DNA from: Pyrus communis
Taxonomy: Eukaryota > Streptophyta > Magnoliopsida > Rosales > Rosaceae
DNA length: 64,000 nucleotides
Assembly (NCBI RefSeq): GCF_963583255.1
Contig: NC_084806.1
Coordinates: forward strand, 21,184,317 to 21,248,316
Direction: 5' to 3'
The position numbers and the translations under genes were made by a program. Below the pieces are notes generated by a model that had not been told where the DNA came from, did not search any database, and saw only the letters and a program-made list of their open reading frames with translations. Below are positions 1 to 64,000 of this stretch, in pieces; the stretch's first letter is position 1; each line of letters starts with the position of its first letter.

Positions 1-180
1 ATTCAAATGATGATCAAACATTAAAATCAATACATTAAGTCACCATTAAAACAGAAAATGAAACAAGAAATAGATGGACAAACTGAGCATTCTAACTTGA
101 TTACATGGCAAACTTTGCAAGGCTACATCGAATCCCTATAGATAGATTAGTTACAATTCATGTTTACTGAATGTTTAACA
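1..180 (-). mobile_element. Inverted LTR fragment of an unrelated LTR family (P)
   Basis: This is the reverse complement of 62864-63043. Read on the minus strand it begins TGTTAAACATTC, so the TG terminus of the LTR lies at 180; the rest runs off the left edge of the window. The intact-looking copy at 62864-63615 starts with TG and ends with CA. Its 3' part contains a phrase (GTCCCTGTGGATTCGAC) that I associate with the ends of plant LTRs. There is no coding potential. Confidence 0.6.
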
Positions 181-190
181 TAAAGGTACA

Positions 191-464
191 CAACATGAAT
201 GAACATAGAATGAAGTAGAAGGAACCCTTGAAGCAAAACTGATGTTGAATTCCTTGAAGAGTGCCTTCGGTGTTGGAGCTCCCAAATGTGTTTGTAAATG
301 AGGGTGGAGAAACTAATGTCGAATGGTTTCTGTGAGTGGTACGTAAATGGAGAGCAATGGACAGTTTATGGAGTGAAATGGGAGAGGTTTTTAGGGTGTG
401 TAATGGACTGGATGATGAATAAGACTTGCGGATGGGAAAGGGAGAGAATATGGACAGTTTCTGT
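191..464 (+). repeat. Direct repeat S, left copy
   Basis: These 274 bases recur in the same orientation at 63614-63887 with only a few differences, for example one A inserted near 63740. In both places the repeat follows a P-type LTR, but the LTR is inverted here and direct on the right. The short ORFs in it are not convincing. It may be part of another LTR or of the original target locus. Confidence 0.75.
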
Positions 465-1286
465 CAGAGAGGGAGAATGTGTCGAATCTAAGAGGATGGT
501 GAATGACAATGAGATAGAATGATGGGCAGAAAATGGAGCCAATGGAATGTGTGTAATGGAATGGTTTCAGAAGAAAACTTGCGGCCCCTCCTTTTTGTGT
601 CAAGTGAGCATTGTTTATACAAAAAGAATGTGTCTTACACCATCAGATTGGATCTCTCAAATGTTTAATTCAGATGGCAGTGCATAAGTGATGGAATGGC
701 ATCAAATGAGCTGGACTTGAATGGGTTTCTGAGGAGTTGTTCCCACGGCATGGACAAGGCCTGCAAGTGTGTGGTTTGTTTAAACAAAATGCATGTGCAA
801 AGCCTGCCACAAGTGAGTGGACAATCTGAAACTAGTTAGAATAATCTGGAATTGGGTATGGACATGCACGGGCTGGACATGAAGGGATGAGTTGGATTTC
901 TGAAATGATGAAGTGGAGAAGGGAAATGGAATGCACGGCACAAGGTATGAACATGCATGTGAATGCATGTTTTGATGTTTTAGAAGTGCATAATCTGATT
1001 TGGAACCAAATGGGAGTGCACGGGCAGGTTGTGGACATGCATGTGATTGCATGTTTTTGCCTTGTTTAGAACCACCCAAAGTGACTCCAATGCATCACTT
1101 TCTGTTTAGAACCATCCAATGTGGTCGAATTACACACTTGGCTGCACACTAACACAAAACAATGTAAAACGCAACTAGTTTAATCCAAAACATCACAAAG
1201 ACACCAAATAAGGGAGATATAGATGCATGCAAAATGTGACTTATCAGAGAACAAGCCATTTAAGTCGCATGAATATGCTCCTATCA
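465..1286 (-). repeat. Degenerate LTR-like sequence ending in the family LTR terminus
   Basis: The last 40 bases (1247-1286) match the terminus of the main family LTR on the minus strand, ending GAATATGCTCCTATCA. The preceding 800 bases do not match the main family. They contain several imperfect repeats built on GGACATGCA between about 860 and 1050. I read this as an LTR of a diverged subfamily. Its other end and its target duplication were not found, and no gene is seen. Confidence 0.4.
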
Positions 1287-2820
1287 CAAATAAAACCCTA
1301 GCCACATATTTTAACCAATTTCCTTTTAGTTTCTGATTTGATTTCCTAATTCTAGAAGCCTTTGACTTAATTTTAGTTAATCAAAATAAGTTAGGGTTTT
1401 AATTTCTGAAAACCCTTTTAATATTTGGACTTAAGCTGCACCCTAGGATAATTCTTTCATCATTCCATACATTGCCGCAGCCACCATCATTCTTCCACCT
1501 TCAATCCGCAACCTTCCATCCATTCCAGCCACCATTCTACACCTCCATACACTTACACACCATTGCAGCCACCTTCCACCTCTCTGCCGCAACACTTTAC
1601 CATCCTAAATCCCTTCCTAAACCAAAATCACCCTAAGACCTCTGTGCCGCAGCAAGGAGAAGAAGAAAGCGGAGCTTGAACGTGCAGAAATTCAAAGTGG
1701 AATCGCTGGGCGTTCTAGGTGTAATCAATCTTTTGTTCCCTATGTTTAATTTCAATTTTGTTTCTCTTTCTGTGAACATGAGAGGCTAAACCCCTAGTTA
1801 GCTAGGGGGTGATTCAAAACCATGTATATGCTTGCAATATAAATTGATTACCTTCAGTTGGAATTTCATGAGTTGTGGATTCAATTTGTTTAACTGCTTG
1901 ATTGATAACGTATTCCTATATGTTTATTGAGAGTGCACGCTTAATTTTCATGCATGAATATGATACTAGAATATAAGGGAGTTTCACCTAATAGTTACAA
2001 ACTTATATTCACAAGTAGTGGAGGTCGCTTATAAACGATCGCGTTAAATGAATTCTTGGCACTAGTTTCATGCTCATCATAGTAACGAATGCATCGTCAA
2101 CACATATAGTTTTCATGTTGCTTAATGATCTTTGATTGTATCTTTATTGTGCTTTTCACGTAAAGGACTTTTGGAGAATGTTTTGAATTGTCGTATGCGC
2201 TTTCCCATCCAATTCATTAACTTAAGGAGAACTTGAAGGTTAATTTAAGCGAACCTAATTAACCCGGGGCGTTGAGTTTCATGATTCATCGAAAGACCAA
2301 CTGAAAATCATCTTGTATGCAAGTGTAACATGTGTGGAGAAGAACCTTCTAGCTAGCATTCCATCCATATTTTCAACAAATTCGTTTTTATAATCTGTTT
2401 TCATTACAATCTGTTTTCATTGTTTTAATTTGGTCAAGACTAAACCCCCCTTTACTTTAGTGTTTCAATTTAGTTAGAAAGTGTCTTAGTTTGTGTTTCT
2501 AAGTGTTTTGATTCAAGTTATAACCCAAATTCGTCCAAATTAGTGTTAGGTGTTCAAAACTGCCCAGATTGTGTTTTTAAGGCAGTTTTGAGTGTTTTGT
2601 TGCTGTTTTGAGTCTTTTGGTTTGTTTTAGTGTTTTAGTGTTTAGTTTTGCATTCTTTGAGTCTAGTTTAGTGTTTTAACCTTTGTTTTACGTTTTTGAG
2701 TCAGTTTTCAAGTGATTTAGCAATCCCTCCTAATCCCCGGTTTAGAACGATCCCTACTTATACATATACTACAATTGTCAAAAGAGGGTTTTAATTTGTG
2801 TGCTTATATATTTCGCATCA
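1287..2820 (+). repeat. 5' LTR (left edge unclear) of Athila-like element E0
   Basis: From about 1795 to 2820 this is recognisably the second half of the family LTR: it shares the block AGCTAGGGGGTGATTC, the conserved central part, and the end TTCGCATCA at 2820. It is followed at once by a tRNA-Asp primer binding site. The first 500 bases do not resemble the other LTRs. Instead of the two 46-nt hairpins seen in the other copies, there is one weak counterpart near 1680-1720. The true 5' end is probably hidden by the sequence ending at 1286. Confidence 0.6.
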
Positions 2821-2826
2821 AATTTT

Positions 2827-2844
2827 TGGCGCCGTTGCCGGAGA
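2827..2844 (+). promoter_or_regulatory. Primer binding site for tRNA-Asp (E0)
   Basis: TGGCGCCGTTGCCGGAGA lies six bases after the LTR end. It complements the 3' end of plant tRNA-Asp with one mismatch (A for G at position 16). All other copies in the window have the perfect 18-base form. Confidence 0.85.
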
Positions 2845-2945
2845 TTAGTAACTTTGCTAATCCCTTGGATTGTTTACTTTCTGTTTATTTTATTTTGTTA
2901 AAGTTTCTGACCTTGTTTTGTTTTTCTTGTTTTAGGTACTAGTTT

Positions 2946-3375
2946 ATGACTCGGAGTTCCCAACTGATTCGTGAGCATATCTTGGACTTTGACGGCGATT
3001 TCGAGAGGACTTTGAGACGAAAGAGGAATCAACACGAATCAAATCCACCAAGCCCGGAACTTGACCTTGAAGAACAAGTTATAGAAGAGGAAGAAGAGGC
3101 TACGGATCAGATTTTTGAAGAAACACAAGGCATGGCCGTGGACAACCGGACACTCAAGGAGCTTTCTGCTTCGGGATTGGATAATGCCTAACCTTTGTGT
3201 ATCCAATATCCCACGCCTGCCCAAGGTAAGACCGAAGAGTTCGAGTTGAAGTCAAGTTTGCTCCACCACATTCCAAAATACCATGGGTTGTCCATGAAGG
3301 ACCTGAACAAGCATCTGAAAGAATTCGAAGTGGTGTGTTCAAGCATGATTCCTGTCAACGTCGATGGAAGTATTT
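2946..3375 (+). pseudogene. gag: Athila-type gag, N-terminal part, nonsense-mutated and truncated
   Basis: This is the only piece of a true retrotransposon Gag N-terminus in the window. It opens MTRSSQLIREHILD and later reads PLCIQYP, FELKSSLLHHIPKYHG and HLKEFEVVCSSM, which I recognise as the conserved core at the start of the plant Athila Gag (capsid precursor). Two breaks are visible. An in-frame TAA at 3189-3191 stands where the family has glutamine, consistent with a single C-to-T change. The frame is then cut at 3375, where the LTR of element U begins. No later gag or pol sequence follows in the window. The leader between the primer binding site and the ATG ends in TTGTTTTAGGTACTAG, which W and Z also keep. 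Confidence 0.8.
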
Positions 3376-5398
3376 TGATGCGAAATATATTAAGCACACA
3401 AATTAAACCCTCTTCTGACAATTGTAGCAAAGTATGTAAGTAGGGATCGTTCAAAACCGGGGATTAGGAGGGATTGCTAAACTCTTGAAAACTGACCTAA
3501 GAACTCCAAAACAAAGTTAAAAACACTAATTTGGACTCAAAGAATGAAAAACCAAAGTTAAAACACTAAAACAAAACAAAAACTCAAAACAGCAACTAGA
3601 AGACTCAAAACTGCCTAAAAACCACTTTCTGGGCAGTTTTGAGCACCTACACTAATTTGGACGAAATTGGTTGAAAACTTGACTCAAAACACTTAAAAAC
3701 ATGAACCAAAACAATTTCTAACTAAATTGAGACTTCAAAGTAAAGGGGGATTTGATTTGGACGAAATTAAAGTTGAGAAAACAGATTGCAAAGTAAAACT
3801 GATTTTGAAACGTTTTTGGGGTTTTTAATGGATGATGAACTAGTTAGGGGTTCTTTCTCCACACATGACAAGTATGCAAATGACTCGATTTCCAGTTATT
3901 CCTTCATAGAATTATGAATGACAATGCCCCAAATTAACCGTGACATCACTAGTTAATTCTCAAGTTTTCCTTGTGTTATTGAATTGGATGACATCATACG
4001 ACAACCCAAAGCATTCTTCAAAAGTTCCTTACATGACATCATAATAAAGATACAATCAAAGATCATTACGTTCAATGAAAACTATAAGCATTGACAAAGC
4101 ACTTGTGACTATGACATCATGACACTTATGCTAGGAATTGAACTTAACGCGATTGTGACTAGCAACCTTCACTACTTGTGAATATAAGTGTGTGACAATT
4201 ATGTGAAACAAACTTATATTCTAGCATCATATTCATGCAAGCCAATTAAGTGTCGACCCCTAATTAACAAACACAAATACGTTATTACTCGCACAGTTAA
4301 GCCAATTGCATTCACGATTCAAGAACTCATAACTGGAATTTATCAAATCAACTTGCACACATAGTTATGGCTTTGAAATCACCCCTAACCAATAGGGGTT
4401 TAGCCACTCATGTTCATAGCAAAATGAAAGGAAAATAAATTAAACATTGAAATCATAAAACGAATTACACCTAGAATGCACCAACGACGAAGCTTGAGCA
4501 TCCAAGAGTCTTTCCTTCTTTCTCCTTGCTACGGCACAAAGGTGGATGGGATGGTTGGGATGTGTTTTAGGATCAGGGATTATGGAATTGGATGGAGGAT
4601 AGGCACGGCAAGGTGTAGTGTTTGGCTGGAATTGTGTTTTTAGGATTTTAGGATGTGTAGAGTGGTGTGGCTAGATGAATGGACGAAAATTGGGTGAATG
4701 AGTGATCCCCCAAGTGCCTTGCTGCAAAGCCTTATTTATAGGGCTAGGAAAGGTTTTGAACTTAGTTGAAACCAAAAGGTTTTTTGTACCAGAAATTCTA
4801 TACATGAAACACTTAAAGGATATATGTGTGTAGCTTGGACAAGGTAGGAGACAAGATAGGACGGCTAGGAGACAAGGTAGGACGGCTAGTGACGGCTAGG
4901 AGACAAGGTAGGACGGCTAGTGACAAGCTAGGACGGCTAGTAGACAAGGTAGGACGGCTAGTGACTAGCTAGGACGGCTAGGAGACAAGCTAGGACGGCT
5001 AGGAGACAAGCTAGGACGGCTAGTGACAAGCTAGGACGGCTAGTAGACAAGGTAGGACGGCTAGTGACAAGTTAGGACGGCTAGGAGACAAGCTAGAAAT
5101 TAGGCACCATGTGTGAATAGATAAAGCCTTCTAGAAATAAGGTTTTTTTTAGGCCCCCTTGCAGCTCCCTAACTGAATTCAAGCCTTCAAATTCGTCCAT
5201 CCTCATGCCTCCATGCTTGCACTATCCAATCTTGGCCCAAAAATGCTCTAGAATGCTCCAAATTGCTTCTTTTCGCATACTTTGACACTAAAACCTGAAA
5301 TTGCACGAAAATGACTTTAAACACTTAAACTAACTAAGGAAAAACAACATAAATGCATGAGAACAAGCCAATTAAGTCGCATAAAAATGCTCCTATCA
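3376..5398 (-). repeat. 3' LTR of element U (2023 bp)
   Basis: Its ends are TGATGCGAAATATATT and AAAAATGCTCCTATCA. It contains the conserved half shared with E0 and the other LTRs, followed by a lineage-specific part with the GGACGGCTAG minisatellite. A TATA-like stretch (TTATTTATAGG, reverse of CCTATAAATAA) lies near 4732-4742 and would be the LTR promoter on the minus strand. Confidence 0.8.
4836..5096. repeat. Minisatellite of about 20-bp units inside the U LTR
   Basis: More than a dozen head-to-tail variants of GACAAGCTAGGACGGCTAG occur, with spacer variants (GTGACAAG, GAGACAAG, GTAGACAAG). It lies in the U3 part of the LTR upstream of the TATA-like site. No other LTR in the window has this repeat. 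Confidence 0.9.
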
Positions 5399-5641
5399 AA
5401 TTCCCCCACACTTAGCTTTTGCTAGTCCTCGAGCAAAACAAAGAAATAAAACAGGACAAAACAAACAAACATAATCTAAACCTTCCAACGTTTGCCTCAG
5501 GGATTTCCAATGCACATGACATGTTAAAGATTATCATTCCCACAGATTTGAGTCAATTTAACACTTAAGCACATGCTTAATCATAGTCACTACTTACTAG
5601 TTCACAATTAACCAATTAAAACAATGTTTTGAATGTAGTAA

Positions 5642-6122
5642 TGATAGGAGCATATTCATGCGACTTAAATGGCTTGTTCTCGTACATTTACGTTATGTTT
5701 CTTTAGTTATTTTAGTTCTTTATGCTTCTTTTGTGTGTTTTTAGGTTCTAAGGGCTTAGGGAGCAAGAAAGTGCATTTTGAGGCTATTTGGAGCATTTTT
5801 GGGCATGGATTGGATAGCTTATCCATGGAGCCAAAAGGATGGACGAAATTGAAGGCCATTTATGCAATTTAGGACATACAACAAAGGGCCTAGCCCATTC
5901 TCTCTTAAACCAAACCCAAGGCCATGCATTTCCTTCCAATTCCAAAATCCACAATCACTTCAAAGCCATGCAAAACCTTTCAACATCCTTTAATCATTCC
6001 CTTTTAAGTTATGATTGTATTTCCTAACCCTACATGCATTATTTATTAGCATCTTCACATGCATTCATCATAATTCACCCTAGCTACCACCATTCACACT
6101 CACATGCATTCACACACACTTC
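5642..6122 (+). repeat. 5' LTR of Z, first segment
   Basis: The first 481 bases of the Z LTR, nearly identical to 58995-59475. It ends with ACTTC (6118-6122), the left target duplication of Y. The short ORFs here are LTR sequence and not genes. Confidence 0.9.
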
Positions 6123-8073
6123 TGATGCGAGAATTATACGCACACAAATTAAACCCTCTTTTTGACAATTGTAGTATAAGTATAAGTAGGGATCGTTCTT
6201 AACCGGGGATTAGGAGGGATTGCAAATCACTTGGAAACTGACTCAAAAACGTAAAAACACAATATAAAACACTATACTAGACTCAAAGAATGCAAAACTA
6301 AACTTTAAAACACTAAGACAAACCAAAAGACTCAAACATCACCCAAAACACTCAAAACTGCCTTAAAATCACTTTCTGGCCAGTTTTGAACACTTTGGTG
6401 AATTTGGACGAATTTGTGTAAGAAATTGAATCAAAACACTTATAAACACAAACTAAGACACTTTCTAACTAAATTGGACACTAAAGTAAAGGGGGATTAA
6501 GGTTTTGACGAAATTAAATTAAATGACAGATTGTAATTAAGGCAGAATGTAAATATGAATATGATGAAAAGTATGGATGAATGCTAGCTAAGGGGTTCAT
6601 CTCCACACATGTTACACTTGCATAATAAAACGATTTCCAATTGCATTTCAATAAACCATGAATTCTCAACACCCCGGGTTAATTAGGTCTGCTTAAATTA
6701 ACCGTCAAGTTTTCCTTAAGTTAATGAATTGGATGATTGCATACGACAACCCAAAGCATTCCCCACAAGTTCCCTACATGAATTGCATAATAGAGATACA
6801 AGCAAGAATCATTAAGTTCTTTGAAAACTATAAGTGTTGACGAGGCATTCGTTACTATGATTGCATGAAACTTATGCCAAGAATTTATTTAACGCGATTG
6901 TTTATAAGCAACCTCCACTACTTGTGAATATAAGTTCATAACTATTAGGTGAAACTCACTTATATTCTAGCGTCATATTCATGCATGAAAATTAAGCGTG
7001 CACTCTCAATAAACATACATAAATAGGTTATCAATAAAACAGTTAAACAAATTGAATTCACAACTTATGAAACGTAATTAGAAGTAATCAAATCAAAATG
7101 CAAGTATAAACATATATTTCGAATCACCCCCTAGCTAAGGGGGGTTTAGTTCTTCATAACATTGAAATCAAAGAAACACCTAAACATTCCAACAACTCAA
7201 ACTTGAATTGTATGAACGTTTAAGCACTCTTTTCTTCCATTCCTCAAACATACAAAACAAAGAGAATTGAATTTAAACATTGAAATCAAAGAAACACCTA
7301 AACATTCCAACAACTCAAACTTGAATTGTATGAACGTTTAGGCCCTCTTCTCTTCCTCTTTATTGTAGCACAAGGTCTAAGGATAGTTTGATGGTGTGAA
7401 TGGTTTGGGGAGTGGTTGGAGTGGCTGCAATGGAGGAGAAAAGTGTTTTGGTGGCTGCTGCAAGGGTGTGGAGAGGTTTTGACGAATTTCTGGAATATGG
7501 AAGAGTGAATGAGAATTGTGTATGGTTTTTATAGGGAGATGGATGGATGGGAGAGGGAACATGACAGCTAGGTTGCATGTGCAAATGCTGGAATTCTGAA
7601 ATGGTGATGGGAGATGCATGTGGCTGATTTATGCATGTGATTAAAGGGTGGGAGTGCATGTGCAATGAGTGGTGTTGTTGGTGTGTGAAAGTGGCTGAAT
7701 TGGTGGTGCATGTGATTAAAGAGTGAATGCATGTGTTGAATGATTTCTTGGTGAGGGAATGCATGTGCAAATGCATGTGGAATGTGGCTGCAATGATGAA
7801 AGAATAAAGGGTGCATGTGGGTTAATTAATGAAGGAAATGCATGTGCAATGACAATGTGTTAGAATGGATGTGTGTTATGCATGTTAAGTGATAAGTGAT
7901 AAGTGATGATGATAAGTGATAAGTGATAAGTGATGATGATAAGTGATAAGTGATTATGATAAGTGATATGATAAGTGATGATGATAAGTGATAAGTGATA
8001 TGATATGTGGTTATGATATGATAAGTGGTGATGATAAGTAATGATATGTGGGAGTGTGGCTGAAATGAAGGAG
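6123..8073 (-). repeat. 3' (left) LTR of Y, first segment
   Basis: This matches 41884-42612 followed by 50770-51985 of the right LTR with scattered substitutions. A TATA box on the minus strand lies at 7526-7533. The paired 46-nt hairpins lie at 7179-7224 and 7297-7342. A GATAAGT-type tandem array occupies about 7885-8045. The segment ends with AGGAG (8069-8073), the left target duplication of X. Confidence 0.9.
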
Positions 8074-9128
8074 TGATAGGAGCATATTTATGCGACTTAA
8101 ATGGCTTGTTCTCGTACATTTACGTTATGTTTCTTTAGTTATTTTAGTACTTTAAGCTATTTTCGTGTGTTTGTAGGTCCAAAGGGCTAAAGGAGCAAAA
8201 AGATGCATTTTGGAGACTTTTGGAGCACTTTTGGGCTAAGGACGGATAGCTTATGCTTGAAGCCAAAGTGTTGGACGAAATTGAAGACCTAATTCGAGCC
8301 AAAGTGTTGGAACCTTGTTCTCTTTAGTTTTAGGACATTTAAACCTTTCCTAATCCCAATCATGCCATGCATAACACACATCCATTCTAACACATTGTCA
8401 TTGCACATGCATTTCCTTCATTAGTTAACCCACATGCACTTATCACTTATCATCACCACATATCATATCACTTAATCACTTATCACTTATCATCACCACT
8501 TAACCACTTATCATATCATAACCACATATCATATCACTTAACATATCATCCACCTACTTCACCTACAACATCCACCTACTTCACCTACAACATCCACTTC
8601 ACCTACAACATCCACCTACTTCACCTACAACATCCACCTACTTCACCTACAAATGACATAGCCATATGTTCCCTCCACTACTCCTATAAATACCCTTGCA
8701 TTCATTCATTCATGGACATCTCATTTTCATACACAACACATTACAAACACATTCTCCCTTCCCTAGCCGTGAGCTTCCCATCTCTCCCCTTATAATCCAA
8801 ACACCATTTTTCCATTCCCCTTCCACTTCTACACCACTCCTCATCCATTTCCATAATCCCCCAAACCTCACCTTAGACCTTGTGCTACAACGAAGAGGAA
8901 GAGAAGAGGGCCTAAACGTTCATACAATTCAAGTTTGAGTTGTTGGAATGTTTAGGTGATTCTTTGATTTCAATGTTTCATTTTAATTCTCTTTGTTTTG
9001 TGCGTATGAGGAATGGAAGAGAAGAGTGCCTAAACGTTCATACAATTCAAGTTTGAGTTGTTGGAATGTTTAGGCGTTTCTTTGATTTCAAAGATATGAG
9101 GAAATAAAACCCCCTTTAGCTAGGGGGT
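8074..9128 (+). repeat. 5' LTR of X, first segment
   Basis: It begins TGATAGGAGCATATTTATGC. A tandem array of CCACCTACTTCACCTACAA units spans about 8550-8650. A TATA box TATAAATA lies at 8695-8702, and the paired hairpins at 8911-8956 and 9029-9074. It is nearly identical to 34547-35616 apart from one small gap in a tandem array near 8535. The last five bases (GGGGT) are the left target duplication of V. Confidence 0.9.
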
Positions 9129-10349
9129 TGATAGGAGCATATTCATGCGACTTAAATGGCTTGTTCTCGTGCATTTACGTTATGTTTCTCTCGTTATTTT
9201 AGTCCTTTATGCTTCTTTTGTGTGTTTTCAGGTTCTAAGGGCCTAGGGAGCAAGAAAGTGCATTTTGAGGCCATTTGGAGCATTTTTGGGCATGGATTGG
9301 ATAACTTATCCATGGAGCCAAGAGGATGGACGAATTTGAAGGCCTTGTATGCACTTGAAGACACAAAACAATGGCCCTAACCCAACACATAACACCTTGC
9401 CATGAGCTTAACACATTATACCATACAAACCAACCTATTTTAGGCCCATTCTATGTACTTAAACCCTAGCCCTTTAAACTAGTTCATTTATCAATTATCA
9501 AACCATTCACTTATCACTTCCATTCACTTATCACTCACCACATATCATTCATTTATCACTTAACATATCATTCATTTATCACTTAACATATCATACACTT
9601 ATCATAATCATTAACTTATCACTTATCATAATCATTCACTTATTCTTTCATCATTCAACCACCAATTCAACACATGCATTTCAAACCTTTCAACACCCTT
9701 TAATCATCCCCCTTTAAGTTATGATTTTATTTCCTAACCCTACATGCATTATTTATTGCATCTTCACATGCATTCACACACACTTTACACATTCAAACAC
9801 TAGCCAAACCGTGAGCTCCCATTCCTTTATGCCATTTTCAGATTTCCACCCACTAACCTAGTCATCAACACATGCACTTCCACCTTTCATCCACAATGAT
9901 TCATGATTCATTCACTTTGCATTCCCTTTGCAATTACACCCCACATGTCCATTTAATCATTCAACCACATTCCCATTAACCACAAAACAAATCACACAAC
10001 ACACCAACACACATGCATCCTGAAATTCTTTGCCTTGCAATCACATGCATTTCCCTTGACATTTTCAGCCATCACACTTCATCATTACACCACCATTCAC
10101 TCTTTAACCCACACACACTTCACACAAACAACATTCACATGCATTCACATGCATTTCCAACACAAAACACACTCAAAACCGTGGCCACCTTTGCATTTCA
10201 GGATTCCCATTTGCATTTTCAGATTTCCAGCTTTCCCTTTTATTTTCCAGCTTTCATTCTTCATCATTGCAGCCATTCCACATGCAATTCTCCATCATTC
10301 CTCCACACAAACACCTTAAACAAATAGCCATATACATCTCCACTCCTCC

Positions 10350-10357
10350 TATAAATA
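10350..10357 (+). promoter_or_regulatory. LTR promoter TATA box of V
   Basis: TATAAATA occurs in the context CTCCTATAAATACCC. The same context recurs at 8695 and 35172 (X), 60699 (T), 18327 (V 3' LTR), and inverted at 26216 and 33249 (X'). Y and W have TATAAAA at the same place. This conservation, about 220 bases upstream of the first hairpin, places the start of the genomic RNA shortly downstream. Confidence 0.65.
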
Positions 10358-10572
10358 CCCTTGCATTCCCATCATTCAAAACATCTCATTTTCATACACA
10401 ACACACCACAAACACTTCCATTCCTTCTCTTTGCCGTGAGTCCCCTTAGAATCCAAAACCATCTTTCCATTTCCACCACTTCCCAACCCTCCAAACCACT
10501 CCTCTACCATTTCCATAATCCCCCAAACCTCACCTTAGACCTTGTGCCATAATAAAGAGGAAGAGAAGAGGA

Positions 10573-10736
10573 CCTAAACGTTCATACAATTCAAGTTTGA
10601 GTTGTTGGAATGTTTAGGTGATTCTTTGATTTCAATGTTTCATTTTAATTCTCTTTGTTTTGTACGTATAAGGAATGAAAGAGAAGAGTGCCTAAACGTT
10701 CATACAATTCAAGTTTGAGTTGTTGGAATGTTTAGG
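10573..10736 (+). repeat. Pair of 46-nt hairpins in the V LTR
   Basis: Two copies (10573-10618 and 10691-10736) share the same 46-base inverted repeat, from CCTAAACGTTC to GTTTAGG. Pairing base i with base 47-i leaves only two mismatches and two G-U pairs, with a 2-nt loop. The pair lies downstream of the TATA box, so it should be in the transcript. Confidence 0.8.
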
Positions 10737-11715
10737 TGTTTCTTTGATTTCAACGTAATGAGGAACTAAAACCCCCTTTAGCTAGGGGGTGATTCGAAAT
10801 AAATGTTTATGCTTGCATATGAATTGATTAAACTTTCGTTGGAATTTCATAAGTTGTGGATTCAATTCGTTTAATTGTTTGATTGATAACTTATTTATGT
10901 ATGTTCATTGAGATTGCAAGCTTAATTTTCATGCATGAATATGACGCTAGAATATAAGTGAGTTTCACCTAAACGTTACGAACTTATATTCACAAGTAGT
11001 GGAGGTTGCTCATAAACAATCGCGTTAAACGAATTCTTGGCATAAGTTTCATGCGTATTCCATAGTAACGAATGCCTCGTCAACACTTATAGTTTTCATA
11101 ATGCTTAATGATCTTTGATTGTATCTTTATTGTGCTTTTCACGTAAAGGACTTTTGGAGAATGTGGTGAATTGCGTTGCGCTAACCCATCCAATTCATTA
11201 ACTTAAGGAGAACTTGACGATTAATTTAAGCGGACCTAATTAACCCGGGGCGTTGAGTTTCATAATTTATCGAAAGACCAACTGAGAATCAATCTTGTAT
11301 GCAAGTGTAACATGTATGGAGATGAACCCCTTAGCTATTCTATCATCCATTCATTCCATTTCATCAATTCCATATTTACATTCTGTCTAGTTTATTAACT
11401 TGTTTCGTTATTTCAATTTTCGTAAAAACCTCAATCCCCCTTTTGCTTTAATGTTCATTTTAGTTAGAATTCAATTTAGTTTGTGTTTTTAAAGCATTTT
11501 GAGTCTTTTGATTTGTTTTAGTGTTTTAAAGTTTAGTTTCGCATTCTTTGAGTCTAGTTTAGTGTTTTATATTGTTTTTACGTTTTTAAGTCAGTTTCCA
11601 AGAGATTAACAATCCCTCCTAATCCCCGGTCCAGAACGATCCCTACTTATACATATACTACAATTGACAAAAAGAGGGTTTAATTTGTGTGCGTATAAAT
11701 TCTCGCATCAAATTT

Positions 11716-11733
11716 TGGCGCCGTTGCCGGGGA
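11716..11733 (+). promoter_or_regulatory. Primer binding site for tRNA-Asp (V)
   Basis: TGGCGCCGTTGCCGGGGA lies six bases after the LTR. It is a perfect complement of the last 18 bases of plant tRNA-Asp including CCA, where minus-strand DNA synthesis would start. Confidence 0.92.
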
Positions 11734-11889
11734 TTAGCAACTTTGCTAATCCCTTGGTTCTTTTCTTTTTTTTTGTTTAGTTGTTTTCGTTTTAGTTTCT
11801 AAACTTAGTGTTGTTTTCTTTGTTTGTTGTTACTTTTGATATTTGATTTAGTTCTCTTTCTTTGATTTTAGGTACTAGAGAAGTAAGAT

Positions 11890-13224
11890 ATGGATTTTGC
11901 TAGCATTCAAGCTCAATTGGCAAATCTTACTTCTAAATTGTCGCCGTATGCCGAAAGGACCACAATGCAGAGTGTCCCTACATTTGGTGCTTCATATAGG
12001 CAAGGATTTCAAGCCAATCAATGTCCACAAAGAGATTGGAGGGATCATTCAAACTCTATATGGTGGGAAGATCAACAAGTTCAACGTGAAGCATATTGGC
12101 AACCATATGAGGAGTTTTGTTCAAGACCTATGCACCCACCACAACTTCATATGCAATATGCTCAATTAAATTCAAGTTCGCCAATAGATTATATTCAAAT
12201 TCTTAATGAAATAAATTCTTTGGCGCAGGGGTCACAAAATCAAGCCAAGGAGGCTCAACAAGAAGCATATTGGCAACCATATGAGGAGTTCAATACAACA
12301 CCTATGCAGCCACCACAACCTCCCCCACAACAATTCCAATCAAGTTCAAGTATGTCCATGGATAATGATAAAAATTTTCAATTACTAACCTCTTTGACGC
12401 AGGACGAACAAAATCAAGACAAGAAGTTGGGTAAATTGGACGAGCAATTTGGGCAGATTATGGAGTTCATGAAACAAATTCAAGAGCAAAGTGAACTTTC
12501 CAACTCAACTATTGAAAACTCGAAGGAAGATTTTGAAATCCATAATGCTATCACTTTGGGAAGTGCTATGGAGGTTGGAGCTGACCTAAAAATGTCCAAA
12601 CATAGCCTAGAAGTGGATGAAGAGCTGCTAATTGAGGAGGAGGAAGAAAACATGCACACGGCAAGGGTAGAACAACCCTTGCCGCAGCCCCCTAAGCCCT
12701 CTAAACCACCCACCACCAGTAAGGACGTCCCAATTTCATGTTATTCTGATGTTATTCCACCCAATGTCCCTTTTCCTAGCAGGTTTTTGATTCCCAACCA
12801 AGAAGAGAGTAAAAAGGACATCGTGGAAGCCTTCCCAAAGGTGCAAAATGCTATTCAAATTCTTGGTGCAACACAGCAAGTTTTAGATGGTGTTGAATTC
12901 TTCAAAGGACTTTGTACACCAAGAAGAATGATTCAAGAGAAGGTAGTGGCTGGAGAAGATGTAGAAGGCATCAAAGAGGACATATTTGAAACCACAATTC
13001 CCAAGGAAGTTGGATTTTATGACACGGGACAAGTCATAACTTTCGAAGGGGTGTTTATTCTGGAGTTCATTTTGGAGCACACAGGTAAGCCGCCTCCCCG
13101 AATTTCAATTTTCTTTTATACTAACATGTGGTTAATGATTCAGGCACCCAATCTGGAATTTAAACTATTACCGGATCATTTCAAGTATCACCGCCCATTC
13201 AAAGATAAATTCCATGCCGTTTGA
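11890..13224 (+). CDS. Collapsed gag-pol remnant ORF of V (444 aa)
   Basis: An intact ORF starting after the TTTTAGGTACTAG leader. The first 130 residues are Gln- and Trp-rich, with a duplicated YWQPYEEF unit (about residues 72-79 and 119-126). Residues near 175-215 (QFGQIMEFMKQI, SNSTIENSKEDFE) correspond to the C-terminal Gag of Athila elements, where I expect a form like GQIAEFVGQFRDQG. Then come VEQPLPQPPK and PPNVPFPSRF, also typical of that region. After about residue 370 the ORF jumps to PNLEFKLLPDHFKY, which resembles the linker before reverse transcriptase. The capsid core, zinc knuckle, protease active site and all of pol are missing. I read it as an internal deletion product that stayed open. 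Whether it is translated is unknown. Confidence 0.65.
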   Translation: MDFASIQAQLANLTSKLSPYAERTTMQSVPTFGASYRQGFQANQCPQRDWRDHSNSIWWEDQQVQREAYWQPYEEFCSRPMHPPQLHMQYAQLNSSSPIDYIQILNEINSLAQGSQNQAKEAQQEAYWQPYEEFNTTPMQPPQPPPQQFQSSSSMSMDNDKNFQLLTSLTQDEQNQDKKLGKLDEQFGQIMEFMKQIQEQSELSNSTIENSKEDFEIHNAITLGSAMEVGADLKMSKHSLEVDEELLIEEEEENMHTARVEQPLPQPPKPSKPPTTSKDVPISCYSDVIPPNVPFPSRFLIPNQEESKKDIVEAFPKVQNAIQILGATQQVLDGVEFFKGLCTPRRMIQEKVVAGEDVEGIKEDIFETTIPKEVGFYDTGQVITFEGVFILEFILEHTGKPPPRISIFFYTNMWLMIQAPNLEFKLLPDHFKYHRPFKDKFHAV

Positions 13225-13235
13225 TTTTATTTATG

Positions 13236-13248
13236 TAAAAAGAAAAAA

Positions 13249-13281
<33 letters not shown>

Positions 13282-13285
13282 AAAG
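13236..13285. repeat. A-rich tract between the converging ORFs of V
   Basis: About 50 bases of nearly pure A on the plus strand separate the stop of the gag-remnant ORF (13224) from the stop of the antisense ORF (13313). The same place holds an A- or T-rich tract in X (21819-21858), X' (30680-30716), Y (40673-40731), W (48448-48470) and Z (55127-55154). Confidence 0.85.
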
Positions 13286-13312
13286 ATACTAAACATAGAG
13301 AAAGGTGGAGCT

Positions 13313-13984
13313 TTACAAAGGTTGTTTGCGTGAAGCCCCACTACGAGGCGCAGAAGCGGAAGGCATAGAAGCGGGAGGCATAGAAGCGGGAGGCATCGGA
13401 GCGGAAGCCATCGGAGCGGGAGGCATCGGAGCTAGAGCATTCCAGGCCTCAATACTTGGCCAAGCGCTGGATGACCCAGGAAAAAGGTGCCTCTGTAGAT
13501 AAGACGCAAGCCTTTGACGGTCACTGTGAATTCGACCCTCAGATTCTTGCAGCTCATCAAGCTTCCTCTTCATCCCCGACGAATAGTTATTTGCAAGCAC
13601 ATGCAAACTTCTATTCTCGTACTTAAGCTGCTGGATCTCTTGCTTAAGTCTTTCCACCTCTGCCATCAACGATTCCACCTGACGGGAGCGGGCAAGCAGG
13701 CGTAGGCCCATGTTGGACACAGAGCTCGCACACTGAACACTAAGTGCGAGGGACTCTTGAACGGCCAACTCATCGGACCGTCCTGACAGCAGCCTACTAT
13801 CTTTTGGAGTGAGGAGGTTTTTAGCTACTATTGTAGCTGTTGTGGCGTCCTGCATCACAGAGTCTTCACCTGAAAGAGGACCGTTAGAAGATAAAAAAGA
13901 AGGGCGCCATACATTACCTTGACGGGGCGCAACCGGATCGCTGCTGAGACTCAAATCTAAGCTAAGGTTCGATGAGTTTGCCAT
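13313..13984 (-). CDS. Antisense coiled-coil ORF of V (223 aa)
   Basis: This ORF runs against the element's own RNA. I chose the ATG at 13984 because X' starts at the same place and the frame upstream has no earlier ATG. Residues 1-60 are Ser/Leu-rich (MANSSNLSLDLSLSSDP). Residues 68-95 are conserved (GRSDELAVQESLALSVQCAS). Residues about 95-165 form a predicted coiled coil with heptad Leu/Val/Ile and basic-acidic pairs (VESLMAEVERLKQEI, MKRKLDELQES). Residues 186-213 are repeats built on MPPAS/MPPAP, and the tail is RKQPL. No signal peptide, membrane segment or enzymatic motif is visible. I do not know its function. I have a vague memory of similar uncharacterised plant proteins, which is not evidence. 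Confidence 0.75.
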   Translation of the reverse strand: MANSSNLSLDLSLSSDPVAPRQGNVWRPSFLSSNGPLSGEDSVMQDATTATIVAKNLLTPKDSRLLSGRSDELAVQESLALSVQCASSVSNMGLRLLARSRQVESLMAEVERLKQEIQQLKYENRSLHVLANNYSSGMKRKLDELQESEGRIHSDRQRLASYLQRHLFPGSSSAWPSIEAWNALAPMPPAPMASAPMPPASMPPASMPSASAPRSGASRKQPL

Positions 13985-14100
13985 TTTTTTCAAAAGTGTT
14001 CAAAGAGAAAGGGTGGATGGAGTTAAAATTTCAAAGGGCCGGAGACGATGTTCAAGAATGGGAAATCTTCAGAGTGTGTATATTGGCGGTGATCGATAGC

Positions 14101-14449
14101 TCTATAAAATGCCAAGGCGACGCGTCCACCGATTCAAAGAGCCGGAATTTCCGGCGTAATTTAGGCGACGCGTTCTCGGCTTTTCAGAAGACGCGTTCAA
14201 CTTTGGCAAAAGATTTCTGACAAAGCTGAAAACACGTGGAGGCCATCATCGCAACTACACATCTTTAGCCGACAAGCGCAAAGTTCGGCGACGCTTTCTC
14301 TGCTTTTCAGAAAACGCGTGCAGCTTTGTCAAAATGAGCCGCATCTGCACTACCACGTGTCGTTCAGAAAGCGAAGGGGCGTCGTTCAGAAATCGAAGGG
14401 GCGCCTGCTCAGAAATCGAAGAGGCGTCTTCAAAGATCGAAGAGGCGCC
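14101..14449 (-). promoter_or_regulatory. Probable promoter of the V antisense ORF
   Basis: Read on the minus strand, a TATA-like ATTTTATAGAG lies at about 14100-14110, some 117 bases before the ATG. Upstream are two copies (14164-14212 and 14288-14337, 124 bp apart) of a module with GGCGACGC, CTTTTCAGAA and ACGCGT. Two CACGTG boxes follow (14233-14238, 14354-14359). Last come four tandem units of about 22 bp around AAATCGAAGGGGCGCC (14361-14449). This block is far richer in G+C than the surrounding sequence. Confidence 0.55.
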
Positions 14450-15370
14450 ACTATTTCAAAAAGCCGGATTTGCGGGATCAAAACGTCTGTCGACAAGGGT
14501 AAAAGAATGGTACCATCACTTGATATTATCTCTATATATGTCGACCTTCGTCTTTTATGGCAAGGCAAACCTGAAGAAAAATGCCTAACTCTCCCTCACC
14601 TCTGAGGGCGCACTCCCAGCAAAGCCTCTTGAAATACTCAATTTTTTCTCCCCCAAAGAAGATACCAGAAACCTGGAGTATAAATGAGGCAGAAGGAAAC
14701 GGTCGATCGAAGCATGTGGAGACAACCACAACAAATACATGTGCTGCTTCATTCGCCGTTTCTTCAAAAGCAAAGGTATCTCATATCATCAAGGTCTAAA
14801 GCAAAAGTATCTCATATCATGCTCTTTCCCTGTCTTTTTCTTTGTCCTTGTTCTTACTTGCATGGCAAAGTAAAAGAAGCAATCAGCCGGCACTTGGAGT
14901 CAGTCTTCCGATCTGGAGCCAACTGCCTGGAATCTATTCCTGATTGCTTACCTAGCGTTGCTCTCGAGTAGTCATCTTCAACGGTTGATACACTTCCAGA
15001 GAAGGGGCCACTTCTGCAACGGGGAGTAAGTAAGGCAAGTGAAAGTAGGGCATTGAAGCATGTAGAGACAAGCAATGCTGAGCTATCCTCTAACCCTCTT
15101 CAATACGAATTGGAGAGATTGAACAAAGAAACAGATAAAAGGAGGAAGCTCAGACCTTCGGGGGAGACCAAAAGAACCATCCTGCTGCCCAGTTCAAGAA
15201 GTAGCACAAAGGAAAATCAACAATGGGCAGAAACCAGTTCAAGAGTAAGCCTGTGGAATCACAAAGATCAAAGCCTCAATGCAATTACCAAGGAGAAGAT
15301 GGAATTTACACTCTATAACCAGATTTGCGTCTCTAAACTCTTCTCTTTGTTAATTACATTCTGCCATGTT
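14450..15370 (-). other. Conserved block with exon-like signals, antisense in V
   Basis: There is no long ORF. On the minus strand a second TATA-like site (CATATATAGAGATAATATC, 14523-14541) lies upstream of the promoter modules. Further upstream, 14952-15013 looks like a 62-bp exon: it is preceded by GCAG and followed by AG/GTAAGC. A second GTAAGAAC donor-like site lies near 14855. The same block occurs in X, X', Y, W and Z. It could be a captured host gene fragment or the 5' part of the antisense transcription unit. Confidence 0.4.
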
Positions 15371-17090
15371 TAGTATGTTTAAGTGCTTTTTGTGTATTTA
15401 CTTATGCTTTGTGTGAATCTATGCTTAAAACATTGAGGACAATGTTTGATTTAAGTGTGGGGGGGGTAACTAAGTATGTTGATGCAAATTCGTTGAATTT
15501 TATCACCCATAACTTCAAGTGTTGTTCCTTGATGTTTTAAATGTTTTTAAGGTGTTTTTTTTTTGTTTTGACTTAAAAATTCAAAAATCACATAAAAATT
15601 TGAAAAACATGTTTTGAAAATCCTAAAAAGAGTGTTTTGAGTCGTTTTTGTGTCGTAGGTCACCTTCCAACACAATGATGAGGATTTGGTTTGTAATTGC
15701 ATGACTGTTAAAAAGAGTTATAAACATGGATGAAAGTTTGATTTACTCTTGGTATATGCTTGGTTATGGTTATAATGTATGACTTCACATGCAATCATAA
15801 AAGAAAATTTCGTTTTTGTAACATGCTTGAAGGAAGGAACTCAAACTAAAGCTACATCCTTGTGAGACTTGAGCCTAAACGTTCTTTGGAGAGTTATATT
15901 CTGTGATTCTTTGTTTTCTAAAGTTGTTGCATGATCTCATTATTCCTTGCTTGGTTGCTACTTAGAATGCAATTGTATCATGATAGATCTAAATGCTAGA
16001 ACTTATATCCGTTTCATTCAAAGCATGACATTGAATTGCATAACATATATCAAGATGGAGTTGTGTAGTTGCCACCATAGCCAAATAGCCTTACTTCCCA
16101 TATTTCGTATATATTAGTTTTAACCCCGTTGAGCCTCGTTTAGCCTATTTTCTTTGCTAACCACTTCACCCCTTACCGAGCCTAGTGTAGGACAGTCCAC
16201 ACCCTTGTTCTTAAATGATAGTGAGCATGACTTAAATGAATTCCTTTTGAGTACATTATGAAAGAAAATGAGTGTGGGGGAGAATATTTTGTTCTTAAGC
16301 GTTTATGTATGTTTTGAGAGTCAAAAGAAAAAAAAAAAAAAAAAAAATTGTGAAAAACATATGAAAAAGAAAAACAGAAAAGAAAAGAAAGAAAGAAAGA
16401 AAAAAGAGCTTGTTCTCCCTTTTTGTTCAAAAGTTGAGTTTTCATTCAAAAGTGAATTCTAAGTTAATTCAAATTCTTTGCTCGCTATTTCTTTAAGAAC
16501 CTTTGTTTTTCCATATCCCTTCTTTGTTAGCCAAACACTTTTTAGCCCCGTTACACCCCTTTGACTTCTATCTTGATCGTTATGTGTTTAATAATGTGGA
16601 GTTTGGAATTGATATGAGCATATGGTGTCACTGGTTCTTGCATCTAAGTAGTAGCATTCCATTCATGAGATCATATCTAAACATGCTTATTAACTCCAGA
16701 AATTGCTCTCTTTATGATACATATATGTGAGTGTTCGTTTTCATATCAATCTTCTCACATGTAACTAGATTAGGGTGTGTAGTCAGAAAATCTGAGTGAA
16801 AATTGAGTACATATCTTGTAAGGAATTGAGCAAATTCTCTAAAGGCATGTTACTACATTCAAAATATAGTTTTAATTGCTTAATTGTGAATTAGTATGTG
16901 GTGACTATGATTAAGTATGTACTTAAGTGTAAAGATAACCAAAATCTGTGAGAATGATGATTTTTAACTTGTCATGTGCATTGGAAATCCCTAAAGACGG
17001 TTGTTGGAAGGTTTAGGTTGTGTTTTACGTGTTTAGTGTCGTTTTGTTTATTTGTTTTTATTCTGTTTTGCTCGAGGACTAGCAAAAGCT
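15371..17090 (+). other. Conserved non-coding 3' interior of V
   Basis: No gene is seen. The stretch holds two internal copies of the polypurine motif (AAGTGTGGGGGGGG at 15453-15466 and AGTGTGGGGGAGAA at 16271-16284). It also has an A-rich tract at 16327-16350 and, near 17070, GCTCGAGGACTAGCAAAAGC before the terminal tract. The same order of blocks is found in X', Y, W and Z. Confidence 0.7.
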
Positions 17091-17105
17091 AAGTGTGGGG
17101 GTATT
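17091..17105 (+). promoter_or_regulatory. Terminal polypurine tract of V
   Basis: AAGTGTGGGGGTATT directly precedes the 3' LTR, the expected start point of plus-strand DNA synthesis. It is identical in Z (58980-58994) and, inverted, in X', Y and W. Confidence 0.85.
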
Positions 17106-19687
17106 TGATAGGAGCATATTCATGCGACTTAAATGGCTTGTTCTCGTGCATTTACGTTATGTTTCTCTCGTTATTTTAGTCCTTTATGCTTCTTTTGTGT
17201 GTTTTCAGGTTCTAAGGGCCTAGGGAGCAAGAAAGTGCATTTTGAGGCCATTTGGAGCATTTTTGGGCATGGATTGGATAACTTATCCATGGAGCCAAGA
17301 GGATGGACGAATTTGAAGGCCTTGTATGCACTTGAAGACACAAAACAATGGCCCTAACCCAACACATAACACCTTGCCATGAGCTTAACACATTATACCA
17401 TACAAACCAACCTATTTTAGGCCCATTCTATGTACTTAAACCCTAGCCCTTTAAACTAGTTCATTTATCAATTATCAAACCATTCACTTATCACTTCCAT
17501 TCACTTATCACTCACCACATATCATTCATTTATCACTTAACATATCATTCATTTATCACTTAACATATCATACACTTATCATAATCATTAACTTATCACT
17601 TATCATAATCATTCACTTATTCTTTCATCATTCAACCACCAATTCAACACATGCATTTCAAACCTTTCAACACCCTTTAATCATCCCCCTTTAAGTTATG
17701 ATTTTATTTCCTAACCCTACATGCATTATTTATTGCATCTTCACATGCATTCACACACACTTTACACATTCAAACACTAGCCAAACCGTGAGCTCCCATT
17801 CCTTTATGCCATTTTCAGATTTCCACCCACTAACCTAGTCATCAACACATGCACTTCCACCTTTCATCCACAATGATTCATGATTCATTCACTTTGCATT
17901 CCCTTTGCAATTACACCCCACATGTCCATTTAATCATTCAACCACATTCCCATTAACCACAAAACAAATCACACAACACACCAACACACATGCATCCTGA
18001 AATTCTTTGCCTTGCAATCACATGCATTTCCCTTGACATTTTCAGCCATCACACTTCATCATTACACCACCATTCACTCTTTAACCCACACACACTTCAC
18101 ACAAACAACATTCACATGCATTCACATGCATTTCCAACACAAAACACACTCAAAACCGTGGCCACCTTTGCATTTCAGGATTCCCATTTGCATTTTCAGA
18201 TTTCCAGCTTTCCCTTTTATTTTCCAGCTTTCATTCTTCATCATTGCAGCCATTCCACATGCAATTCTCCATCATTCCTCCACACAAACACCTTAAACAA
18301 ATAGCCATATACATCTCCACTCCTCCTATAAATACCCTTGCATTCCCATCATTCAAAACATCTCATTTTCATACACAACACACCACAAACACTTCCATTC
18401 CTTCTCTTTGCCGTGAGTCCCCTTAGAATCCAAAACCATCTTTCCATTTCCACCACTTCCCAACCCTCCAAACCACTCCTCTACCATTTCCATAATCCCC
18501 CAAACCTCACCTTAGACCTTGTGCCATAATAAAGAGGAAGAGAAGAGGACCTAAACGTTCATACAATTCAAGTTTGAGTTGTTGGAATGTTTAGGTGATT
18601 CTTTGATTTCAATGTTTCATTTTAATTCTCTTTGTTTTGTACGTATAAGGAATGAAAGAGAAGAGTGCCTAAACGTTCATACAATTCAAGTTTGAGTTGT
18701 TGGAATGTTTAGGTGTTTCTTTGATTTCAACGTAATGAGGAACTAAAACCCCCTTTAGCTAGGGGGTGATTCGAAATAAATGTTTATGCTTGCATATGAA
18801 TTGATTAAACTTTCGTTGGAATTTCATAAGTTGTGGATTCAATTCGTTTAATTGTTTGATTGATAACTTATTTATGTATGTTCATTGAGATTGCAAGCTT
18901 AATTTTCATGCATGAATATGACGCTAGAATATAAGTGAGTTTCACCTAAACGTTACGAACTTATATTCACAAGTAGTGGAGGTTGCTCATAAACAATCGC
19001 GTTAAACGAATTCTTGGCATAAGTTTCATGCGTATTCCATAGTAACGAATGCCTCGTCAACACTTATAGTTTTCATAATGCTTAATGATCTTTGATTGTA
19101 TCTTTATTGTGCTTTTCACGTAAAGGACTTTTGGAGAATGTGGTGAATTGCGTTGCGCTAACCCATCCAATTCATTAACTTAAGGAGAACTTGACGATTA
19201 ATTTAAGCGGACCTAATTAACCCGGGGCGTTGAGTTTCATAATTTATCGAAAGACCAACTGAGAATCAATCTTGTATGCAAGTGTAACATGTATGGAGAT
19301 GAACCCCTTAGCTATTCTATCATCCATTCATTCCATTTCATCAATTCCATATTTACATTCTGTCTAGTTTATTAACTTGTTTCGTTATTTCAATTTTCGT
19401 AAAAACCTCAATCCCCCTTTTGCTTTAATGTTCATTTTAGTTAGAATTCAATTTAGTTTGTGTTTTTAAAGCATTTTGAGTCTTTTGATTTGTTTTAGTG
19501 TTTTAAAGTTTAGTTTCGCATTCTTTGAGTCTAGTTTAGTGTTTTATATTGTTTTTACGTTTTTAAGTCAGTTTCCAAGAGATTAACAATCCCTCCTAAT
19601 CCCCGGTCCAGAACGATCCCTACTTATACATATACTACAATTGACAAAAAGAGGGTTTAATTTGTGTGCGTATAAATTCTCGCATCA
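17106..19687 (+). repeat. 3' LTR of V
   Basis: It has the same length as 9129-11710, and every landmark is shifted by exactly 7977. The hairpins are at 18550-18595 and 18668-18713, with TATAAATA at 18327-18334. GGGGT follows it, completing the target duplication. Confidence 0.95.
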
Positions 19688-19692
19688 GGGGT

Positions 19693-20604
19693 GATTCGAA
19701 ACTATGTTTATATTTGCAATATGAATTGATTAACTTTCGTTGGAATTTCATAAGTTGTTGATTCAATTTGTTTAACCGTTTGATTGATAGCTTATTTATG
19801 TATGTTTATTAAGAATGCGCGCTTAATTTTCATGCATGAATATGACGCTAGAATATAAGTGAATTTCACCTAATCGTTATGAACTTATATTCACAAGTAG
19901 TGGAGGTTGCTTATAAACAATCGCGTTAAACGAATTCTTGGCATAAGTTTCATGCGTATTCCATAGTAACGAATGCCTCGTCAACACTTATAGTTTTCAT
20001 GTTGCTTAATGATCTTTGATTGTATCTTTATTGTGCTGTGCACGTAAAGGACTTTTGGAGAATGTTGTGAATTGCGTTGCGCTAACCCATCCAATTCATT
20101 AACTTAAGGAAAACTTGACGGTTAATTTAAGCGGACCTAATTAACCCGGAGTGTTGAGTTTCATAATTTATCGAAAGACCAACTGAGAATCAATCTTGTA
20201 TGCAAGTGTAACATGTGTGGAGAAGAACCCCTTGGCTATTCCATCATCCATATTTTCATCACATTTATATTTACGTTTTGCCTTTAATTACAATTTGTGC
20301 AATTTAGCTAATTTCGTCAAATCAAACCCCCCCTTTACTTTCCTGTTCTTTAGTGCTTAGAATCTGTTTAGTTTATGTTTTAAAGTATTTTTTTGCTTTT
20401 TGGTTTGTCTTAGTGTTTTAAACTTTAATTTTGCATTCTTTGAGTCTAGTTTAGTGTTTTAAACTTTATTTTACGTTTTTGAGTCAGTTTCCAAGAGATT
20501 TGCAATCCCTCCTAATCCCCGGTCCAGAACGATCCCTACTTATACTTATACTACAAATCGACAAAAAGAGGGTTTAATTTGTGCGCGTATAAATTCACGC
20601 GCCA
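19693..20604 (+). repeat. 5' LTR of X, second segment
   Basis: This continues the LTR from GGGGT/GATTCGAAACTATG and matches 35617-36529. Its end reads ACGCGCCA where the 3' LTR has CTCGCATCA, so the terminal bases have mutated. The bases 19688-19692 are the right target duplication of V. Confidence 0.9.
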
Positions 20605-20609
20605 AATTT

Positions 20610-20627
20610 TGGCGCCGTTGCCGGGGA
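20610..20627 (+). promoter_or_regulatory. Primer binding site for tRNA-Asp (X)
   Basis: A perfect 18-base TGGCGCCGTTGCCGGGGA beside the mutated LTR end. Confidence 0.9.
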
Positions 20628-20716
20628 TTAGAAAATTTGCTAATCCCTTGGATTGTTTGTTTCTGTATTGTCTTTTAGATTTAGTTTTTATTTGTGTTTT
20701 GTTTGTTAAGAACAAC

Positions 20717-21802
20717 ATGGCACTTGATAACGCTTCTCTTTTGTTACAGCTCATGGAAAGGTCCCAAATGCAAAGAGTTGATATATCTAATCTTCAATCA
20801 AGGAATAATGTGTTTTCCAATACTTACAATTCGGATCGGAGTGATCATTCAAACTCTATGTGGTGGGAACCTCAAAATGCTCAACAAGGAGGATATTGGC
20901 AGCCACCACAACCTCATATTCAATATGCCCAACCAAACTCAAGTTCGTCAATAGATTATAATCAAAAGCTTAATGAATTAATTTGTTTGGTGCAGGGCTC
21001 ACAAAATCAAGACAATGAGGCTCAACAAGAAGGATATTGGCAGCCATATGAGGAGTTCTATTCAATGCCTATGTAGCCACCACAAAGGTTGGACCACTTG
21101 GATAAGCAAATTGGGCAGATCGCGGAGTTCGTAGGACAGTTTCGAGACCAAGGCGAACTCCCTAGTTCAACCATTGCAAATCAGAAGGGAGAATTTGAAA
21201 ACACCAATGTTATCATGTTGAGAAGTGACAAGGAGGTTGGAACGGACCCTCAACCATCAAAATCAAATCACAAGGAAGAGGAATACACCCAACCCACGGA
21301 AAGGGTGGAAACACCTTTACCGGAGGCACCTATTGCTCCTATGCCATCTAATACAGGTATGGTTGTTCCAAATTTCATTATTTTTAACCCCGTTCCAACA
21401 AGTATCCCTATTCCTTGCAGATTCATGACTTCCAAGGAAGAAGAAGGTGAAAAAGACATCTTGGAAGCCCTTTCAAAGGTGACAAGTAGGGAATGTCATG
21501 AATTCATCAAAGAGGACGTTCTTGAAACCACAAAATCCAAAGAAGTTAAATTTGATGACATTGGACAAGTCATAACCATCACTTGCAATCTGGCCAAGTC
21601 CAATATCCCTGAAACTTTCAAAGGAGTGGTGTTTGTCATTGAGTTCTTGTCGGACAAAACAAGTAAGTTTTTTTCAAATTCCTTTACATTTTATACTAAC
21701 TTGCTGTTTTTTATGAATCTGGCACCTACACTAGAATTCAAACCATTGCCGGTTCACTTCAAGTATCACCTTCCATTCAAGGACCAATTCCATGCCGTTT
21801 GA
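20717..21802 (+). pseudogene. Gag-remnant ORF of X, broken by one stop codon
   Basis: It starts MALDNASLL at 20717 and has the same 1086-bp length as the open copy in X'. One in-frame TAG (21074-21076) replaces the CAG present in the relatives, and the frame is open on both sides. The C-terminal Gag signature GQIAEFVGQFRDQGELPSS, then IMLRSDKEVGTDPQPSK, is clear from about 21116 on. The last 30 residues include PTLEFKPLPVHFKYH, like the pre-RT linker. The zinc knuckle and protease are missing. Confidence 0.75.
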
Positions 21803-21892
21803 TTTTATTTATGTTAATAAAAAAAAATTAAAAAAATAAAAATAAAAAAAAAAAGAGAAAGAAAGATACTAAACATGGAGAAAGGTGGAGCT

Positions 21893-22564
21893 TCACAAAG
21901 GTTGTTTGCGTGAAGCCCCACTACGAGGCGCAGAAGCGGAAGGCATAGAAGCGGGAGGCATAGAAGCGGGAGGCATCGGAACGGAAGCCATCGGAGCGGG
22001 AGGCATCGGAGCTAGAGCATTCCAGGCCTCAATACTTGGCCAAGCGCTGGATGACCCAGGAAAAAGGTGCCTCTGGAGATAAGACGCAAGCCTTTGACGG
22101 TCACTGTGAATTCGACCCTCAGATTCTTGCAGCTCATCAAGCTTCCTCTTCATCCCCGACGAATAGTTATTTGCAAGCACATGCAAACTTCTATTCTCGT
22201 ACTTAAGCTGCTGGATCTCTTGCTTAAGTCTTTCCACCTCTGCCATCAACGATTCCACTTGGCGGGACCGAGCAAGCAGGCGTTGGCCCATGTTGGACAC
22301 AGAACTCGCACACTGAACACTAAGTGCGAGGGACTCTTGAACGGCCAACTCATCGGACCGTCCTGACAGCAGCCTACTATCTTTTGGAGTGAGGAGGTCT
22401 TTAGCTACTATTGTAGCTGTTGTGGCGTCTTGCATCACAGAGTCTTCACCTGAAAGAGGACTGTTAGAAGATAAAAAAGAAGGGTGCCATACATTACCTT
22501 GACGGGGTGCAACCGGATCGCTGCTGAGACTCAAATCTAAGCCAAGGTTCGATGAGTTTGCCAT
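21893..22564 (-). CDS. Antisense coiled-coil ORF of X (223 aa)
   Basis: It has the same length and architecture as the V copy. Replacements are few and lie mostly outside the coiled coil: Gly in SSNLGLDLS, His in VWHPSF, Ser in SSNSPLSG, Asp in VAKDLL and Val in MASVPM. The coiled-coil core (RQVESLMAEVERLKQEIQQL) is unchanged. It stays open although the gag remnant next to it carries a stop. Confidence 0.72.
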   Translation of the reverse strand: MANSSNLGLDLSLSSDPVAPRQGNVWHPSFLSSNSPLSGEDSVMQDATTATIVAKDLLTPKDSRLLSGRSDELAVQESLALSVQCASSVSNMGQRLLARSRQVESLMAEVERLKQEIQQLKYENRSLHVLANNYSSGMKRKLDELQESEGRIHSDRQRLASYLQRHLFPGSSSAWPSIEAWNALAPMPPAPMASVPMPPASMPPASMPSASAPRSGASRKQPL

Positions 22565-22680
22565 TTTTTTCAAAAGTGTTCAAAGAGAAGGGGTGGATGG
22601 AGTTAAAATTTCACAAAGGGCCGGAGTCGAGTTTCAGGAATGGGAAATCTTCAGAGTGTGTGTGTTGGGGTGATTGATAG

Positions 22681-23009
22681 CTCTATAAAAAGGCAAGACA
22701 ACGCGTCCACCGATTCAAAGAGCCGGATTTTCCGGCGTAATTTAGGCGACGCTCCCTCGGCTTTTCAGAAAACGCGTTCAACTTTGTCAAAAGATTTCTG
22801 ACAAAGCTGAAAACACGTGGAGGCCATCATCGCATCTACACATCTTTAGCCGACAAGCGCAAAGTTCAGCGACGCTTTCTCTGCTTTTCAGAAGACGCGT
22901 GCAGCTTTGTCAAAAGGAGTCGCATCTGCACTACCACGTGTCGTTCAGAAATCGAAGGGGCGCCTGCTCAGAAATCGAAGAGGCGTATTCAAAGATCGAA
23001 GAGGCGCCA
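22681..23009 (-). promoter_or_regulatory. Probable promoter of the X antisense ORF
   Basis: The TATA-like TTTTTATAGAG lies at 22680-22690 on the minus strand. The two ACGCGT/TTTTCAGAA modules and both CACGTG boxes (near 22813 and 22934) are kept. The 22-bp GGGGCGCC-type units number three, one fewer than in V. Confidence 0.5.
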
Positions 23010-24885
23010 CTATTTCAAAGAGCCGGATTTGCGGGATCAAAACGTTTGTCGACAAGGGTAAAAAGTACCACCACTTGATATTATCTCTATATATGTCGAC
23101 CTTCGTCTTTTATGGCAGGGCAAACCTGAAGAAAATGCCCAACTCTCCCTCACCTCTGAGGGCGCACTCCCAGCAAAGCCTTTCAAAATACTCAATTCTT
23201 TCTTCTTCCCCAAAGATGATACCAGATGCCTGGAGTACATATGACCCAGGAGGAAACGGCGGATTGAAGCATGTGCTGATTCATTCACCGCTTCTTCAAA
23301 GCAAAGGTATCTCATATCATCAAGGTCAAAAGCAAATGTATCTCATATCATGCTCTTTCCCTGTCTTTTTCTTTGTCCTTGTTCTTACTTGCATGGCAAA
23401 GTAAAAGAAGCAATCAGCCGGCACTTGGAGTCAGTCTTCCGATCTGGAGCCAACTGCCTGGAATCTATTCCTGATTGCTTACCTAGCGTTGCTCTCGAGT
23501 AGTCATCTTCAACGGTTGTTACACTTCCAGAGAAGGGACCACTCCTGCAAAGATTGAACAAAGAAACAGATAACAGGAGGAAGCTCAGACCTTCGGGGGA
23601 AACCAAAAGAACCATCCTGCTGCCCAGATCAAGAGTAGCACAAAGGAAAATCAATGATGGGCGGAAACCAGTTCAAGAGTAAGCCTGTGGAGTCACTATG
23701 ATCAAAGCCTCAATGCAATTACCAAGGAGAAGATGGAATTTACACTCCATAACCAGATTTGCGTCCCTAAACTCTTCTCTTTGTTAATTACATTCTGCCA
23801 TGTTTAGTATGTTTAAATTGCTTTTTGTGTGTTTACTTATGTTTTGTGTGAATCTATGCTTAAAACATTGAGGACAATGTTTGATTTAAGTGTGGGGGGG
23901 GGGGGGGGGGTAACTAAAGTGTTTTGATGCAAATTCGTAAGGTTTTATCCACCATAACTTCTAATGTTGTTCCTTGCTGTTTTAAGGTGTTTTTAAGTTG
24001 TTTTAGAGTGTTTTAGTGTGTTTTGTTTTATAATTCGAAAATCCCATAAAAATTTGAAAAATTGTTTTGAAAAACCCAAAAAGAGTTGTTTTAAAAGTCG
24101 TTTTTGTGTGTTTGTGTCTTAGGGTACCTTCCAACACAATGATAAGGATTTGGTTTGTAATTGCATGACGGTTAGAAAGAGTTATAAACATAGAGAAAAG
24201 TTTGATTTACTCTTGGTATATGCTTGGTTATGGTTATAATGTATGACTTCACATGCAATCATAAAAGAAAAATTCGTTTTTGTAACATGCTTGAAGGAAG
24301 AAACTCAAACAAACGCTACATCCCTGTGAGACTCGAGCCATTACTTTCTTTGGAGAGTTATTTTCTGTGATTCTTTATTTTCTAAAGTTGTTGCATGATC
24401 TCATTATTCCTTGCTTGGTTGCTACTTAGAATGCAATTGTATCATGATAGAACTAAATGCTAGAACTCATGCCTATTTCATTCAAAGCATGTTATTGATT
24501 TGCATAACACATATTCAAGAAGAAGTTGTGTAGTGACCACCACCATAGCCAAATAGCCTTACTTCCCATACTTCGTATATGTTGTAAGTTTTAACCCCGT
24601 TGAGCCTTGTTTAGCCTTTATTCTTTGTTTACCCACATTTTCCTCACCTAGCCTAGTTTAGGACAATCCCCACCCTTGTTCTTAAAAGATAGTGAGCATG
24701 ACTTAATTGAATTCCTTTTGAGTTACATTATGAAAGAAAATAAGTGTGGGGGAGAGAATGTTTAAGTGTTTATGTTTTGAGATTCAAAAGAAAAAAAAAA
24801 AGAAAAGAAAAAAAAAAAAAGAGAAAAGAAAGAAAGAAAGAAAAAAGAGCTTAAAAAAAAAAATGAAAATAAGTGAAAATGAACT
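23010..24885 (+). other. Non-coding 3' interior of X, cut by X'
   Basis: It carries the exon-like block (around 23485-23550) and the PPT-like motif whose G run has grown to 17 (23894-23910). A second PPT-like motif lies at 24742-24755, followed by an A-rich tract. It ends AATGAACT at 24885. In X' the same sequence continues as GAACTCACGAGCG, so the interior is interrupted here. Confidence 0.7.
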
Positions 24886-26891
24886 TGATGCGAGATTTAT
24901 ACGCGCACAAATTAAACCCTCTTTTTGACAATTGTAGTATAAGTATAAGTAGGGATCGTTCTGGACCGGGGATTAGGAGGGATTGCAAATCTCTTGGAAA
25001 CTGACTCAAAAACGTAAAATAAAGTTTAAAACACTAAACTAGACTCAAAGAATGCAAAATTAAAGTTTAAAACACTAAGACAAACCAAAAACTCAAAATG
25101 CTTTAAAAACACAAACTAAATTGAATTCTAACTAAAATGAACATTAAAGCAAAAGGGGGATTGAGGTTTTTACGAAAATTGAAATAACGAAAACTAGACA
25201 GAATTTAAATATGAAATTTATGGATGAATGCTAGCTAAGGGGTTCATCTCCATACATGTTACACTTGCATACAAGATTGATTCTCAGTTGGTCTTTCGAT
25301 AAATTATGAAACTCAACACTCCGGGTTAATTAGGTCCGCTTAAATTAACCGTCAAGTTTTCCTTAAGTTAATGAATTGGATGGGTTAGCGCAACGCAATT
25401 CACAACATTCTCCAAAAGTCCTTTACGTGAACAGCACAATAAAGATACAATCAAAGATCATTAAGCATTATAAAAACTATAAGTGTTGACGCGGCATTCG
25501 TTACTATGATGAGCATGAAACTCGTGCCAAGAATTCATTTAACGCGATTGTTTATAAGCAACCTCCACTACTTGTGAATATAAGTTCATAACGATTAGGT
25601 GAAACTCACTTATATTCTAGCGTCATATTCATGCATGAAAATTAAGCGCGCATTCTTAATAAACATACATAAATAAGTTATCAATCAAACGGTTAAACAA
25701 ATTGAATCAACAACTTATGAAATTCCAACGAAAGTTAATCAATTCATATTGCAAATATAAACATAGTTTCGAATCACCCCCTAGCTAAAGGGGGATTAGT
25801 TCCTCATAACTTTGAAATCAAAGAAACACCTAAACATTCCAACAACTCAAACTTGAATTGTATGAACGTTTAGGCACTCTTCTCTTCCATTCCTCATACG
25901 TACAAAACAAAGAGAATTGAATTTAAACTTTGAAATCAAAGAGACACCTAAACATTCCAACAACTCAAACTTGAATTGTATGAACGTTTAGGCCCTCTTC
26001 TCTTCCTCTTTATTGTAGCATAAGGTCTAAGGATAGTTGGTTTGGGGGAATGGAAGTGTGGAATGGAGTGAGGAGTGATGGAAATGGAAAGATGGTTGGT
26101 GTTTGGATTATAAGGGAAGGGGGACTCACGGCAATGAGGGAATGGAAGTGTTTGTGGTGTGTTGTGTATGAAAATGAGATGTCCATGAATGAATGAATGC
26201 AAGGGTATTTATAGGAGTAGTGGAGGGAACATATGGCTATGTTATTTGTAGGTGAAGTAAGTGTGTGAGGTTGGTGAAGTAAGTGGAGGTTGTAGGTGAA
26301 GTAGGTGGATGTTGTAGGTGAAGTGGATGTTGTAGGTGAAGTAGGTGGATGTTGTAGGTGAAGTAGGTGGATGTTGTAGGTGAAGTGGATGTTGTAGGTG
26401 AAGTAGGTGGATGTTGTAGGTGAAGTAGGTGGATGATATGTGGTTATGATATGATAAGTGGTTAAGTGGTGATGATAAGTGATAAGTGATTAAGTGATAT
26501 GATATGTGGTGATGATAAGTGATAAGTGCATGTGGGTTAACTAATGAAGGAAATGCATGTGCAATGACAATGTGTTAGAATGGATGTGTGTTATACATGG
26601 CATGATTGGGATTAGGAAAGGTTTAAATGTCCTAAAACTAAAGAGAACAAGGTTCCAACACTTTGGCTCCAATTAGGTCTTCAATTTCGTCCAACACTTT
26701 GGCTTCAAGCATAAGCTATCCGTCCTTAGCCCAAAAGTGCTCCAAAAGTCTCCAAAATGCATCTTTTTGCTCCTTTAGCCCTTTGGACCTACAAACACAC
26801 GAAAATAGCTTAAAGTACTAAAATAACTAAAGAAACATAACGTAAATGTACGAGAACAAGCCATTTAAGTCGCATAAATATGCTACTATCA
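24886..26891 (-). repeat. 3' (left) LTR of X'
   Basis: Hairpins lie at 25829-25874 and 25947-25992, the minus-strand TATA box at 26216-26223, and an array of GTAGGTGAAGTAGGTGGATGTT units at about 26261-26430. The right end reads GCTACTATCA in place of GCTCCTATCA. Confidence 0.92.
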
Positions 26892-26906
26892 AATACCCCC
26901 ACACTT
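26892..26906 (-). promoter_or_regulatory. Terminal polypurine tract of X'
   Basis: The minus strand reads AAGTGTGGGGGTATT directly before the 3' LTR. Confidence 0.85.
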
Positions 26907-29500
26907 AGTTTTTGCTAGTCCTCGAGCAAAACAGAAAAACAAAACAAAAAGAACAAAACACAACCTACACCTTCCAACAATCGTATCAGGGACTTCCAAT
27001 GCACATGACAAGTTAAAAATCATTATTCTCACAGATTTGAGCCATCTTTACACTTAAGTACATTCTTAATCATAGTCACCACATACTAGTTCACAATTAA
27101 GCATTTAAAACCATGTTTTGAATGTAGTAACATGCCTTAGAGAATTCCCTCAATTTCTTACTAGATGTACTCTCGTTTTTCACACAGATTTTCTGACTAC
27201 ACACCCTACACTAGGTATATGTGAGAAGATTGATGTAAACATGTAGACGAACACTCACATATGTTATAATAAGGAAAGCATTTTCTGGAGTTAATAAGCA
27301 TGTTTAGATATGATCTCATGAATGGAATGCTACTACTTATACGCGAGAACCAGTGACACCATAAGCTCATACCAAGTTCAAACTCCACAATTGAAATACA
27401 TAACACTCAATATAGAAGTCAAGGGTTGTAACGGGGCTTGGGGTAATTGGCTAAAAATGAAAGGTAAGGATAACAAACGTTCTTCAAGCAATAGTGAGCA
27501 AAGTATTGAATTAGGCACTTAGAATTTCCTTTAGAATGCAGAAGTCAACTTTGATCACCCAAGGGGGAATTACACAGAACTTAGGGCCATATTCATCTTT
27601 TTTGGACCCTTTCTTCAACCATCAACGCTCGTGAGTTCATTTTCACTTATTTTCATTTTTTTTTTTTAAGCTCTTTTTTCTTTCTTTCTTTTCTCTTTTT
27701 TTTTTTTTCTTTTCTTTTTCTTTTCTTTTGAATCTCAAAACATAAACACTTAAACATTCTCTCCCCCACACTTATTTTCTTTCATAATGTAACTCAAAAG
27801 GAATTCAATTAAGTCATGCTCACTATCTTTTAAGAACAAGGGTGGGGATTGTCCTAAACTAGGCTAGGTGAGGAAAATGTGGGTAAACAAAGAATAAAGG
27901 CTAAACAAGGCTCAACGGGGTTAAAACTTACAACATATACGAAGTATGGGAAGTAAGGCTATTTGGCTATGGTGGTGGTCACTACACAACTTCTTCTTGA
28001 ATATGTGTTATGCAAATCAATAACATGCTTTGAATGAAATGGGCATGAGTTCTAGCATTTAGTTCTGTCATGATACAATTGCATTCTAAGTAGCAACCAA
28101 GCAAGGAATAATGAGATCATGCAACAACTTTAGAAAATAAAGAATCACAGAAAATAACTCTCCAAAGAAAGTAATGGCTCGAGTCTCACAGGGATGTAGC
28201 GTTTGTTTGAGTTTCTTCCTTCAAGCATGTTACAAAAACGAATTTTTCTTTTATGATTGCATGTGAAGTCATACATTATAACCATAACCAAGCATATACC
28301 AAGAGTAAATCAAACTTTTCTCTATGTTTATAACTCTTTCTAACCGTCATGCAATTATAAACCAAATCCTTATCATTGTGTTGGAAGGTACCCTAAGACA
28401 CAAACACACAAAAACGACTTTTAAAACAACTCTTTTTGGGTTTTTCAAAACAATTTTTCAATTTTTTATGGGATTTTCGAATTATAAAACAAAACACACT
28501 AAAACACTCTAAAGCAACTTAAAAACACCTTAAAACAGCAAGGAACAACATTAGAAGTTATGGTGGATAAAACCCTACGAATTTGCATCAAAACACTTTA
28601 GTTACCCCCCCCCCCACACTTAAATCAAACATTGTCCTCAATGTTTTAAGCATAGATTCACACAAAACATAAGTAAACACACAAAAAGCAACTAAACATT
28701 TTAAACATGGCATAATGTAATTAACAAAGAGAAGAGTTTAGGGACGCAAATCTGGTTATGGAGTGTAAATTCCCTCTTCTCCTTGGTGATTGCATTGAGG
28801 CTTTGATCTTTGTGATTCCACATGCTTACTCTTGAACTGGTTTCTGCCCATCGTTGATTTTCCTTTGTGCTACTTCTTGAACTGGGCAGCAGGATGGTTC
28901 TTTTGGTTTCCCCCGAAGGTCTGAGCTTCCTCCTGTTATCTGTTTCTTTGTTCAATCTTTGCAGGAGTGGTCCCTTCTCTGGAAGTGTAACAACCGTTGA
29001 AGATGACTACTCGAGAGCAACGTTAGGTAAGCAATCAGGAATAGATTCCAGGCAGTTGGCTCCAGATCGGAAGACTGACTCCAAGTGCCGGCTGATTGCT
29101 TCTTTTACTTTGCCATGCAAGTAAGAACAAGGACAAAGAAAAAGACAGGGAAAGAGCATGATATGAGATACTTTTGCTTTTGACCTTGATGATATGAGAT
29201 ACCTTTGCTTTGAAGAAGCGGTGAATGAATCAGCACATGCTTCAATCCGCCGTTTCCTCCTGGGTCATATGTACTCCAGGCATCTGGTATCATCTTTGGG
29301 GAAGAAGAAAGAATTGAGTATTTTGAAAGGCTTTGCTGGGAGTGCGCCCTCAGAGGTGAGGGAGAGTTGGGCATTTTCTTCAGGTTTGCCCTGCCATAAA
29401 AGACGAAGGTCGACATATATAGAGATAATATCAAGTGGTGGTACTTTTTACCCTTGTCGACAAACGTTTTGATCCCGCAAATCCGGTTCTTTGAAATAGT
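26907..29500 (-). other. Non-coding 3' interior of X'
   Basis: No gene is seen. The block order matches V. The PPT-like motifs are inverted at about 27770 and 28615 (an 11-base C run on the plus strand). An exon-like segment preceded by TTTGCAG lies near 28960-29025 on the plus strand. The TATA-like CATATATAGAGATAATATC lies at 29412-29430. Confidence 0.65.
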
Positions 29501-29850
29501 GGCGCCTCTTCGATCTTTGAATACGCCTCTTCGATTTCTGAGCAGGCGCCCCTTCGATTTCTGAAAGATGCCCCTTCGCTTTCTGAACGACACGTGGTAG
29601 TGCAGATGCGGCTCCTTTTGACAAAGCTGCACGCGTCTTCTGAAAAGCAGAGAAAGCGTCGCCGAACTTTGCGCTTGTCGGCTAAAGATGTGTAGATGCG
29701 ATGATGGCCTCGACGTGTTTTCAGCTTTGTCAGAAATCTTTTGACAAAGTTGAACGCGTTTTCTTGAAAAGCCGAGGGGGCGTCGCCTAAATTACGCCGG
29801 AAAATCCGGCTCTTTGAATCGGTGGACGCGTCGTCTTGGCTTTTTATAGA
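29501..29850 (+). promoter_or_regulatory. Probable promoter of the X' antisense ORF
   Basis: The tandem GGCGCC/CTTCGATTTCTGA units come first, then the CACGTG box in ACACGTGGTAG, then two ACGCGT modules. A TATA-like TTTTTATAGAG lies at 29841-29851, about 120 bases before the ATG. The second box reads CGACGTGTT here, so one CACGTG has been lost. Confidence 0.5.
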
Positions 29851-29968
29851 GCTATCAATCACCCCAACACACACACTCTGAAGATTTCCCATTCCTGAAA
29901 CTCGACTCCGGCCCTTTGTGAAATTTTAACTCCATCCACCCCTTCCCTTTGAACATCGTTGAAAAAAA

Positions 29969-30640
29969 ATGGCAAACTCATCGAACCTTAGCTTAGATTT
30001 GAGTCTCAGCAGCGATCCGGTTGCGCCCCGTCAAGGTAATGTATGGCGCCCTTCTTTTTTATCTTCTAACGGTCCTCTTTCAGGTGAAGACTCTGTGATG
30101 CAGGACGCCACAACAGCTACAATAGTAGCTAAAAACCTCCTCACTCCAAAAGATAGTAGGCTGCTGTCAGGACGGTCCGATGAGTTGGCCGTTCAAGAGT
30201 CCCTCGCACTTAGTGTTCAGTGTGCGAGTTCTGTGTCCAACATGGGCCAACGCCTGCTTGTCCGCTCCCGTCAGGTGGAATCATTGATGGCAGAGGTGGA
30301 AAGTCTTAAGCAGGAGATCAAACTGCTTAAGCATGAGAATAGAAGTTTGCACGTGCTTGCCAACAACTATTCGACGGGCATGAAGAGGAAGCTTGATGAG
30401 CTGCAAGAATCTGAGGGTCAAATTCACAGTGACCGTCAAAGGCTTGCGTCTTATCTCCAGAGGCACCTTTTTCCTGGGTCATCCAGCGCTTGGCCAAGTA
30501 TTGAGGCCTGGAATGCTCTAGCTCCGATGCCACCCGCTCCGATGGCTTCCGCTCCGATGCCTCCCGCTTCTATGCCTCCTGCTTCTATGCCTTCCGCTTC
30601 TGCGCCTCGTAGTGAGGCTTCACGCAAACAACCTTTGTGA
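29969..30640 (+). CDS. Antisense coiled-coil ORF of X' (223 aa)
   Basis: It starts with ATG in GAAAAAAAATGGCAAAC. In the coiled coil it has the SLKQEIKLLKHENRSLHVL variant shared with W, and STGM for SSGM, while the outer parts follow V. This mosaic suggests recombination between subfamilies. LLVRSRQ replaces LLARSRQ, GQIHSD replaces GRIHSD, and the tail reads PRSEASRKQPL. There are no stops or frameshifts. Confidence 0.72.
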   Translation: MANSSNLSLDLSLSSDPVAPRQGNVWRPSFLSSNGPLSGEDSVMQDATTATIVAKNLLTPKDSRLLSGRSDELAVQESLALSVQCASSVSNMGQRLLVRSRQVESLMAEVESLKQEIKLLKHENRSLHVLANNYSTGMKRKLDELQESEGQIHSDRQRLASYLQRHLFPGSSSAWPSIEAWNALAPMPPAPMASAPMPPASMPPASMPSASAPRSEASRKQPL

Positions 30641-30729
30641 AGCTCCACCTTTCTCCATGTTTAGTATCTTTCTTTCTCTCTTTTTTTTTTTTTTTTATTT
30701 TTTATTTTTTATTATTAACATAAATAAAA

Positions 30730-31815
30730 TCAAACGGCATGGAATTGGTCCTTGAATGGAAGGTGATACTTGAAGTGAACCGGCAATGGTTTGAATTCTA
30801 GTGTAGGTGCCTGATTCATAAAAAACAGCAAGTTAGTATAAAATGTAAAGGAATTTGAAAAAAACTTACTTGTTTTGTCCGACAAGAACTCAATGACAAA
30901 CACCACTCCTTTGAAAGTTTCAGGGATATTGGACTTGGCCAGATTGCAAGTGATGGTTATGACTCGTCCAATGTCATCAAATTTAACTTCTTTGGATTTT
31001 GTGGTTTCAAGAACGTCCTCTTTGATGAATTCATGACATTCCCTACTTGTCACCTTTGAAAGGGCTTCCAAGATGTCTTTTTCACCTTCTTCTTCCTTGG
31101 AAGTCATGAATCTGCAAGGAATAGGGATACTTGTTAGAACGGGGTTAAAAATAATGAAATTTGGAACAACCATACCTGTATTAGATGGCATAGGAGCAAT
31201 AGGTGCCTCCGGTAAAGGTGTTTCCACCCTTTCCGTGGGTTGGGTGTATTCCTCTTCCTTGTGATTTGATTTTGATGGTTGAGGGTCCGTTCCAACCTCC
31301 TTGTCACTTCTCAACATGATAGCATTGGTGTTTTCAAATTCTCCCTTCTGATTTGCAATGGTTGAACTAGGGAGTTCGCCTTGGTCTCGAAACTGTCCTA
31401 CGAACTCCGCGATCTGCCCAATTTGCTTATCCAAGTGGTCCAACCTTTGTGGTGGCTGCATAGGCGTTGAATAGAACTCCTCATATGGCTGCCAATATCC
31501 TTCTTGTTGAGCCTCATTGTCTTGATTTTGTGAGCCCTGCACCAAACAAATTAATTCATTAAGCTTTTGATTATAATCTATTGACGAACTTGAGTTTGGT
31601 TGGGCATATTGAATATGAGGTTGTGGTGGCTGCCAATATCCTCCTTGTTGAGCATTTTGAGGTTCCCACCACATAGAGTTTGAATGATCACTCCAATCCG
31701 AATTGTAAGTATTGGAAAACACGTTATTCCTTGATTGAAGATTAGATATATCAACTCTTTGCATTTGGGACCTTTCCATGAGCTGTGACAAAAGAGAAGC
31801 GTTATCAAGTGCCAT
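30730..31815 (-). CDS. Gag-remnant ORF of X' (361 aa)
   Basis: An intact counterpart of the X copy. I take the start at the MALDNASLL methionine (31815) because Y, X and T share it, although the frame stays open upstream into the primer-binding region. Motifs in order: NSMWWEPQNAQQGGYWQPPQ, a second YWQPYEEFYSTPMQPPQ, GQIAEFVGQFRDQGELPSS, IMLRSDKEVGTDPQPSK, and a C-terminal PTLEFKPLPVHFKYH. There is no zinc knuckle or catalytic motif. It may be a structural decoy, a leftover, or only RNA with packaging function. Confidence 0.62.
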   Translation of the reverse strand: MALDNASLLSQLMERSQMQRVDISNLQSRNNVFSNTYNSDWSDHSNSMWWEPQNAQQGGYWQPPQPHIQYAQPNSSSSIDYNQKLNELICLVQGSQNQDNEAQQEGYWQPYEEFYSTPMQPPQRLDHLDKQIGQIAEFVGQFRDQGELPSSTIANQKGEFENTNAIMLRSDKEVGTDPQPSKSNHKEEEYTQPTERVETPLPEAPIAPMPSNTGMVVPNFIIFNPVLTSIPIPCRFMTSKEEEGEKDILEALSKVTSRECHEFIKEDVLETTKSKEVKFDDIGRVITITCNLAKSNIPETFKGVVFVIEFLSDKTSKFFSNSFTFYTNLLFFMNQAPTLEFKPLPVHFKYHLPFKDQFHAV

Positions 31816-31904
31816 GTTGTTCTTAACAAACAAAACACAAATAAAAACTAAATCTAAAAGACAATACAGAAACAAACAATCCAAGGGATTAGCAAATTTT
31901 CTAA

Positions 31905-31922
31905 TCCCCGGCAACGGCGCCA
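31905..31922 (-). promoter_or_regulatory. Primer binding site for tRNA-Asp (X')
   Basis: A perfect 18-base match on the minus strand, five bases inside the right LTR. Confidence 0.9.
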
Positions 31923-31927
31923 AAATT

Positions 31928-34009
31928 TGATGCGAGATTTATACGCGCACAAATTAAACCCTCTTTTTTGACAATTGTAGTATAAGTATAAGTAGGGATC
32001 GTTCTGGACCGGGGATTAGGAGGGATTGCAAATCTCTTGGAAACTGACTCAAAAACGTAAAATAAAGTTTAAAACACTAAACTAGACTCAAAGAATGCAA
32101 AATTAAAGTTTAAAACACTAAGACAAACCAAAAACTCAAAATGCTTTAAAAACACAAACTAAATTGAATTCTAACTAAAATGAACATTAAAGCAAAAGGG
32201 GGATTGAGGTTTTTACGAAAATTGAAATAACGAAAACTAGACAGAATTTAAATATGAAATTTATGGATGAATGCTAGCTAAGGGGTTCATCTCCATACAT
32301 GTTACACTTGCATACAAGATTGATTCTCAGTTGGTCTTTCGATAAATTATGAAACTCAACACTCCGGGTTAATTAGGTCCGCTTAAATTAACCGTCAAGT
32401 TTTCCTTAAGTTAATGAATTGGATGGGTTAGCGCAACGCAATTCACAACATTCTCCAAAAGTCCTTTACGTGAACAGCACAATAAAGATACAATCAAAGA
32501 TCATTAAGCATTATAAAAACTATAAGTGTTGACGCGGCATTCGTTACTATGATGAGCATGAAACTCGTGCCAAGAATTCATTTAACGCGATTGTTTATAA
32601 GCAACCTCCACTACTTGTGAATATAAGTTCATAACGATTAGGTGAAACTCACTTATATTCTAGCGTCATATTCATGCATGAAAATTAAGCGCGCATTCTT
32701 AATAAACATACATAAATAAGTTATCAATCAAACGGTTAAACAAATTGAATCAACAACTTATGAAATTCCAACGAAAGTTAATCAATTCATATTGCAAATA
32801 TAAACATAGTTTCGAATCACCCCCTAGCTAAAGGGGGATTAGTTCCTCATAACTTTGAAATCAAAGAAACACCTAAACATTCCAACAACTCAAACTTGAA
32901 TTGTATGAACGTTTAGGCACTCTTCTCTTCCATTCCTCATACGTACAAAACAAAGAGAATTGAATTTAAACTTTGAAATCAAAGAGACACCTAAACATTC
33001 CAACAACTCAAACTTGAATTGTATGAACGTTTAGGCCCTCTTCTCTTCCTCTTTATTGTAGCATAAGGTCTAAGGATAGTTGGTTTGGGGGAATGGAAGT
33101 GTGGAATGGAGTGAGGAGTGATGGAAATGGAAAGATGGTTGGTGTTTGGATTATAAGGGAAGGGGGACTCACGGCAATGAGGGAATGGAAGTGTTTGTGG
33201 TGTGTTGTGTATGAAAATGAGATGTCCATGAATGAATGAATGCAAGGGTATTTATAGGAGTAGTGGAGGGAACATATGGTTATGTTATTTGTAGGTGAAG
33301 TAAGTGTGTGAGGTTGGTGAAGTAAGTGGAGGTTGTAGGTGAAGTAGGTGGATGTTGTAGGTGAAGTAGGTGGATGTTGTAGGTGAAGTGGATGTTGTAG
33401 GTGAAGTAGGTGGATGTTGTAGGTGAAGTAGGTGGATGTTGTAGGTGAAGTGGATGTTGTAGGTGAAGTAGGTGGATGTTGTAGGTGAAGTAGGTGGATG
33501 TTGTAGGTGAAGTAGGTGGATGATATGTTAAGTGATAAGTGATAAGTGATATGATATGTGGTTATGATATGATAAGTGGTTAAGTGGTGATGATAAGTGA
33601 TAAGTGATTAAGTGATATGATATGTGGTGATGATAAGTGATAAGTGCATGTGGGTTAACTAATGAAGGAAATGCATGTGCAATGACAATGTGTTAGAATG
33701 GATGTGTGTTATGCATGGCATGATTGGGATTAGGAAAGGTTTAAATGTCCTAAAACTAAAGAGAACAAGGTTCCAACACTTTGGCTCGAATTAGGTCTTC
33801 AATTTCGTCCAACACTTTGGCTTCAAGCATAAGCTATCCGTCCTTAGCCCAAAAGTGCTCCAAAAGTCTCCAAAATGCATCTTTTTGCTCCTTTAGCCCT
33901 TTGGACCTACAAACACACGAAAATAGCTTAAAGTACTAAAATAACTAAAGAAACATAACGTAAATGTACGAGAACAAGCCATTTAAGTCGCATAAATATG
34001 CTCCTATCA
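31928..34009 (-). repeat. 5' (right) LTR of X'
   Basis: Hairpins lie at 32872-32917 and 32990-33035 and TATTTATA at 33249-33256. The GTAGGTGAAGTAGGTGGATG array (33290-33520) is longer than in the left LTR. On the minus strand its first 600 bases or so are nearly identical to the 3' LTR of X, after which the two diverge, so it is a recombinant LTR type. Confidence 0.92.
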
Positions 34010-34546
34010 CTCCTTCATTTCAGCCACACTCCCACATATCATTACTTATCATCACCACTTATCATATCATAACCACATATCATATCACTTATCACTTATC
34101 ATCATCACTTATCATATCACTTATCATAATCACTTATCACTTATCATCATCACTTATCACTTATCACTTATCATCATCACTTATCACTTATCACTTAACA
34201 TGCATAACACACATCCATTCTAACACATTGTCATTGCACATGCATTTCCATAAAGGGTGCATGTGGGTTAATTAATGAAGGAAATGCATGTGCAATGACA
34301 ATGTGTTAGAATGGATGTGTGTTATGCATGTTAAGTGATAAGTGATAAGTGATGATGATAAGTGATAAGTGATAAGTGATGATGATAAGTGATAAGTGAT
34401 AAGTGATGATGATAAGTGATAAGTGATTATGATAAGTGATATGATAAGTGATGATGATAAGTGATAAGTGATATGATATGTGGTTATGATATGATAAGTG
34501 GTGATGATAAGTAATGATATGTGGGAGTGTGGCTGAAATGAAGGAG
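34010..34546. repeat. Fold-back: inverted copies of the sequence flanking X
   Basis: The left arm (34010-34249) is the exact reverse complement of 7834-8073 as far as I can follow. After a 29-base spacer (34250-34278), the right arm (34279-34546) is the same sequence in direct orientation with one extra 30-bp tandem unit. Spacer plus right arm equals 7804-8073, the Y LTR sequence immediately left of X. The X 3' LTR follows directly. Confidence 0.9.
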
Positions 34547-36529
34547 TGATAGGAGCATATTTATGCGACTTAAATGGCTTGTTCTCGTACATTTACGTTA
34601 TGTTTCTTTAGTTATTTTAGTACTTTAAGCTATTTTCGTGTGTTTGTAGGTCCAAAGGGCTAAAGGAGCAAAAAGATGCATTTTGGAGACTTTTGGAGCA
34701 CTTTTGGGCTAAGGACGGATAGCTTATGCTTGAAGCCAAAGTGTTGGACGAAATTGAAGACCTAATTCGAGCCAAAGTGTTGGAACCTTGTTCTCTTTAG
34801 TTTTAGGACATTTAAACCTTTCCTAATCCCAATCATGCCATGCATAACACACATCCATTCTAACACATTGTCATTGCACATGCATTTCCTTCATTAGTTA
34901 ACCCACATGCACTTATCACTTATCATCACCACATATCATATCACTTAATCACTTATCACTTATCATCACCACTTAACCACTTATCATATCATAACCACAT
35001 ATCATATCACTTATCACTTATCACTTAACATATCATCCACCTACTTCACCTACAACATCCACCTACTTCACCTACAACATCCACTTCACCTACAACATCC
35101 ACCTACTTCACCTACAACATCCACCTACTTCACCTACAAATGACATAGCCATATGTTCCCTCCACTACTCCTATAAATACCCTTGCATTCATTCATTCAT
35201 GGACATCTCATTTTCATACACAACACATTACAAACACATTCTCCCTTCCCTAGCCGTGAGCTTCCCATCTCTCCCCTTATAATCCAAACACCATTTTTCC
35301 ATTCCCCTTCCACTTCTACACCACTCCTCATCCATTTCCATAATCCCCCAAACCTCACCTTAGACCTTGTGCTACAACGAAGAGGAAGAGAAGAGGGCCT
35401 AAACGTTCATACAATTCAAGTTTGAGTTGTTGGAATGTTTAGGTGATTCTTTGATTTCAATGTTTCATTTTAATTCTCTTTGTTTTGTGCGTATGAGGAA
35501 TGGAAGAGAAGAGTGCCTAAACGTTCATACAATTCAAGTTTGAGTTGTTGGAATGTTTAGGCGTTTCTTTGATTTCAAAGATATGAGGAAATAAAACCCC
35601 CTTTAGCTAGGGGGTGATTCGAAACTATGTTTATATTTGCAATATGAATTGATTAACTTTCGTTGGAATTTCATAAGTTGTTGATTCAATTTGTTTAACC
35701 GTTTGATTGATAACTTATTTATGTATGTTTATTAAGAATGCGCGCTTAATTTTCATGCATGAATATGACGCTAGAATATAAGTGAATTTCACCTAATCGT
35801 TATGAACTTATATTCACAAGTAGTGGAGGTTGCTTATAAACAATCGCGTTAAACGAATTCTTGGCATAAGTTTCATGCGTATTCCATAGTAACGAATGCC
35901 TCGTCAACACTTATAGTTTTCATGTTGCTTAATGATCTTTGATTGTATCTTTATTGTGCTGTTCACGTAAAGGACTTTTGGAGAATGTTGTGAATTGCGT
36001 TGCGCTAACCCATCCAATTCATTAACTTAAGGAAAACTTGACGGTTAATTTAAGCGGACCTAATTAACCCGGAGTGTTGAGTTTCATAATTTATCGAAAG
36101 ACCAACTGAGAATCAATCTTGTATGCAAGTGTAACATGTGTGGAGAAGAACCCCTTGGCTATTCCATCATCCATATTTTCATCACATTTATATTTACGTT
36201 TTGCCTTTAATTACAATTTGTGCAATTTAGCTAATTTCGTCAAATCAAACCCCCCCCCCTTTACTTTCCTGTTCTTTAGTGCTTAGAATCTGTTTAGTTT
36301 ATGTTTTAAAGTATTTTTTTGTTTTTTGGTTTGTCTTAGTGTTTTAAACTTTAATTTTGCATTCTTTGAGTCTAGTTTAGTGTTTTAAACTTTATTTTAC
36401 GTTTTTGAGTCAGTTTCCAAGAGATTTGCAATCCCTCCTAATCCCCGGTCCAGAACGATCCCTACTTATACTTATACTACAAATCGACAAAAAGAGGGTT
36501 TAATTTGTGCGCGTATAAATCTCGCATCA
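34547..36529 (+). repeat. 3' LTR of X (or solo LTR), 1983 bp
   Basis: Flanked on both sides by AGGAG (34542-34546, 36530-36534), this segment by itself has the form of a solo LTR. It also pairs with the 5' LTR at 8074 as the 3' LTR of X. TATAAATA lies at 35172-35179 and hairpins at 35398-35443 and 35516-35561. It ends in intact CTCGCATCA. Confidence 0.9.
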
Positions 36530-36534
36530 AGGAG

Positions 36535-36848
36535 TGGAATGTTGGAATGTTATGCACGGCTAAGGAAATTGGAAAGGTTTAAATGTCCTAAAACTAAAGG
36601 GAACAAGGTTCCAACACTTTGGTCTTCAATTAGGTCTTCAATTTCGTCCAACACTTTGGCGCCAAGCATAAGCTATCCATCCTTAGGCCAAAAGTGCTCC
36701 AAAAGTCTCCAAAATGCATCTTTTTGCTCCTTTAGCCCTTTGGACCTACAAACACACGAAAATAGGTTAAAGTACTAAAATAACTAAAGAAACATAACGT
36801 AAATGCACGAGAACAAGCCATTTAAGTCGCATGAATATGCTCCTATCA
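36535..36848 (-). repeat. 3' (left) LTR of Y, second segment
   Basis: This continues the Y LTR after X (TGGAATGTTGGAATG onward) and ends CTCCTATCA. It matches 51990-52302 in the right LTR. Confidence 0.9.
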
Positions 36849-36863
36849 AATACCCCCACACTT
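36849..36863 (-). promoter_or_regulatory. Terminal polypurine tract of Y
   Basis: The minus strand reads AAGTGTGGGGGTATT next to the 3' LTR. Confidence 0.85.
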
Positions 36864-39507
36864 ATCTTTTGCTAGTCCTCGAGCAAAACAAAACAACAAA
36901 AGAACACGAAACTAGACAAAACGAACAAAACACAACCTACACCTTCCAACAATCGTCTCACGGATTTCCAATGCACATGACAAGTTAAAAATCATTATTC
37001 CCACAGATTTTAGCCATCTTTACACTTAAGTACATTCTTAATCATAGTCACCACATACTAGTTCACAATTAAGCATTTAAAACACATTTCGAATGTAGTA
37101 ACATGCCTTAGAGAATTTCCTCAATTCCTTACTAGAATGCACTCTATTTTCACACAGATTTTCTGACTACACACCCTACACTAGTTATATGTGAGAGATT
37201 GATGTAAACATGAAAGACTAGCATCTCACATATGTTATAACAAAGAAAGCATTTTCTGGATTTACGATAATGATATGAATATGATCTCATGAATGGAATG
37301 CTACTACTTAGAATGAGAACCAGTGATTCCATAAGCTCATATCAATTCCAAACTCCACATATTGAACACATAACATCAAGATAGAAGTTGAGGGTTGTAA
37401 CGGGGCTAAGGGTAATGGTTTAACAAAGAAAGGTAAAGTAAAACAAAGGTTCTTAAAGTAATAGGAAGCGAAGTAATGAAATTGACACTTAAACTCACTT
37501 TTAATGGCAGAAATCAACTTTTAAACACAAGGGAAGATTCATGCAACAACTAGGGTCAAATTCACTCTTTTGGACCCTTCCTTCAATAACCAATGCTTGT
37601 GAGATCATTCTCACTTATTTTTCAACTCTTTTTTTTTCTTTCTTTTCAACAAATTTTTTTTTTTTTTTTTAATTTCATTCTTTGGTCGTGCCCTATTATC
37701 TTCCCCCACACTTATTTTCTGCAGTATATTAATCAAAAAGGAGTTCATTCTAAGTCATGCTTCACTATCCTTTAAGAACAAGGGGTTAACAAAGAAAATA
37801 AGCTTGAAAAGGCTCAAAAGGGGTAATCCTACAATACATGTGAAAAGGGATAGGCCTTTTGGCTTTGGCTTGACTAACAACTTCATCTTATTGTATGTTA
37901 TGCAATCAATATCATGCTTTGAATGAAACGGATATAAGTTCTAGCATTTAGTTCTATCATGATACAATTGCATTCTAAGTAGCAACCAAGCAAGGAATAA
38001 TGAGATCATGCAACAACTTTAGAAAACAAAGAATCACAGAAAATAACTCTCCAAAGAAGGTAATGGCTCGAGTCTCACAGGGTCGTAGCGTTTGTTTGAG
38101 TTCCTTCCTTCAAGCATGTTACAAAAACGAATTTTTCTTTTATGATTGCATGTGAAGTCATACATTATAACCATAACCAAGCATATACCAAGAGTAAATC
38201 AAACTTTCATCTATGTTTATAACTCTTTTTAACAGTCATGCAATTACAAACCAAATCCTTATTATTGTGTTGGAAGGTACCCTAAGACACAAACACACAA
38301 AAAAGACTCAAACCACTCTTTTTAGGCTTTTTAAAACATGTTTTTCAAATTTTTATGTGATTTTCGGAGTTATAAAAACAAAACACACTAAAACACTCTA
38401 AAACAACTTAAAAACACCTTAAAATAGCAAGGAACAACATTAGAAGTTATGGTGGATAAAACCCTACGAATTTGCATCAAAACACTTTAGTTACCCCCCC
38501 CCCCCCCCCCCACACTTAAATCAAACATTGTCCTCAATGTTTTAAGCATAGATTCACACAAAACATAAGTAAACACACAAAAAGCATTTAAACATACTAA
38601 ACATGGCAGAATGTAATTAACAAAGAGAAGAGTTTAGGGACGCAAATCTGGTTATGGAGTGTAAATTCCCTTTTCTCCTTGGTGATTGCATTGAGGCATT
38701 GATCTTGGTGATTCCACAGGCATACTCTTGAACTGGGCTGCATGATTCTTTTGGTCTCCTCCACCTGTTGATTTTCCTTTGTGCTACTGGGCTGGAGGAT
38801 TCTTTTGGTCTTCCCCGAAGGTCTGAGCTTACCCCTTTGGTCTGTTTCTTTGTTCAATCTTTCCAATTCGTATTGAAAAGGGTTGGAGGATAACTCAGCC
38901 TATGTTTGTCTCCACATGCTTCAATGTATCATTTTCACTTGCCTTACTCGCTCCCCTTTGCAGAAGTGGTCCCTTCTCCGGAAGTGTATCAATCGTTGAA
39001 GATGACTACTCGAGAGCAACGCTAGGTAAGCAACCAGGAATAGATTCCAGGCAGTTGGCTCCAGATCGAAAGACTGACTCCAAGTGCCGGCTGATTGCTT
39101 CTTTCACTTTGCCATGCGAGTAAGAACAAGGACAAAGAAAAAGACAGGGAAAGAGCATGATATGAGATACTTTTGCTTTTGACCTTGATGATATGAGATA
39201 CCTTTGCTTTTGAAGAAGCGGTGAATGAATCAGCACATGTATTTGTTGTGCTGTTTCCTCCTGGGTCATATGTACTCCAGGCATCTGGTATCATCTTTGG
39301 GGAAGAAGAAAGAATTGAGTATTTCGAAAGGCTTTGCTGGGAGTGCGCCCTCAGAGGTGAGGGAGAGTTGGGCATTTTTCTTCAGGTTTGCCTTGCCATA
39401 AAAGACGAAGGTCGACATATATAGAGATAATATCAAGTGGTGGTATTGTTCTTTTACCCTTGTCGACAAACGTTTTGATCCCGCAAATCCGGCTTTTTGA
39501 AATAGTG
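36864..39507 (-). other. Non-coding 3' interior of Y
   Basis: No gene is seen. There are two PPT-like motifs, at about 37701-37712 and at the 18-base C run 38494-38511. An exon-like block preceded by TTTGCAG lies near 38955-39025, and the TATA-like site at 39414-39432. A T-rich tract at 37627-37670 matches the A-rich tract of V in reverse. Confidence 0.65.
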
Positions 39508-39854
39508 GCGCCTCTTCGATCTTTGAAAACGCCTCTTCGATTTCTGAGCAGACGCCTCTTCGATCTCTGAACGACGCCCCTTCGCTTTCTGAACGACACG
39601 TAGTAGTGCGGATGCGGCTCTTTTGACAAAGCTGCACGCGTTTTCTGAAAAGCTGAGAAAGCGTCGCCGAACTTTGCGCTTGTCGGCTAAAGATGTGTAG
39701 TTGCGATGATGGCCTTCACGTGTTGTCTGAAAAGAAGAAATCTTTTGACAAAGTTAAACGCGTCTTCTGAAAAGCCGAGAAAACGTCGCCTAAATTACGC
39801 CGAAAATTTCGGCTTTTTGAATCGGTGGACGCGCCGCCTTGGCTTTTTATAGAG
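39508..39854 (+). promoter_or_regulatory. Probable promoter of the Y antisense ORF
   Basis: GGCGCCTCTTCGATCTTTGA-type units come first, then two ACGCGT modules. The CACGTG boxes are changed here (ACACGTAGTAG, TTCACGTGTTG), so only the second keeps CACGTG. TTTTTATAGAG lies at 39844-39854. Confidence 0.48.
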
Positions 39855-39965
39855 CTCTCGATCACCACAACAAACACACTCTGAAGATTTCCCATTCTTG
39901 AAAATCGACTCCGGCCCTTTGAGAATTAACTCCATCCACCCCTTTTCTCTGAACACCTTTGAAAA

Positions 39966-40658
39966 ATGACTAACTCATCGAACCTTAGCTTAGATTTGAG
40001 TCTCAGCAGCGATCCGGTTGCGCCGCGTCAAGGTAACGTATGGCGCCCTTCTTTCTTATCTTCTAACGGTCCTCTCACAGGTGAAGACTCCGTGATGCAG
40101 GACACCACAACAGCTACAATAGTAGCTAGGAACCTCCTCACTCCAAAAGATAGTAGGCTGCTGTCAGGACGGTCCGATGAGTTGGCCGTTCAAGAGTCCC
40201 TCGCACTTAGTGTTCAGTGTGCGAGTTCTGTGTCCAACATGGGCCAACGCCTGCTTGCCCGCTCCCGTCAGGTCGAATCATTGATGGCAGAGGTGGAAGG
40301 TCTTAAGCAAGAGATCCAGCAGCTTAAGTACGAGAATAGAAGTTTGCATGTGCTTGCAAATAACTATTCGTCGGGCATGAAGAGGAAGCTTGATGAGCTG
40401 CAAGAGTCTGAAGGTCGGATTCAAAGCGACCGTCAGAGGTTTTCGGCTTATCTCCAGAGGCACCTTTTTCCTGGGTCATCCAGCGTTTGGCCAAGTATTG
40501 AGGCCTGGAATGCTCTAGCTCCGATGCCTCCCGCTCCGATGCCTTCCGCTCCTATGTCTTCCGCTCCGATGCCTTCCGTTCCGATGCCTTCTGCTCCTAC
40601 GCCTTCCGCTTCAAGAGTATTGCCACGTAGTGGGGCTTCAAGCAAACAACCTCTGTGA
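39966..40658 (+). CDS. Antisense coiled-coil ORF of Y (230 aa)
   Basis: It starts MTNSSNLSLDLSL. The coiled coil reads VEGLKQEIQQLKYENRS and the following part QSDRQRFSAYLQRHLFPG. The repeat tail is longer and different from V (units such as APMPS, APMSS, VPMPS) and is followed by RVLPRSGASSKQPL. W shares the VLPRSG addition, so Y and W tails form one subtype. Open throughout. Confidence 0.72.
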   Translation: MTNSSNLSLDLSLSSDPVAPRQGNVWRPSFLSSNGPLTGEDSVMQDTTTATIVARNLLTPKDSRLLSGRSDELAVQESLALSVQCASSVSNMGQRLLARSRQVESLMAEVEGLKQEIQQLKYENRSLHVLANNYSSGMKRKLDELQESEGRIQSDRQRFSAYLQRHLFPGSSSVWPSIEAWNALAPMPPAPMPSAPMSSAPMPSVPMPSAPTPSASRVLPRSGASSKQPL

Positions 40659-40734
40659 AGGCTACATCTGCTTTATTTTTCTTTTTATCTCTATTTTTTT
40701 ATTTTATTTATTTTATTTTTATTTTTTTTTCAAA

Positions 40735-41724
40735 TCAAACGGCATGGAATTGGTCTTTGAATGGGCGGTGATACTTGAAATGATCCGGTAATAGTTTAAA
40801 TTCTAGAGTGGATGCCTGAATCATTAACGACATATTAGTATAAAAGAAAATTGAAATTCGGGGAGGCGTCTTACCTTTGTGTTCCGATAAGAACTTAAGA
40901 ATAAACACCCCTTGGAAAGTTATGACTTGTCCCGTGTCATAAAATCCAACTTCCTTGGGAATTGTGGTTGCAAATATGTCCTCTTTGATGCCTTCATGAA
41001 ATTCCCTATTTTGCACCTTTGGAAGGGGTTCCAAGATGTCTTTTTCACCTTCTTCTTCCTTGGAAGTCATGAATCTGCAAGGAATAGGGATATTTGTTGG
41101 AACGGGGTTAAAAATAATGAAATTTGGAACAACCATACCTGAATTAGATGGCATAGGAGCAATAGGTGCCTCCGGTAAAGGTGTTTCCACCCTTTCCGTG
41201 GGTTGGGTGTATTCCTCTTCCTTGTGATTTGATTTTGATGGTTGAGGGTCCGTTCCAACCTCTTTGTCACTTCTCAACATGATTTCCTTGGCAGTTTCAA
41301 ATTCTCCCTTCGGATTTGCAATGGTTGAACTAGGGAGTTCGCCTTGGTCTCGAAACTGTCCTACGAACTCCGCGATCTGCCCAATTTGCATTTCCAAGTG
41401 GTCCAACCTTTTGTCTTGATTTTGGCCCTCCTTGACTTGATTTTGTGAGCCCTGCACCAAACAAATTAATTCATTAAGCTTTTGATTATAATCTATTGAC
41501 GAACTTGAGTTTGGTTGGGCATATTGAATATGAGGTGGTTGCCAATATCCTTCTTGTTGAACATTTTGAGGTTCCCACCACATAGAAGTTGAATGATCAC
41601 TCCAATCCGAATTGTAAGTATTGGAAAACACGTTATTCCTTGATTGAAGATCAAATATATCAATGCTTTGCATTTGGGACCTTTCCATGAGCTGTGACAA
41701 AAGAGAAGCATTATCAAGTGCCAT
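40735..41724 (-). CDS. Gag-remnant ORF of Y (329 aa)
   Basis: It starts MALDNASLLSQLMERSQMQ and has only one YWQP unit; the second unit of X' is missing. GQIAEFVGQFRDQGELPSS and MLRSDKEVGTDPQPSK are kept. The C-terminal 80 residues (IKEDIFATTIPKEVGFYDTG, then PPRISIFFYTNMSL) follow V and not X', while the middle follows X'. Y is thus a mosaic of the two ORF types. Confidence 0.62.
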   Translation of the reverse strand: MALDNASLLSQLMERSQMQSIDIFDLQSRNNVFSNTYNSDWSDHSTSMWWEPQNVQQEGYWQPPHIQYAQPNSSSSIDYNQKLNELICLVQGSQNQVKEGQNQDKRLDHLEMQIGQIAEFVGQFRDQGELPSSTIANPKGEFETAKEIMLRSDKEVGTDPQPSKSNHKEEEYTQPTERVETPLPEAPIAPMPSNSGMVVPNFIIFNPVPTNIPIPCRFMTSKEEEGEKDILEPLPKVQNREFHEGIKEDIFATTIPKEVGFYDTGQVITFQGVFILKFLSEHKGKTPPRISIFFYTNMSLMIQASTLEFKLLPDHFKYHRPFKDQFHAV

Positions 41725-41860
41725 GTTATGCTTCTCTAGTACTTGAATTCAATAAACAAAACACAAATCACAAACTAAAACTAAAATATATAACAGAAAC
41801 GAAAACTAAAACTAATAAGAAAACGAAAATAACAATCCAAAGGATTAGCAAAGTTGCTAA

Positions 41861-41878
41861 TCCCCGGCAACGGCGCCA
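41861..41878 (-). promoter_or_regulatory. Primer binding site for tRNA-Asp (Y)
   Basis: A perfect 18-base match on the minus strand. Confidence 0.9.
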
Positions 41879-41883
41879 AAATT

Positions 41884-42612
41884 TGATGCGAGAATTATAC
41901 GCACACAAATTAAACCCTCTTTTTGACAATTGTAGTATAAGTATAAGTAGGGATCGTTCTTAACCGGGGATTAGGAGGGATTGCAAATCACTTGGAAACT
42001 GACTCAAAAACGTAAAAACACAATATAAAACACTATACTAGACTCAAAGAATGCAAAACTAAACTTTAAAACACTAAGACAAACCAAAAGACTCAAACAT
42101 CACCCAAAACACTCAAAACTGCCTTAAAATCACTTTCTGGGCAGTTTTGAACACTTTGGTGAATTTGGACGAATTTGTGTAAGAAATTGAATCAAAACAC
42201 TTATAAACACAAACTAAGACACTTTCTAACTAAATTGGACACTAAAGTAAAGGGGGATTAAGGTTTTGACGAAATTAAATTAAATGGACAGATTGTAATT
42301 AAGGCAGAATGTAAATATGAATATGATGAAAAGTATGGATGAATGCTAGCTAAGGGGTTCATCTCCACACATGTTACACTTGCATAATAAAACGATTTCC
42401 AATTGCATTTCAATAAACCATGAATTCTCAACACCCCGGGTTAATTAGGTCCGCTTAAATTAACCGTCAAGTTTTCCTTAAGTTAATGAATTGGATGATT
42501 GCATACGACAACCCAAAGCATTCCCCACAAGTTCCCTACATGAATTGCATAATAGAGATACAAGCAAGAATCATTAAGTTCTTTGAAAACTATAAGTGTT
42601 GACGAGACATTC
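41884..42612 (-). repeat. 5' (right) LTR of Y, first segment
   Basis: Begins TGATGCGAGAATTATACGC like 6123. It ends CATTC (42608-42612), the left target duplication of W. Confidence 0.9.
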
Positions 42613-44688
42613 TGATGCGTGGTTTATACGCACACAAATTAAACCCTCTTTTTGACAATTGTAGTATAAGTATAAGTAGGGATCGTACTGGACCGGGGAT
42701 TAGGAGGGATTGTTAATCTCTTGGAAACTGACTTAAAAACGTAAAAACAATATAAAACACTAAACTAGACTCAAAGAATGCGAAACTAAACGTTAAAACA
42801 CTAAGACAAACCAAAGACTCAAAATGCTTTAAAAACACAAACTAAATTGATTTTTAACTAAATTAAAGCAAAAGGGGGATTGATGTTTGACGAAAATTGA
42901 AATAACGAAACAAGTTAATAAACTAGACAGAATGTAAATATGAAATTGATGAAATGGAATGAATGGATGCTAGCCAAGGGGTTCATCTCCACACATGCTG
43001 CACTTGCATAATAAAAAGATTTCCAATTTCATTTCAATAAATTATGAAACTCATCACCCCACGTTAATTAGGTCCGCTTAAATTAACCGTCAAGTTTTCC
43101 TTAAGTTAATGAATTGGATGGGTTAGCGCAACGCAATTCACTACATTCTCCAAAAGTCCTTTACGTGAACAGCACAATAAAGATACAATCAAAGATCATT
43201 AAGCATTATGAAAACTATAAGTGTTGACGAGGCATTCGTTACTATGATGAGCATGAAACTCGTGCCAAGAATTCATTTAACGCGATTGTTTATAAGCAAC
43301 CTCCACTACTTGTGAATATAAGTTCATAACGATTAGGTGAAACTCACTTATATTCTAGCGTCATATTCATGCATGAAAATTAAGCGTGCACTCTCAATAA
43401 ACATACATAAATAAGTTATCAATCAAACGGTTAAACAAATTGAATCCACAACTTATGAAACGCAATTAGAAGTAATCAAATCAAAATGCAAGCATAAACA
43501 TTTATTTCAAATCCCCCCCTAGCCAAGGGGGGTTTAGTTCCTTATGGTACAAAACAAAGAGAATCAAAGAAACACCTAAACATTCCAACAACTCAAACTT
43601 GAATTGTATGAACGTTTAGGCCCTCTTCTCTTCCATTCCTCATTCGTACAAAACAAAGAGTATTGAAATTAAACATTGAAATCAAAGAAACACCTAAACA
43701 TTCCAACAACTCAAACTTGAATTGTATGAACGTTTAGGCCCTCTTCTCTTCCTCTTCGTTGTAGCATAAGGTCTACGGATAGTTGGTTGGGGGGATGGAA
43801 GTGTGGAATGGAGTGGGGAGTGATGGAAATGGAAGATGGTTTTTGGATTCTAAGGGAGACTCACGGCACAAGGGAGAAAGGGATGTGTTTGTGGTGGGTT
43901 GTGTATGAAATGAGATGATTTTTGTGTATGAATGCATGGGTTTTTATAGGGGGAATGGGAGAATATGTGGGTGATTGTTTAAGAGTGAATGTGGTTGTTA
44001 TGATTGAGAGTGTATGTGGATGAAATAATGATGGAAAAAGAGCTAGGTTGTTGGTGTGTGAATGCATGTGTTGAATTTGTGGTGCAATGATGAAAGAGTA
44101 AGTGCATGTGTGTGTGAATGGTGGTGCAATGATGAAAGAGTAAGTGCATGTGTGTGTGAATGGTGATGCAATGATGAAAGAGTAAGTGCATGTGTGTGTG
44201 AATGGTGGTGCAATGATGAAATGATGAAGTAGGAAGGTGGAAATGCATGTGTTGAATTGGTGGTGCAATGATGAAAGAGTAAGTGCATGTGTGTGTGAAT
44301 GGTGGTGCAATGATGAAAGAGTAAGTGCATGTGTGTGTAATGATGAAATGATGAAGTAGGAAGGTGGAAATGCATGTGGCTAAGGGTTGTTGATTGGGCT
44401 AGAGGTTTTGCATGGCTCAAAGGATTGTTTGATTGGGCTAGGCCCTTTGTTTTATGTCTAAAGTGCATACAAGGCTTTCAAATTCGTCCAACACTTGGGC
44501 TCCAAGCATAAGCTATACATCCTTAGCCCAAAAGTGCTCCAAAAGTCTCCAAAATGCATCTTTTTGCTCCTTTAGCCCTTTGGACCTACAAACACACGAA
44601 AATAGCTTAAAGTAATAAAATAACTAAAGAAACATAACGTAAATGCACGAGAACAAGCCATTTAAGTCGCATGAATATGCTCCTATCA
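42613..44688 (-). repeat. 3' (left) LTR of W
   Basis: Starts TGATGCGTGGTTTATACGC. Hairpins lie at 43575-43620 and 43693-43738, and the minus-strand TATAAAA at 43942-43948. The U3 part contains 42-bp tandem units. Confidence 0.92.
44100..44345. repeat. 42-bp tandem units in the W left LTR
   Basis: Units contain GTGCATGTGTGTGTGAATGG and CAATGATGAAAGAG. The first block has three units here and two in the right LTR (50216-50300), which accounts for the 42-base length difference. The unit length is a multiple of three, so long spurious ORFs appear across it. Confidence 0.88.
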
Positions 44689-44703
44689 AATACCCCCACA
44701 CTT
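44689..44703 (-). promoter_or_regulatory. Terminal polypurine tract of W
   Basis: The minus strand reads AAGTGTGGGGGTATT. Confidence 0.85.
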
Positions 44704-47287
44704 ATCTTTTGCTAGTCCTCGAGCAAAACAAAACAACAAAAGAACACGAAACTAGACAAAACGAACAAAACACGACCTACACCTTCCAACAATCGTCTCA
44801 CGGATTTCCAATGCACATGACAAGTTAAAAATCATTATTCCCACAGATTTTAGCCATCTTTACACTTAAGTACATTCTTAATCATAGTCACCACATACTA
44901 GTTCACAATTAAGCATTTAAAACACATTTCGAATGTAGTAACATGCCTTAGAGAATTTGCTCAAATCCTTACAAGATATGTACTCGTTTTTCACACAGAT
45001 TTTCTGACTACACACCCTAAACTAGTTATATGTGAGAAGATTGATGTAATCATAAAAACGAACACTCACATATATGTATTTCAAAGGAAGCAATTTCTGG
45101 AGTTAATAAGCATGTTTAGATATGATCTCATGAATGGAATGCTACTACTTAGATGCGAGAACCAGTGACACCATAAGCTCATATCAAATTCAAACTCCAC
45201 AATTGAAATACATAACACTCAAGATAGAAGTCAAGGGTTGTAACGGGGCTTGGAGTAATTGGCTAAAAATGAAAGGTAAGGATAACAAACGTTCTTTAAG
45301 CAATAGTGAGCAAAGTATTGAATTAGGCATTTAGAATTCCCTTTAGAATGCAGAAGTCAACTTTGATCACCCAAGGGAAAGTCACACAAAACTTAGGGCC
45401 ATATTCAACTTTTTGGACCCTTTCTTCAACCATCAACGCTCGTGAGTTCATTCTCACTTATTTTCACTCCTTTTCTTTCTTTTCTTCTTCTTTTTCTTTT
45501 GAATCTCAAAACATACATATAAACGTAAGAACAAACTTTTACTCCCCCACACTCATTTTCTTGCATAATGTAACTCAAAAAGGAATTCATTTAAGTCATG
45601 CTCACTATACTTTAAGAACAAGGGTATAGGAAAGTCCTACTCTAGGCTAGGTAAGGGGTGATGTGGTTAGCAAAGAAAATAGGCTAAACGAGGCTCAACG
45701 GGGTTAAAACTAATATATACGAAATATGGGAAGTAAGGCTATTTGGCTATGGTGGCACTACACAACTTCATCTTGATATATGTTATGCAATTCAATGTCA
45801 TGCTTTGAATGAAACGGATATAAGTTCTAGCATTTAGTTCTATCATGATACAATTGCATTCTAAGTAGCAACCAAGCAAGGAATAATGAGATCATGCAAC
45901 AACTTTAGAAAACAAAGAATAACAGAAAATAACTCTCCAACGAACGTAATGGCTCGAGTCTCACAGGGTTGTAGCGTTTGTTTGAGTTCCTTCCTTCAAG
46001 CATGTTACAAAAATGAATTTTTCTTTTATGATTGCATGTGAAGTCATACATTATAACCATAACCAAGCTTATACCAAGAGTAAATCAAACTTTTCTCTAT
46101 GTTTATAACTCTTTTTAACCGTCATGCAATTACAAACCAAATCCTTATCATTGTGTTGGAAGGTACCTTAAGACACAAACACACAAAAACGACTCAAAAC
46201 ACTCTTTTTAGGCTTTTCAAAACATTTTTTTCAAATTTTTATGTGATTTTCGGAGTTATAAAACAAAACACACTAAAAACACTCTAAAACATCTTAAAAA
46301 CACCTTAAAACAGCAAGGAACAACATTTGAAGTAATGGGTGATAAAATCCAACGAATTTGCGTTAAAAATACTTAGTTACCCTCCTCCCCCCCCCCCCCC
46401 CAACACTTAAATCAAACATTGTCCTCAATGTTTTAAGCATAGATTCACACAAAACATAAGTAAACACACAAAAAGCACTTAAACATACTAAACATGGCAG
46501 AATGTAATTAACAAAGAAGAGTTTAGGGACGCAAATCTGGTTATGGAGTGTAAATTCCCTCTTCTCCTTGGTGATTGCATTGAGGCTTTGATCTTTGTGA
46601 TTCCACAGGCTTACTCTTGACCTGGTTTCTGCCCATCGTTGATTTTCCTTTGTGCTACTTCTTGAACTGGGCAGCAGGATGGTTCTTTTGGTTTCCCCCG
46701 AAGGTCTGAGCTTACCCCTTTTATCTGTTTCTTTGTTCAATCTTTGCAGAAGTGGTCCCTTCTCTGGAAGTGTATCAACCGTTGAAGATGACTACTCGAG
46801 AGCAACGCTAGGTAAGCAATCAGGAATAGATTCCAGGCAGTCGGCTCCAGATCGGAAGACTGGCTCCAAGTGCCGGCTGATTGCTTCTTTTACTTTGCCA
46901 TGCAAGTAAGAACAAGGACAAAGAAAAAGACAGGGAAAGATCATGATATGAGATACTTTTGCTTTTGACCTTGGTGAAATGAGATACCTTTGCTTTTGAA
47001 GAAGCGGTGAATGAATCAGCACATGTATTTGTTGTGCTGTTTCCTCCTGGGTCATCTGTACTCCAGGCATCTGGTATCATCTTTGGGGAAGAAGAAAGAA
47101 TTGAGTATTTCGAAAGGCTTTGCTGGGAGTGCGCCCTCAGATGTGAGGGAGAGTTGGGCATTTTCTTCAGGTTTGCCCTGCCATAAAAGACGAAGGTCGA
47201 CATATATAGAGATAATATCAAGTGGTGGTACTTTTTACCCTTGTCGACAAACGTTTTGATCCCGCAAATCTGGCTTTTTGAAATAGT
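44704..47287 (-). other. Non-coding 3' interior of W
   Basis: No gene is seen. It carries inverted PPT-like motifs at about 45542 and at the C run 46387-46401, the latter preceded by CCTCCT. The exon-like block follows TTTGCAG near 46742-46812, and the TATA-like site lies at 47200-47218. The polypyrimidine stretch near 45465-45500 is shorter than in the relatives. Confidence 0.65.
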
Positions 47288-47640
47288 GGCGCCTCTTCGA
47301 TCTTTGAATACGCCTCTTCGATTTCTGAGCAGGCGCCCCTTCAATTTCTGAATGACGCCCCTTCGCTTTCTGAACGACACGTGGTAGTGCAGATGCGGCT
47401 CCTTTTGACAAAGCTGCACACGTCTTCTGAAAAGCAGAGAAAGCGTCGCCGAACTTTGCGCTTGTCGGCTAAAGATGTGTAGTTGAGATGATGGCCTCCA
47501 CGTGTTTTCAGCTTTGTCAGAAATCTTTTGACAAAGTTGAACGCGTTTTCTGAAAAGCAGAGAAAGCGTCGCCGAACTTACGCCGGAAATTCCGGCTTTT
47601 TGAATTGGTGGACGCGTCGCCTTGGCTTCTTATAGAGCTA
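47288..47640 (+). promoter_or_regulatory. Probable promoter of the W antisense ORF
   Basis: The tandem GGCGCC/CTTCGATTTCTGA units and CACGTG boxes in ACACGTGGTAG and CCACGTGTTTTC are present. The module GAAAAGCAGAGAAAGCGTCG occurs twice in identical form, as if homogenised. The TATA-like TTCTTATAGAG lies at about 47627-47637. Confidence 0.5.
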
Positions 47641-47748
47641 TCGATCACCACAACAAACACACTCTGAAGAATTCCCATTCTTGAAAATCGACTCCGGCCC
47701 TTTGAGAATTAACTCCATCCACCCCATCTCTTTGAACACTTTTGAAAA

Positions 47749-48426
47749 ATGGCAAACCCATCGAACCTTAGCTTAGAATTGAGTCTCAGCAGTGATACGG
47801 GCGCGCCGCGTCAAGGTAACGTATGGCGCCCTTCTTTCTTATCTTCTAACGGTCCTCTCACAGGTGAAGACTCCGTGATGCAGGACGCCACAACAGCTAC
47901 AATAGTAGCTAGGAACCTCCTCACTCCAAAAGATAGTAGGCTGCTGTCAGGACGGTCCGATGAGTTGGCAGTTCAAGAGTCCCTCACACTTAGTGTTCAG
48001 TGTGCGAGTTCTGTGTCCAACATGGGCCAACGCCTGCTTGCCCGCTCCCGTCAGGTGGAATCATTGATGGCAGAGGTGGAAAGTCTTAAGCAGGAGATCA
48101 AACTGCTTAAGCATGAGAATAGAAGTTTGCACGTACTTGCCAACAACTATTCGACGGGCATGAAGAGGAAGCTTGATGAACTGCAAGAGTCTGAAGGTCG
48201 GATTCAAAGTGACCGTCAAAGGTTTTCGTCTTTCCTCCAGAGGCACCTTTTTCCTGGATCATCCAACGTTTGGCCAAGTATTGAGGCCTCGAATGCTCTA
48301 TCTTCGATGCCTCCAGCTCCGATGCCTTCCGCTCCTATATCTTCTGCACCGATGCCTTCCGTCCCGATGCCTTCCACTTCAATAGTTTTGCCACGTAGTG
48401 GGTCTTTAAGTAAACAACCTTTGTGA
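47749..48426 (+). CDS. Antisense coiled-coil ORF of W (225 aa)
   Basis: The most diverged intact copy. The N-terminus reads MANPSNLSLELSLSSDTGAP, then LALS becomes LTLS, and the coiled coil is SLKQEIKLLKHENRS. FSSFLQRHLFPGSSNVWPS leads to a short repeat tail (MPPAPMPSAP) and IVLPRSGSLSKQPL. Length, heptad pattern and the motif DELAVQES are kept. A T-run follows the stop at 48448-48470. Confidence 0.72.
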   Translation: MANPSNLSLELSLSSDTGAPRQGNVWRPSFLSSNGPLTGEDSVMQDATTATIVARNLLTPKDSRLLSGRSDELAVQESLTLSVQCASSVSNMGQRLLARSRQVESLMAEVESLKQEIKLLKHENRSLHVLANNYSTGMKRKLDELQESEGRIQSDRQRFSSFLQRHLFPGSSNVWPSIEASNALSSMPPAPMPSAPISSAPMPSVPMPSTSIVLPRSGSLSKQPL

Positions 48427-48561
48427 AGCCTCCATCGTTCTGCCATGTTTTTTTTTTTTTTTTTTTTTTTTGTTTTCAAGAAGCTTTGTTTTATTCGGTG
48501 CATTGGGTTGCCTCCCAAGTAGCGCTTTCTTTTACGTCTTGCAGCCGGACGAAGAACCCAA

Positions 48562-48606
48562 TCACTCCAGGATATGTTCACGAATCGGATGAGAACTCCG
48601 AGTCAT
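48562..48606 (-). pseudogene. First 14 codons of gag with a stop (W)
   Basis: On the minus strand the short frame MTRSSHPIREHILE ends in TGA. It aligns with the start of the E0 gag (MTRSSQLIREHILD) and sits at the same distance from the tRNA-Asp site, after TTTTAGGTACTAG. All later gag and pol sequence is deleted. Confidence 0.75.
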
Positions 48607-48707
48607 GAACTAGTACCTAAAACAAGAAATAAAACAAGATTAAGAATCTGGAATAAAATAAAAACAAACGAAAATAAAACAATCCAAGGGATTAGCAAAT
48701 TTTCTAA

Positions 48708-48725
48708 TCCCCGGCAACGGCGCCA
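48708..48725 (-). promoter_or_regulatory. Primer binding site for tRNA-Asp (W)
   Basis: A perfect 18-base match on the minus strand. Confidence 0.9.
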
Positions 48726-48730
48726 AAATT

Positions 48731-50764
48731 TGATGCGTGGTTTATACGCACACAAATTAAACCCTCTTTTTGACAATTGTAGTATAAGTATAAGTAGGGA
48801 TCGTTCTGGACCGGGGATTAGGAGGGATTGTTAATCTCTTGGAAACTGACTTAAAAACGTAAAAACAATATAAAACACTAAACTAGACTCAAAGAATGCG
48901 AAACTAAACGTTAAAACACTAAGACAAACCAAAGACTCAAAATGCTTTAAAAACACAAACTAAATTGATTTCTAACTAAATTAAAGCAAAAGGGGGATTG
49001 ATGTTTGACGAAAATTGAAATAACGAAACAAGTTAATAAACTAGACAGAATGTAAATATGAAATTGATGAAATGGAATGAATGGATGCTAGCCAAGGGGT
49101 TCATCTCCACACATGCTGCACTTGCATAATAAAAAGATTTCCAATTGCATTTCAATAAATTATGAAACTCATCACCCCAAGTTAATTAGGTACGCTTAAA
49201 TTAACCGTCAAGTTTTCCTTAAGTTAATGAATTGGATGGGTTAGCACAACGCAATTCACTACATTCTCCAAAAGTCCTTTACGTGAACAGCACAATAAAG
49301 ATACAATCAAAGATCATTAAGCATTATGAAAACTATAAGTGTTGACGAGGCATTCGTTACTATGATGAGCATGAAACTCGTGCCAAGAATTCATTTAACG
49401 CGATTGTTTATAAGCAACCTCCACTACTTGTGAATATAAGTTCATAACGATTAGGTGAAACTCACTTATATTCTAGCGTCATATTCATGCATGAAAATTA
49501 AGCGTGCACTCTCAATAAACATACATAAATAAGTTATCAATCAAACGGTTAAACAAATTGAATCCACAACTTATGAAACGCAATTAGAAGTAATCAAATC
49601 AAAATGCAAGCATAAACATTTATTTCGAATCCCCCCCTAGCCAAGGGGGGTTTAGTTCCTCATGGTACAAAACAAAGAGAATCAAAGAAACACCTAAACA
49701 TTCCAACAACTCAAACTTGAATTGTATGAACGTTTAGGCCCTCTTCTCTTCCATTCCTCATTCGTACAAAACAAAGAGTATTGAAATTAAACATTGAAAT
49801 CAAAGAAACACCTAAACATTCCAACAACTCAAACTTGAATTGTATGAACGTTTAGGCCCTATTCTCTTCCTCTTCGTTGTAGCATAAGGTCTACGGATAG
49901 TTGGTTGGGGGGATGGAAGTGTGGAATGGAGTGGGGAGTGATGGAAATGGAAGATGGTTTTTGGATTCTAAGGGAGACTCACGGCACAAGGGAGAAAGGG
50001 ATGTGTTTGTGGTGGGTTGTGTATGAAATGAGATGATTTTTGTGTATGAATGCATGGGTTTTTATAGGGGGAATGGGAGAATATGTGGGTGATTGTTTAA
50101 GAGTGAATGTGGTTGTTATGATTGAGAGTGTATGTGGATGAAATAATGATGGAAAAAGAGCTAGGTTGTTGGTGTGTGAATGCATGTGTTGAATTTGTGG
50201 TGCAATGATGAAAGAGTAAGTGCATGTGTGTGTGAATGGTGGTGCAATGATGAAAGAGTAAGTGCATGTGTGTGTGAATGGTGGTGCAATGATGAAATGA
50301 TGAAGTAGGAAGGTGGAAATGCATGTGTTGAATTGGTGGTGCAATGATGAAAGAGTAAGTGCATGTGTGTGTGAATGGTGGTGCAATGATGAATGAGTAA
50401 GTGCATGTGTGTGTGATGATGAAATGATGAAGTAGGAAGGTGGAAATGCATGTGGCTAAGGGTTGTTGATTGGGCTAGAGGTTTTGCATGGCTCAAAGGA
50501 TTGTTTGATTGGGCTAGGCCCTTTGTTTTATGTCCAAAGTGCATACAAGGCTTTCAAATTCGTCCAACACTTGGGCTCCAAGCATAAGCTATACATCCTT
50601 AGCCCAAAAGTGCTCCAAAAGTCTCCAAAATGCATCTTTTTGCTCCTTTAGCCCTTTGGACCTACAAACACACGAAAATAGCTTAAAGTAATAAAATAAC
50701 TAAAGAAACATAACGTAAATGCACGAGAACAAGCCATTTAAGTCGCATGAATATGCTCCTATCA
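48731..50764 (-). repeat. 5' (right) LTR of W
   Basis: It differs from the left LTR by one 42-bp unit and a handful of substitutions (for example near 48971 and 49144). Hairpins lie at 49693-49738 and 49811-49856. CATTC follows. Confidence 0.92.
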
Positions 50765-50769
50765 CATTC

Positions 50770-52302
50770 GTTACTATGATTGCATGAAACTTTTGCCAAG
50801 AATTTATTTAACGCGATTGTTTATAAGCAACCTCCACTACTTGTGAATATAAGTTCATAACTATTAGGTGAAACTCACTTATATTCTAGCGTCATATTCA
50901 TGCATGAAAATTAAGCGTGCACTCTCAATAAACATACATAAATAGGTTATCAATAAAACAGTTAAACAAATTGAATTCACAACTTATGAAACGTAATTAG
51001 AAGTAATCAAATCAAAATGCAAGTATAAACATATATTTCGAATCACCCCTAAGCTAAGGGGGGTTTAGTTCTTCATAACATTGAAATCAAAGAAACACCT
51101 AAACATTCCAACAACTCAAACTTGAATTGTATGAACGTTTAAGCACTCTTTTCTTCCATTCCTCAAACATACAAAACAAAGAGAATTGAATTTAAACATT
51201 GAAATCAAAGAAACACCTAAACATTCCAACAACTCAAACTTGAATTGTATGAACGTTTAGGCCCTCTTCTCTTCCTCTTTATTGTAGCACAAGGTCTAAG
51301 GATAGTTTGATGGTGTGAATGGTTTGGGGAGTGGTTGGAGTGGCTGCAATGGAGGAGAAAAGTGTTTTGGTGGCTGCTGCAAGGGTGTGGAGAGGTTTTG
51401 ACGAATTTCTGGAATATGGAAGAGTGAATGAGAATTGTGTGAAGTGTGTATGGTTTTTATAGGGAGATGGATGGATTGGAGAAGGAACATGACAGCTAGG
51501 TTGCATGTGCAAATGCTGGAATTCTGAAATGGTGATGGGAGATGCATGTGGCTGATTTATGCATGTGATTAAAGGGTGGGAGTGCATGTGCAATGAGTGG
51601 TGTTGTTGGTGTGTGAAAGTGGCTGAATTGGTGGTGCATGTGATTAAAGAGTGAATGCATGTGTTGAATGATTTCTTGGTGAGGGAATGCATGTGCAAAT
51701 GCATGTGGAATGTGGCTGCAATGATGAAAGAATAAAGGGTGCATGTGGGTTAATTAATGAAGGAAATGCATGTGCAATGACAATGTGTTAGAATGGATGT
51801 GTGTTATGCATGTTAAGTGATAAGTGATAAGTGATGATGATAAGTGATAAGTGATAAGTGATGATGATAAGTGATATGATAAGTGATGATGATAAGTGAT
51901 AAGTGATAAGTGATATGATATGTGGTTATGATATGATAAGTGGTGATGATAAGTAATGATATGTGGGAGTGTGGCTGAAATGAAGGAGTGGAATGTTGGA
52001 ATGTTATGCACGGCTAAGGAAATTGGAAAGGTTTAAATGTCCTAAAACTAAAGGGAACAAGGTTCCAACACTTTGGTCTTCAATTAGTTCTTCAATTTCG
52101 TCCAACACTTTGGCGCCAAGCATAAGCTATCCATCCTTAGCCCAAAAGTGCTCCAAAAGTCTCCAAAATGCATCTTTTTGATCCTTTAGCCCTTTGGACC
52201 TACAAACACACGAAAATAGCTTAAAGTACTAAAATAACTAAAGAAACATAACGTAAATGCACGAGAACAAGCCATTTAAGTTGCATGAATATGCTCCTAT
52301 CA
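50770..52302 (-). repeat. 5' (right) LTR of Y, second segment
   Basis: Resumes after W. Hairpins lie at 51098-51143 and 51216-51261, TATA on the minus strand at 51454-51461, and a GATAAGT array at about 51815-51960. It contains the empty form of the X target site (AATGAAGGAGTGGAATG near 51980). It ends CTCCTATCA, followed by ACTTC. Confidence 0.92.
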
Positions 52303-52307
52303 ACTTC

Positions 52308-53780
52308 ACACATTCAAACACTTACCTTTGCCGAGCACTTCCCTTTCATTTTCAGCATTTCCCCTTTGAATTTCCACCTTCCCACTTCATCATTGCACCA
52401 CAAATCAACACATGCACTTTGCCTTTCATCATTGCACCACAAATCATCAACACATGCACCCTTTAATTCATTTTCAGCAGAAATATCACTTCCTTTGCCG
52501 TGCATATCAATGCATTTCATTCACTCTTCCATACACATTTCAGTCACAAACACCAAGCAACAAACCCCTTGTTGCCGTGTATCTCCCCTACAAATCCAAA
52601 CACCATCCTTCCATTCCTCCACCACTACCCAAACCATTCACACCATCAAACTATCCTTAGACCTTGTGCTACAACGAAGAGGAAGAGAAGAGTGCCTAAA
52701 CGTTCATACAATTCAAGTTTGAGTTGTTGGAATGTTTAGGTATTTCTTTGATTTCAATGTTAATTTCAATACTCTTTGTTTTGTACGTATGAGGAATGGA
52801 AGAGAAGAGTGCCTAAACGTTCATACAATTCAAGTTTGAGTTGTTGGAATGTTTAGGTGTTTCTTTGATTTCAAAGTTATGAGGAAATTCGAAATATATG
52901 TTTATGCTTGCATTTTGATTTGATTACTTCTAATTGCGTTTCATAAGTTGTGATTCAATTTGTTTAACCGTTTGATTGATAACTTATTTATGTATGTTTA
53001 TTGAGAGTGCACGCTTAATTTTCATGCATGAATATGACGCTAGAATATAAGTGAGTTTCACCTAATCATTATGAACTTATATTCACAAGTAGTGGAGGTT
53101 GCTTATAAACAATCGCGTTAAATGAATTCTTGGCACGAGTTTCATGCTCAACATAGTAACGAATGTCTCGTCAACACTTATAATTTTCATAGAGCGTAAT
53201 GATTCTTGCTTGTATCTCTATTATGCAATCATGTAGGGGACTTGTGGGGAATGTTTTGAATTGTTGTATGCGCTAACCCATCCAATTCAATAACGTTAGG
53301 AAGATTTGAAGGTTAATTAGTGCATCACGGTTAACTTGGGGTGTTGAGAATTCATGGTTTATTGAAATGCAATTGGAAATCATTTTATTATGCAAGTGTA
53401 ACATGTGTGGAGAAGAACCTTTTAGCTATTCTATCATCCATTCATTCCATTTCATCAATTCCATATTTACATTCTGTTTTAATTTGTTCACTTAATTTAA
53501 TTTCGTATAAACTTAAATCCCCCTTTACTTTAATGTCAATTTAGTTAGAAATCATTTTAGTTTGTGTTTTTAAAAGCATTTTGAGTCTTTGGTTTGTCTT
53601 AGTGTTTTAAAGATTAGTTTTGCATTCTTTGAGTCTAGTATAGTGTTTTATATTGTTTTTACGTTTTTGAGTCAGTTTCCAAGAGATTAACAATCCCTCA
53701 TAATCCCCGGTCCAGAACGATCCCTACTTATACATATACTACAACTTGACGAAAAGAGGGTTTAATTTGTGTGCGTATAA
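52308..53780 (+). repeat. 5' LTR of Z, second segment
   Basis: Resumes ACACATTCAAACAC after the right target duplication of Y. It carries hairpins at 52695-52740 and 52812-52857 and continues to GTGTGCGTATAA at 53780, where the last bases (normally ATCTCGCATCA) are missing. Confidence 0.85.
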
Positions 53781-54875
53781 TTAAGCAACAAACCCCTTGT
53801 TGCCGTGTATCTCCCTTACAATCCAAACACCATTCCAACACTTCACAACACCACTCCTCTACCATTTCCATAATCCCCCAAACCTCACCTTAGACCTTGT
53901 GCTACAACAACGAGGAAGAGAAGAGGACCTAAACGTTCATACAATTCAAGTTTGAGTTGTTGGAATGTTTAGGTGATTCTTTGATTTCAATGTTTCATTT
54001 TAATTCTCTTTGTTTTGTACGTATATGGAATGGAAGAGAAGAGTGCCTAAACGTTCATACAATTCAAGTTTGAGTTGTTGGAATGTTTAGGTGTTTCTTT
54101 GATTTTAACGTAATGAGGAACTAAAACCCCCTTTAGCTAGGGGGTGATTCGAAATAAATGTTTATGCTTGCATTTTGATTTGATTACTTCTAATTGCGTT
54201 TCATAAGTTGTGAATTCAATTTGTTTAACCGTTTAATTGATAACTTATTTATGTATGTTATTGAGAATGCGCGCTTAATTTTCATCGCATTCATATTTAC
54301 ATTTTGTCTAGTTTATTAAACTTGTTTCGTTATTTCAATTTTCGTCAAATTAAAATCCCCCTTTACTTTATTGTCTAATTTAGTTAGAAAGTGTCTTAGT
54401 TTATGTTTCTAAGTGTTTTGATTCAATTTATTACATAATTTCGTCCAAATTCACCAAAGTGCTCAAAACTGCCCAGAAAGTGTTTTTAAGGCAGTTTTGA
54501 GTGTTTTGGGTGATGTTTGAGTCTTTTGGTTTGTTTTAGTGTTTTAAAGTTTAGTTTTGCATTCTTTGAGTCTAGTATAGTGTTTTATATTGTTATTTTA
54601 CGTTTGAATCAAGCCATAATCTTAAATTCGTCCAACATTGGGTTTAAGGTCAGAAACTGCCTAGTTAGTGTTTTTAGGCAGTTTTGAGTCTTTTGAACTT
54701 GTTTTGAGTCCTTTGAGTCTTTGTGAACGTTTTTAACTTTGTTTTTATGTTTTTGAGTCAAATCCAAGTGATTAACAATCCCTCCTAATCTCCGGTCCAG
54801 AACGATCCCTACTTATACTTATACTACAATTGTCAAAAAGAGGGTTTAATTTGTGTGCGTATAAATCTCGCATCA
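53781..54875 (+). repeat. Second, partial LTR abutting the Z 5' LTR
   Basis: Starts inside an LTR (from AAGCAACAAACCCCTTG, as at 59724) and repeats the second half, with its own hairpins at 53938-53983 and 54046-54091. About 0.8 kb is deleted near 54290, and a phrase around GCAGTTTTGAGTC is duplicated near 54490 and 54670. It ends properly in CTCGCATCA and is followed by the primer binding site. Confidence 0.75.
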
Positions 54876-54880
54876 AATTT

Positions 54881-54898
54881 TGGCGCCGTTGCCGGGGA
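54881..54898 (+). promoter_or_regulatory. Primer binding site for tRNA-Asp (Z)
   Basis: A perfect TGGCGCCGTTGCCGGGGA. Confidence 0.9.
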
Positions 54899-54994
54899 TT
54901 AGAAAATTTGCTAATCCCTTGGATTGTTTTATTTTTGTTTGTTTTTATTCCAGATTCTTAATCTTGTTTTGTTTCTTGTTTTAGGTACTAGTTC

Positions 54995-55039
54995 ATGACT
55001 CGGAGTTCTCATCCGATTCGTGAACATATCCTGGAGTGA
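54995..55039 (+). pseudogene. First 14 codons of gag with a stop (Z)
   Basis: MTRSSHPIREHILE and TGA, the same peptide as in W although the two elements have diverged LTRs. It is followed by the GGGAGGCAACCCAATGCACT block and an A-run at 55127-55154. No gag-remnant ORF is present. Confidence 0.75.
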
Positions 55040-55123
55040 TTGGGTTCTTCGTCCGGCTGCAAGACGTAAAAGAAAGTGCTACTTGGGAGGCAACCCAATG
55101 CACTGAATAAAACAAAGCATGTT

Positions 55124-55156
<33 letters not shown>

Positions 55157-55183
55157 ATACTAAACATGGAGAAAGATGGAGCT

Positions 55184-55900
55184 TCACAAAGGTTGTTTAC
55201 GTGAAGCCCCACTACGAGGCATCGGAGCGGAAGGCATAGTAGCGGAAGGCATCGAAGCGGAAGGCTTTGAAGCGGAAGGCATCGGAGCGGAAGTCATCGA
55301 AGCGGAAGGCATCGAAGCGGAAGGCATCGGAGCGGGAGGCATCGGAGCTAAAGCATTCCAGGCCTCAATACTTGGCCAAGCGCTGGATGAGCCAGGAAAA
55401 AGGTGCCTCTGGAGGAAAGACGAAAACCTTTGACGGTCACTGTGAATCCGACCTTCAGACTCTTGCAACTCATCGAGCTTCCTCTTCATCCCCGACGAAT
55501 AGTTATTTGCAAGCACATGCAAACTTCTATTCTCGTACTTAAGCTGCTGGATCTCTTGCTTAAGTCTTTCCACCTCTGCCGTCAACGATTCCACTTGGCG
55601 GGACCGAGCAAGCAGGCGTAGGCCCATGTTGGACACAGAGCTCGCACACTGAACACTAAGTGCGAGGGACTCTTGAACGGCCAACTCATCGGACCGTCCT
55701 GACAGCAGCCTACTATCTTTTGGAGTGAGGAGGTTCCTAGCTACTATTGTAGCTGTTGTGGCGTCCTGCATCACAGAGTCTTCACCTGAAAGAGGACCGT
55801 TAGAAGATAAAAAAGAAGGACGCCATACATTACCTTGACGGGGCGCAACTGGATCGCTGCTGAGACTCAAATCTAAGCTAAGGTTCGATGAGTTTGCCAT
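55184..55900 (-). CDS. Antisense coiled-coil ORF of Z (238 aa)
   Basis: The longest copy; the extra length is in the C-terminal repeats (MPSAS, MTSAP, KPSAS, MPSAT and similar five-residue units). I take the ATG at 55900 by analogy with V. The coiled coil reads VESLTAEVERLKQEIQQL with Thr for Met, followed by FSSFLQRHLFPGSSSAWPS as in W. It is therefore a V-type front with a W-type joint. Open throughout. Confidence 0.72.
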   Translation of the reverse strand: MANSSNLSLDLSLSSDPVAPRQGNVWRPSFLSSNGPLSGEDSVMQDATTATIVARNLLTPKDSRLLSGRSDELAVQESLALSVQCASSVSNMGLRLLARSRQVESLTAEVERLKQEIQQLKYENRSLHVLANNYSSGMKRKLDELQESEGRIHSDRQRFSSFLQRHLFPGSSSAWPSIEAWNALAPMPPAPMPSASMPSASMTSAPMPSASKPSASMPSATMPSAPMPRSGASRKQPL

Positions 55901-56013
55901 TTTTTTCAAAAGTGTTCAAAGAGAATGGGTGGATGGAGTTAAATTTCGAAGGGCCGGAGATGATTTTCAAGAATGGGAGATCTTCAGAGTGTGTATGTTG
56001 GGGTGATTGATAG

Positions 56014-56296
56014 CTCTATAAAAAGCCAAGGCAACGCGTCCACCGATTCAAAGTGTGTATGTCGGCTTTTCAGAAGAAACACGTGGAGACCATCATTGCA
56101 ACTACACATCTTTAGCCGACAAGCGCAAAGTTCGGCGACGCTTTCTCTGCTTTTCAGAAGACGCGTGCAGCTTTGTCAAAAGGAGCCGCATCTGCACTAC
56201 CACGTGTCGTTCAGAAAGCGAAGGGGCGTCGTTAAAAAATCGAAGGGGCGCCTGCTCAGAAATCGAAGAGGCGTATTCAAATATCGAAGAGGCGCC
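56014..56296 (-). promoter_or_regulatory. Shortened promoter of the Z antisense ORF
   Basis: CTTTTTATAGAG lies at about 56014-56025 on the minus strand. The module nearest the gene is mostly deleted (after 56050 the sequence passes directly to AAACACGTGGAG). The distal ACGCGT module, the CACGTG boxes and the GGGGCGCC-type units (56210-56296) remain. Confidence 0.48.
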
Positions 56297-58979
56297 ACTA
56301 TTTCTAAAAGCCGGAATTGCGGGATCAAAACGTTTGTCGACAAGGGTAAAAAGTACCACCACTTGATATTATCTCTATATATGTCGACCTTCGTCTTTTA
56401 TGGCAAGGCAAACCTGAAGAAAATGCCCAACTCTCCCTCACCTCTGAGGGCGCACTCCCAGCAAAGCCTTTCGAAATACTCAAATTTTCCTTCTTCCCCA
56501 AAGATGATGCCAGATGCCTGGAGTAAAGATGACCCAGGAGGAAATACATGTGCTTATCATGCACCGCTTCTTCAAAAGCAAAGGTATCTCATATCATCAA
56601 GGTCAAAAGCAAAAGTATCTCATATCATGCTCTTTCCCTGTCTTTTTCTTTGTCCTTATTCTTACTCGCATGGCAAAGTAAAAGAAGCAATCAGCCGGCA
56701 CTTGGAGTCAGTCTTCCGATCTGGAGCCAACTGCCTGGAACCTATTCCTGATTGCTTACCTAGCGTTGCTCTCGAGTAGTCATCTTCAACGGTTGATACA
56801 CTTCCGGAGAAGGGACCACTTCTGCAAAGGGGAGCGAGTAAGGCAAGTGAAAATGATACATTGAAGCATGTGGAGACAAACATAGGCTGAGTTATCCTCC
56901 AACCCTTTTCAATACGAATTGGAAAGATTGAACAAAGAAACAGATAAAAGGGATAAGCTCAGACCTTCGGGGGAGACCAAAAGAACCATCCTGCTGCCCA
57001 GTTCAAGAAGTAGCACAAAGGAAAATCAACGATGGGCAGAAACCAGTTCAAGAGTAAGCCTGTGGAATGACAAAGATCAAAGCCTCAATGCAATTACCAA
57101 GGAGAAGATGGAATTTACACTTCATAACCAGATTTGCATCCCTAAACTCTTCTCTTTGTTAATTACATTCTGCCATGTTTAGTATGTTTAAGTGCTTTTT
57201 GTATTTACTTATGCTTTGTGTGAATCTATGCTTAAAACATTGAGGACAATGTTTGATTTAAGTGTGGGGATGGTAACTAAGTATGTTGATGCAAATTCGT
57301 TGAATTTTATCACCCATAACTTCAAGTGTTGTTCCTTGTTGTTTTAAATGTTTTTAAGGTGTTTTTAAACTGTTTTAGCGTGTTTTGTTTTATAACTTCG
57401 AAAATCACATAAAAATTTGAAAAACATTTTTTTGAAAAGCCTAAAAAGAGTGTTTTGAGTTGTTTTTGTGTCTTAGGGAACCTTCCAACGTTATGATGAG
57501 GATTTGGTTTGTAATTGCATGACTGTTAAAAAGAGTTATAAACATGGATGAAAGTTTGATTTATTCTTGGTATATGCTTAGTTATGGTTATAATGTATGA
57601 CTTCACATGCAATCATAAAAGAAAAATTCGTTTTTGTAACATGCTTGAAGGAAGGAACTCAAACAAATGCTACAACCCTGTGAGACTCGAGCCATTACCT
57701 TCTTTGGAGAGTTATATTCTGTGATTCTTTGTTTTCTAAAGTTTTTGCATGATCTCATTATTCCTTGCTTGGTTGCTACTTAGATGCAATTGTATCATGA
57801 TGAACTAAATGCTAGAACTTATATCCGTTTCATTCAAAGCATGACATTGAATTGCATAACATATATCAAGATGAAGTTGTGTAGTTGCCACCATAGCCAA
57901 ATAGCCTTACTTCCCATACTTCGTATATGTTGTAAGTTTTAACCCCGTTGAGCCTTGTTTAGCCTTTATTCTTTGTTTACCCACATTTTCCTCACCTAGC
58001 CTAGTTTAGGACAATCCCCACCCTTGTTCTTAAAAGATAATGAGCATGACTTAATTGAATTCCTTTTGAGTTACATTATGAAAGAAAATAAGTGTGGGGG
58101 AGAGAATGTTTAAGTGTTTATGTTTTGAGATTCAAAAGAAAAGAAAAAGAAAAGAAAAAAAAAAAGAGAAAAGAAAGAAAGAAAGAAAAAAGAGCTTAAA
58201 AAAAAAAATAAAAAAAATAAAAAAAATGAAAGAATAAGTGATTGAAGAAAGGTTCCAAAACACCAATTCTGAGCGTAAATTGTCTAAATTCTCCCTTTTT
58301 GTTCAAAAGTTGAGTTTTCATTCAAAAGTGAATTCTAAGTTGATTCAAATGCTTTGCTCACTATTTCTTTAAAAACCTTTGTTTTCCATATCCCTTCTTT
58401 GTTATCCACATACCCCAAGCCCCGTTACAACCCTTGACTTCTATCTTGATTGTTGTGTATTTCAATTTGTGGAGTTTGAACTTGGTATGAGCGTATGGTA
58501 TCACTGGTTCTCGCGTCTAAGTAGTAGCATTCCATTCATGAGATCATATCTAAACATGCTTATTAACTCCAGAAATTGCTTCCTTTGAAATACATATATG
58601 TGAGTGTTCGTTTTTATATTTACATCAATCTTCTCACATATAACTAGTTTAGGGTGTGTAGTCAGAAAATCTGTGTGAAAAATAGAGTGTATTCTAGTAA
58701 GGAATTGAGGAAATTCTCTAAGGCATGTTACTACATTCAAATCATGGTTTTAAATGCTTAATTGTGAACTAGTATGTGGTGACTATGATTAAGAATGTAC
58801 TTAAGTGTAAAGATGGCTAAAATCTGTGGGAATAATGATTTTTAACTTGTCATGTGCATTGGAAATCCGTGAGACGATTGTTGGAAGGTGTAGGTGGTGT
58901 TTTGTTCGTTTTGCCTAGTTTCGTGTTCTTTTGTTGTTTTGTTTTGTTTTTCTGTTTTGCTCGAGGACTAGCAAAAGCT
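56297..58979 (+). other. Non-coding 3' interior of Z
   Basis: No gene is seen. The exon-like block lies near 56760-56825. The first PPT-like motif has only four G (57262-57269) and the second lies at 58091-58102. A-rich tracts lie at 58134-58230. GCTCGAGGACTAGCAAAAGC precedes the terminal tract. Confidence 0.65.
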
Positions 58980-58994
58980 AAGTGTGGGGGTATT
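58980..58994 (+). promoter_or_regulatory. Terminal polypurine tract of Z
   Basis: AAGTGTGGGGGTATT directly before TGATAGGAGC. Confidence 0.85.
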
Positions 58995-59813
58995 TGATAG
59001 GAGCATATTCATGCGACTTAAATGGCTTGTTCTCGTACATTTACGTTATGTTTCTTTAGTTATTTTAGTTCTTTATGCTTCTTTTGTGTGTTTTCAGGTT
59101 CTAAGGGCTTAGGGAGCAAGAAAGTGCATTTTGAGGCTATTTGGAGCATTTTTGGGCATGGATTGGATAGCTTATCCATGGAGCCAAAAGGATGGACGAA
59201 ATTGAAGGCCATTTATGCAATTTAGGACATACAACAAAGGGCCTAGCCCATTCTCTCTTAAACCAAACCCAAGGCCATGCATTTCCTTCCAATTCCAAAA
59301 TCCACAATCACTTCAAAGCCATGCAAAACCTTTCAACATCCTTTAATCATTCCCTTTTAAGTTATGATTGTATTTCCTAACCCTACATGCATTATTTATT
59401 AGCATCTTCACATGCATTCATCATAATTCACCCTAGCTACCACCATTCACACTCACATGCATTCACACACACTTCACACATTCAAACACTTACCTTTGCC
59501 GAGCACTTCCCTTTCATTTCAGCATTTCCCCTTTGAATTTCCACCTTCCCACTTCATCATTGCACCACAAATCAACACATGCACTTTGCCTTTCATCATT
59601 GCACCACAAATCATCAACACATGCACCCTTTAATTCATTTTCAGCAGAAATATCACTTCCTTTGCCGTGCATATCAATGCATTTCATTCACTCTTCCATA
59701 CACATTTCAGTCACAAACACCAAGCAACAAACCCCTTGTTGCTGTGTATCTCCCTTACAATCCAAACACCATTCCAACACTTCACAACACCACTCCTCTA
59801 CCATTTCCATAAT
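58995..59813 (+). repeat. 3' LTR of Z, first segment
   Basis: Matches 5642-6122 and 52308 onward, with the Y target site uninterrupted (ACACTTCACACATTC). It is cut at 59814 by T after ATAAT. The rest of this LTR is not in the window. Confidence 0.88.
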
Positions 59814-62004
59814 TGATAGGAGCATATTCATGCGACTTAAATGGCTTGTTCTCGTGCATTTACGTTATGTTTCTTTAGTTATTTTAGTCCTTTAAGCTAT
59901 TTTCGTGTGTTTGTAGGTCCAAAGGGCTAAAGGAGCAAAAAGATGCATTTTGGAGACTTTTGGAGCACTTTTGGGCTAAGGATGGATAGCTTATGCTTGG
60001 CGCCAAAATGTTGGACGAAATTGAAGACCAAAGTGTTGGAACTTTGTTCCCTTTAGTTTTAGGACATTTAAACCTTTCCAATTCCCTTATGCCGTGCATC
60101 TCCACCTTTCTCCCAAAACCATGCACATGCATTCATTATTCATTCCCTCACATTAGAGATTGGAATGGATATCATATGCTTGGAGCCAAAATGATGGACG
60201 AAATTGAAGGCTTGAAGTAGGAAAGTTAAATCCTAAAAAGACCTCATGTTTGAGCATCATTGAAAACTCCTACGCATTTTAGAACACAAAAACAACATTC
60301 CTAGCAACCTTAGGACATTGTCGTGTGTTTCCTTGTGTCTCCCTTCCTTGCCATGCAAGGAAGGGCTTTGTTCCCTATTTTAAATACTTAAACACTACCA
60401 GTTATCATTCACCACTTATCATATCATACATTCATTTATCACTTATCATAATCATTCACTTATCACTTAACATATCATACACTTATCACTTATCACTCAT
60501 AATCACCTACAACATCCACCTACTTCACCTACAACATCCACCTACTTCACCTACAACCTCCACTTACTTCACCAACCTCACACACCTACTTCACCTACAA
60601 CATCCACCTACTTCACCCACAACCTCCACTTACTTCACCAACCTCACACACTTACTTCACCTACAAATGACATAGCCATATGTTCCCTCCACTACTCCTA
60701 TAAATACCCTTGCATTCATTCATTCATGGACATCTCATTTCATACACAACACACCACAAACACATCCCTTTCTCTCTTAGCCGTGAGTCTCCCTTATAAT
60801 CCAAACACCATTCCTCTACCATTTCCATAATCCCCCAAACCTCAACTTAGACCTTGTGCTACAACAACGAGGAAGATAAGAGGGCCTAAACGTTCATACA
60901 ATTCAAGTTTGAGTTGTTGGAATGTTTAGGTGTTTCTTTGATTTCAAAGTTTAAATTCAATTCTCTTTGTTTTGTACGTATGAGGAATGGAAGAGAAGGG
61001 TGCCTAAACGTTCATACAATTCAAGTTTGAGTTGTTGGAATGTTTAGGTGTTTCTTTGATTTCAAAATTATGAGGAACTAAACCCCCTTTAGTTAGGGGG
61101 TGATTCGAAACTATGTTTATATTTGCAATATGAATTGATTAACTTTCGTTGGAATTTCATAAGTTGTGGATTCAATTTGTTTAACCGTTTGATTGATAAC
61201 TTATTTATGAATGTTTATTAAGAATGCGCGCTTAATTTTCATGCATAAATATGACGCTAGAATATAAGTGAATTTCACCTAATCGTTATGAACTTATATT
61301 CACAAGGAGTGGAGGTTGCTTATAAACAATCGCGTTAAATGAATTCTTGGCACTAGTTTCATGCGTATTCCATAGTAACGAATGCCTCGTCAACACTTAT
61401 AGTTTTCATAATGCTTAATGATCTTTGATTGTATCTTTATTGTGCTTTTCACGTAAAGGACTTTTGGAGAATGTGGTGAATTGCGTTGCGCTAACCCATC
61501 CAATTCATTAACTTAAGGAGAACTTGACGGTTAATTTAAGCGGACCTAATTAACCCGGGGTGTTGAGTTTCATAATTTATCGAAAGACCAACTGAGAATC
61601 AATCTTGTATGCAAATGTAACATGTATGGAGATGAACCCCTTAGCTAGCATTCATCCATAAATTTCATATTTACATTCTGTCTAGTTTATTAACTTGTTT
61701 CGTTATTTCAATTTTCGTAAAACCTCAATCCCCCTTTTGCTTTAATGTTCATTTTAGTTAGAATTCAATTTAGTTTGTGTTTTTAAAGCATTTTGAGTTT
61801 TTGGTTTGTCTTAGTGTTTTAAACTTTAATTTTGTATTCTTTGAGTGTAGTTTAGTGTTTTAAACTGTGTTTTTAAGTTTTTGAGTCAAATCCAAGTGAT
61901 TAACAATCCCTCCTAATCCCCGGTCCAGAACGATCCCTACTTATACTTATACTATAATTTGACGAAAAGAGGGTTTAATTTGTGTGCGTATAAATCTCGC
62001 ACCA
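59814..62004 (+). repeat. 5' LTR of T
   Basis: Ends TGATAGGAGC and CTCGCACCA. A CTACTTCACCTACAACATCC array lies at about 60506-60665, TATAAATA at 60699-60706, and hairpins at 60885-60930 and 61003-61048. A short internal duplication (around TGATGGACGAAATTGAAGGC, 60191) echoes 60008-60028. Confidence 0.88.
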
Positions 62005-62009
62005 AATTT

Positions 62010-62027
62010 TGGCGCCGTTGCCGGGGA
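62010..62027 (+). promoter_or_regulatory. Primer binding site for tRNA-Asp (T)
   Basis: A perfect TGGCGCCGTTGCCGGGGA. Confidence 0.9.
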
Positions 62028-62134
62028 TTAGCAAATTTGCTAATCTCTTGGATTGTTTGTTTCTATTATGTATTTTAGTTTTAGTTTTTGAATTTTGTTT
62101 TGTTTGTTGAATTCAAGTACTAGAGAAGAACAAC

Positions 62135-62869
62135 ATGGCACTTGATAATGCTTCTCTTTTGTCACAGCTCATGGAAAGGTCCCAAATGCAAAGCATTGAT
62201 ATATTTGATCTTCAATCAAGGAATAACGTGTTTTCCAATACTTACAATTCGGATTGGAGTGATCATTCAAACTCTATGTGGTGGGAACCTCAACATGTTC
62301 AACAAGAAGGATATTGGCAGCCACCACAACCTCATATTCAATATGCCCAACCAAATTTAAGTTCGTTAATAGATTATAATCAAAAGCTTAATGAATTAAT
62401 TTGTTTGGTGCAGGGCTCACAAAATCAAGACAATGAGGTTCAACAAGAAGGATATTGGCAGCCGTATGAGGAGTTCTATTCAACGCCTATGCAGCCTCCA
62501 CAACCTGCCCAAAGTAATGTAGGTAATTCAAATGATAATGATACGATTTTTCAATTACTTACTACTCTGGAAAAGCAAATTGGGCAGATAGCGGAGTTCG
62601 AAGGACAATTTTGCGACCAAGGCGAACTCCCTAGTTCAACCATTGCAAATCAGAAGGGAGAATTTGAAACCACCAATGCTATCATGTTGAGAAGTGACAA
62701 GGAGGTTGGAACGGACCCTCAACCATCAAAATCAAATCACAAGGAAGAGGAATACACCCAACCCACGGAAAGGGTGGAAACACCTTTACCGGAGGCACCT
62801 ATTGCTCCTATGCCATCTAATACAGGTATGGTTGTTCCAAATTTCATTATTTTCAACCCCGTATGTTAA
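62135..62869 (+). pseudogene. Gag-remnant ORF of T, truncated at 3' end
   Basis: Starts MALDNASLLSQLMERSQMQ and follows X' through GQIAEFEGQFCDQGELPSS and MLRSDKEVGTDPQPSK. It keeps an extra segment (AQSNVGNSNDNDTIFQLLTT) that is absent from X and X' but has a counterpart in V (DNDKNFQLLTSL). The reading frame runs two codons into the P LTR before TAA, so the natural C-terminus (about 120 residues) is missing. Confidence 0.72.
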
Positions 62870-63615
62870 ACATTCAGTAAACATGAATTGTAACTAATCT
62901 ATCTATAGGGATTCGATGTAGCCTTGCAAAGTTTGCCATGTAATCAAGTTAGAATGCTCAGTTTGTCCATCTATTTCTTGTTTCATTTTCTGTTTTAATG
63001 GTGACTTAATGTATTGATTTTAATGTTTGATCATCATTTGAATTAATCACTAAGTTGTGTAGCCAAGATTAGAGCACACATCATGCATAATCTTGGTGGA
63101 TATGTGAATGAATGAAGGGAATGTTTTGCAAACATCCTGCCGAGTTATTCCCTTTGGTTTTATGAAAGTTTCTTGTGCATTACATGTTCTTGATTATGAA
63201 CCAACGTTGCACATCACAACTAGGTTCGTGATTAGGGACATTTGATCAAATCCACACATCATATGGTTGATCATATCTAAGTGAAACAAACTCAAGGAAT
63301 AGGTAGATGGCTGAGAATAAACTAACTTGACGAACATGAACTTGGTTTAGAAATGGTGAAACCGAATCCCTAGTTTCATCTCCATTGGTACTATCTCATT
63401 TTATTAGTTGTTGATTCATTTAGTTGTGTTTACTTCTTTTATTTATGCTTTCAAGTAACAACAACAAATCTGCTCAATTTGATTAGTTTGATTCATTTCT
63501 TAGATTTCTTGCAAACAAGTAGTTACATAGGTCCAATTAGTCCCTGTGGATTCGACACCCTTGCTTGTGCCATTATACTAAATATATTCTAGCATTAGGA
63601 AGGAATTATACATCA
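62864..63615 (+). repeat. LTR of an unrelated family (P), probably solo or fragment
   Basis: 752 bp from TGTTAAACATTC to TTATACATCA. The 3' part contains GTCCCTGTGGATTCGACACC, like many plant LTRs. The flanks are CCGTA on the left and ACATG on the right, so no target duplication is seen. No primer binding site follows. No gene is visible. Confidence 0.55.
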
Positions 63616-63887
63616 ACATGAATGAACATAGAATGAAGTAGAAGGAACCCTTGAAGCAAAACTGATGTTGAATTCCTTGAAGAGTGCCTTCGGTGTTGGA
63701 GCTCCCAAATGTGTTTGTAAATGAGGGTGGAGAAACTAAATGTCGAATGGTTTCTGTGAGTGGTACGTAAATGGAGAGCAATGGACAGTTTATGGAGTGA
63801 AATGGGAGAGGTTTTTGGGTGTGTAATGGACTGGATGATGAATAAGACTTGCGGATGGGAAAGGGAGAGAATATGGACAGTTTCTGT
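63614..63887 (+). repeat. Direct repeat S, right copy
   Basis: Nearly identical to 191-464. After 63887 the two copies differ. The last 113 bases of the window contain nothing I can identify. Confidence 0.75.
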
Positions 63888-64000
63888 GTAAGGAAAATAA
63901 TGTAGCATGCAATGGAATGAAACGGGAGAATGAGAGTGAATGGTATGAATCCGAGAGAGAGAGAGCATATCCGTGTGTCCCCTTGGTTAATTTCTTAATG

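What the first reader, a model, noticed from the sequence alone, without database searches (positions are those of the whole stretch)
13313..13984. Antisense coiled-coil gene kept open in all six full interiors
V, X, X', Y, W and Z each carry an intact ORF of 223-238 codons on the strand opposite to the genomic RNA (13313-13984, 21893-22564, 29969-30640, 39966-40658, 47749-48426, 55184-55900). The elements differ in LTR type, and the sense ORF is broken, shortened or missing in several of them, yet the antisense frame has no stop or frameshift in any. Replacements in the coiled coil are conservative (for example ERLKQEIQQL against ESLKQEIKLL). This suggests selection for a protein acting in trans or in the host. 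Recent amplification alone is the alternative.
Basis: partly seen in the sequence, partly recalled or inferred. Interest (0 to 1): 0.78.

Follow-up and report, generated by a model that had tools for sequence, protein, structure and literature searches.

The report
Antisense gene shared by pear retrotransposons
Jumping genes in what looks like a pear genome carry a small extra gene on their opposite strand, which selection has kept as a protein and which two different lineages of jumping genes share together with the DNA that probably controls it.

Summary
In detail: all six ORFs are at the stated coordinates, open from ATG to stop; neutral substitution along their own tree left all six open in 82 of 5,000 simulations. 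They are antisense accessory genes of Ty3/gypsy LTR elements in a 487-Mb genome, probably pear. Antisense ORFs between pol and the 3' LTR are a known kind (Grande gene23, RIRE2, Retand). New here: (1) a protein without a Pfam or PDB match above threshold, modelled as one 95-residue helix between disordered tails. (2) The ORF plus about 1 kb of conserved upstream DNA lies in an Athila-type element with a gag-pol frame of 1,825 codons and in Tat-type elements; pol is only 31-36% identical as protein, the shared blocks 67-80% identical as DNA, which suggests exchange between lineages. (3) dN/dS is 0.12-0.34 among the six copies against 0.49-0.74 for the sense ORF, although these elements lack pol. 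(4) The ORF recombines among elements; the cited coiled-coil replacements are one recombinant patch. Selection on the protein is supported. Transcription and function are untested; 'in trans or in the host' is not shown.

The parts
13313..13984 (-). Antisense ORF (aORF) of element V, 223 aa, ATG at 13984
   Evidence: protein-level constraint
21893..22564 (-). aORF of element X, 223 aa
29969..30640 (+). aORF of element X', 223 aa; V-type with a W-type patch in the coiled coil
39966..40658 (+). aORF of element Y, 230 aa
47749..48426 (+). aORF of element W, 225 aa; no sense ORF in this element
55184..55900 (-). aORF of element Z, 238 aa; no gag-like sense ORF in this element
13985..14987 (-). Conserved upstream region of the aORF (three blocks: 14035-14284, 14535-14659, 14760-14984), candidate antisense promoter
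   Evidence: Blocks shared with Tat-type loci; profile over 30 upstream regions
14100..14109 (-). Proximal antisense TATA-like box (TTTTATAGAG), about 120 nt before the ATG
   Evidence: Alignment; position read; no transcript data
14530..14542 (-). Distal antisense TATA-like box (GACATATATAGAG)
   Evidence: Alignment (not in L010, degenerate in L017); position read
13226..13231 (-). AATAAA downstream of the V aORF, possible poly(A) signal; not at this place in Y, W or Z
11890..13224 (+). Sense ORF of V, 444 aa, remnant of gag-pol (two separated stretches, 31-34% identical to L026 gag-pol)
11716..11734 (+). Primer-binding site of V (tRNA-Asp type, recalled)
9129..11710 (+). 5' LTR of V; target duplication GGGGT on either side of the element
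17106..19687 (+). 3' LTR of V, identical to the 5' LTR

Best explanation
It is a protein-coding accessory gene of LTR retrotransposons, of the known antisense kind (aORF-3R). The gene with about 1 kb of its own upstream DNA forms a cassette that sits antisense between pol (or its remnant) and the 3' LTR. Shown here: the open frames, purifying selection on the protein, a conserved upstream region with antisense TATA-like boxes, presence beside Athila-type and beside Tat-type pol, and exchange of alleles between elements. Inferred: that it is transcribed from its own antisense promoter; that the product is a coiled-coil dimer; that it acts in the nucleus on transcription or silencing of the elements (an EAR-like N-terminus would fit) and so helps its carriers to spread, which is why elements without pol still keep it; and that the cassette moved between the Athila and Tat lineages by recombination.
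For: Six open frames, 1.6% expected neutrally. dN/dS 0.17-0.35 in 36 of 45 group comparisons; 0.12-0.34 in 15 window pairs against 0.49-0.74 in six sense-ORF pairs; three non-overlapping aORF pairs 40 nonsynonymous and 53 synonymous against 223 and 86 in two sense-ORF pairs, P 5e-7. Constraint is stronger on internal than terminal branches: positions 1+2 at 0.46 and 0.79 of the position-3 length. Same gene beside a gag-pol frame of 1,825 codons with gag, RT, RNase H and integrase (L026; LTRs identical over 1,904 bp and of V's family) and in Tat-type elements (L012 with a second RNase H; L014 and L016 collinear). Shared DNA with Tat-type loci: aORF core 68-73%, V 14493-14651 67-76% (7 of 10 loci), V 14769-14987 78-80% (9 of 10 loci), while pol matches only as protein, RT 33% and integrase 31-36%. 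Model: one long helix 72-166. 19 of 20 elements chosen by their sense ORF have an uninterrupted aORF.
Against: No transcript, protein or localisation data. Nine of 45 group comparisons give dN/dS 0.36-0.61, and most within-group values of other groups are 0.39-0.90. Many old copies carry stops (about 40 of about 150 listed rows are without one, counted by eye). Recombination blurs where the selection acted. L026 lacks a recognisable primer-binding site, so this copy is not a complete element. AATAAA is not conserved near the stop in Y, W and Z. The EAR reading is weak: strict LxLxL in 35 of 56 copies and in the first 60 residues of only 45 of 222 database proteins. NG86 ignores transition bias and tends to underestimate dN/dS, though equally for the sense ORF.
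Confidence: 0.7

Rival explanations
1. Borrowed constraint: the gene is useful only in gag-pol-bearing elements; elements without pol carry selected alleles because template switching keeps replacing their aORF, not because they need it.
For: L002 and X' are 99.6% and 99.0% identical on the two sides of aORFs only 96.6% identical; L005, L006 and L008 have identical aORFs (672 of 672) with sense regions 93-97% identical (L002-L008 were chosen by aORF similarity). X' is a V/W mosaic. L026 carries the gene beside gag-pol.
Against: The six window copies lie at dS 0.14-0.30 from L026, the only such copy read. All seven young V-like copies examined with 1.5-kb flanks sit beside a gag remnant, none beside pol. 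The genome search for pol beside V-type alleles never ran.
Confidence: 0.3
2. Recent amplification alone: the frame is open because the copies are young; it has no function.
For: 150 of 150 listed best-scoring copies have no stop; the sense ORF is also open in 103 of 113 listed copies; V's LTRs are identical.
Against: dN/dS 0.12-0.34 against 0.49-0.74 for the sense ORF in the same elements; 40 of 93 changes nonsynonymous where 70% are expected, P 5e-8; conservation between Athila- and Tat-type copies at dS above 1.
Confidence: 0.06
3. The antisense RNA, not the protein, matters: antisense transcription makes double-stranded RNA or interferes with genomic RNA.
For: The gene lies antisense to the genomic RNA, and the upstream non-coding block is at least as conserved between lineages (78-80%) as the coding core (68-73%). 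PMC7264820 (passages) discusses this for other elements.
Against: An RNA role does not predict low dN/dS or third-position excess (25, 16, 52 changes at positions 1, 2, 3).
Confidence: 0.12
4. Shared descent, not exchange: the cassette was already in the common ancestor of Athila and Tat and was inherited vertically.
For: [quoted passage not shown]
Against: RT 33% and integrase 31-36% identical with no blastn match in gag-pol, but aORF and non-coding blocks 67-80% identical in DNA.
Confidence: 0.12

Closest known systems
Antisense additional ORFs between pol and 3' LTR (aORF-3R): maize Grande gene23, rice RIRE2, Silene Retand ORF4, bean PvRetro13 (PMC7264820 and PMC11963269, passages)
   Same: [quoted passage not shown] own upstream promoter and nuclear product reported for Grande, candidate promoter seen here
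   Different: Other protein family (no TRP28/PF04195 match), present beside both Athila- and Tat-type pol, and kept in derivatives without pol
Retand elements with antisense TRP28 and Smc-type ORFs, some non-autonomous (PMC11963269, passages)
   Same: Long pol-3'LTR region with antisense ORFs and tandem repeats; some of their ORFs match coiled-coil (Smc) models
   Different: No comparison of sequences was possible; Rosaceae, Malus and Pyrus have 0 hits in that paper, and Athila one, in a list of lineages
ORF3 types shared by unrelated retroelements in bdelloid rotifers (PMC5408684, abstract)
   Same: The same accessory ORF in different retroelement lineages, read as gene sharing
   Different: Enzymes in sense orientation as far as the abstract tells; no promoter moved with them is reported there
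HODOR, high-copy LTR repeat of apple, also in pear (PMC6901071, PMC13334179, passages)
   Same: High-copy LTR element of about 9.2-9.7 kb in apple and pear

Membership tests
aORF-3R antisense accessory genes | ORF antisense to gag-pol, between pol and 3' LTR | tested here: met
   L026: gag-pol frame 1924-7398, aORF 8001-8678 antisense, 3' LTR further on; L012: integrase before and LTR after the aORF
aORF-3R antisense accessory genes | Kept in most copies of the family | tested here: met
   Uninterrupted in 19 of 20 elements chosen by sense ORF; young copies only
aORF-3R antisense accessory genes | Own promoter, antisense transcript (as reported for Grande) | tested here: inconclusive
   Conserved upstream blocks with TATA-like boxes; no RNA data
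aORF-3R antisense accessory genes | Nuclear product (Grande) | not testable with these tools
   None
TRP28 / Transposase_28 (PF04195) | PF04195 domain in the antisense protein | tested here: not met
   No PF04195 match in three window aORFs at E up to 10 or in 41 family members at E up to 0.01
Athila lineage (for the window's LTR family) | gag-pol with RT, RNase H and integrase but no second RNase H | tested here: met
   L026, whose LTR is 81-93% identical to V's; that this marks Athila against Tat is recalled; no RT tree was made
Athila lineage (for the window's LTR family) | tRNA-Asp primer-binding site | tested here: met
   TGGCGCCGTTGCCGGGG at seven places in the window; assignment to tRNA-Asp is recalled
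Tat lineage (for L012, L014, L016) | Second RNase H (RVT_3 / RNase_H) before the integrase | tested here: met
   L012; L014 and L016 collinear with it at 92-93%, their own second RNase H not scanned; that this marks Tat is recalled
LARD (large retrotransposon derivative) | Coding region replaced by conserved non-coding DNA | tested here: not met
   Pol is missing, but two ORFs (V, X', Y) or the aORF alone (W, Z) are kept; definition from PMC4668562 passages
EAR-motif repressors | LxLxL or DLNxxP motif | tested here: inconclusive
   Strict LxLxL in the first 30 residues of 35 of 56 copies (4% in shuffles), relaxed form in 53 of 56; strict in the first 60 residues of 45 of 222 database proteins. 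Tat-type copies have LDLNV or FDLNV, which fits neither form. The copies are related, so they are not independent
EAR-motif repressors | Binds TOPLESS-type corepressor | not testable with these tools
   None

The most novel reading that the evidence does not exclude
A mobile gene inside mobile elements: an antisense cassette with its own promoter passes by recombination between Athila and Tat retrotransposons, spreads as alleles through the element population, and has been kept while gag-pol was lost, leaving elements (W, Z) in which it is the only gene kept. Its protein would be a coiled-coil adaptor whose EAR-like tail engages the host's TOPLESS corepressor or silencing machinery in favour of the elements.
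Probability: 0.25. Interest if true: 0.82.

Novelty: new variant of a known kind. Interest (0 to 1): 0.58.

Why it matters
Antisense accessory ORFs of plant LTR elements have been known for years without a known function. Here one can be compared across two lineages, beside gag-pol and in derivatives that kept almost nothing else. That makes a long-open question testable: what such a gene does for an element that has given up its own pol. It is also a case in which an accessory gene seems to have moved between retrotransposon lineages together with its control region.

Tried and rejected
Known domains: Pfam and NCBIfam gave only matches far below the curated cut-offs, mostly coiled-coil models (one search shows no cut-offs), PDB sequence searches gave nothing at E 0.01 (best single-sequence hit E 0.15), and Foldseek against the PDB gave two hits at E 6.6 and 9.7. 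Rfam gave nothing at gathering scores in 9000-20000. A coding reading of the conserved block 14769-14987 was set aside because V has a stop in each of the six frames there; other copies (L025, L041, L019, L017) have one or two sense frames without a stop, and one 110-nt stretch shows uneven phases against Tat-type copies (for example 11, 11, 3), so this is likely but not certain. A DNA pattern of my own found 0 matches in the genome; it was badly chosen and says nothing. An IQ-TREE codon-model run printed no omega, so dN/dS rests on NG86 pairs and codon-position branch lengths. The second homology search, meant to reach other plant families, listed only Malus among the named rows of its best 120 of 1,845, so the spread outside apple and pear is unknown. 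One search was not used as evidence of conservation because it lists the best-scoring 150 of 4,155 candidates. Not achieved because the machine stayed busy: a genome count of the W/Z deletion junction, and a search for pol beside V-type aORFs.

Full report

Observation. All six antisense ORFs are present and open. A neutral simulation along their own tree (134 substitutions, no indels) left all six open in 82 of 5,000 runs. Openness alone is weak evidence: the 150 best-scoring copies listed from 4,155 candidates are all open, but the sense ORF is also open in 103 of 113 listed copies.

Selection. I aligned 56 aORF copies, with 205 codons kept, and built an ML tree of 44 after removing near-duplicates. 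Between ten groups, dN/dS (NG86) is 0.17-0.35 in 36 of 45 comparisons (V-type to Tat-type 0.205, V-type to L026 0.169); the other nine, all among groups M1, M1b, M2, M3, Tat and Tat2, are 0.36-0.61. Within groups it is 0.17 for the V-type copies and 0.39-0.90 for the eight others, as expected if copies decay after insertion. Branch lengths for codon positions 1 and 2 average 0.46 of position 3 on internal branches and 0.79 on terminal ones. Within the window, 15 aORF pairs give 0.12-0.34; six sense-ORF pairs (V, X', Y and L027) give 0.49-0.74. Three non-overlapping aORF pairs hold 40 nonsynonymous and 53 synonymous changes, where about 70% nonsynonymous is expected neutrally (P 5e-8); two sense-ORF pairs hold 223 and 86 (P 5e-7 for the difference; P 0.004 if only the close pair X'-L027 is used). 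The antisense protein is thus the more constrained of the two genes.

Anatomy and partners. Twenty 10-kb regions chosen to span the subfamilies gave two kinds of partner. L026 has one open frame of 1,825 codons with gag, RT, RNase H and integrase domains and no second RNase H, then the antisense ORF. Its LTRs are identical over the 1,904 bp compared and are of V's family, with a target duplication CCGAC; no primer-binding site was recognised in it, so this copy is not complete. L012 has gag, a second RNase H (RVT_3), integrase and the aORF, between repeats of 411 bp that are 96% identical; L014 and L016 are collinear with it at 92-93% through pol, and again across the aORF at 88-89%. By these domains I call them Athila-type and Tat-type; that rule is recalled and no RT tree was made. 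In L019-L024 I recognised no gag-pol ORF among the ORFs listed in the 8 kb on the pol side; those ORFs were not scanned against Pfam. The window's sense ORFs match L026 gag-pol at 30-44% in two separated stretches. W and Z lack them: the primer-binding site lies about 280-300 bp from the aORF, and both share one junction.

Cassette. Apart from A-rich runs, DNA similarity between V's interior and the Tat-type loci L009-L018 is limited to the aORF core (68-73%), V 14493-14651 (67-76%, in 7 of 10 loci) and V 14769-14987 (78-80%, in 9 of 10; L010 lacks both) (L018 also holds a separate V-type copy). An alignment of 30 upstream regions shows three conserved blocks, 14035-14284, 14535-14659 and 14760-14984, ending sharply at about 14985. 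Two antisense TATA-like boxes lie at 14100-14109 and 14530-14542. AATAAA follows the stop at +84 in V, +70 in the six Tat-type copies shown and +102 to +112 in the three M-type copies shown, but only at +204 to +244 in Y, W and Z; none was found in the three Ath2 copies shown, two of which have only about 100 nt of flank. L026 and the Tat-type loci share RT at 33% and integrase at 31-36% protein identity, with no blastn match in gag-pol. Non-coding DNA and a fast accessory gene at 67-80% DNA identity therefore point to exchange after the lineages split.

Exchange among close elements. L005, L006 and L008 have identical aORFs (672 of 672 bases) while their sense regions are 93-97% and upstream regions 97-98% identical; these loci were picked by aORF similarity, so that comparison is biased by choice. 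L002 and X' are 99.6% and 99.0% identical on either side of aORFs that are 96.6% identical. Inside the X' aORF about nt 240-420 are W-type and the rest V-type. Seven of seven V-like copies examined with 1.5-kb flanks lie beside a gag remnant and none beside pol. Recombination means that constraint seen in elements without pol may have been exerted elsewhere; I count that as the main rival.

Protein. AlphaFold2 on 41 sequences gives a disordered N-terminus (1-45), short helices, one helix 72-166 (mostly above pLDDT 90) and a disordered tail; mean pLDDT 66.7. The N-terminus has LSLDLSL or LDLSL-like stretches in V-, Ath2- and most M-type copies, and LDLNV or FDLNV in Tat-type ones. EAR motifs are defined as LxLxL or DLNxxP (PMC6283911 and PMC9956375, starts of abstracts in the listing). 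Strict LxLxL is in 35 of 56 copies (4% in shuffles) but in the first 60 residues of only 45 of 222 database proteins, so this is a lead only.

What is known. [quoted passage not shown] gene23 of Grande is reported as transcribed from an upstream promoter and its product as nuclear (PMC7264820, passages). In recently active Retand elements 97% of clusters carry antisense TRP28 ORFs, some others match Smc, and some elements are non-autonomous (PMC11963269, passages). In that paper Rosaceae, Malus and Pyrus have 0 hits and Athila one, in a list of lineages. In the pear LTR survey 'antisense' has 0 hits (PMC4668562). Among the titles and abstracts listed by four searches on this topic I saw no report of one antisense ORF shared by Athila and Tat; Steinbauerova et al. 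2011, cited in those papers, I have not seen.

Verdict. The gene is real and selected as a protein. It belongs to a known kind, with an unrecognised protein family and a cross-lineage distribution that I did not find described. What it does remains inference.

Noticed in passing
P0004, P0006, P0007, P0009, P0010, P0026 and others: Pyrus proteins of this family are named 'S ribonuclease' or 'S2-RNase' in NCBI; nothing here suggests an RNase, so the names look like annotation carried over.
   Followed up: no
L016 3432-4097 (+); similar ORFs in L010 and L017: Antisense ORF with a weak Transposase_28 match (PF04195, 22.4 bits, cut-off 26.2) near Tat-type pol; in L016 it lies in a stretch that L012 lacks.
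   Followed up: partly
window 55973-56779 (+); sense ORFs of 228-287 aa at the same place in L025-L028: Sense-strand ORF overlapping the aORF's upstream region in several copies; no Pfam match for the window one.
   Followed up: no
L023, L024, L038: Copies sharing a stop at aORF codon 170 (and 203 in the first two), after the coiled coil: a subfamily seems to have multiplied with a shortened protein.
   Followed up: no
L014 5999-6967 and L016 6869-7447 (element orientation): Tandem repeats that can be read as KASHTLDQDSVKQNQ-like units, between integrase and aORF in Tat-type loci.
   Followed up: no
window 5642-62004: Six elements nested in one another, several inserted into LTRs of relatives; a seventh primer-binding site at 62010.
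   Followed up: partly
window 48427-48709 and 54898-55183: W and Z share a junction that removes the gag-like sense ORF region and leaves leader, aORF and 3' part; its genome-wide count could not be obtained.
   Followed up: partly
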